In this document: positions 1 to 42,599 of the stretch, in pieces
Layout: each line of letters opens with the position of its first letter
Numbering within the stretch: position 1 is the first letter of the stretch
NCBI GenBank assembly: GCA_903915655.1
Contig: CAIWTU010000095.1
Span: 1-42,599 of the forward strand
DNA: 42,599 nt
Direction: 5' to 3'
Source: an uncultured Geobacter sp.
Lineage (GTDB): Bacteria; Desulfobacterota; Desulfuromonadia; Geobacterales; Geobacteraceae
Notes under the pieces: generated by a model
Database searches by the model: none
What the model saw: the letters and a program-made list of their open reading frames with translations, nothing else
What the model was told of the DNA's origin: nothing
Program-made: the position numbers and the translations under genes

Positions 1-158
1 CAGATGATGAAACTTGCCATGGTGACGACAAGCCAAGGGCTAGTTGAAAAAGTTCGGTGTCTCTCATAATGGATCTACAAGTATCATTTTTAACAACTCA
101 TTAACAAGAGACTACCCACTTGTAATAGCGAGCAGCCAAACACATTATCTTCCTGTTA
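1..158. other. Left edge, no gene recognised
   Basis: No supported coding region. In the frame of the rhodanese-like gene that follows, a stop codon (TAG at 126-128) bounds the readable sequence. Any promoter for that gene should lie here, but I see no convincing -35/-10 pair. Confidence 0.4.
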
Positions 159-599
159 TTGTTTTTGGGGCTTGCCGTGTTGCCTGGGTATGCCGCAGAA
201 GCCTTGCCTTCGGCATTTGACACATTTCTCACCAAGTTTGACTATGAAACCCGCGCCGACATGAAAATCGATAGTAAGACGCTGATTGCCCTGCTGCTAG
301 AAAAGAAGGCGGTAATGGTGGATGTCCGCTTTCCTGAGGAGATGAAAGCCTGGAAAATGGGTTTTGGTCTTTACATCCCTCTTAATGAACTCCCCAAGCG
401 CCTTGCAGAACTGCCCAAAGATAAAATCATCGTCGCCGCCTGCCCCCACAAGGATCGTTCATCTATCGCCATGGCATATCTACGCACCAAAGGGTACAAA
501 GCCAAATACCTTACTGACGACTTGATCGGTCTTGCAGAAAGCCTGCGTGGTGATAATGCCAAAGACTTTCTAGAGGATTCCGGTATCGCAAAACCATGA
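159..599 (+). CDS. Rhodanese-like domain protein, probably exported
   Basis: Single rhodanese-fold protein of about 146 residues. The active-site loop is visible as a Cys followed by PHKDR (Cys-x4-Arg), as in sulfurtransferases and related sulfur-handling proteins. The preceding strand (MVDVRFPEE) and the helix after the loop also fit the family. The start is uncertain. Position 159 is a TTG, but the frame stays open back to 129 and encodes a basic then hydrophobic stretch ending near GYAAEA, which looks like a signal peptide. No ATG or GTG exists upstream before the TAG at 126. The true start may be a rare codon, or the 5' end may have been lost at an island boundary. The rhodanese family is clear; the substrate is unknown. 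Confidence 0.75.
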   Translation: MFLGLAVLPGYAAEALPSAFDTFLTKFDYETRADMKIDSKTLIALLLEKKAVMVDVRFPEEMKAWKMGFGLYIPLNELPKRLAELPKDKIIVAACPHKDRSSIAMAYLRTKGYKAKYLTDDLIGLAESLRGDNAKDFLEDSGIAKP

Positions 600-744
600 C
601 AGCTTCAATATGTGGGGCACGTTGACGTTTAGCTGGCCCTGCTGACCAAGCGGGTTCGCAGAGTTTTATATTGGTCATGATTTCTGACGGCAGGTGGTGC
701 CGGAAGTCAAGGCATTGAATGTTTCCCTTCTCAGGAGAAGATAA

Positions 745-1230
745 TCACCATCTTTTCTCTGGAAGAAGGAAGGTTTTCTGGTTTTCCAGAAACCGCTCTA
801 TTCTCTCCCGGTTCTTTCTGAAAGGGTAGTGCCGGCCACTCAACCAATCCGACAGTTGTTCGGGATCACGTCCCATTGCCTCACCCAAATGATCCAGATT
901 CATCCCCATCGATCTCTTATACCACGCAAGTCGCCCCACAGTGTCATCCGGGCAGTCGAACGGAATATAACCTAGAAATTTGATAATACTTGGATTATAT
1001 TGCAGTTCTGGTTCGGTGCCATGCTCCCAGTTCCAGATTGAGGATTCGGTGACGCCGATGATCTTCGCGAGTTCTCTCTGGAGGAGTCCGAGATCCATTC
1101 GTTTCTTGCGGATGTGTTCACCGACTGTGATGGGGAATTCGGGATAACCGGGAAGATGCTGTTTTTCGAGGGGAATGTGAATTGAGAACGAGTGCCGTTT
1201 TGAATGGGAATAGTAGAGAAAGGTGCACAC
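745..1230 (-). CDS. XRE-family helix-turn-helix regulator
   Basis: A helix-turn-helix of the XRE/Cro type lies at about residues 35-90 (GEHIRKKRMDLGLLQREL, then ELAKIIGVTESSIWNWEHG). A second helical repeat near residues 100-150 (GRDPEQLSDWLSGRHYP) resembles a degenerate second HTH. This two-part layout is common in regulators of accessory elements in Geobacter-like genomes. It reads leftward, downstream of the transfer operon and beyond that operon's terminator hairpin, so it is probably transcribed separately. The first about 30 residues are poorly conserved-looking and the start is not certain. It may regulate the element, but no binding site is demonstrated. Confidence 0.75.
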   Translation of the reverse strand: MCTFLYYSHSKRHSFSIHIPLEKQHLPGYPEFPITVGEHIRKKRMDLGLLQRELAKIIGVTESSIWNWEHGTEPELQYNPSIIKFLGYIPFDCPDDTVGRLAWYKRSMGMNLDHLGEAMGRDPEQLSDWLSGRHYPFRKNRERIERFLENQKTFLLPEKRW

Positions 1231-1264
1231 ACCCCTGAATATATGTCATTCTGATATAAAATAA

Positions 1265-1299
1265 TGCACGAATGTAAACTGATAGTTTACATTCGTGCA
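1265..1299 (-). terminator. Perfect hairpin ending the transfer operon
   Basis: Two perfect 16-base arms (1265-1280 and 1284-1299) are separated by three bases. Read leftward, the stem is followed by TTATTTTATA, a fair T-rich tail. It sits 10 bases past the stop of the last transfer-operon gene (1310), so a Rho-independent terminator is the simplest reading. Its perfect dyad symmetry also allows an operator for the XRE gene, which starts 35 bases further on. Confidence 0.65.
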
Positions 1300-1309
1300 A
1301 GCAATTGCT

Positions 1310-1711
1310 TTAAGAAACGGCTTTTATGGCCACTTTCCTGCTTTCCTTTTTCTCTCCACCAGCACTCTTTTCAAGAGGGTTGGTAAACCCCCGTGGCGGC
1401 GTGTAGTCCCAAGCCATCAGGTCGCACATTTCAGCATTCAGAAGATTGATCTCTTCCCGGATCTGCTGACTTCTCTCGATAAACTCCTGAGCCTTTTCAA
1501 AGGTAATGTTGCTGTTGCGCCCCATTGTCATGCGCAGCCTGTGGAGTACATTGTCATGGGTGTTGAGCATGGTGATGAAGTCGCTTTGATCCAGAGTTTT
1601 TCTGGAAATGACGTCAATGTCATCCCGAACTACTTTTTTAAGTTTCCGGTCCTGCCAGGACTCTTTTCCCGATGGTTTCTTCTCGTTCGATTCTTTCTTG
1701 TTCTCAGCCAT
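1310..1711 (-). CDS. Small charged protein of the transfer operon, unknown
   Basis: 133 residues, not recognised. The N-terminus is Lys/Glu-rich and probably disordered. The middle (about 30-100) is predicted helical with heptad-like spacing (FEKAQEFIERSQQIREEINLLNAEM), compatible with a coiled coil. The C-terminus is again basic. There is no signal peptide or membrane segment, so it is probably cytoplasmic. The ATG follows a good GGGAGG site 18 bases after the traH stop. It is the last gene of the operon. Being cotranscribed suggests a role in transfer or its control, but nothing in the sequence says which. Confidence 0.7.
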   Translation of the reverse strand: MAENKKESNEKKPSGKESWQDRKLKKVVRDDIDVISRKTLDQSDFITMLNTHDNVLHRLRMTMGRNSNITFEKAQEFIERSQQIREEINLLNAEMCDLMAWDYTPPRGFTNPLEKSAGGEKKESRKVAIKAVS

Positions 1712-1729
1712 AGATCCTCCCTTGTGTGG

Positions 1730-3256
1730 TTAAATTCTTCCTGTTGCCCGCAAGGCGATACCTTTGCCGAAGCGGTCTGATAATTCCGAAAACACCGTGT
1801 CATCGAATTTCTTCATATTCTGGACGATCATTTCTACTGCGTTAATCTCCGATGCCGCATTGGCGTAACTCTGCTGTGCTACGCTCAGCAGTTGCAGCGT
1901 TTTTTCCTCCAGTGTCTGAATATGCTGCATCCCTTCACCGAGAAGCGCCAACTGGCAGGTCTCCGGCGATGCACCGGCCTTGTTCCCCTTCTGCGTAGAC
2001 ATAATGTTGCGAGCCATCTCCTGCATCTGGACCGCCCGTCCAAACAGGTCGAGCAGCATATAGTAGCCGTAGGCCCGGGCAGTCAGTTCCGCCAGTTTAC
2101 CGATGACCTCACCCTCGGTATTGGTAGCCGTGGCATTCTTGAGGATCAGGCCAACTGACAACGGAGTGCTTTTGAGAAACGCCTCCTCGTCGGCGGTGAG
2201 TGCCGTCTTTGATTTGATCTTGGTGGCGATGGACTGCATCTTGCCGGCCACGTAGACCATCAGGTTCTTGTTGGCGTCGGTGATATCGGCACAGGCCCCG
2301 GCGGTATCACGTCCCTGGGCGGAACCGCTGATGAAGGAGTCGAAGCTGTTGTTTTTGTCGCAGGGGGGGATGTACTGGGCCTGGTAGGTTGTGCCGGTCG
2401 TCGCCGGGTTCTGGATGACTACATCGCCGATGAAACCGCGAACCAACTTGACGTACTCGCTGCTCAAACCTTTCTTGCCGGCCAGGTTTTCCAGAACTGA
2501 TCCATCTCCGAAGACTTGCAGGACTTCGGTCGGGCAACCGGCAGTGGCGCTGGTGGCTGAGGTCTGGGTTGTGCCCGGAACGCCAGGCTTGTTACCGGCA
2601 TTGGTCTTCTGTTCGCTCTCGAACAGCTTGCTGACATCCTGATAAAGATCCTTGGCGCCGCTTGATACCATGAAGTCGGTCTGGGCTGTTTTCATCTCAG
2701 CTTTCAGACTGTCTGACATGACCGACGAAAACGGACTGGCAGCAGTGGCCACCAGCGCCTTGGCCGCCTTGCAGTCGTTCAGTTGCAGCGAGTTCAGCCG
2801 GTCGGTGATGGCTTCGAGGGTCTTGATGGTATCGGCCACTTGGGGAGCAAGGGTCTTCAGGGCGATGTCGAAGGCCGCCGCCGGAGCTGCCGACAGGATG
2901 TTCTGGAGCTTCTGGACCAGGTAATCCACGTTCAGAAACGAGAAGCCACCGAGGAACATATCGATCCCGCCGCAACCAGACTTCAATTTGGGCAGCGAGG
3001 CAGTAAACAGATGATCATCGGTGTTCGCCCATCTGGCAGAGAAACTGCCGCCAGTGTAGTAGCCACGCTTTGACCCTTCATAATAGCTGGGCGAAGTGGA
3101 GCTTTTCTGCTGCACCCAGTCGTCGACCCAGCCAGACCAGGAAAGTACCGGGTTCATGGCAATGGTTGCCGCCAGGCAGGCGGCGGTGGTTCGGGTAATA
3201 ATGGTTCGTTTCACACTGACACCTCTTTTCTGTTGCAGTGGGACCGGCAGACTCAT
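1730..3256 (-). CDS. traH: TraH-like conjugative pilus assembly protein
   Basis: F-type type IV secretion pilus assembly protein that acts in the periplasm or outer membrane. A signal sequence follows a short leader (residues about 14-42, ending near LSWSGWVDDW). The mature N-terminus has the family's aromatic and glycine-rich segment (YYEGSKRGYYTGGSFSARW), then SGCGGIDMFLGGFSF and the segment beginning LQNILSAAPAAAFDIALKTL, typical of TraH. The C-terminal half is helical, also as in the family. At 508 residues it is slightly longer than F TraH. The ATG overlaps the traF stop as ATGA with a GGAG site upstream, implying translational coupling. TraF and TraH normally work together, so the pairing supports both calls. 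Confidence 0.85.
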   Translation of the reverse strand: MSLPVPLQQKRGVSVKRTIITRTTAACLAATIAMNPVLSWSGWVDDWVQQKSSTSPSYYEGSKRGYYTGGSFSARWANTDDHLFTASLPKLKSGCGGIDMFLGGFSFLNVDYLVQKLQNILSAAPAAAFDIALKTLAPQVADTIKTLEAITDRLNSLQLNDCKAAKALVATAASPFSSVMSDSLKAEMKTAQTDFMVSSGAKDLYQDVSKLFESEQKTNAGNKPGVPGTTQTSATSATAGCPTEVLQVFGDGSVLENLAGKKGLSSEYVKLVRGFIGDVVIQNPATTGTTYQAQYIPPCDKNNSFDSFISGSAQGRDTAGACADITDANKNLMVYVAGKMQSIATKIKSKTALTADEEAFLKSTPLSVGLILKNATATNTEGEVIGKLAELTARAYGYYMLLDLFGRAVQMQEMARNIMSTQKGNKAGASPETCQLALLGEGMQHIQTLEEKTLQLLSVAQQSYANAASEINAVEMIVQNMKKFDDTVFSELSDRFGKGIALRATGRI

Positions 3257-4092
3257 GGCCGCTCCTTTTCCTGAAGACGGCGTTTCTTCACGTCGAAGCT
3301 GCCTCCCTTCTGGAATTCGTAGAGCGAATATTCCTCCGGGGAGATGTCACCCTTGAGGAGGCGAACGGCCCGGTATGCCTTGTCCTCGATCTCATCGGCG
3401 GAGATGACGCCTGCCGAAACCGGCAGATAATCCTGATTCCCTTTCTGGATCAGAATCAGGGTCGGCGTGATCTCAACGCTGAACTTGGCTGCCAGTCCAG
3501 GGTTCTCACTGATGTTGACCTTCTTCACGGTCCAGCCGGTCTCGTTGGTGAACCAGTCCAGGATGCGGGATTGCTCATCGCAGTAGCTGCAGTCAGGTCT
3601 CTGGAAATAGATCAGGGCAAAGTCATCCCGGTTGTCTCGCAGTATGCGCTGCCGCTCCTCATTGATCTGGTAGATCCGGGCCAGGTTGCCGGGAGTCGTG
3701 ATCGGATAGTCCTTCTTGGTGGTCAGCTCCGGGTATTTCTGCCAGACGAACTGGGCCACGTTGGAAAAAGCCAGCGCCTTCTTGCGGGCGATTTCCTGGA
3801 CCTCGAAGTACTCCTTCACATTTTCTTCGCTCGGCTTCTGGACAGCCTTTTTCTTCAATGCCTCGGCGAACTCCTGGAACTGGTCGGGGTGCATCTCCCA
3901 GATTTGCTCATAGGAATAATCCTTGAGGGACGGCGCACTTTTGGCCGGTTTCTTCTTCTTTTCCGTTTTGTCGGACTGTTTCTCAGGCTCTTTCTGGTAC
4001 CACCACCAGCCTTTGGACGACTCGGTGTAGTAGCCGGCAGATGCGGTAACAGACATTGAGAGCATCGCCACAACCATCAACGGCCAACGCAT
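3253..4092 (-). CDS. traF: TraF-like thioredoxin-fold pilus assembly protein
   Basis: Exported protein of 279 residues. The signal peptide covers about 1-19 (hydrophobic core, then TASAG). It continues with the family's Trp/Tyr-rich start (GWWWYQKEPE), a helical region, and a thioredoxin-like C-terminal domain from about 155. A CSYC motif lies at 168-171 and a cis-Pro segment follows (VEITPTLILIQKG). F-plasmid TraF lacks the CxxC, but many relatives in other F-type elements keep it and are thought to act as disulfide enzymes for periplasmic transfer proteins. The start overlaps the end of the HD-domain gene by 16 bases and the stop overlaps the traH start. Read in order, it sits between the putative relaxase and TraH. 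Confidence 0.85.
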   Translation of the reverse strand: MRWPLMVVAMLSMSVTASAGYYTESSKGWWWYQKEPEKQSDKTEKKKKPAKSAPSLKDYSYEQIWEMHPDQFQEFAEALKKKAVQKPSEENVKEYFEVQEIARKKALAFSNVAQFVWQKYPELTTKKDYPITTPGNLARIYQINEERQRILRDNRDDFALIYFQRPDCSYCDEQSRILDWFTNETGWTVKKVNISENPGLAAKFSVEITPTLILIQKGNQDYLPVSAGVISADEIEDKAYRAVRLLKGDISPEEYSLYEFQKGGSFDVKKRRLQEKERP

Positions 4093-5501
4093 TGTTCCAC
4101 CTCTTTATTCTTGGGCTTGATTTCTTTCACCATCCGCTTCAGCTGCGGGGTTTTCAGTTCCTCCAACGCTGAAGGCAGCACTCCGAACGCTTCTGCAGTG
4201 AAGGGAATCAGGAGATACGGAACCCTCTTTCCACCTCCGGTAATGATAGAAACCTGCGAGGTGTAGTAGCCGTCTGCAACATGACCGGTTGCGAGGGCGT
4301 TTTTGGTTCTGGCCAGTTCCGATACGACGGTGTACATCAGATTCCGTTTCTCTGATTCAAATCCCTCCGAGGCATACACCACCGGATCGTAGCAGCTGAC
4401 TTCCTTGATGGTCTCCCAGAGAGCATCGGGATTGACATAGATCAGGCCATTAGGCATGGAAACAACAGACCACTGCTCACCCTTCGAAGTGGTTTCCACA
4501 ACATTGATCCGATTTTTCAACGAGGTAATAATGGCGTCAGCGTTGAACCAGTCAGGAATGTCGACGGTCGTTGGCGTGAACTTCTCTTTGGCCGGGTTAA
4601 ATCCGAGAGGGTTGTCCCGCTCTTCGACCGGAGGTAGTGATTTGCTGGAACCGGCATGTTCTGCTTCGACCTTGGCGGTTTGTTCACCACTGTTTTCCAT
4701 TTCACTTTTTTTGCGCTCCAGCATTTCGGCATACAACGCTGCCAACTCGGTTTGTCGTGCTTCATGGTCACTTTGCTTGAGTCCATCGCTCAGGATATTG
4801 TCGCATTTCATCAGGTGATGGCCGGTGACGGCACGGCTGATATCTTCCCGATTGGGAAGTGACATGAATGCCGGAATTCCTTTCAGGATGAGCCCGGCAA
4901 TTATCGGATGGTCGCCACTGCTGTACATGCTGTCGTGATAGGATGGTATTTTGCCGATGTCATGAGCCAGGGCGATGAGGATCATGTCTGCCAACAGCGC
5001 TTCTTGATCAGCCTTGGCAATAAAGTTGCGGGCAACCGTCAGGGTGTGGCGATATAACGGCAATGTCTCCAGCATGGCATATGAATCGTCGGAGTAGATG
5101 CGTTCAGCTTCATCCTTGTGTTTCCTGACAACGGAAGGACAATCGCCTTCCTTGTCAAGCAAGGAGAGAATCCAGATGATCAAGTCTCTACGGACACCAT
5201 TGATGGATGACCGGTGCTCGATCATCTCGCTAAAAAACTGCTCAATCTCTACATGCTGAAATGACGGGCGTGGCCCAGGTGAGGTTTTTTGCCTTCTCTG
5301 TTCACGCCAGAGGTGTGAGGCTTCCTTAATTTCAACCTCTTCGCCTAACCAGAGATTGCTCAATTCTTCCAGTCTTGCTATCTCCTCCGGCAGCTCATCT
5401 TTCTCTAATGCCGGTTCATCACGGTGAGACCATTTCCTTGTGCCATAGCAGCCGAAACTGATTGCTGCTACTGCAGATATGCCAAGCAGCAACGTATTCA
5501 T
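4077..5501 (-). CDS. HD-domain protein, possible MOBH-type relaxase (TraI_2-like)
   Basis: The ATG at 5501 overlaps the coupling-protein stop as ATGA, so I prefer it to the upstream in-frame ATG at 5603; this gives 474 residues. A hydrophobic segment lies at about 4-20. An HD fold follows, with His152, the doublet His180-Asp181 (LAHDIGK) and GHH further on. The remaining C-terminal half has no family I recognise. MOBH relaxases of SXT/R391-type elements carry an HD-like metal site in the TraI_2 domain and lie next to TraD, as here. However, the N-terminal membrane segment and modest length are unusual. The alternative is an HD phosphohydrolase acting as an accessory factor. HD domain confident, relaxase role tentative. 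Confidence 0.6.
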   Translation of the reverse strand: MNTLLLGISAVAAISFGCYGTRKWSHRDEPALEKDELPEEIARLEELSNLWLGEEVEIKEASHLWREQRRQKTSPGPRPSFQHVEIEQFFSEMIEHRSSINGVRRDLIIWILSLLDKEGDCPSVVRKHKDEAERIYSDDSYAMLETLPLYRHTLTVARNFIAKADQEALLADMILIALAHDIGKIPSYHDSMYSSGDHPIIAGLILKGIPAFMSLPNREDISRAVTGHHLMKCDNILSDGLKQSDHEARQTELAALYAEMLERKKSEMENSGEQTAKVEAEHAGSSKSLPPVEERDNPLGFNPAKEKFTPTTVDIPDWFNADAIITSLKNRINVVETTSKGEQWSVVSMPNGLIYVNPDALWETIKEVSCYDPVVYASEGFESEKRNLMYTVVSELARTKNALATGHVADGYYTSQVSIITGGGKRVPYLLIPFTAEAFGVLPSALEELKTPQLKRMVKEIKPKNKEVEQCVGR

Positions 5502-6892
5502 GGCGAGGCAGCCTCTTGGGACTGGATGGGAGACAGCATCGAGGTAATGACTGCCGGCGCCTCGGGGAATATGATTTTCATTTTGGGGTTTTTGGCATCG
5601 CAAGTGGTCCCTTTGAACCGACCGGCATAGGTCATCAGATAGAATTCGCGCGGTTTCAGACTCAATATGTCCTGGACGCGGAGGATGTCCTGTTCCACTT
5701 CGCGAGTCGTGACCTGGTTAGACCCGAATATCCCGGTCAGTACGTTCTGCACCCCAAAGTGCTTGACCACGTAATCACTGGTCTCGGCGTCGGAGCAACG
5801 CATGAAGATCTTGGTGTTGGTGTTGTCGAGGATGCTCTTGCCGAACTCTTCGCCGATAACGGCATAGATCTGGTTCACCGACTGGGCAAAGGCGGTCACC
5901 ATGACATCGGCTGATCCAGCCTTGGCGAAAAGCTCCTCCACCCCCTGATAGAGCAGGCTCTGCGCCTCATCAATGTAGATCGAAAGCGGTGGATCAACCT
6001 TTTGCCGGTTGGAGAGATAGACCCTGCCGACAAAAGACTGGATCATGGAGAGGAGCACCTTGCCGAGTGTGGCCGAAGCCTCGCGGGTGATCATGGCGCC
6101 GGTATGGACAACCAGAATGACCCCTTCACCGGCCTCCAGTTTATTGATGAAACGGTTGGAATCTGCCTGGCCGATTATCTTGCCGATATTTCCGGATGAA
6201 AGTTCCATCAACGCGGTACGTAGCGTTGAAGAGACCTTGGCGTAATATTCCATGGGCGACTTGAGGATGTCCTCAATCATACCCGCTGTAAGGTCAGCTT
6301 CAGTGGTGCCGATGCTGCGGAGTGATTTCATGGTTGCATCGAGAGATTCACGGCGAATGCGTTTCCGTATTTCATCGATGTTCATGATCGGCAGGTTGCC
6401 GTGTTTTTTTGCCTGGATGATGTAAGCAGAGACCACAGCTGTTGTGATCTCCTTGGCAATGTTCCGGTAAAATGGTTCGCGGCCTCCCATAATGCCCGAA
6501 ACGATATGCCCGACCAGTTCGTCCGGCATAAAGTAGAATGCCATCGGATCGACCACGGCTGAATATTCCGGGAATATGGGGGTGACGAGCATCAGATCAT
6601 TCAGGCGCTTTTCTTCGCGGGCAACCTCATAGATCTTGGTGAAGATCTGTTGATCACCCTTGGGGTCAAAATAGACCACCGAGTATCCTTTGCGGATGTC
6701 CTGCTCTATCAGGTTTTCACACAGGCGGGTCTTACCGACACCGGTGGTGCCGAATACGAAGGTGTGCCGCTTCCTGTCGGAGTCAGGTATGATGATGGGA
6801 ACAAGCTTTGTCCTATGATCCATGTTGACGCCGGTTCCCAGCTCGGTCATGAATTTTGACGGATTATCGTCGCGCTTCTTGAATGGAAACAT
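5498..6892 (-). CDS. TraD/VirD4-type coupling ATPase without membrane segment
   Basis: Conjugative coupling protein family (TraG/TraD). Walker A is GTTGVGKT at about residues 48-55 and Walker B is SIYIDEAQ at about 304-311. Between them is a typical all-alpha insertion, and LSLKPREFYLMTYAGR near the end matches the C-terminal core. I start it at the ATG at 6892, which has a GGAGGAG site, rather than 6919; this gives 464 residues. Most coupling proteins have an N-terminal transmembrane anchor, but none is seen here, so this is a soluble or partner-anchored form. The single hydrophobic segment of the next protein could substitute. It would recruit the DNA-relaxase complex to the secretion channel. 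The start overlaps the NusA-like gene by 29 bases. Confidence 0.85.
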   Translation of the reverse strand: MFPFKKRDDNPSKFMTELGTGVNMDHRTKLVPIIIPDSDRKRHTFVFGTTGVGKTRLCENLIEQDIRKGYSVVYFDPKGDQQIFTKIYEVAREEKRLNDLMLVTPIFPEYSAVVDPMAFYFMPDELVGHIVSGIMGGREPFYRNIAKEITTAVVSAYIIQAKKHGNLPIMNIDEIRKRIRRESLDATMKSLRSIGTTEADLTAGMIEDILKSPMEYYAKVSSTLRTALMELSSGNIGKIIGQADSNRFINKLEAGEGVILVVHTGAMITREASATLGKVLLSMIQSFVGRVYLSNRQKVDPPLSIYIDEAQSLLYQGVEELFAKAGSADVMVTAFAQSVNQIYAVIGEEFGKSILDNTNTKIFMRCSDAETSDYVVKHFGVQNVLTGIFGSNQVTTREVEQDILRVQDILSLKPREFYLMTYAGRFKGTTCDAKNPKMKIIFPEAPAVITSMLSPIQSQEAASP

Positions 6893-7595
6893 GCAGGTGC
6901 TCCTCCAGTTCCTTTCCAACTGAGTTGATGATTTCTTTCGGTATTCTTGCCGGAGTCACTACGGAACTGTAGGCTCCTGGTACGCGCTCAATGCACGTGA
7001 TTCCAGCAATGCGGCTGCGCTCCTGCAACAGGAGGCGGGGCAATTCTTTCGATGTGCGACTGAGCATTATCCTGACTTTGGAATACCTCTTGTTGACCAT
7101 GACCGGGACAACACTTGAGATGTAGAACTCCTTCACGCTGCCGATGCCGTAACGCCCCACTTCATGAAACGGCTGGAATCGGGCCGGGCAGACTCCGCAG
7201 AGGATCAGCCGTCGGTAATAGTCGGCAATCTCCAGCGAGACAATCAGTGCGCCATCGTCGGCTATCCGGGAAATCTCGCCAGGGGCAGAATACCCTCTCA
7301 ACTGTTTCAATCGATCAGCCTCATTCAGTGTTCTGCGTTTCTGTAGCTCCAATTTGATTTGATACAGCAGATGTCTCCGCAATTTTCCGTTGATATCATC
7401 CAGGGATATATTGATCGGTTCTCCATTTCCATCTGGGTAGGCAACTATCTCCAATTGCTCATCTATCCTGACACACACATGTGATCGGAGGGTGCCAGTA
7501 AGAGTTTTGGCAATGGCAACCTCAACGGCATCCATCGCTTCCTCAGTCGGCAATCCGCTTTCAGCCAGGATTTCAGCGGGAAGCGACGATGCCAA
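6864..7595 (-). CDS. NusA-like protein (N-terminal and S1-like regions) in transfer operon
   Basis: About 243 residues from a TTG overlapping the transglycosylase stop; a later start such as Met21 is possible. By eye it follows NusA. Residues about 10-52 match the N-terminal pattern (GLPTEEAMDAVEVAIAKTL, then VCVRIDEQLEIVAYP). A basic helix lies at about 70-100. An S1-like segment covers about 100-175. The block VRIMLSRTSKELPRLL with the following RIAGITCIERVPG mirrors the NusA segment (ILSRT...E.L..LF...VPEI...V.I...R.PG) that links S1 to KH1. The KH domains beyond that are mostly absent. It lies between the transglycosylase and coupling-ATPase genes. A role in antitermination of the long transfer operon is inference. 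The resemblance is by inspection only. Confidence 0.55.
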   Translation of the reverse strand: MASSLPAEILAESGLPTEEAMDAVEVAIAKTLTGTLRSHVCVRIDEQLEIVAYPDGNGEPINISLDDINGKLRRHLLYQIKLELQKRRTLNEADRLKQLRGYSAPGEISRIADDGALIVSLEIADYYRRLILCGVCPARFQPFHEVGRYGIGSVKEFYISSVVPVMVNKRYSKVRIMLSRTSKELPRLLLQERSRIAGITCIERVPGAYSSVVTPARIPKEIINSVGKELEEHLHVSIQEARR

Positions 7596-8088
7596 AGGCT
7601 TCCTCCCAAGGGGTCATCTTCGAGACTCTGGTAATAGAGGCAAGCTGTTCACTTCTCTGAAGTGGCCGTTCCTGTCTGACAATGCGGGCGATCCTGGCAG
7701 CATACCGGTCGCGCTTGGACGGGGTGCGGGAGTTGTAACAGCCAACTGCCGGCCAAGTGTAGCCGTAGTCACGAATACACTGGGAGAGTACCCAGGCGCC
7801 GACCATGACGTTTGTGCAGGGATCGGCGAGCGTCCCCCAAGGAATGCCCAGTTTCCGCAGCGTCGGCTCCCATGAGGAATTGATCTGCATGAGGCCATAA
7901 TCGTAGCTGCCGTTTGTGTTGTAGTTAATTGCAATCGGGTTAAAGCTGCTCTCTCCCTTGGAGATCGCATAGAGGAGGTTTGGCGAGATTCCGTACCTGG
8001 TACCGGCTTCTTCATAGCAGAAAGCGTCTGCCGGTCTTGTTGGAACGGCAGACATTCCCAGTAACAGTATCAGAGTGGCGAGTCGCAT
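7573..8088 (-). CDS. Lytic transglycosylase (SLT, VirB1/Orf169 type)
   Basis: 171 residues with a clear signal peptide (about 1-22, cleaved near PADAFC). A soluble lytic transglycosylase domain follows, with catalytic Glu46 (SKGESSFNP), then YDYGLMQIN at about 62-70 and the AVGCYNS motif (about 110). Such small enzymes open the murein for conjugative or type III apparatus, which fits its place as the first gene of the transfer operon. The C-terminus (about 130-171) is basic and not part of the catalytic fold. Its ribosome site, AGGGGG, lies within a possible hairpin (see 8093-8119). The stop overlaps the next gene's start. Confidence 0.88.
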   Translation of the reverse strand: MRLATLILLLGMSAVPTRPADAFCYEEAGTRYGISPNLLYAISKGESSFNPIAINYNTNGSYDYGLMQINSSWEPTLRKLGIPWGTLADPCTNVMVGAWVLSQCIRDYGYTWPAVGCYNSRTPSKRDRYAARIARIVRQERPLQRSEQLASITRVSKMTPWEEAFGIVASR

Positions 8089-8092
8089 GATT

Positions 8093-8119
8093 CCCCCTAC
8101 GTATATAATCTATAGGGGG
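8093..8119 (-). promoter_or_regulatory. Inverted repeat covering the operon's first ribosome site
   Basis: CCCCCTA (8093-8099) and TAGGGGG (8113-8119) flank an AT-rich centre. In the leftward transcript the downstream G-run is the ribosome site of the transglycosylase gene (ATG at 8088) and can pair with the upstream C-run. It could hide the ribosome site or act as an operator. Confidence 0.4.
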
Positions 8120-8200
8120 GGCAGGTAGTTGTTAATGCGCTTCAAAGTAGCAGCGGAGTTCAAAATGATTTTAGCGTTTATATATACGCGTTTCTTTTAT

Positions 8201-8228
8201 TTGCAATCCGATTAAAACCTGATATATC
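8201..8228 (+). promoter_or_regulatory. Possible sigma-70-like promoter for the repeat ORF
   Basis: TTGCAA at 8201-8206, a 16-base spacer, and TATATC at 8223-8228. It lies 40 bases before an ATG with a good ribosome site. Moderate match only. Confidence 0.35.
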
Positions 8229-8267
8229 ATACCGTTGTTATAACTTCTGCCTCAGGAGTGCTTTTAA

Positions 8268-8354
<87 letters not shown>

Positions 8355-8396
8355 CAGATTCCGATGTCAATTGTTATTTTGATGCATAGAAGTTTG

Positions 8397-8435
8397 AAAC
8401 GGCGTTGCGATTTTTCGTGCGCCGTTTTTTATTTT
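8397..8435 (+). terminator. Rho-independent terminator after repeat ORF
   Basis: AAACGGCG (8397-8404) pairs with CGCCGTTT (8420-8427) around a 15-base loop with a further weak inner stem. The transcript then continues into TTTATTTT. Orientation fits termination of the repeat-ORF transcript. Confidence 0.7.
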
Positions 8436-8444
8436 GCTGGTTAA

Positions 8445-8807
8445 ATGGTCATATTCAAGAAGAGTCAAGCTATGTTTAGTACGCAAAAATACCGTTTTTT
8501 TACGTTCATTGTAGCTTTGACGCTACCTGTTTTCTTGATGTTCATGGGAATGCGGGTGCCGAACTTGTCTCAGCCTCAGAAGCCAAGGATAATGAATCGG
8601 GCCGTCCTTCACACTTCTGATGGCAAATCCTTTCAGCAACTTCCGGATGGCTACAAAGGCCACCTCCTTATCAAGCATCAGATACCATTTATCAGCGCTG
8701 CTCCCCGTTTGTATTCACCCCCGTTACCACACTCTTCGGCTCTACCTCATGTGCCACCTGCAACATCAATATCTCGTGCTCCTCCTGTCTTTTCCCGCAA
8801 TGCATAG
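8445..8807 (+). CDS. Hypothetical small membrane-anchored protein
   Basis: Up to 120 residues; an internal ATG at 8472 (MFSTQKYRFF) is an equally likely start. One hydrophobic segment (FFTFIVALTLPVFLMFMGM) near the N-terminus is followed by a soluble part that is Pro/Ser-rich at the end. No family recognised. It sits between the terminator of the repeat ORF and the IS element and has no strong ribosome site, so it may not be a real gene. Confidence 0.3.
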   Translation: MVIFKKSQAMFSTQKYRFFTFIVALTLPVFLMFMGMRVPNLSQPQKPRIMNRAVLHTSDGKSFQQLPDGYKGHLLIKHQIPFISAAPRLYSPPLPHSSALPHVPPATSISRAPPVFSRNA

Positions 8808-8879
8808 GCAACTGTGCCAATAGTGTTCTGGATATCAACAGGTTTTCGTTGACGTCCATTTCCGGCTCTATTGGTTAAT

Positions 8880-10143
8880 TGTTGAGTGCCACTACATCGA
8901 TAACGGTTTTATGTGTCATGACATCGCTAACACTCAGTTGATTTAACGTAATTTGTAGTTGAATTCATCAACCTGGTTTTTGTCCAGGAAGAGTTTCAGT
9001 TTCTGCTCTTTGACATCGATAGTAGCCACCACGTATTCAAGCATTGTCTCCGGCGGAACCGAGAATAATTCTCCGAAGATATTCAATTTAAGATCGCTGC
9101 GAATTAGGCGCACAACGTGATATTTGCCCGCCTCCGGTTTATCTAACCGATACTTGGGAGGGTTCTCTTCTGTTGGAAACCTCAATTTGGTGTTGGAAGT
9201 GGCAAGGGCTTTCAGCGGCGTATCACCTTTAAGTTTGCTATAGCGATACTTACTGTTATGACGTTGTTCGAACACCAGTGAACCTGATCGCAGGTCTTCT
9301 AATGATTTCATAAGGACTTTGCCGAGAAACCTCTGCTGATAACGGTCGTTGAAGTTCTCTATCATTCCGTTTCTCCATGGCTCGGCCATTGGAATAAACC
9401 AGGTTTCAACACCGTTGAGTAAACAAAGCCGGATAAGCGGTCCCATTCCACGGGGATGTGTCGGGCTTCCAAAGAAAGACATTGCATTGTCAACCTGGAT
9501 GCGATCTGGGATTCCCATCCGTTTCCATGCACCCCAGAATCCATCAAGTATCATTTGACCTGACTTGGTAGGGGCAGGATGCAAGCCACATCTGACAGTT
9601 GCTGTATCGACGATATTCAAGCTATAGAAACGAACCGGGCCCTTCAGGTAACACGGACCAACAAGATCAGCTTGATGGGTCTGATTCGGTAATGTTGAAG
9701 GCAGAACAGGGTATACCGTGCCCTTGGCTTCATATTTACCCGTCCGTCGATGTGTCAGTTCGTTTTTGGAAAGAATCCGGTTGATTGTCCTGACCGACGG
9801 TAACTGTTTGACGCCAAGGTCTTCCATCTCCCACAGGATTGCTTGGGCACCACAGAACAGATCCTGATTATAGAGATTGAGTCTAACCATTTTAACGATT
9901 TCCTCGATCTCAGATGACATATGGTTTGGAGACGCAAGAGGCCGACGAGAACGCTCCTCACACCACAAGAGCTCGTTTTCGGTGTATCGCTTGACCCATT
10001 TATACAGCCAGAACTTTGACTTGCCGAGCGATGTGCAGATGGATTCAGGTCTCTCGCCATTCTTGAACCTCTGAACGGCCAGAATCCGATGATGCTTGAT
10101 TACATCTTCCACGAACACCTCCATATTCAATAGGGTGTTCACA
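8880..10143 (-). mobile_element. IS481-like insertion sequence
   Basis: A single transposase nearly fills the element. Possible ends begin TGTTGAGTGCC at 8880 and, on the other strand, TGTGAACACCC ending at 10143. These match only partly, so the exact ends are approximate. No target duplication was identified. The right end lies immediately before the truncated DUF2127 gene. Confidence 0.55.
8943..10142 (-). CDS. DDE (rve-type) transposase, IS481-like
   Basis: 399 residues. An N-terminal helix-turn-helix region (about 15-60, SICTSLGKSKFWLYKWVKRY) is followed by an integrase-type catalytic core with all three acidic residues: Asp in HQADLVG (about 158), Asp in IQVDNAMSF (about 218) and Glu in WRNGMIENFNDRY (about 265). 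The length and full DDE set suggest an intact enzyme. I chose the IS481 group from the single ORF and HTH-rve layout; an IS3-like orphan is the alternative. Confidence 0.85.
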   Translation of the reverse strand: MNTLLNMEVFVEDVIKHHRILAVQRFKNGERPESICTSLGKSKFWLYKWVKRYTENELLWCEERSRRPLASPNHMSSEIEEIVKMVRLNLYNQDLFCGAQAILWEMEDLGVKQLPSVRTINRILSKNELTHRRTGKYEAKGTVYPVLPSTLPNQTHQADLVGPCYLKGPVRFYSLNIVDTATVRCGLHPAPTKSGQMILDGFWGAWKRMGIPDRIQVDNAMSFFGSPTHPRGMGPLIRLCLLNGVETWFIPMAEPWRNGMIENFNDRYQQRFLGKVLMKSLEDLRSGSLVFEQRHNSKYRYSKLKGDTPLKALATSNTKLRFPTEENPPKYRLDKPEAGKYHVVRLIRSDLKLNIFGELFSVPPETMLEYVVATIDVKEQKLKLFLDKNQVDEFNYKLR

Positions 10144-10145
10144 GT

Positions 10146-10451
10146 ATGGCGTGGTGGCTAACCGATACACGGTTATGGGTATTGTCGGCATCAGCTATTC
10201 TGTATGCCACCGTAAGGTTTGTTGAGGCATACGGATTATGGCGACGACAGTCATGGGCTGAGTGGTTCGCGGTACTGACGGGAGGAATTTATATTCCGAT
10301 TGAAATGTTTGAACTTCTGAAAGGTGTAACGTGGGCAAAAGTTGTCGTATTGGCCGTTAATACGGGGATCGTTGGTTACCTGGCGTATGTATTGATTACC
10401 TCGCGTAATAATCGAAAAATTTACCACAAGCATAAGCACTCCGCTAATTGA
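10146..10451 (+). pseudogene. DUF2127 membrane protein, 5' end removed by the IS
   Basis: The readable 101 residues match the C-terminal part of DUF2127 integral membrane proteins: VRFVEAYGLWRRQSWAEW, then an IPIEMFELLKG segment and a final hydrophobic helix. Complete members are longer and have additional N-terminal helices. The reading frame runs directly into the end of the insertion sequence, where it meets a stop (10131-10133), so the 5' part has been lost. The missing part is not found on the other side of the IS. It lies 17 bases before lgt, so an IS-derived or internal promoter would now serve lgt. Confidence 0.65.
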
Positions 10452-10468
10452 AAACGTGAGAATAAATC

Positions 10469-11248
10469 ATGCAATTCCCATCAATTGACCCCGTATTTCT
10501 GAGTATTGGCCCACTTCAATTCCGCTGGTATGGGTTAATGTATGTTCTCAGCTTCATCGCTACCTACTATATTTTACGAGCAGAGTCTCACAGGAAAAAA
10601 CTGCCCTTATCTTCAAATGACATCGCTGACTTGGTCTTTTATGGCGCAGTGGGTGTTGTGCTGGGTGGGCGAGTAGGTTATATCATTTTTTATAATCTTG
10701 ATTTTTATGTTACCAACCCGTTACGAATCTTCGCTGTTTGGGAAGGTGGCATGTCATTTCATGGCGGTTTTTTTGGTGTTATTACTGCTTTCTTGCTGTA
10801 TTCAAACCGGAAAAGCATTCCATTCTTCAAGCTGATAGATATGGCATCACAATGTGCCCCGGTTGGTTTGGGATTGGGTAGAATTGGAAACTTTATCAAC
10901 GGGGAACTATACGGCAGGCAAACCGATATGCCTTGGGGGATTATCTTTCCTGACGGGAGTGGAGTACCACGCCATCCGTCTCAGCTCTATGAGGCATTTT
11001 TAGAGGGCGTAATACTTTTTCTGGTTGTCCGCTTTGCAGCACGGAGATCATCTGTTACCGGTATTCAGGCTTGGACTTTCTGTGCTGGGTATGGACTGTT
11101 TCGTTTCATTATCGAATTTTTTAGATTACCGGATGCGCAATTAGGAATTTTTTTTGGGATGTTTTCAATGGGGCAACTTCTCAGTCTACCAATGTTTGTT
11201 CTTGGTACGGTCATGGTTATCAGGCTTTATAGTCAGCGCTCCGTATAG
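10469..11248 (+). CDS. lgt: Prolipoprotein diacylglyceryl transferase
   Basis: Inner-membrane enzyme that transfers diacylglycerol from phosphatidylglycerol to the lipobox cysteine of prolipoproteins. It has 259 residues and about seven membrane segments. The signature GRIGNFINGELYG lies at 137-149, and the conserved SFHGG (His98) and RHPSQLYEA are present. The length is normal and nothing is missing. The region is noticeably more AT-rich than recBCD, and lgt lies between an IS and truncated genes inside the island, so it may be an acquired extra copy rather than the only lgt. Confidence 0.95.
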   Translation: MQFPSIDPVFLSIGPLQFRWYGLMYVLSFIATYYILRAESHRKKLPLSSNDIADLVFYGAVGVVLGGRVGYIIFYNLDFYVTNPLRIFAVWEGGMSFHGGFFGVITAFLLYSNRKSIPFFKLIDMASQCAPVGLGLGRIGNFINGELYGRQTDMPWGIIFPDGSGVPRHPSQLYEAFLEGVILFLVVRFAARRSSVTGIQAWTFCAGYGLFRFIIEFFRLPDAQLGIFFGMFSMGQLLSLPMFVLGTVMVIRLYSQRSV

Positions 11249-11280
11249 TCAATCCGCTGAAAATTCAGCCTGGAGATGTC

Positions 11281-11526
11281 ATGACAACCAGTGTACGAGT
11301 ATCATTCAAAGATTTTCTGGCAACATATCCGGTTATTTTGGTTGAAGGTGCCGTTATCGAACGATTACGGCGTTCGGCCGGAGTCAACCTTGATGAACAT
11401 GTGGTGAATTCTGCCTTGATCTACAATGATGAAGGCCGGCCGGCTCTGGAGGCTATCTGTTGTCAATATTTAGAAATTGGTCTGCGCTACCATTTGCCGC
11501 TATTGCTCTCAACACATACGTGGCGT
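11281..11526 (+). pseudogene. Homocysteine S-methyltransferase, N-terminal fragment
   Basis: About 82 residues resemble the start of the homocysteine S-methyltransferase family: FLATYPVILVEGAVIERLRR, a substrate-domain helix, and YHLPLLLSTHTWR. The remaining about 200 residues, including the zinc-binding cysteines, are missing. Beyond about 11526 the frame runs into the opposite-strand IHF gene, whose stop is at 11538, so the break point is within about 12 bases. It marks an old recombination junction. Confidence 0.65.
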
Positions 11527-11537
11527 GTAATATTTGC

Positions 11538-11816
11538 TTACCCACCGTTTACAGCCGACTTCAATAGAGTACTGGGTTTAAATGTGAGTACACTACGAGC
11601 ATCGATAGTGATGGCTTCCCCGGTTTGAGGATTCCTCCCCTTGCGTGCATGCTTCTTTTTCACCTCGAATTTACCGAACCCTGATATTTTGATATCCTCA
11701 CCGTCTTCGAGAGTTGATTTCAGTATGCTGAAGACCGATTCCACCATGTCAATGGATTCTCTTTTCGTGATTCCGCAATTTTCTGCGATTTTTTCAACGA
11801 TATCAGCCTTGGTCAT
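11538..11816 (-). CDS. ihfA: IHF alpha-like DNA-bending protein, copy 1
   Basis: HU/IHF fold of about 92 residues. The ATG at 11816 has a GGAG site and is preferred over the TTG 15 bases upstream. The DNA-binding arm motif GRNPQTGEAITI and the central ISGFGKFEVKKK are intact. Sequence details (KADIVEKIAENCGITKRES and TFKPS near the end) favour the alpha subunit. IHF binds integrase attachment sites and transfer origins, which suits its place between hipA and the attachment region. It is one of three HU/IHF paralogues in the window, with 20689-20967 and 21066-21368. Confidence 0.9.
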   Translation of the reverse strand: MTKADIVEKIAENCGITKRESIDMVESVFSILKSTLEDGEDIKISGFGKFEVKKKHARKGRNPQTGEAITIDARSVLTFKPSTLLKSAVNGG

Positions 11817-11858
11817 TTTCGCTCCAATCAACTTGAGGTAGTTTTCTCTATCATTATC

Positions 11859-11883
11859 CCCCTCCCCCGACTCGGGGGAGGGG
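11859..11883 (-). terminator. GC-rich hairpin after hipA
   Basis: Perfect 12-base arms (11859-11870 and 11872-11883) with a one-base centre, 28 bases past the hipA stop. The leftward tail is not T-rich, so this is a weak or Rho-assisted terminator, or a GC-rich repeat. Confidence 0.45.
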
Positions 11884-11910
11884 AAAGGGGGGTAGTTATT
11901 TCTTCGTTTT

Positions 11911-13230
11911 TCAGTTGGCGTGTTTCAAACGGTTACGCACGCCTTTCATTCCGTCGAATATGGACTGAGCAACTTCTTCAGGAAATGATGATGGCAACAT
12001 TCCCTGCACATTCTCAATAACAAAATCCATCTTCTCAAGCAACTCATTGATAATAGACTCCATCTCATCTACCGGAAACCCGCAGACACGTGCTGTAGAC
12101 AGCCAATGACGGAGTTGTATTTTTTCCCACTGGTAATGTGTGCTTTTTCCCCTGACAGCCATAGCCATCTTCATTTTCTGTGATTCAACCTGTCTCTTTG
12201 TTACAAGTGGATACGCAGACATGACATCATAGATGGGAGCAAGCTGAAAGCTGCCGCCTGGCAGCAGGAAGATGCTGAAGTTCTTTGCGTGGCCATCAAT
12301 GGCGCCGAGTAGCCAGAACAGCACCTGGGTCTTGAGAAACGAGCTCCGATCTGCCAGTGCGTTAGCCGATCCCAGAAGCAGGGTCATGATTCGCTCAACA
12401 CCCGGACCGCCATCGCTTTCATATTTCAAGGCCGGCGATATGTTTAACGCCTGGCACATATCTTCTTGCGGCAAACGAATTAACCAGGAACGGTCATCGG
12501 CCCACCTTCGATCAAATCGCTCTACCACCAGAACCTTTACGTCTTCGAATGTTGCTATCTCAGCGTTGGCAACCGGAATGCCGTAGGCTTTCAGAATCAG
12601 ATGGCACAACCATTCGTTTTCCACGCTGTCTGTCAGATCCATACCGCTGTGTGCGATCTTGCCGATGGGGAGCTTGAATATGTGACTGGTTGGAGTGACA
12701 CCGAGTGGGCGGTGCCATCTGTCATTCAATCGAAGCAGGGCTGTCTTTTCCTGTGCGCCGGCAATTGAGATGCGGAAGTCGTCATCGCCTTTCATACCGA
12801 GCGGCATGGTAGCGTAATTGCGTAACACTTCGGCGATTTGTGTATCGGTGAGTTCTTCGGCGTCAATGCGTCGCACATCAATGGAGGCTGCATCTTCGGG
12901 GAGAAGTTGCAGGGCTCCGACGCAATCCCGACCAACATGCCAGAGAAGATCAAAGCAGCGATTGCTCTTTGCCCCGAATCGGGCCTGAATTCTGCTGCGT
13001 ATCGGTTGGCTGTCCGGTAGCAGGTTGTCAAAGAAGTTTTCTACCACATCGCCAATGTAAACCTTTTGACTGAGAGGCATGGAGAGTGATAACGGTCGTC
13101 TCAATTCAGAATGCAGCCATTCATCGCCGTATTCAAAACGGAGCTGTCCGACAGCGGTCCGAGTAAGACATCCTACGTTCTGACCGTTCATAAAGAGGTG
13201 AAGATCGGCTGTAATCTTTGGCCGTGCCAT
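11911..13230 (-). CDS. hipA: HipA-family kinase toxin
   Basis: Serine/threonine kinase toxin of a type II toxin-antitoxin pair; HipA of E. coli phosphorylates glutamyl-tRNA synthetase. It has 439 residues, as expected. The HipA N-terminal subdomain is followed by the kinase entry segment FRISIAGAQEKTALL (about 152-166). The catalytic Asp312 with HAKN (314-317) and the metal-binding Asp335 in YDVMS are present, so it looks active. The ATG follows the hipB stop directly (TAAATG), so it is translationally coupled. It lies beside the integrase gene, a common place for island-maintenance modules. A 63-bp copy of its residues 142-161 occurs at 35738-35800. Confidence 0.93.
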   Translation of the reverse strand: MARPKITADLHLFMNGQNVGCLTRTAVGQLRFEYGDEWLHSELRRPLSLSMPLSQKVYIGDVVENFFDNLLPDSQPIRSRIQARFGAKSNRCFDLLWHVGRDCVGALQLLPEDAASIDVRRIDAEELTDTQIAEVLRNYATMPLGMKGDDDFRISIAGAQEKTALLRLNDRWHRPLGVTPTSHIFKLPIGKIAHSGMDLTDSVENEWLCHLILKAYGIPVANAEIATFEDVKVLVVERFDRRWADDRSWLIRLPQEDMCQALNISPALKYESDGGPGVERIMTLLLGSANALADRSSFLKTQVLFWLLGAIDGHAKNFSIFLLPGGSFQLAPIYDVMSAYPLVTKRQVESQKMKMAMAVRGKSTHYQWEKIQLRHWLSTARVCGFPVDEMESIINELLEKMDFVIENVQGMLPSSFPEEVAQSIFDGMKGVRNRLKHAN

Positions 13231-13482
13231 TTACCAGGTGTCTCCCGTGCTTTCTATCGCAGGTTTCTGACGAGGTTGAATATTCAGTTCAAGGTCAAGG
13301 GCTGCGAGGAGTCGAAAAAGTGTGTTCAATTCAGTTCCCGGATTTCCTTTTTCAATTTTGGATATAGTGTGCTGTTCCATGCCTACCGAATGCCCGACAG
13401 CTTTCTGCGACATCCCCTTATGCTTGCGTTCTGCCCGCAATGCCTGGCCCAGGGTTTCTGGAGAGCTGATTTTCTGGATCAT
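13231..13482 (-). CDS. hipB: HipB-type HTH antitoxin
   Basis: About 83 residues from the ATG at 13482, which has an AGGAG site seven bases away; the frame is open to 13527. The XRE helix-turn-helix is clear (GMSQKAVGHSVGMEQHTISKIEKG) and is followed by the short strand segment LDLELNIQP typical of HipB dimers. It neutralises HipA and represses the operon. Two palindromes lie upstream (13543-13553 and 13586-13601) as candidate operators. Confidence 0.9.
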   Translation of the reverse strand: MIQKISSPETLGQALRAERKHKGMSQKAVGHSVGMEQHTISKIEKGNPGTELNTLFRLLAALDLELNIQPRQKPAIESTGDTW

Positions 13483-13542
13483 TTCTGACTCCTGCTGCAA
13501 TTCGGGAATAGCAATCTTCCTGAACAAAAATATACCTTGAAA

Positions 13543-13601
13543 GACATAATGTCAAAATATATTCGTAACGACATAACCCAAATTCATATTCTATCGAATA
13601 T
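13543..13601 (-). promoter_or_regulatory. Two palindromes in the hipBA control region
   Basis: GACAT-A-ATGTC at 13543-13553 and ATATTC-TATC-GAATAT at 13586-13601 lie between hipB and the 3' end of the integrase gene. They are AT-rich dyads suited to HipB-type operators. The two sequences differ, so they may bind different proteins. Confidence 0.4.
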
Positions 13602-13610
13602 AGAGTATGC

Positions 13611-14954
13611 CTACTGCTGAGCAGCAGATTGTTCTATTGATTGTTTGGGTGACAATAGTTCGAGGAGGAGAGCTTCCCACTTCAGAAGGGCAGCTTTTTT
13701 CTCGTTATCATAGCGATACTTATTGTAGACACCGATAATTCCAGGCTTTGTGTGGTTTAGTATTTCTTCAGCATGTTCGTCAGATACTCCAACTCTTGGC
13801 ATATTGGTACGAGCGGTACGCCGGAGATCGTGAGGAGTCCATGGAGTCATACCGAAGTAAGGAGATTTTCTTGCTTTTATTTTTCTAGTGCCAACTACTT
13901 TAATTATTTCATCGGATAGGTAGCCTCTGGTTATTGCCTGGGCAAGCGTGTTGACGGCAACATGTCCGGTGCCTCCCTTCTCTGAAGGGAAAATATGACC
14001 CTTCCTGTTTCCAATAAGAGACATGGCGGTGTCTGTCAGGTAGACTCGATGTTCCCGGCCGTTTTTTGCAACTTTCGCAGGAATCGTCCACCACCTATCG
14101 ATAATTTGATCGCTGTGCATCTGCGCAACTTCACCGGAACGTTGTGCTGTGACAAGAATCATTTTGAGAGCACGTTTCACTGAATCCGATGAAGGCGATT
14201 TTGAAATTGCATTCCATACTTGGGGAACCTCGATGTCATCCAGAACACGATCACAAACATTTGCTATGGCCTTTGGAACTGCCTTTGTGATCTGTAAAAA
14301 TGGTTGAGTTTCAACCCATTCCCGAAGTAATGCATATTCAAAAATTTGCCTGCCCGCTTTAAGAACATTTCCTGATTGCCCTGGCGCACGTGCCGCGACA
14401 TCTTGTATAAGAGCAATGGCATCTCTACGGCGAATTTCTGTAATGAGTTTTTTGCCCATGACCGGAATTATTCCGCTTTTTGCAGTATAGAGAAAATTCC
14501 TTTGAGTCTGGAGCCCATGGTTTTCTTTTGAATACTTTACATAGTAGACTGCGACGAGTTGTTCAACTGTTGTCGGAATGAAATCTTCAGGAATACCTTC
14601 GTCAATGAGGAGTTCGAAGGTGTATTGAATCAGGGCATTCGTTGTGGCTTCAACTTCCTCAGTCTTTTTTCTTAATTCCTCAGTAAGGGTCTTCTTTTGC
14701 TCGCGTGGATCGATGCCGTTCTTTACAAGCTTATATGCTTCGTTGTAAGCTATCCTCGCATTAGCAAGTGAGCAATCCGGATAATGACCAAGAAGTACGT
14801 ACCCTTTGCTCTTGTTCAACTCAAACAGATATACAAAAGCTTTGGCTCCAGAGGGAAGTATCTGCAGAGCAAATCCACGGCCCTCTCTGAGGTAGTATCT
14901 TTTGTCTTTGGGTTTTGCAGCGGCGATGGCCTTTTCCGTGAATTGCTTGCCCAT
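13611..14954 (-). CDS. int: P4-type tyrosine integrase of the island
   Basis: Site-specific recombinase of 447 residues from the ATG at 14954, chosen for its AAGGA site over 15044. It has the arm-binding (DUF4102) domain at about 4-90, the core-binding domain at about 125-215, and the catalytic domain after it with Arg272 (TAQRSGE), His375-x-x-Arg378 (HDLRR), His401 (NHT) and Tyr410 or Tyr413. The set appears complete. Its 5' end faces the tRNA-Gly fragment at 15174-15218. Upstream, four GTTTCCGTTT units (14971-15032) could be its arm-type sites. Such integrases insert into tRNA 3' ends. Confidence 0.93.
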   Translation of the reverse strand: MGKQFTEKAIAAAKPKDKRYYLREGRGFALQILPSGAKAFVYLFELNKSKGYVLLGHYPDCSLANARIAYNEAYKLVKNGIDPREQKKTLTEELRKKTEEVEATTNALIQYTFELLIDEGIPEDFIPTTVEQLVAVYYVKYSKENHGLQTQRNFLYTAKSGIIPVMGKKLITEIRRRDAIALIQDVAARAPGQSGNVLKAGRQIFEYALLREWVETQPFLQITKAVPKAIANVCDRVLDDIEVPQVWNAISKSPSSDSVKRALKMILVTAQRSGEVAQMHSDQIIDRWWTIPAKVAKNGREHRVYLTDTAMSLIGNRKGHIFPSEKGGTGHVAVNTLAQAITRGYLSDEIIKVVGTRKIKARKSPYFGMTPWTPHDLRRTARTNMPRVGVSDEHAEEILNHTKPGIIGVYNKYRYDNEKKAALLKWEALLLELLSPKQSIEQSAAQQ

Positions 14955-14968
14955 TTTGATCCTTTTTT

Positions 14969-15033
14969 GTGTTTCCGTTTTGTTTCCGTTTGCTCTTTTC
15001 AAACAGGCCGTGTTTCCGTTTTGTTTCCGTTTG
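14969..15033. repeat. 24-bp direct repeats upstream of int, possible arm sites
   Basis: The 24-base unit at 14969-14992 recurs exactly at 15010-15033. Each contains two GTTTCCGTTT decamers 11 bases apart (14971, 14982, 15012, 15023). Their helical-turn spacing and position between int and the att core suggest arm-type integrase sites. Confidence 0.75.
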
Positions 15034-15173
15034 GTAGTTGGCAAGCGGGGAATAATTTTGAAACAAACAGATACACAAAATAGGATAAATTCACTTACAA
15101 GTCAAGGACATATGAGATATGATTGAGGCACTTGGAAACACCTGTAAAACTTTTGAAACATCCGCCTGCAAAA

Positions 15174-15218
15174 TTGCCAAGGTTGAAGTCGCGGGTTCGA
15201 ATCCCGTTTCCCGCTCCA
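15174..15218 (+). other. tRNA-Gly(GCC) 3' fragment, attachment site
   Basis: Forty-five bases match the 3' part of tRNA-Gly(GCC), from the anticodon loop (TTGCCAA) through the T arm (GGGTTCGAATCCC) to the acceptor strand and CCA. The 5' half is absent, so this is not a functional tRNA gene. It is the duplicated end left when an element integrates into the tRNA. The tRNA's normal terminator follows at 15229-15258, so the original chromosome downstream lies to the right and the island to the left. The intact tRNA should lie at the other end, outside this window. Confidence 0.85.
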
Positions 15219-15228
15219 AATATTTCAG

Positions 15229-15258
15229 GGGGTTAGACAAATTGTCTAGCCCCTTTTT
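15229..15258 (+). terminator. Terminator of the former tRNA-Gly gene
   Basis: GGGGTTAGACAA pairs with TTGTCTAGCCCC (one G-T wobble) and is followed by five T residues at 15254-15258. A classic Rho-independent terminator directly after the tRNA fragment. Confidence 0.88.
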
Positions 15259-15276
15259 CTCATTCTTGTCTACTGT

Positions 15277-15298
15277 GCATCCGTTTTTGCATCCGTTT
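15277..15298. repeat. Second pair of decamers, right of the att core
   Basis: GCATCCGTTT occurs at 15277-15286 and 15289-15298, in the same orientation and with similar spacing to the GTTTCCGTTT units near int. It looks like a second arm of an attachment site. Confidence 0.5.
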
Positions 15299-15299
15299 G

Positions 15300-15789
15300 A
15301 CTTTGGTTAGCCCAGAAACGTTGTGAGATATTTTGAAAAATGCTGCAACATGCCAAGTCTGGTTGCTTTCACCCAACTCATCTCACTTCCTCACTCCAGG
15401 ATGCTATCCAATATACTGCTGCTACCGCTTTGAGGCGTTAACTTCAATGAGTTGAGCGCTCCGGATATCAGGTCTTGCCTTGCCACGCATGCTCGACCTC
15501 CTCTCCACGGCCATATAGCTGGTTCGCTGTTCGCTACGTACACGGATTCTGCCTCATGCTTCCTCCGTACACCCCATTACTGGTAATACCCTTGCCTTGT
15601 TGGCGTTGCCCTTTTAAACTCCTTTCGTCAGCTTGACTCAACATTCTCCGGTGAAATATATTAAAATAATTCGTTATCTTGTTTGTTCCCTTTTATTTCA
15701 ACGCCCATTGCCATTTCATAGCCTCCTGAAGTTGTTTTTAAATGAACCTTAAAGCGGCTTTGCGGCCTCCGGCGGCTTTGAGGTCATTG
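15300..15789. other. Gene-free stretch, no convincing ORF
   Basis: About 490 bases with stop codons in all frames. The part at 15360-15590 is GC-balanced with several local dyads and looks like a structured RNA or a mobile-element remnant, but I cannot assign a family. The rest is AT-rich. Confidence 0.4.
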
Positions 15790-16110
15790 GACTCGCATAT
15801 TGGGTCAGAGTCGATGTTATCGGGATCCACCCAGGAAGAACCTGCTCCATCTCATATTCCTGACGCGAACCGCGGGCGATAATCGGTTTAGCCCATTCTT
15901 CAATCGGTTTCCCCTTCTCACCCCAGTAATGTTCTTCGAGATTCCATCTACCTCAATTCTTGAGTTTGAGGGGGGACAAGACCCAGTGCGGACGCATCGA
16001 GCCGCACCGATTCGATCTCGCCGGGGACCAGATCCCATAACCCGATTGCGCGGAACGTGACGAAAAGATCACTTCCCAGTATACGGTAGCGCTCATCAAT
16101 TCCGGGGTCG
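15790..16110 (-). pseudogene. Frameshifted remnant of an unrecognised gene
   Basis: Protein-like sequence is spread over three leftward frames: YRILGSDLFVTFRAIGLWD and nearby (about 15960-16110), then EEHYWGEKGKPIEEWAKPII through EMEQVLPGW (about 15840-15945), then an acidic tail DPDNIDSDPICESNDLKAAG (about 15780-15840). These continue each other only if at least two single-base shifts and a stop are ignored. I do not recognise the family. The decay is clear; the function is unknown. Confidence 0.5.
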
Positions 16111-16284
16111 CTTCAGAAAATGGAATTTATAGTCCGTATTAAGGGTATTTATCAGAGTATACGCACGATCAGCGGGTTGACTCACTCTCAGTAACGGGTT
16201 ACCCTGCCGCAACACGTCGGTGTCAGGTAATGAGTTTCATCGCAGCTTTCAAGTCAGCCTTTGTTCTCCATGAAGAACACAATT

Positions 16285-16701
16285 CTATTCCCCGATGATC
16301 TTTACAAGCACCCTCTTTCTACGTTTACCGTCGAACTCTCCGTAGAAGATCTGCTCCCAAGGTCCCAGGTCCAGTTGCCCCTCCGTCACCGCAACCACAA
16401 CCTCCCGTCCCATAATGGTGCGTTTGAGATGAGCGTCGGCGTTGTCTTCATAACCGTTATGACGGTAGCGCGAGTAGGGCTTCTCGGGCGCCAACCCCTC
16501 CAGCCACTCCTCGATGTCCTGGTGCAGGCCGGGTTCATCGTCGTTGATAAACAGGCTGGCGGTGATGTGCATGGCGTTACAAAGCAACAGACCCTCGCTG
16601 ATGCCACTCTCCTGCAGACAGTCCGCAACAGTCCGGGTGATGTTGATCAACTCCCGGCGTTGCCCGGTTTCGAACCAGAGTTCCTTGCGGTATGTTTTCA
16701 T
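16285..16701 (-). CDS. YjbQ-family (UPF0047) protein
   Basis: 138 residues, the normal size of the YjbQ/UPF0047 family. The conserved core is complete: [53 protein letters not shown] and the closing [15 protein letters not shown]. Members fold as trimers with a metal site formed by the His and Asp residues, and some have weak thiamine-phosphate synthase activity; the true role is unsettled. It lies in the same orientation as a thiamine-binding-type gene 270 bases upstream, with a broken nitroreductase between them. Confidence 0.92.
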
Positions 16702-16773
16702 GGATCACTCTCCGTCGAAATATTCAGAGTAATTGATTGTGCCCCACTTTCTCAAATTGCGGGTTTTCTGCCG

Positions 16774-16963
16774 TTAATGGCCTTTTAACTTCATCAAGAT
16801 GGCCAAACCAATTATTGATTCAACCTTGAGATGCTCCGACAGGCCGAGCAGTTCCCGGATATACTCTTCCGCGGATTTACCGTCGTCCTGTTTACGGTTC
16901 CGGATCTGTATCCCGCAACTTCCCAGGCCCAGGGAGAGTGCAGTCATCTGAACGAGTATCTGT
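16774..16963 (-). pseudogene. Nitroreductase-family C-terminal fragment
   Basis: A short open stretch with no start codon of its own begins just after the thiamine-binding protein stop. It reads QILVQMTALSLGLGSCGIQI, then RNRKQDDGKSAEEYIRELLG, then SEHLKVESIIGLAI, and ends at TAA (16774-16776). This is the C-terminal segment typical of flavin nitroreductases (ALGLGSCW..., SAEEYVRELLGIPE). About two thirds of the gene is missing. Confidence 0.7.
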
Positions 16964-16966
16964 CGA

Positions 16967-17272
16967 TCATGATTCTCTCATCTTTTCCTTCACACTGTTG
17001 ACTTTGTCTTCCATCGTCTGATCACGATCTGTCCTTGTTCCCAGTTTTATGGTTGTAGAAATGCGTGGGGCGCCCATTTCATGCACGACTTCATGACATC
17101 GCCTGACAGCCGCAAACACTGCATCCCATTCGCCCTCGATATTCGTCCCGTATGAATGCAGTACGGTCTTCAGTCCCGCTTCGGTCAACACTTTTTCACA
17201 GGCTGCTATGTATGATGATAGTGACACTCCAACACCAATAGGGACGATACACAAATCCACTAGCACTTTCAT
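16967..17272 (-). CDS. MTH1187/YkoF-type thiamine-binding protein
   Basis: 101 residues, matching the UPF0045 (MTH1187) family: VDLCIVPIGVGVSLSSYIAA at the N-terminus, LHSYGTNIEGEWDAVFAAV in the middle and STTIKLGTRTD near the end. Members are small ferredoxin-like-fold tetramers that bind thiamine or related molecules in the cytoplasm. A GAGAAATGAGCG segment upstream provides a ribosome site. Proximity to YjbQ suggests an old thiamine-related cluster. Confidence 0.88.
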   Translation of the reverse strand: MKVLVDLCIVPIGVGVSLSSYIAACEKVLTEAGLKTVLHSYGTNIEGEWDAVFAAVRRCHEVVHEMGAPRISTTIKLGTRTDRDQTMEDKVNSVKEKMRES

Positions 17273-17928
17273 TCGCTCATTTCTCCTTTCATTTATCGCC
17301 TTTCAGTGAACCCATCCAGCATTATTCATATTCCATATTGTTCCCCGCCAATTGCTGATTAATCCACAGTCTCCGCATGCCGGACATATCCAGACAATAT
17401 CATCAATACTTGATCAGTCAAACCGCAAATATAGCAACTAAAACAGCTATATTTGCCTCAACAAATTTGTATACTCCAAATTTATCTTAGCATCTTCCGT
17501 TTTTCTGCTAAATTATCGTCATATTTCTCTACCCATCTATTCCTTTTTCAAGGAAAGACAAATTCACCGGTTAAAGCCCCGGTGTCTGAAAAGATTGCCA
17601 CGGCACGCGATCAATCATGAGTCGGTGAACCTGGTCGCAACCTCCCTGAACCTTGCCGCGTCGGCCAATTACGTTAAGAACAGGGTTTTCCCATCCGGAC
17701 CGGACACCCTACGCCCCAACAATGTTTCCGGCAATATGCCAATAGTTTCATAGAATAGGTGTGTCCTGAATCCGGACCCGCCTTTTTTCATTTCACCCGA
17801 CCCGTTTCGGCAATTTCGCCGCAATCGGTTTTTTTGTACCTCAACCATCCCGACCGGGGTAGACAGATACCGCTCCCGTGAGGGCGTATTGTCTATTTAC
17901 GACCGGGAAACCAACGAAAGGAGGAAGT
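17273..17928. other. Intergenic region with an 11-bp inverted repeat
   Basis: No gene supported. GCAAATATAGC (17425-17435) and GCTATATTTGC (17446-17456) form a perfect dyad with a 10-base loop, a possible operator or weak terminator. The part at 17570-17870 has scattered protein-like fragments but too many stops to assign. Confidence 0.5.
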
Positions 17929-18402
17929 ATGGCCAGCTTGAACAAAGTGATGTTGATTGCGACGTTGGGAAAGGACCCGGAAGTCCGCTACACCACCTCC
18001 GGGACCGCTGTAGCAGGCCTTTCCGCCGCGACAAACGAGAAGTTCAAGAACAGGAACGGCGAATGGGAAGAGAGGACGGAATGGCACAACATCATCCTAT
18101 GGGGAAGGCTCGCGGAAATCGGAGGCGAGTAGCTGACCAAGGGGAAACCGGTCTACATTGAAGGTCGTCTTCAAACCAAAAAATGGCAGGATCGCGACGG
18201 AAAGGACCGCTACACCACCGAGATTGTCGCCGATAAGATGCAGATGCTCGGCAACAGAAACGGCAGCGAAACTTCCGGCGGCGGTAATGGTGAAGCAGGA
18301 GGTCTTGGGGAGCAAGGAGGGGCTCATGACTGCATGCCTCATCTCAACCCGGATGACGACATCCTGTTCCTGATGTCACTGATGTACAGCCCGGTATTGT
18401 AA
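17929..18402 (+). pseudogene. ssb: ssb-like gene with amber codon and 3' frameshift
   Basis: The ATG at 17929 follows a textbook AAAGGAGGA site. Residues 1-67 are a good OB-fold start ([19 protein letters not shown], then [14 protein letters not shown]). TAG at 18130-18132 replaces the usual Tyr in [16 protein letters not shown]; the same frame then continues perfectly ([20 protein letters not shown]), followed by the Gly-rich linker. The conserved acidic tip DDDIPF is altered to DDDILF and runs on by one extra base to a later stop at 18400-18402. Two or three lesions show decay. The 67-residue product lacks half the fold. It is probably an extra, element-borne ssb copy. Confidence 0.88.
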
Positions 18403-18414
18403 AAAGACGCATCA

Positions 18415-18540
18415 TTAACCACAATGCTCGTAGAAGGTACGGGCGGCATCGTTTTTGGCGTCAATAAAAAGTCCAATTACACCAGCCTGCTCGGCAATAA
18501 TGGATGTCCGGTAAATCGCCTCGGTCAACAGGAGTTCTCC
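18415..18540 (-). pseudogene. GNAT acetyltransferase C-terminal fragment
   Basis: The leftward frame reads GELLLTEAIYRTSIIAEQAG, then VIGLFIDAKNDAARTFYEHCG and TAA (18415-18417). This is the GNAT C-terminus, with its acetyl-CoA helix end, the beta-strand VDAKDxAA and the FYE motif. The N-terminal two thirds are absent. It joins directly to the alpha/beta hydrolase remnant, so a deletion fused the two. Confidence 0.7.
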
Positions 18541-18910
18541 ATGCTACCGCTGCCGCAAATCCCGATGGCACCAATCCGATCCCTGTCAAGAAACGGCCGG
18601 GTACCCAGGAAATCCACCGCAGCACTAAAATCCTCGGCATAGATATCCGGCTAAACGGCGTTGCGCGGCTGCCCCTCACTCTCTCCCCAGAAAGACAAAT
18701 CCAAGGACAACGTTACGAATCCCTGTTCAGCCATTTTCGTGGCATAAAGATTCGCACTTTGTTCTTTTACCGCACCCATAGGATGCCCGACAATGATCGC
18801 AGGACTTATGGATACCAGGCAATGCGTGGCTCGCCATCGAAGTTATCGAGGAAACTGAGAAACTTACCATTTTTCTCCCCATTCAACCCATAGAGCAGTG
18901 CTTTTGACAT
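18541..18910 (-). pseudogene. Alpha/beta hydrolase (dienelactone-hydrolase type) remnant
   Basis: It begins with an ATG (18910) reading MSKALLYGLNGEKNGKF but goes out of frame near 18800. A second frame reads PAIIVGHPMGAVKEQSANLY, then FVTLSLDLSFWGESEGQ, a TAG, YAEDFSAAVDFLGTRPFLDR and IGAIGICGSG. The nucleophile-elbow pattern G-x-C-x-G is the last recognisable part. The C-terminal catalytic Asp and His are deleted, and the sequence runs into the GNAT fragment. At least one frameshift, one amber codon and a deletion are present. Confidence 0.75.
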
Positions 18911-19180
18911 ACTTTCCTTTTATCCCAGTTACTTGGCTCTAGGCTTAGTCATTGCACTATTCTTTAGCTCGCCAAACCGTAACAATCCAAGAATGCAGAG
19001 ATTTGACAACGATTGGCAAAACAGATAATCTTTAGCAGATTTAAAAACATAGCAACATTTAATTTTTTTCAATTAAGACGTAACTGACGGCGGCATGGCT
19101 GCCAGATGATGGCTCTCGGCTCTTTGTTTATTGAATCCATTTTATATTTTGTGGTTCATAGCTGCTTTATATGATGCCGG
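18911..19180. other. Gene-free AT-rich spacer
   Basis: No ORF, RNA gene or clear repeat seen. It lies downstream of the leftward ADP-ribosylglycohydrolase gene. Confidence 0.4.
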
Positions 19181-20257
19181 CTAAGCTGTCGCCGCAAACA
19201 ATCCCTTCCCCATCCCCTCAGTAACCTCCCGCAACTCTAACTTCGCCAACCACTCCTCCAGTATTGCACCCTTGCCCATCATCGCCCCAAGAATATTCCC
19301 GGTGATCGATCCAGTGGAGTCGGAATCCCCTGAATGATTGACCGCCAGGCGCACTCCCTTGACGAAATCTCCTTTAGACGCCAGGGCGCAGTAGAGTGAC
19401 ATGACCAGCGCCTCGTCTGCGACCCAACCTCCACCAAGACGCTCCAATGTTTCGGGAGAAGGAGTTTCCTTAATACTGCGCCGCAGCGCCCGTGAAATCA
19501 TGGCTGCCAAGGTGCTCTTTTCATATTCAGGGCGATCCACCAGGATAAGCATGGCATCGGAAAGAGCTTCTTCAAGACTCTTTCCGGATACGAGGGAAGA
19601 AATGAGTGAGGCTTGATAGCCTGCCGGAAGATACCCAAGAGGATGCCCGTGGGTGATAGCCGCAACGTTGCATCCCAGTTCAAAAGCAAATTTAGCAGTC
19701 GTCCTCTGTTTTCCTGACGTCGAAATGGCTGCACAAAAAAGTCCTACCGGAGCAACCCGCATGATGCCTCCACACCCCTTACTGGTATTGACCGGTCTGG
19801 CCACCGTCCCCATCTTTCCCGATATAAGTGCAGATAGACAGGTATTACCTGGTGCCCGTCGGTGGTAGAGTGCCGGAACCTTCAACAGATCACCATCAAG
19901 GGAGTCCCGAAATTTTGGGTCCCGCGGAATCTCCCCTTGTGTATAGAGCCAGCGCAGGTATGCCCGATAGACCGCTGTGGGGTAATCCGGCTGCACGCCA
20001 GTTTCCTTGGAACGACGAAACTCACGCAGCAACCCCTCCGCGGTAAAGAGTGTCATCTGAGTGTCGTCGGTGATTGCGCCGACGCCACCCAGCGCCTCTG
20101 AAAAATCGCAGATTCCTTCCGGCCCATATTTCTTCCGGATCTCTTCAAGGGTCATAAATTCTACCGGCCAGCCGAGCGCATCTCCAACCGCTCCGCCAAG
20201 CAAACAACCCAATAATTTATCGACACTTGTATCCGTTCCTGGAGCATCTTTTATCAT
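19181..20257 (-). CDS. ADP-ribosylglycohydrolase family protein (DraG-like)
   Basis: 358 residues. Metal-binding motifs of the family are intact: GAVGDALGWPVEF near the N-terminus, ITDDTQMTLFTAEGLL (about 64-79) and NHSGDSDSTGSITGNILGA near the C-terminus, which together hold two divalent metals. Family members remove ADP-ribose from proteins or small molecules; DraG itself reactivates dinitrogenase reductase. No DraT or nif gene is nearby, so the substrate cannot be inferred. The ATG at 20257 gives a normal N-terminus. It appears intact and stands alone. Confidence 0.9.
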   Translation of the reverse strand: MIKDAPGTDTSVDKLLGCLLGGAVGDALGWPVEFMTLEEIRKKYGPEGICDFSEALGGVGAITDDTQMTLFTAEGLLREFRRSKETGVQPDYPTAVYRAYLRWLYTQGEIPRDPKFRDSLDGDLLKVPALYHRRAPGNTCLSALISGKMGTVARPVNTSKGCGGIMRVAPVGLFCAAISTSGKQRTTAKFAFELGCNVAAITHGHPLGYLPAGYQASLISSLVSGKSLEEALSDAMLILVDRPEYEKSTLAAMISRALRRSIKETPSPETLERLGGGWVADEALVMSLYCALASKGDFVKGVRLAVNHSGDSDSTGSITGNILGAMMGKGAILEEWLAKLELREVTEGMGKGLFAATA

Positions 20258-20688
20258 CAGTCGATTTCCCCCCTGCCATGACTATTTGTCATGCACTTTA
20301 CTGTACAACGCCTATGTGACAAATTTAGACATATTCAAGGCAATCCTAGCCAGAGTGATGCTAGGTGATTCGCATTTCGTAGACTTGTACTGACCTCGCT
20401 CAACCCCTTGAGCAAATCCAGACGATTTGATGGCCAAATAAACGCCACCAAAAGAGAAACCGACTCATTTCTCTTAGCCTGCCTGCCAGATCTCGCCCTT
20501 AATCTGCAGGAGAGAGAATATCCCTGCCAATCTTTGCCCATGTCTACCGGAATAGCAATGTAGTAGCAAATGTCATCATGATACACGACAGCTGTGACAG
20601 AATTAGTCACAACCAAGCAGATTTAGGTTAAAAAAGGTGGGTGTTACTAGTTTGCCGGGTCATCCTGTAGACAACGCGCGAGAGGACA
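20258..20688. other. Intergenic region with two dyads
   Basis: TGTGAC (20593-20598) and GTCACA (20606-20611) form a dyad with a seven-base centre. TTTGTCA/TGACAAA arms lie at 20285-20291 and 20316-20322, upstream of the ADP-ribosylglycohydrolase gene. A 93-codon leftward frame at 20335-20616 has no family-like features and I do not accept it as a gene. Confidence 0.45.
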
Positions 20689-20967
20689 TCAGTCCACGTT
20701 GATGTTCTGTTTGAGCATAGCGCTCGGTTTGAAGGTGAGGATCTTGCGTGCAGTAATGGTGAGGGGTTCGCCAGTCTGGGGATTGCGTCCTTTCCGGTCG
20801 CGCTTCTGATGGACGATAAACTTGCCAAAGCCGGCAATCTTGACCTCCTCACCCGGAATCAGGGTTTCCTTCATGATGTCCAAAACGGACTCCACAATCT
20901 CCTCGGCCTCTTTTCTCTGGAAGCAGCTATTGGAATAGACGTTGTCAATCAAATCCTTTTTGGTCAT
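20689..20967 (-). CDS. ihfA: IHF alpha-like DNA-bending protein, copy 2
   Basis: About 92 residues from the ATG at 20967; an upstream in-frame ATG at 20985 is less likely. It has TKKDLIDNVY at the start, VKIAGFGKFIVHQKRDRKGR and the arm GRNPQTGEPLTITARK, then TFKPSAMLK. It is complete and probably functional. It differs markedly from copy 1 near hipA, so it is not a recent duplication. It is followed upstream, in the same orientation, by an HU gene. Confidence 0.9.
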   Translation of the reverse strand: MTKKDLIDNVYSNSCFQRKEAEEIVESVLDIMKETLIPGEEVKIAGFGKFIVHQKRDRKGRNPQTGEPLTITARKILTFKPSAMLKQNINVD

Positions 20968-21065
20968 AGCAGGAACCTTGATCACGAATTTAGATGCAAA
21001 GGCAAGGGGATAACAGTGAAAGGCCCGCTGACTGTAAGGGGCCTTGCGTGAGTTTTAGCAGAGCA

Positions 21066-21368
21066 TTACTTCTTCTTGGCCGCCTTCTTTTTCTTCGGCT
21101 GTACCGCTTCCTGGAAGGCTTTACCCACCTTGAATTTCACCGCCTTTTTGGCAGGAATCTTGATTTCAGCGCCGGTCTGCGGGTTCCGCCCTACCCTGGC
21201 GGCTTTATCGTTTAACGAAAAAGTTCCGAAGCCAACGAACGTTACTTTGTCGCCATCCTTGAGGGCTTCGACAATGCTGTTCAGAAAGATTGTTGCCGCT
21301 TTATCCGCCTGTGCTTTGGTAATTTCCGCCCCTGCCGCGATTTTCCCGACAACTTCCGCCTTTGTCAT
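21066..21368 (-). CDS. hup: HU-family DNA-binding protein with lysine-rich tail
   Basis: 100 residues. A typical HU body (TKAEVVGKIAAGAEITKAQA, VTFVGFGTFSLNDKAARVGR, NPQTGAEIKIPAKKAVKFK) is followed by a short Lys/Ala tail (about 89-100). Most HU proteins stop at about 90, so the tail is an extra basic extension. It compacts and bends DNA. It lies 99 bases upstream of IHF copy 2 in the same orientation and may be cotranscribed. Confidence 0.92.
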   Translation of the reverse strand: MTKAEVVGKIAAGAEITKAQADKAATIFLNSIVEALKDGDKVTFVGFGTFSLNDKAARVGRNPQTGAEIKIPAKKAVKFKVGKAFQEAVQPKKKKAAKKK

Positions 21369-21430
21369 ATCCCCTCCGTTTGTTGTAATTCCCCTTATTC
21401 AGAAGGGGTCGTTATTTCGCATGAAAAATC

Positions 21431-21805
21431 TCAGCCAACTTGGGCCGTCAGTTGAAACCTGTCCGCTAGCGCCTTCACGAACTTCATCTGGCCATGACCG
21501 TGAAATGGCTTTGTCTCAACCTGCACTAGACCGGCCGCAGCCAGAATATCCACGTCACGCTTCACCGCGCTCCGATCCCGGTGAAGGCGCCGGGCAATTT
21601 CGGCGATGGACCCGGGTTCTTCTTTGACTGCTCTGAAAAGGTCCACCCTGGCCGCAGTTACAAGTTCCAGTATATCTTCCGGATCTTCAAAAGTAATGAT
21701 ATTTCCGGCCGCTATACTTTCCCCTCTATCCAGTTTCCTGGCGAGCGTCCTCCCTCTGCGGAAGAATTCCTCTTCAGTACCGGTTGTAATCGTCAGTTTA
21801 ACCAT
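21431..21805 (-). CDS. HTH antitoxin-like regulator (HVO_A0114 type)
   Basis: 124 residues from the ATG at 21805. The N-terminal strand-helix (KLTITTGTEEEFFRRGRTLA, then LDRGE) and FEDPEDILELVTAARVDLFRA lead into a winged helix (SIAEIARRLHRDRSAVKRDVDILAAAGLVQ). This layout matches the HVO_A0114 group of putative DNA-binding antitoxins, which usually sit next to a DUF6516-type toxin. No intact toxin is seen: the upstream neighbour is a broken WGR gene. It may be an orphan antitoxin or a stand-alone regulator. Confidence 0.7.
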   Translation of the reverse strand: MVKLTITTGTEEEFFRRGRTLARKLDRGESIAAGNIITFEDPEDILELVTAARVDLFRAVKEEPGSIAEIARRLHRDRSAVKRDVDILAAAGLVQVETKPFHGHGQMKFVKALADRFQLTAQVG

Positions 21806-22186
21806 AGTAAGCTCTCCTTGGGCAAGTCTTAACGCTCCGACAGAAGCTTGGTCCATTCCCTCTCAAATCGTGCTTCAACATCTTAGAAGGAGACAACTTT
21901 ATCATGCCTGTAGCAGAATTCAACTTTAAAATCGGGTAATTTATTTCGTACCCTTTCCTTAGCTTGGTCGCCAGCAACCTGTTCGCCCGAGCCAATGCCT
22001 CCGACAACTCTCCTTCCGGAAAGAAATGCTCTTTCATTCGCAGCTTTCCTTCTCCCATCCTCCCCCCATGAACGTATGAACGCCGGACTGAAGAGGCCGG
22101 GTTCCACTGAAATGCAATAGTACCTTCCTATTCAGTTCCGGAACGTTCAAGAAGATTTCCACCTTTCCATAATTCTCGAATGCCAT
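21798..22186 (-). pseudogene. WGR-domain protein broken by single-base shifts
   Basis: Leftward pieces in adjacent frames join into one WGR domain: VEPGLFSPAFIRSWG, then GRMGEGKLRMKEHFFPEG, then ALARANRLLATKLRKGYEI. The join falls on a run of six G (TGGGGGGAGG); with five G the text would read RSWGRMGEG, the WGR signature. A second shift lies at the start of VEPGLF. The N-terminal piece from the ATG at 22186 is in yet another frame. WGR domains occur in nucleic-acid enzymes and in small stand-alone proteins; this one seems stand-alone. Either decay or sequencing error in the G-run. Confidence 0.6.
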
Positions 22187-22274
22187 CGGTCACCCAACAC
22201 ACGAGTTCGTATTTGAAAGATCTTGACAAATCAAGGAAACAAAGATTAATCTTAATAAAAGCAAATGTTCCCGT

Positions 22275-22547
22275 CTAATTCAGACAAGGATTAATCATGA
22301 AGGTAATAGTTGAATATCTCGATGCAACCAGGAGATCGCCGCCTTGCTCGGTCAGGTCAGAGTGGAGGATGCTGTCGGAGCAGGGCCTAAAGTCGTAACG
22401 CTCTTTTCCCTCTAACTCCCACTCGGTAACGTCCTTAACCTTCAAGGATTGGGCGATTCGGCGTAACTTGACAACATCAGTATGGGTTCCCCTGAAACGG
22501 ACTTCAACCAGTTTTTCAGTAGGGCGCTTTTTCGTGAGTCCCTGCAT
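22275..22547 (-). CDS. Hypothetical protein, possibly truncated
   Basis: About 90 residues from an ATG at 22547. The first 60 (EKLVEVRFRGTHTDVVKLRR, IAQSLKVKDVTEWELEGKER) look like a real alpha/beta protein and vaguely recall the N-terminus of accessory XRE-type regulators. The last 30 do not, as if the frame had shifted. No domain can be named. It lies among pseudogenes and is probably a fragment. Confidence 0.35.
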   Translation of the reverse strand: MQGLTKKRPTEKLVEVRFRGTHTDVVKLRRIAQSLKVKDVTEWELEGKERYDFRPCSDSILHSDLTEQGGDLLVASRYSTITFMINPCLN

Positions 22548-22584
22548 ATATATAACCTCCAGAAGTCTGATTTTTTCCTTATCC

Positions 22585-23326
22585 TCACGCCATACCACCA
22601 CGTACAACGAGAGCCTGGGCGATGAAATCGACATTACCGGGAACTATCAGCTCCGGTTCACGGCGGATGATAGTTAGTGCCTTCTCTTTCCTGGCCGATA
22701 AGGCCTTTTGCTGCTCCTTGCTTGACGGCCATGCCACGACAGACCCGTTCGGCAAGATAGGCGTGGGCGGCATCCTTCTAGCGCTTTACACCTGCGGCAA
22801 GTCGCTGGGCTTCAGGAGGCAGACCATATCCCCCTCGCAGCAAGAGAAGGTGCTTGACCGGACAGAGATCGATTTCCGCTCCTTCTGACTGTCGAACACC
22901 GACCAGGCGGCACTCTCTGGTTTCCTCCTGAGCAAGATCGACAATTTCAAAATCGGGTTTACGTACCACAGAGCGCAGGGCCAGATGAAAAATATACGGC
23001 TGGGTGGCGGTAGGATCGACGAAGAGCGCTCCACGAAGGGGATCCCTGCCCAATCGACTGCGAACCAGTTCACGAAATGATTCGAAAACCGGCTCACCGG
23101 GATGCATCCAAATGCACGATTAACGGTCAGGCGGCCGGAGAACGGAAAGCTGATTTCTCTGGTACGGTGGGTAGGACTCCAAGGTTGCCAGCAGAGGATC
23201 TGCGGCATTTTTCTGAACCGATTTCAGGTTGAAGAAGCCGCCGAGATCACCATCAATTTCCATGCCTATCAAGTATGAGGCAGAGGAAAGAAACTTATTG
23301 CTTTGCATCCCCTGGCCAAAGAGCAT
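22585..23326 (-). pseudogene. C-terminal remnant of a large SNF2-type helicase
   Basis: Pieces in order: IGMEIDGDLGGFFNLKSVQK through SVLRPPDR, an in-frame TAA, then MHPGEPVFESFRELVRSRLG, RGALFVDPTATQPYIFHLAL, CPVKHLLLLRGGYGLPPEAQ, a frameshift near 22775, and EKALTIIRREPELIVPGNVD with FIAQALVV. This matches the C-terminal extension of SNF2-like helicases that often carry a DUF3883 domain and occur in defence islands. The motor domain is absent. Its upstream end overlaps the recD 3' end, so recD's last codons and this remnant share about 32 bases. Confidence 0.6.
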
Positions 23327-25115
23327 CCTTGAGTCCAGACTTCCGGACTATCCTCCTGGAAACAGCAGTGAGGAACAGATCTTTACTTCCCCATATATCC
23401 ACATTTGCCTTTGCCCTGGTTATGCCGGTATAGACCAGTTCCCTCGTGAGAACTTGCGAATCGGAATCAGGTAGGAGAAGCAGCACCTGGCTGAACTCAG
23501 ACCCCTGGCTCTTGTGTACCGTCATGGCATAAACCGTCTCGTGCGTTGGTAGGCGCAACGGAGATAAACTTCTCACCCCGCCGTCAGGAGCAGCAAAGAA
23601 GACACGGGGGTGCCAGTCGGACTCAGGGTCGGGAAGAACTATCCCCACATCACCATTGAAAAGCTTCAAACCGTAATCATTGGCAGTGATCATCACCGGC
23701 CGTCCAGGGTACCATCGGCTACGCGGGTCAATCAGTCCCTTTTCGGCAAGAATTTCCTCCACAAGACTGTTGATGCCGGCAACACCATGAATCCCCTGCC
23801 GCAGGGCGCAGAGGATACGGAATGAATCGAATGACGCGAGCGCCTCCGCCGGTGATTGGGCAGCAAGGTACCTGCCATACCCATCAACGACTTTACAGAC
23901 AAGGGATTTTTTCATATCAGTGGCCTTCGGAAAACTCCGCCATGCGATATCTTTACATCTGTCCCCTTGCAGAAGCGAAACAGCATCATAGCCTTCACCT
24001 GCATTAATGGCTCTGCTCACCTCCCCTATTCCGCTATTTTCATCGAACCGGTAGTTCATTTTCAGGACCACCAGGGAGTCTTGGAGAGGTGGAAGGGAAG
24101 TTTCCGGGGCTCCGTTAAGAATCGTTTCTTTTGCAACCTTTTCCACGAAGACTGCAAATCTATGGGAATACGGCTCGAGGCGGCTTCCGCCACAAATGTC
24201 ACCGAGCACTGCCCCAGCTTCAACTGATGAGAGTTGGTCCCTGTCACCAAGAAGGATGAGCTTCGCTTCGGGTTTGAGGGCGGTTGCGAGCTTGGACATC
24301 AGGGGAAGTGCAACCATGGAGGCCTCGTCAATAACGACCGCGTCGAACGGCAACGGATTTTCCTTCGAAAAACGGAATCTTATTGAATTACCAATGGCGC
24401 CGAGCAACCTGTGGATGGTCGTAACCTCATCCGGGATCCGATCCTTTACATCCTCGGCACAGTCCAGCTTTTCCTTCAAGAGGCGTATGGATTCCTTGAG
24501 CCGGGCAGCAGCCTTGCCGGTGGGAGCCGCAAGGGCTATCCGTAAAGGGCTATCCTTCGCCTGCTCTATAAGCAATGCGATGATCTTTACTACCGTTGAT
24601 GTCTTGCCGGTCCCAGGCCCCCCGGATATTACCGTGAACCTCTTTCGCACCGACGCAACAGCCGCCACCTTCTGCCAGTCGGTCTCGTCTCCCGATTTGC
24701 CCGGGAATAACCGTCGGAGCCCGTCCGAAAGGACAGTTTCTTCAATTCCAGTACATCTGCCAGCCGCTTTATCGAGTATGACCCTTGCCAGTTCCTGTTC
24801 ATAATTCCAGTACCTGTAAAGGTAAAGCCGGCCGTTGCCGTCCAGAACCAGTGGTCGGAAATCACCGGGTTGACCCACAACCGGGAGGGACTGGAGATAC
24901 CCCCTCAATTCCTCCATTGAGGGGAGGCATTTCTCCTCTCCATCGACACGAACAACACTGCCTGCGTAATCGCCCAGATCAAGGCAGATGTTACCATTTC
25001 CCACGGCGTTGCTGGCGAGGGACACAACCAGTTTGAGCACGGGAGAGGTGTCACCCGCCTCCCGGCAGATGAAATCCGCAAAATACTTATCAATGTGACT
25101 CAACTCGAAATTCAT
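23295..25115 (-). CDS. recD: RecBCD alpha subunit, RecD helicase
   Basis: 606 residues. SF1B helicase subunit that drives the 5'-ended strand of RecBCD. Walker A is GGPGTGKT at 165-172, Walker B is VVIDEASM, and the C-terminal UvrD-like motif TVHKSQGSEFSQVLLLLP is present. The N-terminal about 110 residues form the RecD interaction domain with RecB and RecC. The ATG is two bases after the recB stop (TAGGGATG), so the order recC-recB-recD is one operon. The gene appears complete. Its 3' end abuts a decayed helicase. Confidence 0.95.
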   Translation of the reverse strand: MNFELSHIDKYFADFICREAGDTSPVLKLVVSLASNAVGNGNICLDLGDYAGSVVRVDGEEKCLPSMEELRGYLQSLPVVGQPGDFRPLVLDGNGRLYLYRYWNYEQELARVILDKAAGRCTGIEETVLSDGLRRLFPGKSGDETDWQKVAAVASVRKRFTVISGGPGTGKTSTVVKIIALLIEQAKDSPLRIALAAPTGKAAARLKESIRLLKEKLDCAEDVKDRIPDEVTTIHRLLGAIGNSIRFRFSKENPLPFDAVVIDEASMVALPLMSKLATALKPEAKLILLGDRDQLSSVEAGAVLGDICGGSRLEPYSHRFAVFVEKVAKETILNGAPETSLPPLQDSLVVLKMNYRFDENSGIGEVSRAINAGEGYDAVSLLQGDRCKDIAWRSFPKATDMKKSLVCKVVDGYGRYLAAQSPAEALASFDSFRILCALRQGIHGVAGINSLVEEILAEKGLIDPRSRWYPGRPVMITANDYGLKLFNGDVGIVLPDPESDWHPRVFFAAPDGGVRSLSPLRLPTHETVYAMTVHKSQGSEFSQVLLLLPDSDSQVLTRELVYTGITRAKANVDIWGSKDLFLTAVSRRIVRKSGLKDALWPGDAKQ

Positions 25116-25117
25116 CC

Positions 25118-28100
25118 CTATCCCCCGACCGCTACAAGTGTTCTTGTCAGCTCCTCGATCATGCCTACAGGCGGGAGATCCCTGAAGATGCTAAAATTCT
25201 CGCCCCGCTCAGGGCTCACCCCTCTGAGGAACACGTAGATCACGCCACCAAAGTGGGTTTCATATCTGTAACCCCTGACCCGCATGGAAAGGTAACTGTT
25301 CAGGGCAACCGTATAAAGGAGATACTGCAGTGGATAAAGGTTGAGCTCCATTGCCTTCCCGAGGCTTTCTTTGCCGTAATCTTCATGCCTCTTGCCGAGG
25401 TGGTTCGATTTCCAGTCAAGCAGGTAAAACCTCCCTCCATGCTCAAAAACCATGTCCATGAATCCGCGGACTATACCACTCACCGGCCTGAAACTCATCA
25501 AGGAACAGACCTTTAGAAGGTCTGCGGATCCCTCGCTGTCGCTCCACTTTCGGATACACTCTTTCAGCAGATCGGAAGTGATGAACTTAAGCGGGAAGAA
25601 AAACTCGAGTTCGGTGATCCAGCTTCCCTTGCGGAGATTGGAGAGTTGAAAAGTCCCTGCTTGCGACGACAAGGGCGTAGCAAGGACATTGCCGACCATA
25701 TTGCAGAGATGTGGCTGCCAATCGGCAGGGTAACCATGTTTTTCTCTTTTTCTCTCAACCAGTTCCCTGACCAGATCTTCATCGGCGTCACTGAAGTCGA
25801 TCTCTTCGAAAATCTCATGCAGAAAAATCCCCGCCTGCACACCCCTGGGAAAGGTGAAGATGCTCATCCCCTTTGACTCTTCACTGGCAACAGCAAGCTC
25901 AAGAGCAGCAGCTCCTCGCCCTGTTTCGTCCCGGTCCGGAAGTTCAACGACAGCGGCATCGTGCTTTGCGAACGATGTGAAGCTTGCGACCCGCCAGTCT
26001 CTGTCGATGGCAGATGTAAAATTCCTGAGGACAACTGGTTTGCCTTCGTCCCGCGACGGAAGATAAGGGACCTGGAATTCTGCAGCAGGCATTTGAGAGA
26101 TGGAGATGGTACCTTTTCCCTTCCCGGCGACGTTCCGCAACTGCATTTCCAGTTCTGCTGCCGAGAGACTCTTTACCTCTCTCGCAACCCCTGCAACCAG
26201 GTCATCCTGAGTCTTTACCTCCGCAGGGGCATGAAAAAGGTAGGAAATCGGCGAGGTCTCGGGCCTGTTTTTCACGTTTCCGTTGACCTTACCTGCAACG
26301 AGGTAGCACCTGTATTGCGCTCTGGTAAGGGCCACATAAAGGAGACGGAGATTCTCCGCGAGGATCTCTTTCTCCGCCAGAATTCGATGACTTTCGAGCT
26401 CGGCTGAGCCGAAATCCTTGATCATCGTGAAGTTTTCGTGAAAGGTTACCAGATCGCCGTCTGTCTTGATCCCTCCCCACATGAACGGACAGAAGACGAT
26501 CGGGTACTCGAGTCCCTTGCTGACGTGGACCGTGACGATCTTTACCGCTTTCTCGTCAGTCTCAAGGCGGAGCTGGTACTCTTCGGATTTTTCTCCTGAG
26601 CTGACCTTCTCGCCAAACCAGGTCAGCAGACCTTCTCTGCCGAGTCCCTTTTGCCGCCCTGCCTGATGAATGACCTCGAAGCAGTGCAGGAGATTGGTCA
26701 GCCTCCGCTCGCCGTCAGGCCTCCTGAGAAGCCTGCCGCGCACCTCTTCACGCGCCAGGAGTGCCTGCGACATGACCATGAACCCACGTTCCAGCCAGGA
26801 CTGGTGGTAGTCCCGGAATTTCTCGAGGCATTTTTCCCAGGCTTCCTCGTCCTCGAGAAGAGAAGCGATGTCGTTTCCAGACCGCCCAAGTATGGCGGTT
26901 GCCAGCGCCCCCCTCACCTTGTACTCGCTCCCAGGGTCTGCAAGGGCTGCGAGAAGGGTACAGACTTCCCTTGCCTCGTTGGTGGTAAAAATGCTTTGAT
27001 CACTGCGCATGACGCTCGGTATGCACAGTTCTCTCAGCGCGTCCTGCAGATAGCCGGCCTGGCGGTGACTCCGCACGATAACGGCCATGTCCCCCGGGAC
27101 AACCGGACGCTCTTTGATAGATGCCTTTCCCTTCGCAGCATCCTGAAGAAGCCGAGCGATTTCTGCTGCGACGGCCAGCGACACCGCATCGTTCGCCTCA
27201 CCGACGGTGAGCGGTTCACCGTCCTCGTTGGGCGGCATGGTCCAGAGCTGGAGGGGGGCGTCATCCTCCACTTTAAGCACGAGACCCCCCTTGCTGTCGG
27301 TCTTGCCGCTCTTTATCGGATGGTAGGCGATTTCATTGTACACAAAGGGCTTCCCCTCGTTGTCGAAAACCGTGTTGAAGGCATCGAGGAGCCGTGGCGT
27401 TGACCGCCAGTTGCTCGTAAGGGTGAAGCGCCTGTCACTTTCAACACGACCGGAAGCTTCCATGTAAGCGAAAATGTCTGCTCCTCGGAAGCTGTAGATA
27501 GCCTGTTTCGGGTCACCTATCAGGAAAAGAGGTATCTCCGGGCCGGCGTATATCTTCTGGAAGATGTCATACTGGACCGGGTCGGTATCCTGGAACTCAT
27601 CGATCAGGGCAGCACGGTATTTACCCCTAAGACACTCGGCAAACCTGTCACCTGACTCGCCGTAGAGGGCAGTGTAAAGGTCGTTTAGGAGATCGCTGAA
27701 AAAACGAATGTTCAGTTCCCTCTTGCGCAAGGTGATCTGCTTCCTGCAAAACTCGACCAGATCCCACTTAAGGAGGAGGAGCCGCTGCTCCACCCTTGAC
27801 TTCAGTCTTTCGCAGATGTCGAAGAAGGGGTGTGCCGGCGCAGTGCCCGTAGGTTTGGTACCCTTGAGGATCCCTGAAGTGCAGAATTTATTGAACCCGT
27901 TGAACAGGTCATAGGGATTGTCGGCAGCCAGGAAAGAATCCATCCCCTCATAGAGTTCAGGCAGAAGGTCGGACTTGTAGACGCCTGCCTTTCTGCTCAG
28001 ACCCTTGTCGGTATCCAGAATATTAACGATTTCATTCTTGTACTTTTTCCATGCGTTGCTGACCTCTTCCAGGGAATTCCCGCAGTCATGGTCGAGAGAA

Positions 28101-28729
28101 GAGAGATCAGATGAGCCAAAATCGGGAACGATCTTCATCTTCGGGTTGTCGAGCATCTTCTTGATGAAGCCGGCAAAGTAGTCGGGAGAATACCCTTTAG
28201 CCAGGGCGGATATCATAAGCGGCGCCTGGTCGCCGAAAAAGTTCATGCGCCAGAAGTCATCTGCGGCCTCCTGCAGCAGGTCGGAAGGATCAGTGACGAG
28301 CTCTGTATTGTAAAGCGAGCCGCTTTCGAAGGCATTATCCTGGAGTGCTCGAAGGCAGAAGCCATGGATGGTGAAGATGGAGGCGATGTCGAAGGACTTG
28401 AGCGCCAGGTCGAGAATATCCCGCGACCTCTCCCTGCCAGGACCTTTCTCGTTTGAGTTTTTGAAGAGGTCTTCGAGGAACGAGTCATCTGTGAAACCCC
28501 CGGAGAAGAGATCGAGTGCCTCGCGAATCCTTCCGCGAATCCTTCCCCGCAACTCTTCAGTCGCCGCCTCGGTGAAAGTGACCACGAGAATCTGATCGGG
28601 AGTCAGTTCCTTCTCGATGAGAAGGCGCAGGTACAGGCAGGCGATAGCATAGGTCTTCCCCGTGCCCGCACCGGCCTCGATGAGGTTACTCCCTGACAAC
28701 TCGACTTTCAGATGATCCAGTTCTCTCAT
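25118..28729 (-). CDS. recB: RecBCD beta subunit, RecB helicase-nuclease
   Basis: 1203 residues, normal length. UvrD-type motor: Walker A GAGTGKT at 20-26, motif Ia VVTFTEAATEELRGR, Walker B IDEFQDTDPVQYDIF, and motifs GDPKQAIYSFRGAD and VTVHVSKGLEYPIVF. The C-terminal nuclease domain carries the metal-binding Asp in RGFMDMV and LLDWKSN at about 1105, equivalent to DYKSN in E. coli. The enzyme unwinds and degrades DNA from double-strand ends and loads RecA. The ATG lies two bases after the recC stop, with a GAGGAA site. Confidence 0.96.
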   Translation of the reverse strand: MRELDHLKVELSGSNLIEAGAGTGKTYAIACLYLRLLIEKELTPDQILVVTFTEAATEELRGRIRGRIREALDLFSGGFTDDSFLEDLFKNSNEKGPGRERSRDILDLALKSFDIASIFTIHGFCLRALQDNAFESGSLYNTELVTDPSDLLQEAADDFWRMNFFGDQAPLMISALAKGYSPDYFAGFIKKMLDNPKMKIVPDFGSSDLSSLDHDCGNSLEEVSNAWKKYKNEIVNILDTDKGLSRKAGVYKSDLLPELYEGMDSFLAADNPYDLFNGFNKFCTSGILKGTKPTGTAPAHPFFDICERLKSRVEQRLLLLKWDLVEFCRKQITLRKRELNIRFFSDLLNDLYTALYGESGDRFAECLRGKYRAALIDEFQDTDPVQYDIFQKIYAGPEIPLFLIGDPKQAIYSFRGADIFAYMEASGRVESDRRFTLTSNWRSTPRLLDAFNTVFDNEGKPFVYNEIAYHPIKSGKTDSKGGLVLKVEDDAPLQLWTMPPNEDGEPLTVGEANDAVSLAVAAEIARLLQDAAKGKASIKERPVVPGDMAVIVRSHRQAGYLQDALRELCIPSVMRSDQSIFTTNEAREVCTLLAALADPGSEYKVRGALATAILGRSGNDIASLLEDEEAWEKCLEKFRDYHQSWLERGFMVMSQALLAREEVRGRLLRRPDGERRLTNLLHCFEVIHQAGRQKGLGREGLLTWFGEKVSSGEKSEEYQLRLETDEKAVKIVTVHVSKGLEYPIVFCPFMWGGIKTDGDLVTFHENFTMIKDFGSAELESHRILAEKEILAENLRLLYVALTRAQYRCYLVAGKVNGNVKNRPETSPISYLFHAPAEVKTQDDLVAGVAREVKSLSAAELEMQLRNVAGKGKGTISISQMPAAEFQVPYLPSRDEGKPVVLRNFTSAIDRDWRVASFTSFAKHDAAVVELPDRDETGRGAAALELAVASEESKGMSIFTFPRGVQAGIFLHEIFEEIDFSDADEDLVRELVERKREKHGYPADWQPHLCNMVGNVLATPLSSQAGTFQLSNLRKGSWITELEFFFPLKFITSDLLKECIRKWSDSEGSADLLKVCSLMSFRPVSGIVRGFMDMVFEHGGRFYLLDWKSNHLGKRHEDYGKESLGKAMELNLYPLQYLLYTVALNSYLSMRVRGYRYETHFGGVIYVFLRGVSPERGENFSIFRDLPPVGMIEELTRTLVAVGG

Positions 28730-28731
28730 AA

Positions 28732-31700
28732 CTATTCCTCTGACAGATTTTGAATAAGGGGCTCGAAAAAGGTTCTTGCAATTCTTTCAAAATCGTCGTC
28801 AAACGGGTCCACGTCACCGAAACAGAGCCGGAAATAAGGGTCATCCCCTTCCCCAGGGAAGTCGTTATAACCCGTTGCCCATTTTTTCTTCGCCTTTTTG
28901 ATATCCCATGCCTGCTTGTGTGCGTATGCCATTGAAGACTCTGGAAAAAAACGGAGCGCCGTCGTCAACCCTTCCCAGTAAAGATTAAATAAGTCGAGGA
29001 GAATAGTGGACGTGTCACCCACCTCTCGGAACGTTATGGAGTCCCCGGTCATGAACAGTGTACTTTCCACCGGGTACCCGCTCGGCATGAGGTGATTGAG
29101 GACAAGATGCTCTATCCAAGTCCGGATCTGGTCCTTTGCCTTCATCTTCGCACACCTGTAGCGTATCATCCGGTGCTCCCAGATGCGGTCGACTCTTCCT
29201 GTCAACCTGAAACCTCCAAGGGAAATTTCAAAATCCAGGGGTTTCATCGGAGCAATCCCTGTCACCAGTCCCCTCAAATCATCAACAAACTCAGAGACCC
29301 CGGCAGCAACGTCCTCGAAAACCGCCTCTCCATGATGCGCCGGCGGTAGAATCCCGCAGCAGCGGGCCACGGGGAGAAGGTCATGGACATCGCCGCCATG
29401 AAGGACGCATTCCACAAGTTCCTGCTTCAGTTTATAGTTATCGAGTCTTTCTACGGCGAAAGGTTCCCTCTCTTCGAGCGGGGCGGCAACCTCTTCGAGA
29501 CGGATACCGAGCCTGTTTTCCAGGAGGAACCTGGAAGGGTTGTCAAAGAAGCGAAGGAGCCGCTGGAGGGGGATATCTTTCCATTCATCGGGCGGCACTG
29601 AAATCGCTGTAGAAATGAACTCGCTCGGATACCAAGGGTTGCTGCGCCGTTCTGCAAGCGCCTCGCAGTTTTCATTGGAATAGCTGAAGAGTCGCGTTCC
29701 TCCCTCGAAGTAATCCGAACTGAAGGCTTGCAGCCTGTGCGTGGTGACGATGTAGTTTTCGGCATCCCCACCAGGCGAGGTAAATCCATCTTTTATGTAG
29801 TCGACAAGCTCGCTCACCAGGACCGATGGAGGAATCTCGCTGTTATCCTTGACACTCTGTCCGACATAACTGATGTAGAAACAGTCGCGGGTGGACAGGA
29901 GAGACTCGAGAAAAAGGTACCGGTCTTCGTCGCGAAGGGACCTGTCACCAGGCTTCGGGTTCCTGGCTATCAGGTCGAAACCGGGCGGACGGCCCTGGCG
30001 GGGGAAAGCACCATCGTTCAATCCGACCAGGGCAACAACCCGGAACGGTATGCTCCTCATGGGGAGCATACCGCAGAAGGTCACCCCCCCAGTCATGAAA
30101 CCGAGTCCCCTCTCGTCCCTCGCGAGTCTTTCGGAGAGCCATGAACGGATCACACCGATCTCTACCTGCCCGGAAAAACCGGACCCTTCTTCGACCACAC
30201 CCATGGTTTCCGCAAGATCGGCAATAGCGGCAACCTCACGGGCCGAATCATCGTCCGCCGCGATGAATTCCGTGAGAAGCATGCGGATCTCGTCACGCCA
30301 TAGGGTGAGCGACCGGGGGCTCCCCAGGCGACCTGCAAGATCCCTGATCCTGCTTAGGAACAAGAGAAATTTTCCAAGGGTCTCGGAACGGTTCCCTTCG
30401 ATCTCGTCGTAGGGCAGGATGCCGTTGAAGATGCTGTTGTCCTCATCGGGCATGGCATATCCCAGGAGAAGCCTGTCGATTCCAGCCCGCCATGAATTTT
30501 CCCGGTAAGGCGGAAGCCCCAGGCGGGCCCTGTCTTCCGAATCCAATCCCCAGCGTACCCGGGTCTCTTCCAACCAGACGCGAATTGTGTCAAGCTCTTC
30601 AGTACCCAGGTCGAACTGCTTGGCAACCGGCGGGGATTCAAGGATATCGAGCACCTGAACCACGGTAAACCGGCTGCCGGGGAGTGCAAGGAGTTTCAAC
30701 AGGACCGAGGCAACCTGCCCCTCGTTCCCGAGACTCCTGTCGGCAATGGAAAATGGTATCTTTTGCAGCGGATCCTGGCACCCCTCGAAGACCGTTGATA
30801 TGTAAGGAGCATAGGCCTCGATATCAGGGGTCATGACCAGAATATCCCTGGGCGCAAGCCCTGCAACTCCGTCCAGCAGTGAAAGGATGTTGTCGTACAA
30901 CACCTCCATTTCCCTCATGGGACTATGGCATGAATGGATCTGTATCGAGATATCATCTCCTGCGATTTCCCTCCGTTGCCTCCCCTCCTCTGCTCCACGC
31001 AGGTTTAGAATGTCGGATTGGATCGCCTTCAACATCGTGCTTCCATCCGTATCAACGAAGATATCCTTTTGACAGACTGATTCCCCGCCACATTCTACGA
31101 TCATCTCCGAAAAGTCCCTACCGACTTTCCCGAGTGAGGCAAGGAGCGGATTACCTTCTGTAAGGACTGCACGTTCCTCGGGTTTCCTGCTTGCCTTTTG
31201 CCTTGCCGAAACGATGTCCCCCCAGTATTCACGGGTAGGGCTCGGCAAGAACAGGTTGACTTCGGTCCTTGAGGAAATGGCCATCAGGACATCCATGTGG
31301 TATTCCGGCAAGTAGGAGACACCAAAGACCGATATCCGTTCCGGGAGCTCTTCTGCTAACGAAAGCCCGTCCGCTATTTTCCGGCAGAACTCCTGCTTCA
31401 GCCATCCTCGGTGCTTTCCATCGCCACCTGAACTCAGTTCCCTCCAGAGAACCTCCTGCCAATCTCCCCCTCTCCTCTTTTCCCACTCCAGGAGCATGTC
31501 CGACCGGAACAAAGTGTACTGATCGAACGCATCGGCTATCTGCTCTGACAGCTGAAAGAGTTTAAGCCCATCCAAATCTCCCGCAAGATAATTTTTCAGT
31601 TCGGAAAATTCTTCCCTATCGAGGAATCCAGGCAACAGGCCCATAATCTTCCATGTCATAATGTCAGCTGAAAATGGCGAGGAGTCAGGCACCTCCGGCA

Positions 31701-31929
31701 GGACAGTGCAGAAAAGCCGCCATACCAGGGAGTTAGGGAATGGAAAATCACCGTTTGCCCAGACCCCGAAATGCCTGGAGAGTTCCATCGAGAGCCAACG
31801 TTGCATCCCCTTGCTCTGCACTACGATCAATTCGGATGCGAATGGGGAATTCAGCGGTTCCTTGAGGACGGTAAAGAGCGTTGTGACCAATTTTTCCATC
31901 TGATTGCTTGTGTAGATTCTAAGAGGCAT
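28732..31929 (-). CDS. recC: RecBCD gamma subunit, RecC
   Basis: 1065 residues, close to the usual size. RecC scaffolds the complex and recognises the Chi sequence; it is a degenerate helicase without Walker A. Recognisable blocks are VVQSKGMQRWLSMELSRHFG at about 36-56, SDILNLRG with QIHSCHSPMREMEVLYDNIL in the middle (about 330-360), and IPFRVVALVGLNDGAFPRQG. The gene heads the operon. An ATG at 31929 is preceded by AGGATGAAGTT. The Chi octamer of this genus is not known to me, so Chi sites cannot be scored here. Confidence 0.95.
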   Translation of the reverse strand: MPLRIYTSNQMEKLVTTLFTVLKEPLNSPFASELIVVQSKGMQRWLSMELSRHFGVWANGDFPFPNSLVWRLFCTVLPEVPDSSPFSADIMTWKIMGLLPGFLDREEFSELKNYLAGDLDGLKLFQLSEQIADAFDQYTLFRSDMLLEWEKRRGGDWQEVLWRELSSGGDGKHRGWLKQEFCRKIADGLSLAEELPERISVFGVSYLPEYHMDVLMAISSRTEVNLFLPSPTREYWGDIVSARQKASRKPEERAVLTEGNPLLASLGKVGRDFSEMIVECGGESVCQKDIFVDTDGSTMLKAIQSDILNLRGAEEGRQRREIAGDDISIQIHSCHSPMREMEVLYDNILSLLDGVAGLAPRDILVMTPDIEAYAPYISTVFEGCQDPLQKIPFSIADRSLGNEGQVASVLLKLLALPGSRFTVVQVLDILESPPVAKQFDLGTEELDTIRVWLEETRVRWGLDSEDRARLGLPPYRENSWRAGIDRLLLGYAMPDEDNSIFNGILPYDEIEGNRSETLGKFLLFLSRIRDLAGRLGSPRSLTLWRDEIRMLLTEFIAADDDSAREVAAIADLAETMGVVEEGSGFSGQVEIGVIRSWLSERLARDERGLGFMTGGVTFCGMLPMRSIPFRVVALVGLNDGAFPRQGRPPGFDLIARNPKPGDRSLRDEDRYLFLESLLSTRDCFYISYVGQSVKDNSEIPPSVLVSELVDYIKDGFTSPGGDAENYIVTTHRLQAFSSDYFEGGTRLFSYSNENCEALAERRSNPWYPSEFISTAISVPPDEWKDIPLQRLLRFFDNPSRFLLENRLGIRLEEVAAPLEEREPFAVERLDNYKLKQELVECVLHGGDVHDLLPVARCCGILPPAHHGEAVFEDVAAGVSEFVDDLRGLVTGIAPMKPLDFEISLGGFRLTGRVDRIWEHRMIRYRCAKMKAKDQIRTWIEHLVLNHLMPSGYPVESTLFMTGDSITFREVGDTSTILLDLFNLYWEGLTTALRFFPESSMAYAHKQAWDIKKAKKKWATGYNDFPGEGDDPYFRLCFGDVDPFDDDFERIARTFFEPLIQNLSEE

Positions 31930-32190
31930 AACTTCATCCTGTGGTACATTGCATCTGAATTAGTATTAATCTTGGGGAATAATGTCGTAAACCTGGCCTT
32001 CAGTCGATCAGGACTTTACCATCCGACCCGTTCCTATTCGAACAGGCCATCTCGCTCTCCTGCTTGCCCCGCAGGTTAACACAGATTTCTCACAGAGAGG
32101 CGAACATTATCCTGACAGAGGGGGGCGATGGGACAAAGACCAGCCTGTTTGGATTGTACCATATGGATGCATTGCAGGAACGAAACTGGG
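31930..32190. other. Spacer upstream of recC
   Basis: About 260 bases without a gene. It must hold the recC promoter on the minus strand, but I see no strong consensus. A gggga/tccc-rich part (32110-32140) is unremarkable. Confidence 0.35.
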
Positions 32191-32330
32191 GAAACTAGGT
32201 ACACTCCCCAAATTACCTGTTGCTAAACCATATTTTTGATCCTATTATCTGCAGGATGCCAAGAATTGCACGCATCGTAGCCGTTGGTTATCCGCATCAT
32301 ATTACGCAACGCGCCAACAATCGTGCTGTT
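32191..32330 (+). repeat. Direct repeat, copy 1 (5' end of REP transposase)
   Basis: About 140 bases, from the non-coding leader (CCAAATTACCTGTTG, ATATTTTTGATC, TATTATCTGCA) into the first codons of the transposase, recur with roughly 85% identity at 34696-34835 in the same orientation. The leader is conserved as well as the coding part, so the two are former copies of one element. Confidence 0.85.
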
Positions 32331-32477
32331 CTCTTTTCCGATGACGCAGACCGTCAGATCTATTTGAAATTGTTGTCAGGATACGCAAATAAATATCAGA
32401 TATCCATCCAAAAGCTGCCAGGTCAGCCGAAGCCCGTTGAACAGAGTAAAGCTGAGATATATAGGAAAAACAGATGA
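32256..32477 (+). pseudogene. REP-associated tyrosine transposase, N-terminal fragment 1
   Basis: From the ATG at 32256, MPRIARIVAVGYPHHITQRA and SDDADRQIYLKLLSGYANKY are the standard N-terminus of the Y1 (IS200-like) REP-associated transposases. After about 50 residues the sequence leaves the family (PGQPKPVEQ...) and ends at 32477. The HUH histidines and catalytic tyrosine are missing. A decayed or internally deleted copy. Confidence 0.8.
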
Positions 32478-32646
32478 AAAAGGTGATTATCTTGATGACG
32501 TTACTAATGAAACAGAAGTTGGCATTCTTAACCTGATTTATGGGGGGAAGGCTGCGTGTTGATGGCAATATACTGAATTAGCTGTAAAAACAATAATTAC
32601 GTCAAGAAGTTTGACGCGTCGTCTATCCAATAAAGAAGGGGGTTTT

Positions 32647-34629
32647 ATGATAAAAACAAGAGTTCTCCTCGCCATTGTAGCAATGTTTGCAATTACAATC
32701 ATGGGTTGCAGTTCCAGCAGCAGTAGTAGTGATACAGTTTCGCTTACTATACTTCAAACCTCTGATATACATGACCATGCTGAGGGGTTTGGCTCAGCCG
32801 CATCATATTCTCCTCTTGTTACTGGTAATGATACCGTTATTGGCGGTTATTCGCGTCTTGCAGCATATATTTCCGGAGTTAGGAATGAGAAAGGGGCCAA
32901 CAGCGTACTTCTTTGCGATAGTGGCGATTTTACGATGGGTACAGTTTATAGCATGACACTTCCCTCGTCTCCGATCTCAACCATGTTTATTTCTATGATT
33001 AAGTATGATGCAATTACAATCGGGAACCATGAAACCGATTTGGGCCCGGATGCATTAGCCGGGTTTATAACTCTAGCGAAAAACAGTGCTGAAGCACCGT
33101 TAGTTTCTCCGATACTTGCCAGCAATATGGATGCGACTGCTTCTCCTGCAATAAATACACTTGTTGGTAATGGTACGATTGTTAAAAACAGGATTATTGA
33201 GAAAGCAGGAATCAAAATCGGTCTTCTTGGTCAGATGGGTCCAAATGCAGATTTTGATTCTGCTAATGCTTCACCTCTAACATTTAATCACGATTTTTCG
33301 GTGCTGCAATCTCAGGTAAACGCGTTAAGAGCCAGAGGAGCACAACTTGTTGTGCTCCTCTCCCACGAAGGTTTTACCGTCAATACGGCAACAGGTTTTG
33401 CGGAGGGCAATGATGCTGAAATTGCCAAGGCTGTTACCGGAATTGATGTAATTCTTTCCGGTCATCTCCACTTGAATCTAACAGCAGTAAAAGCTGCTGC
33501 TGATCGTGATACAATCCTTGTCTCTCCAGGCGAATATGGGGAACATATTGCAAGGCTTGATCTCAAAGTAAACAAATATTCCGGTAAAATTAAAGGTTAT
33601 ACAAGCACAAATGTATCTATTGATGACACCATCAAGGGTGATCCGTCTATAGAACAGGTACTGGCAACTCAGGTTAACCCAGCCCTTAATACCGCCCTTG
33701 CTCCTGCATTTATCGGACTTGGATTGACTGGCGTGAATTCAATTTTTGATACTGTAGCAATAAATAATGTCCCGATAACTAAAGAGTCAATTACGCCGGG
33801 CTCTCGATTTGGAGAGTCGGTTCTTGGTAACCTTGCTGCAGATTCCTATCGGAATGCTATCAACGGCATATGGGCGTCTGCATACGCTGCTCATGGCGAA
33901 GCAGCTGCGAATGCTGCTATGGCTGCAGCAACAGGTGATTTTAATCGAGTTCAGATTGCTTTTGTTCCGGGCGGGGTAATCCGCGATCCACTAGCAGTAT
34001 CTCCTCCTCCAAATATATCATTTTCTGATCTTTACAATGTATTACCTCTTGGAGCAGACCCCTTGGATCCAACTTCGCTTGGTTATCCGCTTCTCACTAC
34101 TTACATTAAAGCTGCCGATATTTACACTGTTGCTGGTATATCGTTACAAATGGGGATGGCTGCTGAGAATAGCGATTATGTGATAAATTTTGCCGGTATT
34201 TACGTTCAAATACTTCCGACAACTTCTTTGACAGGTTTGGGTTATGATGTTTATCTTTGTCCGACTGATACTAATCCATCGAGTCCAAACTTTGGCATGA
34301 ATAATAATATTCCTGCTGGTACAGGTACATTCATAAATCCTGGAGATGGAGTGACTCTTTACAAGATATCTATTGATCTTTACACACTCATGATGATGTA
34401 TAAGGTTCACGATCTTTATCCGACTTATGTAGTCAATACTTATGACTCTTTGGGTGCGCTGCTGCCGAATTATGGCGCTGCCGGTAATCGGGTTATGACT
34501 GGGGCGACTACAACTATGCGAGGGTGGCAGGCGATAGTTGCATGGTCATGGGCTGCATCTGGAGGGGCAACTTCGAATCTTTCAGCTGCTGGATATACCT
34601 CCGATTTATCTTACAGGCGCGTAAAGTGA
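32647..34629 (+). CDS. Lipoprotein 5'-nucleotidase/metallophosphoesterase
   Basis: 660 residues from the ATG at 32647, which has a GAAGGGGG site. A lipoprotein signal ends at Cys21 (ITIMGC), then a Ser-rich linker. The calcineurin-like N-domain has all metal motifs: SDIHDH, GDFTMG, GNHETD, LSHEGF and SGHLHLN. The C-terminal 5'-nucleotidase domain (from about residue 350, ITPGSRFGESVLGNLAADSY) follows but is less typical at the end. It is a UshA/SoxB-like secreted phosphoesterase, presumably on the periplasmic side, hydrolysing nucleotides or related phosphoesters. It is AT-rich relative to recBCD and sits between two copies of a REP-transposase end. Confidence 0.9.
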   Translation: MIKTRVLLAIVAMFAITIMGCSSSSSSSDTVSLTILQTSDIHDHAEGFGSAASYSPLVTGNDTVIGGYSRLAAYISGVRNEKGANSVLLCDSGDFTMGTVYSMTLPSSPISTMFISMIKYDAITIGNHETDLGPDALAGFITLAKNSAEAPLVSPILASNMDATASPAINTLVGNGTIVKNRIIEKAGIKIGLLGQMGPNADFDSANASPLTFNHDFSVLQSQVNALRARGAQLVVLLSHEGFTVNTATGFAEGNDAEIAKAVTGIDVILSGHLHLNLTAVKAAADRDTILVSPGEYGEHIARLDLKVNKYSGKIKGYTSTNVSIDDTIKGDPSIEQVLATQVNPALNTALAPAFIGLGLTGVNSIFDTVAINNVPITKESITPGSRFGESVLGNLAADSYRNAINGIWASAYAAHGEAAANAAMAAATGDFNRVQIAFVPGGVIRDPLAVSPPPNISFSDLYNVLPLGADPLDPTSLGYPLLTTYIKAADIYTVAGISLQMGMAAENSDYVINFAGIYVQILPTTSLTGLGYDVYLCPTDTNPSSPNFGMNNNIPAGTGTFINPGDGVTLYKISIDLYTLMMMYKVHDLYPTYVVNTYDSLGALLPNYGAAGNRVMTGATTTMRGWQAIVAWSWAASGGATSNLSAAGYTSDLSYRRVK

Positions 34630-34695
34630 TCCGGGGGTGTCAGATCTGTAGACAAGCTCCCTCCTCAGAAAACTAGGAGAACTAGAGAACTAGGG

Positions 34696-34835
34696 AGAAG
34701 CAGGGACACTTTCCAAATTACCTGTTGGTAGTCCATATTTTTGATCGTATTATCTGCACCATGCCAAGAATTGCACGCATCATAGCAGCTGGATATCCGC
34801 ATTGTATTACGCAAGGCGCCAACAATCGTGCTGTT
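34696..34835 (+). repeat. Direct repeat, copy 2 (5' end of REP transposase)
   Basis: Same 140-base segment as at 32191-32330. Together the two copies flank the 5'-nucleotidase gene as a 2.6-kb unit. Confidence 0.85.
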
Positions 34836-35020
34836 ATAACGCTGGTCCAGCGCCAAAGCGCAGATACCGGAACAAACGACCCGTTGCTGTATGCAACTCC
34901 CTGGTTGTCACCCCAGGAACGGAGCGCTTATGCCGAGTTTGTCAGAGAAGAAGATGAAGAAGCAGACAATGCAATCCGCCGAGCCACCAGAACCGGACGA
35001 CCATATGGAACGGATCAATT
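34761..35020 (+). pseudogene. REP-associated tyrosine transposase, deleted copy 2
   Basis: The N-terminal 25 residues (MPRIARIIAAGYPHCITQGA) join directly to the family's C-terminal segment (PWLSPQERSAYAEFVREEDE, ADNAIRRATRTGRPYGTDQF). The middle with the HUH motif and the catalytic tyrosine is deleted, so it is inactive. The deletion lies in frame near residue 27. Confidence 0.8.
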
Positions 35021-35059
35021 TATAGATCCCATTTTTCACGAGCATTTCCCCAAATTGCC

Positions 35060-35284
35060 GTTGGCCTGCAGATTGCCATCGGCGCGGCGTGGATATTTTT
35101 GGTGGCGGGCAAGATGCTCGGGGTCCGCTCCGGACTTGGCTATCTGATTATTGACAGCCGCGACAACCTGCGAACCGATCTGGTAATGGTCGGCATTGTG
35201 CTCATCGGACTGCTCGGACTGATTATCGATCGGATCGTGACTTATGGTGAGAAATGGGTGAAAAAGCAGTGGGAGATGCCATGA
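35060..35284 (+). pseudogene. ABC transporter permease fragment (SsuC/TauC-like)
   Basis: The frame reads LQIAIGAAWIFLVAGKMLG, VRSGLGYLIIDSRDNLRTDL, VMVGIVLIGLLGLIIDRIVT and EKWVKKQW, then stops at 35284. This is the last cytoplasmic loop and final membrane helices of nitrate/sulfonate/taurine permeases. Everything upstream of about 35060 is replaced by the transposase remnant. Confidence 0.75.
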
Positions 35285-35695
35285 GCGCATACGCTTCAAC
35301 AAAGATACCAGATGGGCGGAGTAGCAAAAAGTTTCCGCTCCGCTAAGGGCGATGAACAGACAGTGCTCTCCCAGGTGGACATAGACATCACCGCCGGCGA
35401 GTTCGTCTGCCTGGTCGGCCCCATCGGCTGCGGAAAAACAACGCTTATCAATCTGCTGGCGGGGTTCGAACACCCGTCAGAGGGCCTCCTGGAGGGCGAT
35501 TTACCTGGGACAACGGGTGGTGCTGATGGCCCCCTACCCCGGGCGCATCCAGAGGATTCTGAATATATATCTTCCCGAACCGAGGGAACGTACCGGGGAA
35601 GATTTCGCCCGGATCCGACGGGAACTGTATGAAGAATTCCACTTGGTGCACCGGCAGGCCGCTTGCGTTTCCGAATACTCCATTTGATATCCTGA
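35281..35695 (+). pseudogene. ABC transporter ATPase with internal deletion (SsuB/TauB-like)
   Basis: The start ATG (35281) overlaps the permease stop in the usual way. One frame carries [20 protein letters not shown] and the Walker [10 protein letters not shown]. The text then jumps from GFEHPSEG straight to the C-terminal part, read in another frame: [40 protein letters not shown]. Signature LSGGQ and Walker B are lost. A frameshift near 35310 and one near 35505 accompany the deletion. It is non-functional. Confidence 0.8.
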
Positions 35696-35737
35696 AGCAA
35701 CCAGGAACTTCCGCTCGAAAAAATAGTATAGATCCTT

Positions 35738-35800
35738 CCGTTCCTGCGCACCAGCAGTTGAGATGCGGAAGTCGTCATCACCTTTCATACCGAGCGGCAT
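35738..35800 (-). pseudogene. 63-bp hipA scrap
   Basis: The leftward frame reads MPLGMKGDDDFRISTAGAQER, matching HipA residues 142-161 of the island gene except Ile-Thr and the final residue. At DNA level about 51 of 55 bases match 12758-12812. The rest of hipA is absent. It borders the YheU-like gene. Confidence 0.75.
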
Positions 35801-35816
35801 GGTATAGCGATACTTG

Positions 35817-36083
35817 TTATTTGCTTGTAACGATGTTGCAACTGTTGGTTGTCAGGTCGAATACCAGCTTCGCTTTCCTATCTTTCAACTGCAGCCGGAC
35901 TTGTTCAATCTTCTGATCCAGAGTGAAAGAAGCGTCTCCTAACTCCTCCCATTCACGCGTGACGAACTCGCTGATCAGGTTGCGCATGGTTTCCGGGTTG
36001 ACGCTGTCGATCGGGATCTCTATCCCATTTTCATTATGGCTATCCGGTTCGTCATACCAGATTTCGATCTCAAGTTCTTCCAT
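35817..36083 (-). CDS. YheU-like UPF0270 family protein
   Basis: 88 residues. The core is IPIDSVNPETMRNLISEFVT, then an ELGDASFTLDQKIEQVRLQL segment and KAKLVFDLTTNSCNIV, matching the UPF0270 (YheU) fold, with about 20 extra acidic residues at the N-terminus. Function is unknown. The alpha/beta hydrolase gene lies 16 bases upstream in the same orientation; in enterobacteria yheU also lies beside a hydrolase gene (yheT), an interesting parallel. Confidence 0.8.
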   Translation of the reverse strand: MEELEIEIWYDEPDSHNENGIEIPIDSVNPETMRNLISEFVTREWEELGDASFTLDQKIEQVRLQLKDRKAKLVFDLTTNSCNIVTSK

Positions 36084-36099
36084 AATTCCCCATTCCCTC

Positions 36100-36870
36100 T
36101 CATTTCTTATCTTGTCGCTGATAGCGTATCTTTACCTTGTCAGCACCTGCCCAGTCGTTATGGTCTCCTTCAATCGTATGTAATACAGCGGATGGTTTGC
36201 TGTCGGCAAGGGCTTTGGCATGGGAGATCGGGACAATGGTGTCCGCTCGTGCGCCAAATATTTCCAACTCCCCCTGATATCCTTTCAGGGTGGTGATGTT
36301 ATCCCAGTTGTCGCGTAAAAGCAATGTTACTGGCAGGACAGGATAGTGACCTTTCGCGACATGGGAAAGCTTATCAAAGGGGAGTATCAGCACGATCTTG
36401 TCCGGTGGATGCGGATGAGTGGCTAGAAATGATGCGGGGCCGGAGCCAATTGATTCTGCCGCTACGCAGACAGGTCTATTGGGGTACTCCTCTCTGAGAA
36501 GGTCGTACGCCTGCCATGCTGCCGAATTGATCGTTGCCATGGATGGAGAACCGTCACGTATTCCGTATCCAGGATATTCAAGGATGTATACAGAGTCCTG
36601 TTTTGAAAATGACGGAAGTGCATAGATACGATCCGTTGCCTGACCACCATTGCCATGCAGAAACAGCCAGACTGTTTCGGGAGATGGTAGGTGTCGCGCA
36701 TAGCCGATCAGTTGACCTCCCGCCCTCCATTCCGACAGTCCATTGTTTTCTTTATGATGGGAGGGGAAGTATAAGAGCTTGCGTTGCAATAAAGCGCAAA
36801 CCAAAAGTAGCCCCAGATAGATGGCAGCAGCAAGTAACAGGATGTGTATCAATGACTTGAACCGATCCAT
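36100..36870 (-). CDS. Membrane-anchored alpha/beta hydrolase
   Basis: 256 residues from the ATG at 36870 with a GGAG site. One N-terminal membrane helix (about 8-29) anchors a hydrolase of the BEM46/YfhR type. The oxyanion segment is LHGNGG (71-76), and the nucleophile Ser140 sits in AESIGSG. An acidic residue lies in ARADTIVP and the His in EGDHNDW. The whole triad is present. Substrate unknown; probably an esterase or thioesterase. The last residues are basic. It is probably cotranscribed with the YheU-like gene. Confidence 0.82.
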   Translation of the reverse strand: MDRFKSLIHILLLAAAIYLGLLLVCALLQRKLLYFPSHHKENNGLSEWRAGGQLIGYARHLPSPETVWLFLHGNGGQATDRIYALPSFSKQDSVYILEYPGYGIRDGSPSMATINSAAWQAYDLLREEYPNRPVCVAAESIGSGPASFLATHPHPPDKIVLILPFDKLSHVAKGHYPVLPVTLLLRDNWDNITTLKGYQGELEIFGARADTIVPISHAKALADSKPSAVLHTIEGDHNDWAGADKVKIRYQRQDKK

Positions 36871-37173
36871 GCCGCTCCAATCACTCCGGCAGAACCCCCC
36901 AGAGTGTTTTTTTAGAGACGCAGCCCCGATTGCAGCAGTAACATTCTGCACCCTGTGGGTCTACCAAAAAGGGGTCCCATTCGCCGAAAATTCGGTGTGG
37001 ACCCTCACGGAGTCAGCTATTTTCTTCTGTAATATCTGCCCCACAATGTCCAGGGAGATGACCCGCTCTCTTCTTTCACTTTACCATCTCAACGTTTTCT
37101 CTGCAACTTAACATACATAATGCTGCTCTGCGCCTGCGTCGGTGGCGGATACACCTTCGCGGATTGCCATGGA
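36871..37173. other. Intergenic region, no gene
   Basis: About 300 bases upstream of the hydrolase. No ORF or RNA gene convinces. The hydrolase promoter should be here. Confidence 0.4.
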
Positions 37174-37212
37174 AAAAACTATCGCTTTCCAGATCGGAAA
37201 GCGATAGTTTTT
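37174..37212 (-). terminator. Strong terminator after the VanY-like gene
   Basis: Perfect 17-base stem (37174-37190 with 37196-37212), five-base loop, and runs of A and T on the two sides. Works leftward for the VanY-like gene (stop at 37224) and may act in both directions. Confidence 0.9.
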
Positions 37213-37223
37213 CATCCGGAGTT

Positions 37224-38099
37224 TCAGGGTGGAGACAATTTACAGGCTGGGCCCAGGGTTTGTTCTTGCCGCCAGTGCCAGGGTTCGTAGGTAATGCCCT
37301 CTTTGCCGTCCTTGGGATACGACATTACAAAACAGAACTTCGCCGCGTTTTTTATCAGCCACGCAAATTCCGGCTGGGCGTCGAATTCTTTAGCGGTCTC
37401 TTCGCCCAGACTCTCTTCATTGATAAAGTCAATCGCCTGATGTTGCGGCGAGCCATGTTCGCTGTAACCTGGCAAGGCCACAAACCTGGCGGTTTCGCGG
37501 ATGGAATAGAGATGATTGCTCAAATAGAAGATGAAAAGATAAAGCTGATAGGCGCTCGAACGATAGCCCGATTCGACATAGAGCCGCTTGCCCAGATCCT
37601 TCTGCATCGCAGCCATCATATCGCCATATCGCAGATAAACGTTTTTCGGCAGAAACTGCGGTGGAACCTCTTTAGTGCCTCCTTTTTCGAGATCTTTTAC
37701 CCTCTGCCCCTTGAGAACAACCAGCTCTTCCTTCCCGGTGGCCATGCCGCGAAACGGAATTTTGACCCCCAGCTCGCTGCCGTTGAGATTTTGAAATTGC
37801 CGCAGAAATTGTTGTTCATCCGTAGTCAGAGGGGCATAGAGTTCATCAAAGGTCAGTGTTGCGAGCGTCTGCTGCGACCGCCGAGCTTCTAGCATCGGCG
37901 TGAGTTTTTCCAGCATCCCTTTCACCCGGACGATATCGTCATCGGAAAGCTTTTCGATATTCACCGTCGCGACCGGCAGAGAAGAGGGGTGCAATTGCTG
38001 CGAGGCGCAACCGGCCAGAAGAATACTCAATAAAAGCACCGCCGCCATCAAGAGAGAAAGATGACAGTTTACTTTTAAAACTTCCTTTTGCATGATCAT
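37224..38099 (-). CDS. VanY-like M15 peptidase lipoprotein
   Basis: 291 residues. A lipoprotein signal ends at Cys31 (SILLAGC). The C-terminal M15B domain has the substrate segment ESGYRSSAYQ (176-185), YSEHGSPQHQAIDF (212-225) and EPWHW (272-276), whose His and Asp residues are the expected zinc ligands. The His-to-Asp distance in the SxHxxGxAxD motif is two residues longer than usual, an oddity. It would trim murein peptides (D-Ala-D-Ala carboxypeptidase) at the periplasmic face. The middle (about 40-150) is not assigned. Confidence 0.85.
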   Translation of the reverse strand: MIMQKEVLKVNCHLSLLMAAVLLLSILLAGCASQQLHPSSLPVATVNIEKLSDDDIVRVKGMLEKLTPMLEARRSQQTLATLTFDELYAPLTTDEQQFLRQFQNLNGSELGVKIPFRGMATGKEELVVLKGQRVKDLEKGGTKEVPPQFLPKNVYLRYGDMMAAMQKDLGKRLYVESGYRSSAYQLYLFIFYLSNHLYSIRETARFVALPGYSEHGSPQHQAIDFINEESLGEETAKEFDAQPEFAWLIKNAAKFCFVMSYPKDGKEGITYEPWHWRQEQTLGPACKLSPP

Positions 38100-38351
38100 A
38101 TCTCCATGTCATCATATATAGGATAGGGATTTGGTTATTAGGCCCCATAACAGTACTAACAAAATGAGCCACCGTCTACACTATTTATAGGTTTTGTACA
38201 GTGAGCAATCGTCTGGTCTGCCTTGGACGTCTCGAATGACTGGTAGCCCGCATAACCGGGGAACAGCAACTGCCCTACGGTCAGCCCTTTTCCGTTGATC
38301 CCGTCTGACAGAAGGGGGGTCCGAAGTCATTCATTCCAACAAAGCCGTATT

Positions 38352-38392
38352 TAGTTAGTTTCCGTCCGGAGTTTCAGGATGGAAACTAACTA
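38352..38392. repeat. Hairpin repeat with shared core
   Basis: Perfect 12-base arms (38352-38363 and 38381-38392) enclose GTCCGGAGTTTCAGGAT. The 19-base core 38365-38383 also occurs at 37215-37233 with one mismatch, across the stop of the VanY-like gene. It may be a dispersed palindromic repeat of this genome. Confidence 0.6.
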
Positions 38393-38411
38393 TTAAAAAC
38401 CAGGCACTAAA

Positions 38412-38440
38412 ACCATCTACACAAAACTATTGACAGGCCC
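38412..38440 (-). mobile_element. IS256-type terminal repeat, solo end
   Basis: Complement of GGGCCTGTCAATAGTTTTGTGT with a further seven bases. It matches 42503-42531 at 27 of 29 bases in inverted orientation. The sequence style (TGT.AA...TTTTGTGTA) is that of IS256/Mutator-type ends. No transposase lies beside it, so it is a relic. Confidence 0.55.
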
Positions 38441-38669
38441 CCGGAAACAGGCTTACGGTGAAAGACATCGACGTTCTCGACGGCTGCAGGAGACGAAGAA
38501 GTTCATGGATTTTCCGTAGATGCCTGAGACATCCGCGATTTTCATCAAATACCGGTTCAAACCCCTTTTGGGCACGATGTAACTGACCCAACGTCACTCC
38601 GGCCTTAATGGATTCACGCATGCCCCTTGGAATCCTGAAAAGGGGCACAAGAAACGGAGAAAGACAGCT

Positions 38670-39659
38670 GTGAAGATAAGGTACGAACTCCCTGCTATCC
38701 TCCTGGTAGTCGCGATCTTCGCGGTAGCGGACTTCACCGGCCAGAAGGAGATCATCTTCCCGGAGATCGCGGCCCTGGCCCTCGGCGCATGGGTCATGGA
38801 GAAGTCGCCATGGCCCGGCGCGGATATCTACTTCTGGCTGTCTCCCACCCTGGCGGCCCTGACAGGGATACTCATCGTTCGATACTTCACTTTTGCGCCG
38901 TTCTGGATGATAACGGCGGCTTTCTGCCTGGTTGCCCTGGAACTGAAGCTGGCGCGCTCCGCCATGTTCCCTTCCATCTCCGCCGCGATTCTGCCCATCA
39001 TCACCCATTCGGACAGTTGGTACTATCCCCTCTCCGTATGCGGATTGACCGGAATCATTACCCTCGGACGCCGTGCGATGAACTCCTACGCTTCAGCAAA
39101 GTGTCAAACACGCGCGCCCACGGTGACCGGCGGATATGCAAGAAAGGAGACATGGACCCTTCCTGAATCGGCCCACTGGGGCAAGCTGCTGGCAGGCGTC
39201 ATCCTTGTCACGGCGGTCGCGGTGAGATTCGACTTCCTGTTCATGGTGGCACCGCCGCTGATAGTCGCATTTGTGGAATTGTCAAAACCGGGGGGGGCGG
39301 CACGGGAGAAGGCGGGAACGGCTCTAATCCTGCTCGTGCTCGCTGCGGTTTTCGGCGTGTTCTGGCTTCTGCTCATTCAGAACGTCTTTCACCTTCCGGT
39401 CTGGATCTCCGCCTGTGTCTCGACACTGACCGTATTTCTGCTGTATCACGCCCTGCGCATGCCGTTCCCGCCAGCCGTGGCCATCGCCCTGCTGTCGACG
39501 ATTCTTCCGGAGGATATTCTCTTGATGTATCCCGTACAGGTGCTTGCAGGGAGTGCGGCATTCGTAGTTCTAAGCAAGGTGTGTTTCGGAAACGGCGGTT
39601 TCGCCCCGGGAAGAACAACAGATGCGCCTGCAGCCGAAGGCGCGTCTGCCGACATCTGA
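38670..39659 (+). CDS. Multi-pass membrane protein, HPP-like
   Basis: 329 residues in two hydrophobic halves of about four helices each, linked by a charged stretch (about 150-175). FPSISAAILPIITHSDSWYY in the first half and FPPAVAIALLSTILPEDILL in the second resemble each other, suggesting internal duplication and a distant link to HPP-type integral membrane proteins. The C-terminus is Ala/Gly-rich and probably soluble. Function unknown. The ATG at 38670 has a weak ribosome site (GGAGAAAG further upstream). Confidence 0.6.
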   Translation: MKIRYELPAILLVVAIFAVADFTGQKEIIFPEIAALALGAWVMEKSPWPGADIYFWLSPTLAALTGILIVRYFTFAPFWMITAAFCLVALELKLARSAMFPSISAAILPIITHSDSWYYPLSVCGLTGIITLGRRAMNSYASAKCQTRAPTVTGGYARKETWTLPESAHWGKLLAGVILVTAVAVRFDFLFMVAPPLIVAFVELSKPGGAAREKAGTALILLVLAAVFGVFWLLLIQNVFHLPVWISACVSTLTVFLLYHALRMPFPPAVAIALLSTILPEDILLMYPVQVLAGSAAFVVLSKVCFGNGGFAPGRTTDAPAAEGASADI

Positions 39660-39790
39660 CCCCATCCTGACCCCATCCTGACCCTCTTTCCGAGTAGATC
39701 GAATTCGTTCTGTCGGACAATTGCTCGACTCTTAATGGTTCCATGGGCGAGTGGGTAATATCTCGGCACTTCATCGGTCTCGCCGACCAT

Positions 39791-40909
39791 TCAAGGCTGT
39801 TTCAACAGCGAGGTCACATCGCTCAAACCTGACTTCTGCAGGTCGGCCAAGCTTATTTCCTTGATCTTCTGCAAATCCCAGAGCTGCGTACAGTCCACTT
39901 TGAAGAAATTGAGGCCTTCACTGGTCCGAACGTAATAGGCGCCGTTCTTCGTGTCGCGCAGGGATGTCCAGATCGTGACATCATACGGGGCATTGGGGAG
40001 TGAGGTGTCTTTTACTGTTCCGAGCGCAACATCGACATTATTGATGATGTGGGAGACAAGAGTGAGTGCCTCGGCGGCATTCGCCGGAGTCTTGACGGAG
40101 TTGCGCTGGACAGCCATCCGGACGAAACGGCTCGGTGCGGTCATGTCCCCGGGAACACCAAAAGAGCCGTTGCCCATGTTTGGAACGGTGACGTTGAGTC
40201 CGCCAAATTGCTTCTCATGTGTCGAGATCGGGGTGGTTTGCACATAATTCTTCAGGTTGATCAATTGCCAATCAAAGGTAGGGTCGTTCGTCACGACGCC
40301 GACCTTGTTGTCATATACTTTCGTGACGGAACCTCCCGTGGTCTCATCCTTCACCCATTCGATGACGATCCCTTTGCCGGTGGGATCGAAGAGGACGATG
40401 TGAAACGGCATCTGCTCTTTGGTCCAGATGGCGACCTTATTGAGATTCGCCTTAACCTCGTCAACCGTTGCAAACTGGCTGATTAGCCAGAGCGGGGAAT
40501 CAAAATTGGACAAGGCTTGCTTCTTCTTCTCAGAAGGAACGGTTGTTGGATAGTAGGCGGCATTGAGTATCTGGACCGATAGGGTCAGCCCCTTCTCGTT
40601 CATGGCATCCGTGGGTGTGGTGGAGCCGATCACTGGCAGACCAAAGCTGGAATAGTTTGCTGTATAAGAAAGGCCGGGGCTGCCATCGGGATTCGTTGAT
40701 TGGATTGCCTTGCCCCGGGGTGTGAAGGCCACCTTTACCTTCATGGTCGCCGGATTGTCATCCATTGTGCGGGCGACAACGGATGAGCCATCTGCGGCAC
40801 GGAGTTGCACGCTGGTGCAGGTAAGCGCCGGAAAGGTATAGATAAGGGATACGGAGAGTAGCAGGACGGTTAGTTTCAGTGCGGCGGCGATCCTCATTGA
40901 TATTTTCAT
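39791..40909 (-). CDS. Choloylglycine hydrolase/penicillin acylase family enzyme
   Basis: 372 residues, an Ntn-hydrolase. A signal peptide ends before Cys31 (FPALT then CTSVQLRAADG); this Cys would become the N-terminal nucleophile after processing. Family motifs follow: VARTMDDN, the AMNEKGLTLSVQ segment, WIEWVKDET-like strand and VVTNDPTFDWQL. It hydrolyses linear amide bonds; bile-salt, penicillin V and N-acyl-homoserine-lactone substrates are known for relatives. The natural substrate here cannot be inferred; environmental bacteria often use the family for signal degradation. It is predicted periplasmic. The ATG at 40909 has a GAGAGG-type site. Confidence 0.9.
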   Translation of the reverse strand: MKISMRIAAALKLTVLLLSVSLIYTFPALTCTSVQLRAADGSSVVARTMDDNPATMKVKVAFTPRGKAIQSTNPDGSPGLSYTANYSSFGLPVIGSTTPTDAMNEKGLTLSVQILNAAYYPTTVPSEKKKQALSNFDSPLWLISQFATVDEVKANLNKVAIWTKEQMPFHIVLFDPTGKGIVIEWVKDETTGGSVTKVYDNKVGVVTNDPTFDWQLINLKNYVQTTPISTHEKQFGGLNVTVPNMGNGSFGVPGDMTAPSRFVRMAVQRNSVKTPANAAEALTLVSHIINNVDVALGTVKDTSLPNAPYDVTIWTSLRDTKNGAYYVRTSEGLNFFKVDCTQLWDLQKIKEISLADLQKSGLSDVTSLLKQP

Positions 40910-40965
40910 TCTTTGTTTCCTCTCGGGATTTGATATGTGAGTTGAATAGTAGCTTTCTCCCGCAA

Positions 40966-42138
40966 CTACTCTCTTTGTCGATAACCTTTAATAAGTAGCG
41001 CGGTGCCATAAATCGCAGGTATCATCGGGAACAACGCTGTCCACATCGCTGGAAAGTAATGAAACCGCCCCCCTTCAAGGAGTGGAAAGACCAGATAATG
41101 CGTCGGTTCGCCGATAATCATCCCGAAGAAGATAAACCAAACCAGATAATCGCCCAGTGGATGATGGTAATAATATAGCACTGCGCCCAATATCCAAAAA
41201 ACTGGTCCGACAAATACTATGAGTATGGCGAATTGGTCGAGTGTCCACTCGGTATTGAAGATACCGTCGATGCGTCCGGGGAAATCGGTCAGATATTCCT
41301 CGGTAATGTGAAAAAAGAAAATTGCCAGCGTCCAGAGATAGGCAAGCATTATTTCTCGGCTATAGAGTGGTTTCTTGAAAGTTGTCTTAATCCAGATAAT
41401 CATTCCGCCGAGCATCGAGCCGCAGACGATCAAAGTTGGCCGCAAACCGGCATGGGCGTACATCGCGGCAGCGAAACAGGCGATAAAAACTAGTACCACG
41501 GGAATGAATTTTCTATTTGGTTTATCCCCTACGGGAACAGCGGGCGTTTTTGGCGCCGAACGTCTGGATAACAAGATCCTCAGAGCTGAAAGCGCTACGA
41601 GCATCGAAATTGCCGCAAACAGCTGGCCGGGAAAATAACTGAAACTTCCTGAAAATAACGGCAGAACAAAATGTAGCGCCCCATCCAGCAACGCCCAGAC
41701 AAACACGAAATAAGTCATGTAGTCGCCCAAACGGTTTTTTTGGACGATTCCGACCGCGCCGAGCATGAAAATCGCGGTGAGCAGGCAGGAATAAAATGCG
41801 AAATAATGCCGGTTGTCAAAAACTGCGACATTCGGAACGAACGACGGTACAGCATTAACGAATGAAAAGGTGAAGCCAAACTGTAGCTCTTCGATATTTT
41901 TTAGCAAAAGCGTTATCGAGGTCAGCAGATACAGAGGCAAAATCCGGTCGTTAATTCGCTCTGACTGGGTGCGGCAAAAATACCAGAAGAGCAACGCCAC
42001 GATGCCGGTAACGCATATCAATGCCGCGGGAATACCCCCAAAGAATATGTAACTGGCCGCATAGGCGGTAATCAGGGTGCAGATTATCAAGCTATGGTAA
42101 ATGTAGCTTAAATTACTGTCTTCCATAAAAAGCGCCAC
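40966..42138 (-). CDS. Membrane protein with two HXXEE-like halves
   Basis: About 390 residues from a GTG at 42138; the ATG at 42126 is the alternative. About ten membrane helices form two similar halves. The first has NIEELQFGF (about 79-87) followed by Phe/Tyr-rich helices; the second has HITEEYLTDFP (about 285-295), the complete HXXEE pattern. Each half also carries LGDYMTYFVF or LGDYLVWFIF and a FHYFPAMW or FSYFPGQLF segment. This looks like a tandem duplication of an HXXEE domain in which the first half has lost the His. Function unknown; a membrane enzyme is possible. Confidence 0.65.
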   Translation of the reverse strand: MALFMEDSNLSYIYHSLIICTLITAYAASYIFFGGIPAALICVTGIVALLFWYFCRTQSERINDRILPLYLLTSITLLLKNIEELQFGFTFSFVNAVPSFVPNVAVFDNRHYFAFYSCLLTAIFMLGAVGIVQKNRLGDYMTYFVFVWALLDGALHFVLPLFSGSFSYFPGQLFAAISMLVALSALRILLSRRSAPKTPAVPVGDKPNRKFIPVVLVFIACFAAAMYAHAGLRPTLIVCGSMLGGMIIWIKTTFKKPLYSREIMLAYLWTLAIFFFHITEEYLTDFPGRIDGIFNTEWTLDQFAILIVFVGPVFWILGAVLYYYHHPLGDYLVWFIFFGMIIGEPTHYLVFPLLEGGRFHYFPAMWTALFPMIPAIYGTALLIKGYRQRE

Positions 42139-42502
42139 GCCTTTCGCACATTGTTAGTCGGGACAGAAAGAGATCTAAAGATTGCTAACCGATTGCCACC
42201 GAAGCAATAAAATTGGCCGAGATAATCATAATGCAAACGGAAAGAATGTGTCAACAGATTCGGGATGGCTGAGGTGATCGTTCTATGCTGAGGAGATATT
42301 GAAAGGGAGGAATGAGTCTGATATGCTTGTCGTCAACGCTCTGATGAGCGACAATTAGAACTCCCGACTGACGACAATTATAATTCCCGAAAGTAACGGG
42401 CGTTGTAAACTGTCCACCATCTCTTTGGAATAAGAATGGTCGGAGGGAGAAGTTTCATCTTGTTATTACCTCATGATAAATTATCTGAATTTTCCATAGT
42501 AA
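42139..42502. other. Intergenic region with a tandem 23-bp repeat
   Basis: No gene. CGACAATTAGAACTCCCGA (42349-42367) and CGACAATTATAATTCCCGA (42372-42390) form a direct repeat with period 23 and two mismatches, like the multiple terminal repeats of IS21-family ends. No IS21 gene is present. Confidence 0.45.
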
Positions 42503-42599
42503 GGGCCTGTAAATAGTTTTGTGTAAATGGTACTGGGTTTCGGTTTTAAAGATTCGGCATTCTGTCTTCAAAAAGAATAGAAAAACGATTCATGGCAGC
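42503..42599 (+). mobile_element. Start of an IS256-type element running off the window
   Basis: The 29-base end GGGCCTGTAAATAGTTTTGT... (42503-42531) faces rightwards. The sequence leads to an ATG at 42592 at the window edge, the expected place for the transposase. Only the end is visible, so the family call rests on the terminal sequence and its copy at 38412-38440. Confidence 0.5.

Follow-up and report, generated by a model that had tools for sequence, protein, structure and literature searches.

Which kind of protein is encoded between the lytic transglycosylase and coupling ATPase genes of a conjugation operon in an uncultured Geobacter sp., and does it act in transcription or in DNA transfer? 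The gene lies in a stretch of 42,599 nucleotides, which is referred to here as the window. The original prediction described a NusA-like protein flanked by these two genes, and profile searches confirmed both neighbors. No strand had been named for positions 6864 to 7595; the reading frame is on the minus strand. The features of this operon (op1) are as follows.

7573..8088, minus strand: SLT lytic transglycosylase, gene 1 of op1 (PF01464, E 1.5e-19)
6864..7595, minus strand: NusA-like protein, 243 aa, TTG start at 7595 behind GGGAGGAA
5498..6919, minus strand: TraD-type coupling ATPase (PF10412 [TrwB_AAD_bind], E 5.2e-15; TIGR03743, E 1e-42)
4077..5603, minus strand: HD-domain protein, the conserved next gene (PF01966, E 5.3e-6)
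3253..4092, minus strand: TraF-like pilus assembly protein (TIGR02740, E 4.8e-37)
1730..3256, minus strand: TraH-like pilus assembly protein (NF010279, E 1.6e-27)
1265..1299, minus strand: strong terminator-like hairpin 3' of TraH (16-pair stem, T-rich tail), possibly the end of op1

For recognition of the relation to NusA, the family was critical. The window protein alone gave no Pfam match and no match to NusA in Pfam, in NCBIfam, or by phmmer against the PDB, and BLASTP against the NusA of its own genome gave no match. A single-sequence check would thus reject the relation, which becomes clear only with the family. When the family profile (31 sequences) was compared by hhalign with 56 NusA proteins, a match of 97.4% (E 1.4e-11) was obtained over 199 collinear columns, whereas the controls (1 reversed and 49 column-shuffled, n = 50) reached a maximum of 0.6%. 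Four NusA loci without a recognized DPxGA motif were excluded from the NusA set. The full family is required for this strong match, because alignment A1 alone, which holds 20 members picked by hand, scored lower (71.5%, E 3.6e-5 over 104 columns; in another NusA comparison, 66.8%, E 5.3e-5 over 187 columns).

Six of these 20 members matched the NCBIfam NusA model TIGR01953 at an E value of ≤1. The best of them (E 4.2e-5, 22.7 bits) was far under the model cut-off of 253.4 bits, and the protein was therefore classed as NusA derived and not as a NusA ortholog. All seven sequences listed for the family profile against the PDB were NusA, but at E values of only 0.43 to 0.73, and a gapless match of 37 residues (profile positions 6 to 42 to E. 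coli NusA 12 to 48) was weak by itself. In profile comparisons, three Campylobacterota proteins reached only 16.1% (E 0.0016) against NusA directly and 98.4% (E 8e-15) against the other 28 family members. A phmmer match to allophycocyanin (E 0.0086, single sequence) was taken as chance; it was absent from the family-profile list and from the 50 fold-search matches listed. Nine PHROGs families were each matched by one member only, the NGN domain of NusG/RfaH was absent from the Pfam families matched at an E value of ≤1 by any of the 20 members, and no relative was found in the viral contigs searched.

The predicted fold agreed with the profiles. The AlphaFold model of the NusA-like protein (pLDDT 88) returned NusA at Foldseek ranks 1 to 16 (E 2.1e-13 to 7.2e-5), and NusA also filled ranks 1 to 12 when the search was made with the model of a very distant member, which shares 18% identity with the window protein. 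VIA-align against long NusA chains gave Z scores of 16.1 (220 residues, rmsd 6.0) and 15.7 (219 residues, rmsd 5.0), with the matches beginning at model residue 1 or 2, and a Z score of 14.6 (137 residues, rmsd 2.2) was obtained against the S1-KH part of Mycobacterium tuberculosis NusA. The following domains were delimited.

7299..7583, minus strand: N-terminal domain and long linker helix, residues 5 to 99, NusA-NTD-like, globular head absent
7050..7298, minus strand: S1 (OB-fold) domain, residues 100 to 182, with strands between residues 103 and 179
6876..7049, minus strand: KH1 remnant, residues 183 to 240, alpha1-beta1-beta2-alpha3-beta3, with alpha2/GXXG missing

In the N-terminal part, the model has helices at residues 7 to 13, 17 to 36, and 70 to 99 and strands at residues 39 to 44, 48 to 53, and 61 to 63. 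Of the 27 positions that are invariant in the 20-sequence alignment, 14 fall within the KH1 remnant; about 12 residues of alpha2-GXXG are missing in the seven members compared, and the protein ends after KH1 beta3, so KH2 is absent. The protein thus shares with housekeeping NusA (TIGR01953) the order of N-terminal domain, long helix, S1, and KH1, with a fold match of about 220 residues. It differs in lacking the globular head, alpha2/GXXG of KH1, and KH2 or any further C-terminal part, in its low identity (about 13 to 24% in structural alignments), and in its residence in transfer operons. The globular head is also absent in M. tuberculosis and Planctomyces NusA, according to a structural report (PMC4642336). 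Thus, the original prediction that the protein follows NusA region by region, with the KH domains mostly missing, held, and the AlphaFold and profile comparison with NusA (S1, KH1) that it proposed gave NusA as the best match. Descent of the 243-aa protein from NusA is well supported. Since a separate normal nusA is present elsewhere in the same genome, the gene is an extra copy.

A profile search for the same gene beside TraD in other islands had also been suggested. Among 39 places in related genomes (44 less 5 weak ones at E 0.036 to 0.08, which were not counted), SLT was directly upstream in 37 and a TraD-type ATPase directly downstream in 34. In distant relatives with no SLT match beside the gene, TraD was directly downstream at three loci (L175, L177, and L178) and followed after about 370 nt at a fourth (L176). 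Diverged versions occur on three Campylobacterota plasmids, where one or two genes separate the gene from TraD; in Desulfosarcina BuS5 it lies about 9 kb away from TraD, and one genome (G140) carries an orphan homolog. The open reading frame upstream of related TraD genes, tested in Aliarcobacter and Thermovibrio, did not match the family. TraD, TraF, and TraH were found beside the gene, and a second transfer operon (op2), with the gene order OmpA-DsbC-TraL-E-K-B-V-C, was found in the same genome. On contig C81 of the window's genome, op2 gave matches to DsbC, TraL, TraE, TraK, TraB, TraV, and TraC, only that to TraV being above its cut-off. For plasmid pPRO1 of Pelobacter propionicus, the annotated gene order and the MPF_F typing agree, and pSD of Geobacter anodireducens is also typed MPF_F. 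The NusA-like gene is a regular part of the F-type (MPF_F) transfer operon.

NusA normally travels with RNA polymerase and governs its pausing and termination. The N-terminal domain of NusA is reported to bind RNA polymerase and a phage antiterminator (PMC4499122), and residues L27, L31, I43, and V45 of E. coli NusA were affected by RNA polymerase at this interface in an NMR study (PMC4642336). In the gapless alignment, they correspond to V24, I28, V40, and V42 of the window protein. These four columns hold V, I, L, M, or F in 31, 29, 26, and 26 of the 31 members; the mean over residues 8 to 95 is 0.32. E. coli NusA has a basic KKK at residues 36 to 38, in place of which the window protein has T33-G34-T35 in the same alignment. 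From the conserved columns, the NusA-like protein may bind host RNA polymerase, with the beta flap as the candidate site.

A common leader connects the two operons.

8089..8126, minus strand: leader element ACCTGCCCCCCCTATAGATTATATAC-GTAGGGGGAATC, immediately ahead of the op1 start codon, with a core that is found again ahead of op2 in the same genome

Op1 and op2 leaders were compared in 25 pairs, with nine element types picked by hand. In 23 pairs, the similarity beat all 300 shuffles; in the two exceptions (G031 and G124), the element sits further upstream of op2. Across the nine types, the true pairing scored 445 versus a mean of 201 and was the single best of 362,880, with one type (G002) hard to separate from that of the window (39 versus 38). 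In one relative (G105), the op1 element is reduced to its 3' half, and inspection by eye showed none before op1 of two further genomes (G143 and G144) or in four distant plasmids. The core pattern itself is not rare in the window's genome (21 sites with ≤2 mismatches versus 18 for the reversed pattern), and the case for the leader therefore rests on its position and on the op1/op2 pairs. Six loci gave no Rfam match up to an E value of 0.1. This shared, co-varying leader of op1 and op2 is new here, and its presence before both transfer operons suggests private transcription control of conjugation.

In several leaders, the element pairs with sequence downstream of it to make hairpin arms. Terminator-like hairpins occur in the op2 leaders of two element types. 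In three genomes (G031, G124, and G120), such a hairpin with a T-run lies between the element and the first op2 gene; these were spotted by eye and then folded, as the strict terminator script misses bulged stems. In two others (G100 and G114), the op2 element itself provides the 5' arm of a 10-bp hairpin, behind which comes ATTTTTTT, and the G100 leader folds at -26.4 kcal/mol, with 0 of 200 shuffles as stable. A predicted alternative pairing in the G031-type leaders beat shuffles in only one of three. In 32 op1 leaders, the strict script, which bulged stems can escape, placed no terminator between element and gene; its two matches sit upstream of the element. Nor was one found there in 30 of 35 op2 leaders, including that of the window's genome, where bulged stems could again be missed. 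Thus, op1 seems open, while op2 can be terminator gated. In the 18.3 kb around op2 of the window's genome, 20 intrinsic terminators were found on both strands versus 17.2 expected, so a terminator-laden op2 finds no support in this genome.

We favor, with moderate confidence, a role of this minimal NusA paralog of MPF_F elements as an elongation or antitermination factor on the two transfer operons. Through its N-terminal domain, the protein would sit at the RNA exit channel of the host polymerase, replacing housekeeping NusA, and it would act without the KH1-KH2 RNA platform of NusA. Pausing and termination would then change on both transfer operons, tagged by the common element-specific leader. 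Binding to the polymerase, action on op1 and op2, and the sign of this action are what we infer; antitermination is more likely than enhanced pausing. A more tentative extension is an early-to-late relay, in which freely transcribed op1 would make the stripped NusA, the protein would displace host NusA on leader-loaded polymerases, and op2 terminators would be passed, with leader and protein specific to each element type.

Such a relay resembles the lambda N/nut system, in which terminators of later operons that carry a common site are passed by polymerase with the help of an early product. N, which contacts NusA (PMC4499122), employs the host NusA, whereas here the element supplies its own NusA derivative. 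Resident NusG-type factors of tra operons (RfaH and plasmid NusG paralogs) are a precedent as specialized elongation factor paralogs tied to conjugation operons (PMC7593976), but these belong to the NusG family and the present protein is NusA derived. One report names RfaH as the sole system of this kind known for conjugation operons of Gram-negative bacteria and describes conAn, with which a long conjugation operon likewise begins with an antitermination component (PMC8955417); conAn differs in that it consists of the ConAn1 protein and conAn2 RNA and is Gram positive. LoaP, reported to antiterminate by antagonizing NusA, is a model for the proposed outcome at a leader terminator, although it is a NusG paralog of an antibiotic operon (PMC12691694). 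No published NusA paralog in a transfer operon was found in the literature searched; NusG copies serving mobile DNA are known, and a specialized NusA copy is new as far as that literature shows. NusA is described as essential in E. coli (PMC7593976) and is therefore difficult to take apart in living cells. A minimal NusA that occurs naturally on mobile elements, lacks KH2 and GXXG, and is paired with defined leaders would permit tests of which portions of NusA govern pausing and termination and would offer a handle on the expression of long conjugation operons beyond the F plasmid/RfaH case.

The protein could also have left transcription to become a nucleic-acid-binding accessory of DNA transfer (for example, an adaptor of the shortened TraD or a relaxosome protein), its S1 fold binding the transferred strand or an RNA. 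TraD is indeed a very constant neighbor, also in the distant relatives with no SLT match, and the PLSDB entries of pPRO1 and pSD name no relaxase. In addition, residues 40 to 201 of the window TraD align with positions 165 to 321 of the TIGR03743 model, leaving no counterpart to roughly the first 125 to 165 positions of this SXT TraD model. However, the NusA N-terminal domain is retained with its hydrophobic contact columns, the gene is separated from TraD in Desulfosarcina BuS5 and the Campylobacterota plasmids, and the common leader points to regulation, all of which make this account unlikely. The shared co-varying leader, the op2 terminator-like hairpins, and the kept contact positions lean the evidence toward an operon-specific antitermination or pausing factor over a relaxosome partner. 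We consider it quite improbable that the protein binds the leader to control tra mRNA translation or stability. Pairing is possible between the C-run and the G-rich ribosome-binding site, and hairpins cover this site in op1 of the window (-14.4 kcal/mol) and of pPRO1 (-12.7). But the window hairpin is modest against shuffles (z -1.4, 18 of 200 as stable), and two op2 leaders folded alongside it lack such a C-run/G-run hairpin. The GXXG loop of KH domains contacts RNA, and its loss from KH1 also speaks against this role.

Instead of an RNA site, the leader may be a promoter. That it is the promoter for transfer, recognized by a sigma-like or CI-like regulator that the element encodes, with the NusA-like protein acting elsewhere or only generally on host RNA polymerase, is possible but doubtful, and this reading is compatible with antitermination by the NusA-like protein, as it leaves room for a downstream effect. 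For the window and the four relatives closest to it, similarity stops just upstream of the element (nothing is common upstream of ACCTG), and AT-rich TATAGATTAT/AGATAT lies about 15 to 40 nt before the start codon. Sigma-70 region 3 or 4 matches occur near three loci (L147, E 3.6e-6; L172, 1.5e-5; L246, 2.4e-4, below the Pfam cut-off), and a phage CI-type HTH gene precedes op1 in pPRO1 (E 2.2e-6). Nevertheless, inspection by eye revealed no conserved -35 hexamer at the usual spacing, and the pairing of the element into hairpin arms would be relevant only if it is transcribed. A sigma-70 promoter was rejected, as the -35/-10 pair of the window had no counterpart by eye in the other leaders compared; heat-shock and sigma-54 promoter patterns do not fit the leader either. 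The leader was also rejected as the physical end of the element, since an integrase gene lies outside it at one locus (L151) and op1 and op2 are far apart. Open reading frames similar to this integrase were seen by eye outside the leader at two other loci (L148 and L155).

The relation of the window protein to NusA is invisible with a single sequence and evident with relatives. Alone, the protein gave no NusA signal with Pfam, NCBIfam, phmmer against the PDB, or BLASTP against the NusA of its own genome (3.36 Mb, 171 contigs), in which the NusA model has one match, at 415 bits, on a contig other than the window's. Among 20 aligned family members, 6 matched the NCBIfam NusA model with E values of at most 1 (best, 4.2e-5), and with the 20-sequence profile all seven PDB sequences listed were NusA (E, 0.43 to 0.73). 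When a 31-sequence family profile was compared with 56 NusA sequences, the match reached 97.4% (E, 1.4e-11; score, 86.3; 199 columns). Controls made from the NusA alignment (49 column-shuffled, one reversed) reached no more than 0.6% and a score of 19.4. With the predicted structure (mean pLDDT, 88.0), NusA took ranks 1 to 16 of the 18 Foldseek matches at E 0.001 or better. The best 14 VIA-align rows were all NusA (Z, 16.1 to 11.8), followed by S1 proteins at Z about 10 over 70 to 80 residues. Rows included 9a74_B (220 residues; rmsd, 6.0), 4mtn (219 residues; rmsd, 5.0), and 2atw_A (137 residues; rmsd, 2.2). L077, a distant member, shares 18% identity with the window protein in alignment A3; its model (pLDDT, 88.6) had NusA at ranks 1 to 12 (Z, 14.2 to 10.9). 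Family profile and predicted structure both bear out the original prediction of a NusA-like protein.

The gene lies in a transfer operon (op1), and its frame overlaps the neighboring frames at both ends.

Features of op1 in the window
8126-8089, minus strand: leader element, ACCTGCCCCCCCTATAGATTATATAC-GTAGGGGGAATC, directly before the op1 start codon
7573-8088, minus strand: SLT transglycosylase, first in minus-strand order
7595 to 6864, minus strand: NusA-like gene, an ORF of 243 codons with a TTG start behind GGGAGGAA
5498-6919, minus strand: TraD-type ATPase, after the NusA-like gene
4077-5603, minus strand: HD-domain protein, after TraD
3253-4092, minus strand: TraF, after the HD-domain protein
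1730-3256, minus strand: TraH, after TraF

Secondary structure and alignment place a NusA N-terminal domain without its globular head, a long helix (residues 70 to 99), and S1 (residues 103 to 179). A headless N-terminal domain is also described, in the cited passage, for the NusA of M. tuberculosis and Planctomyces (PMC4642336). KH1 runs alpha1-beta1-beta2, then only five residues, then alpha3-beta3; the stretch of NusA alpha-2 and the GMRG loop is absent in all seven members displayed beside NusA. This remnant (residues 183 to 240) is the most conserved part, holding 14 of the 27 positions that are invariant in the 20-sequence alignment, and nothing follows it, so the KH domains are indeed mostly missing, as predicted. 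In E. coli NusA, L27, L31, I43, and V45 are taken as affected by RNA polymerase (PMC4642336, in the part cited). They correspond without gaps to V24, I28, V40, and V42, columns with V/I/L/M/F in 31, 29, 26, and 26 of 31 members; over residues 8 to 95 the mean fraction is 0.32, and 11 of 88 columns reach at least 0.9. This conservation fits a retained polymerase-binding face, and a hydrophobic core could also be its cause.

The family was found at 39 places in 32 of 147 related genomes (E ≤3e-10; relaxing the limit to E 0.1 gave 36 genomes) and in 10 of 395 genomes of the wider phylum sample, four of them new and distant. The SLT gene lies directly upstream at 37 of the 39 places and both neighbors are present at 33; TraD follows directly at 34. 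Exceptions are G090 and G058 (no TraD at that place), two loci cut by contig ends (G124), G143 (no SLT match), and the orphan G140. Conversely, when TraD places (E 1e-60 or better; 34 places, 144 genomes) were compared with the family places of the related-genome search, the NusA-like gene adjoined 32; the remaining two start at the edge of a contig. Among eight plasmid records with a related TraD, six carry a family member: pSD and pPRO1 (MPF_F typing; the gene annotated as a hypothetical protein), Desulfosarcina BuS5 (with TraD about 9 kb away), and Nitrosophilus labii, Campylobacter iguaniorum, and C. upsaliensis, in which one or two genes separate the family member from TraD. Against the remaining family members, the match of these three Campylobacterota proteins reached 98.4% (E, 8e-15). 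In the Aliarcobacter and Thermovibrio plasmids, the one upstream ORF tested in each had no family match.

In the cited passages, RfaH is described as the sole system known for processive antitermination of conjugation operons in Gram-negative bacteria (PMC8955417), and tra operons with resident NusG paralogues are mentioned (PMC7593976). Search listings of open-access papers showed no report of a NusA paralogue or of NusA tied to conjugation, consistent with the original statement that none was known in a transfer operon. We rate the NusA-like family with its leader system as new, within a kind of system already known.

The leader element is near-invariant across ten related loci. Sequences upstream of the element are mutually unrelated in the window and its four closest relatives (L147, L148, L149, and L187), and the other five loci form two groups, each with a common upstream gene. 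In the own genome, the core is exact at op1, and a copy with one mismatch lies at C81:103888, where an OmpA-like gene 28 nt downstream opens the second transfer operon (op2) of DsbC, TraL, TraE, TraK, TraB, TraV, and TraC, the order annotated on pPRO1. Elsewhere in this genome the pattern recurs once with one mismatch and at 18 sites with two; the reversed pattern has 18 chance matches. In 25 genomes and plasmids with both operons, the op1 element recurs before op2 and varies by element type.

Leader types shared by op1 and op2
G012: ACCTTCCCCCCCTCGTGATTAT
G073 and relatives: CACCTTCCCCCC..AAGATWATCA
G006: CTGTCCCCCC..TAGATAT
pPRO1: long near-identical stretch
G029: identical 40-nt stretch

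Leader pairs exceeded all 300 shuffles in 23 of the 25; in G031 and G124, the match is seen only further upstream. Across nine types chosen by hand, among them G124, the true pairing scored 445 against a mean of 201, equaled by no other of 362,880 pairings; the G002 leader separates poorly from the window's type (39 against 38). Two types occur in genome G081, each with a matched pair. The op1 of G105 keeps only the 3' half, and by eye no element precedes op1 in G143, G144, and L141 to L144. Fourteen contigs hold both operons in convergent orientation, spanning about 46 to 135 kb; on pPRO1, pSD, and contig G029:C53 the two diverge.

In G031 and G124, the op2 element begins about 160 nt before the start codon (42 to 47 nt nearly identical to op1's), and a long hairpin with a T-run lies between; G120 has a like layout (about 150 nt). 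Folded without the 3' arm, an upstream CGGC-containing stretch is predicted to pair with GCCG of the terminator 5' arm in all three, and this fold beats base-shuffled controls in G124 only (0 of 200; 35 and 56 of 200 in the other two genomes). For G100 and G114, the op2 element itself is the 5' arm of CCCCCTACAG-ATATTTG-CTGTAGGGGG-ATTTTTTT. These 5 of 35 op2 leaders, from 2 of about 10 types, resemble attenuators. The remaining 30, own genome included, showed nothing of the kind between the element and the gene. Terminator-like hairpins upstream of the element, where they would have no expected consequence, occur in 2 of those 30 (G006 and G018) and in 2 of 32 op1 leaders.

What remains of NusA in the protein is the polymerase-facing half plus S1; KH2 and the KH1 loop have been lost. 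In NusA, both of these lost parts take part in binding nascent RNA. As the cited passages describe, the KH domains bind RNA (PMC4499122), NusA competes with NusG for the flap tip (PMC8940904), and LoaP antiterminates by antagonizing NusA (PMC12691694). Most likely, the NusA-like protein takes the place of host NusA on polymerases transcribing the tra operons, and such a swap would lower termination or alter pausing there, with the common leader as the natural mark of target operons. This leader may be a promoter or an RNA site: the loss of similarity upstream of the element and the sigma-like genes nearby favor a promoter, and the hairpins that the element forms with downstream sequence favor an RNA site.

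Near transfer operons, ORFs matching sigma-70 region 3 or 4 (L147:1784-2767, L172:12892-13506, and L246:2096-2923) are possible element-encoded sigma factors. Upstream of op1, the window holds a (TCTG)n repeat (about 8284-8340) and an IS481-family transposase (8943-10142). The window TraD (5498-6919) has no counterpart to the N-terminal part of SXT TraD. Campylobacterota plasmids encode, between the NusA-like gene and TraD, a separate protein with stretches that look hydrophobic by eye (L142:4616-5431, without a Pfam match, and L143:4547-5359), as if TraD were split into two genes. TraD matches in several loci (L091 to L095, L099, and L110) contain one in-frame stop (TGA; TAA in L099), where a shorter TraD may simply end. 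No relaxase is listed in PLSDB for pPRO1 or pSD; the HD-domain protein, kept after TraD in most loci, is a candidate relaxase of these elements. A recD-recB-recC set (exodeoxyribonuclease V) occupies 23295-31929 on the minus strand of the window.
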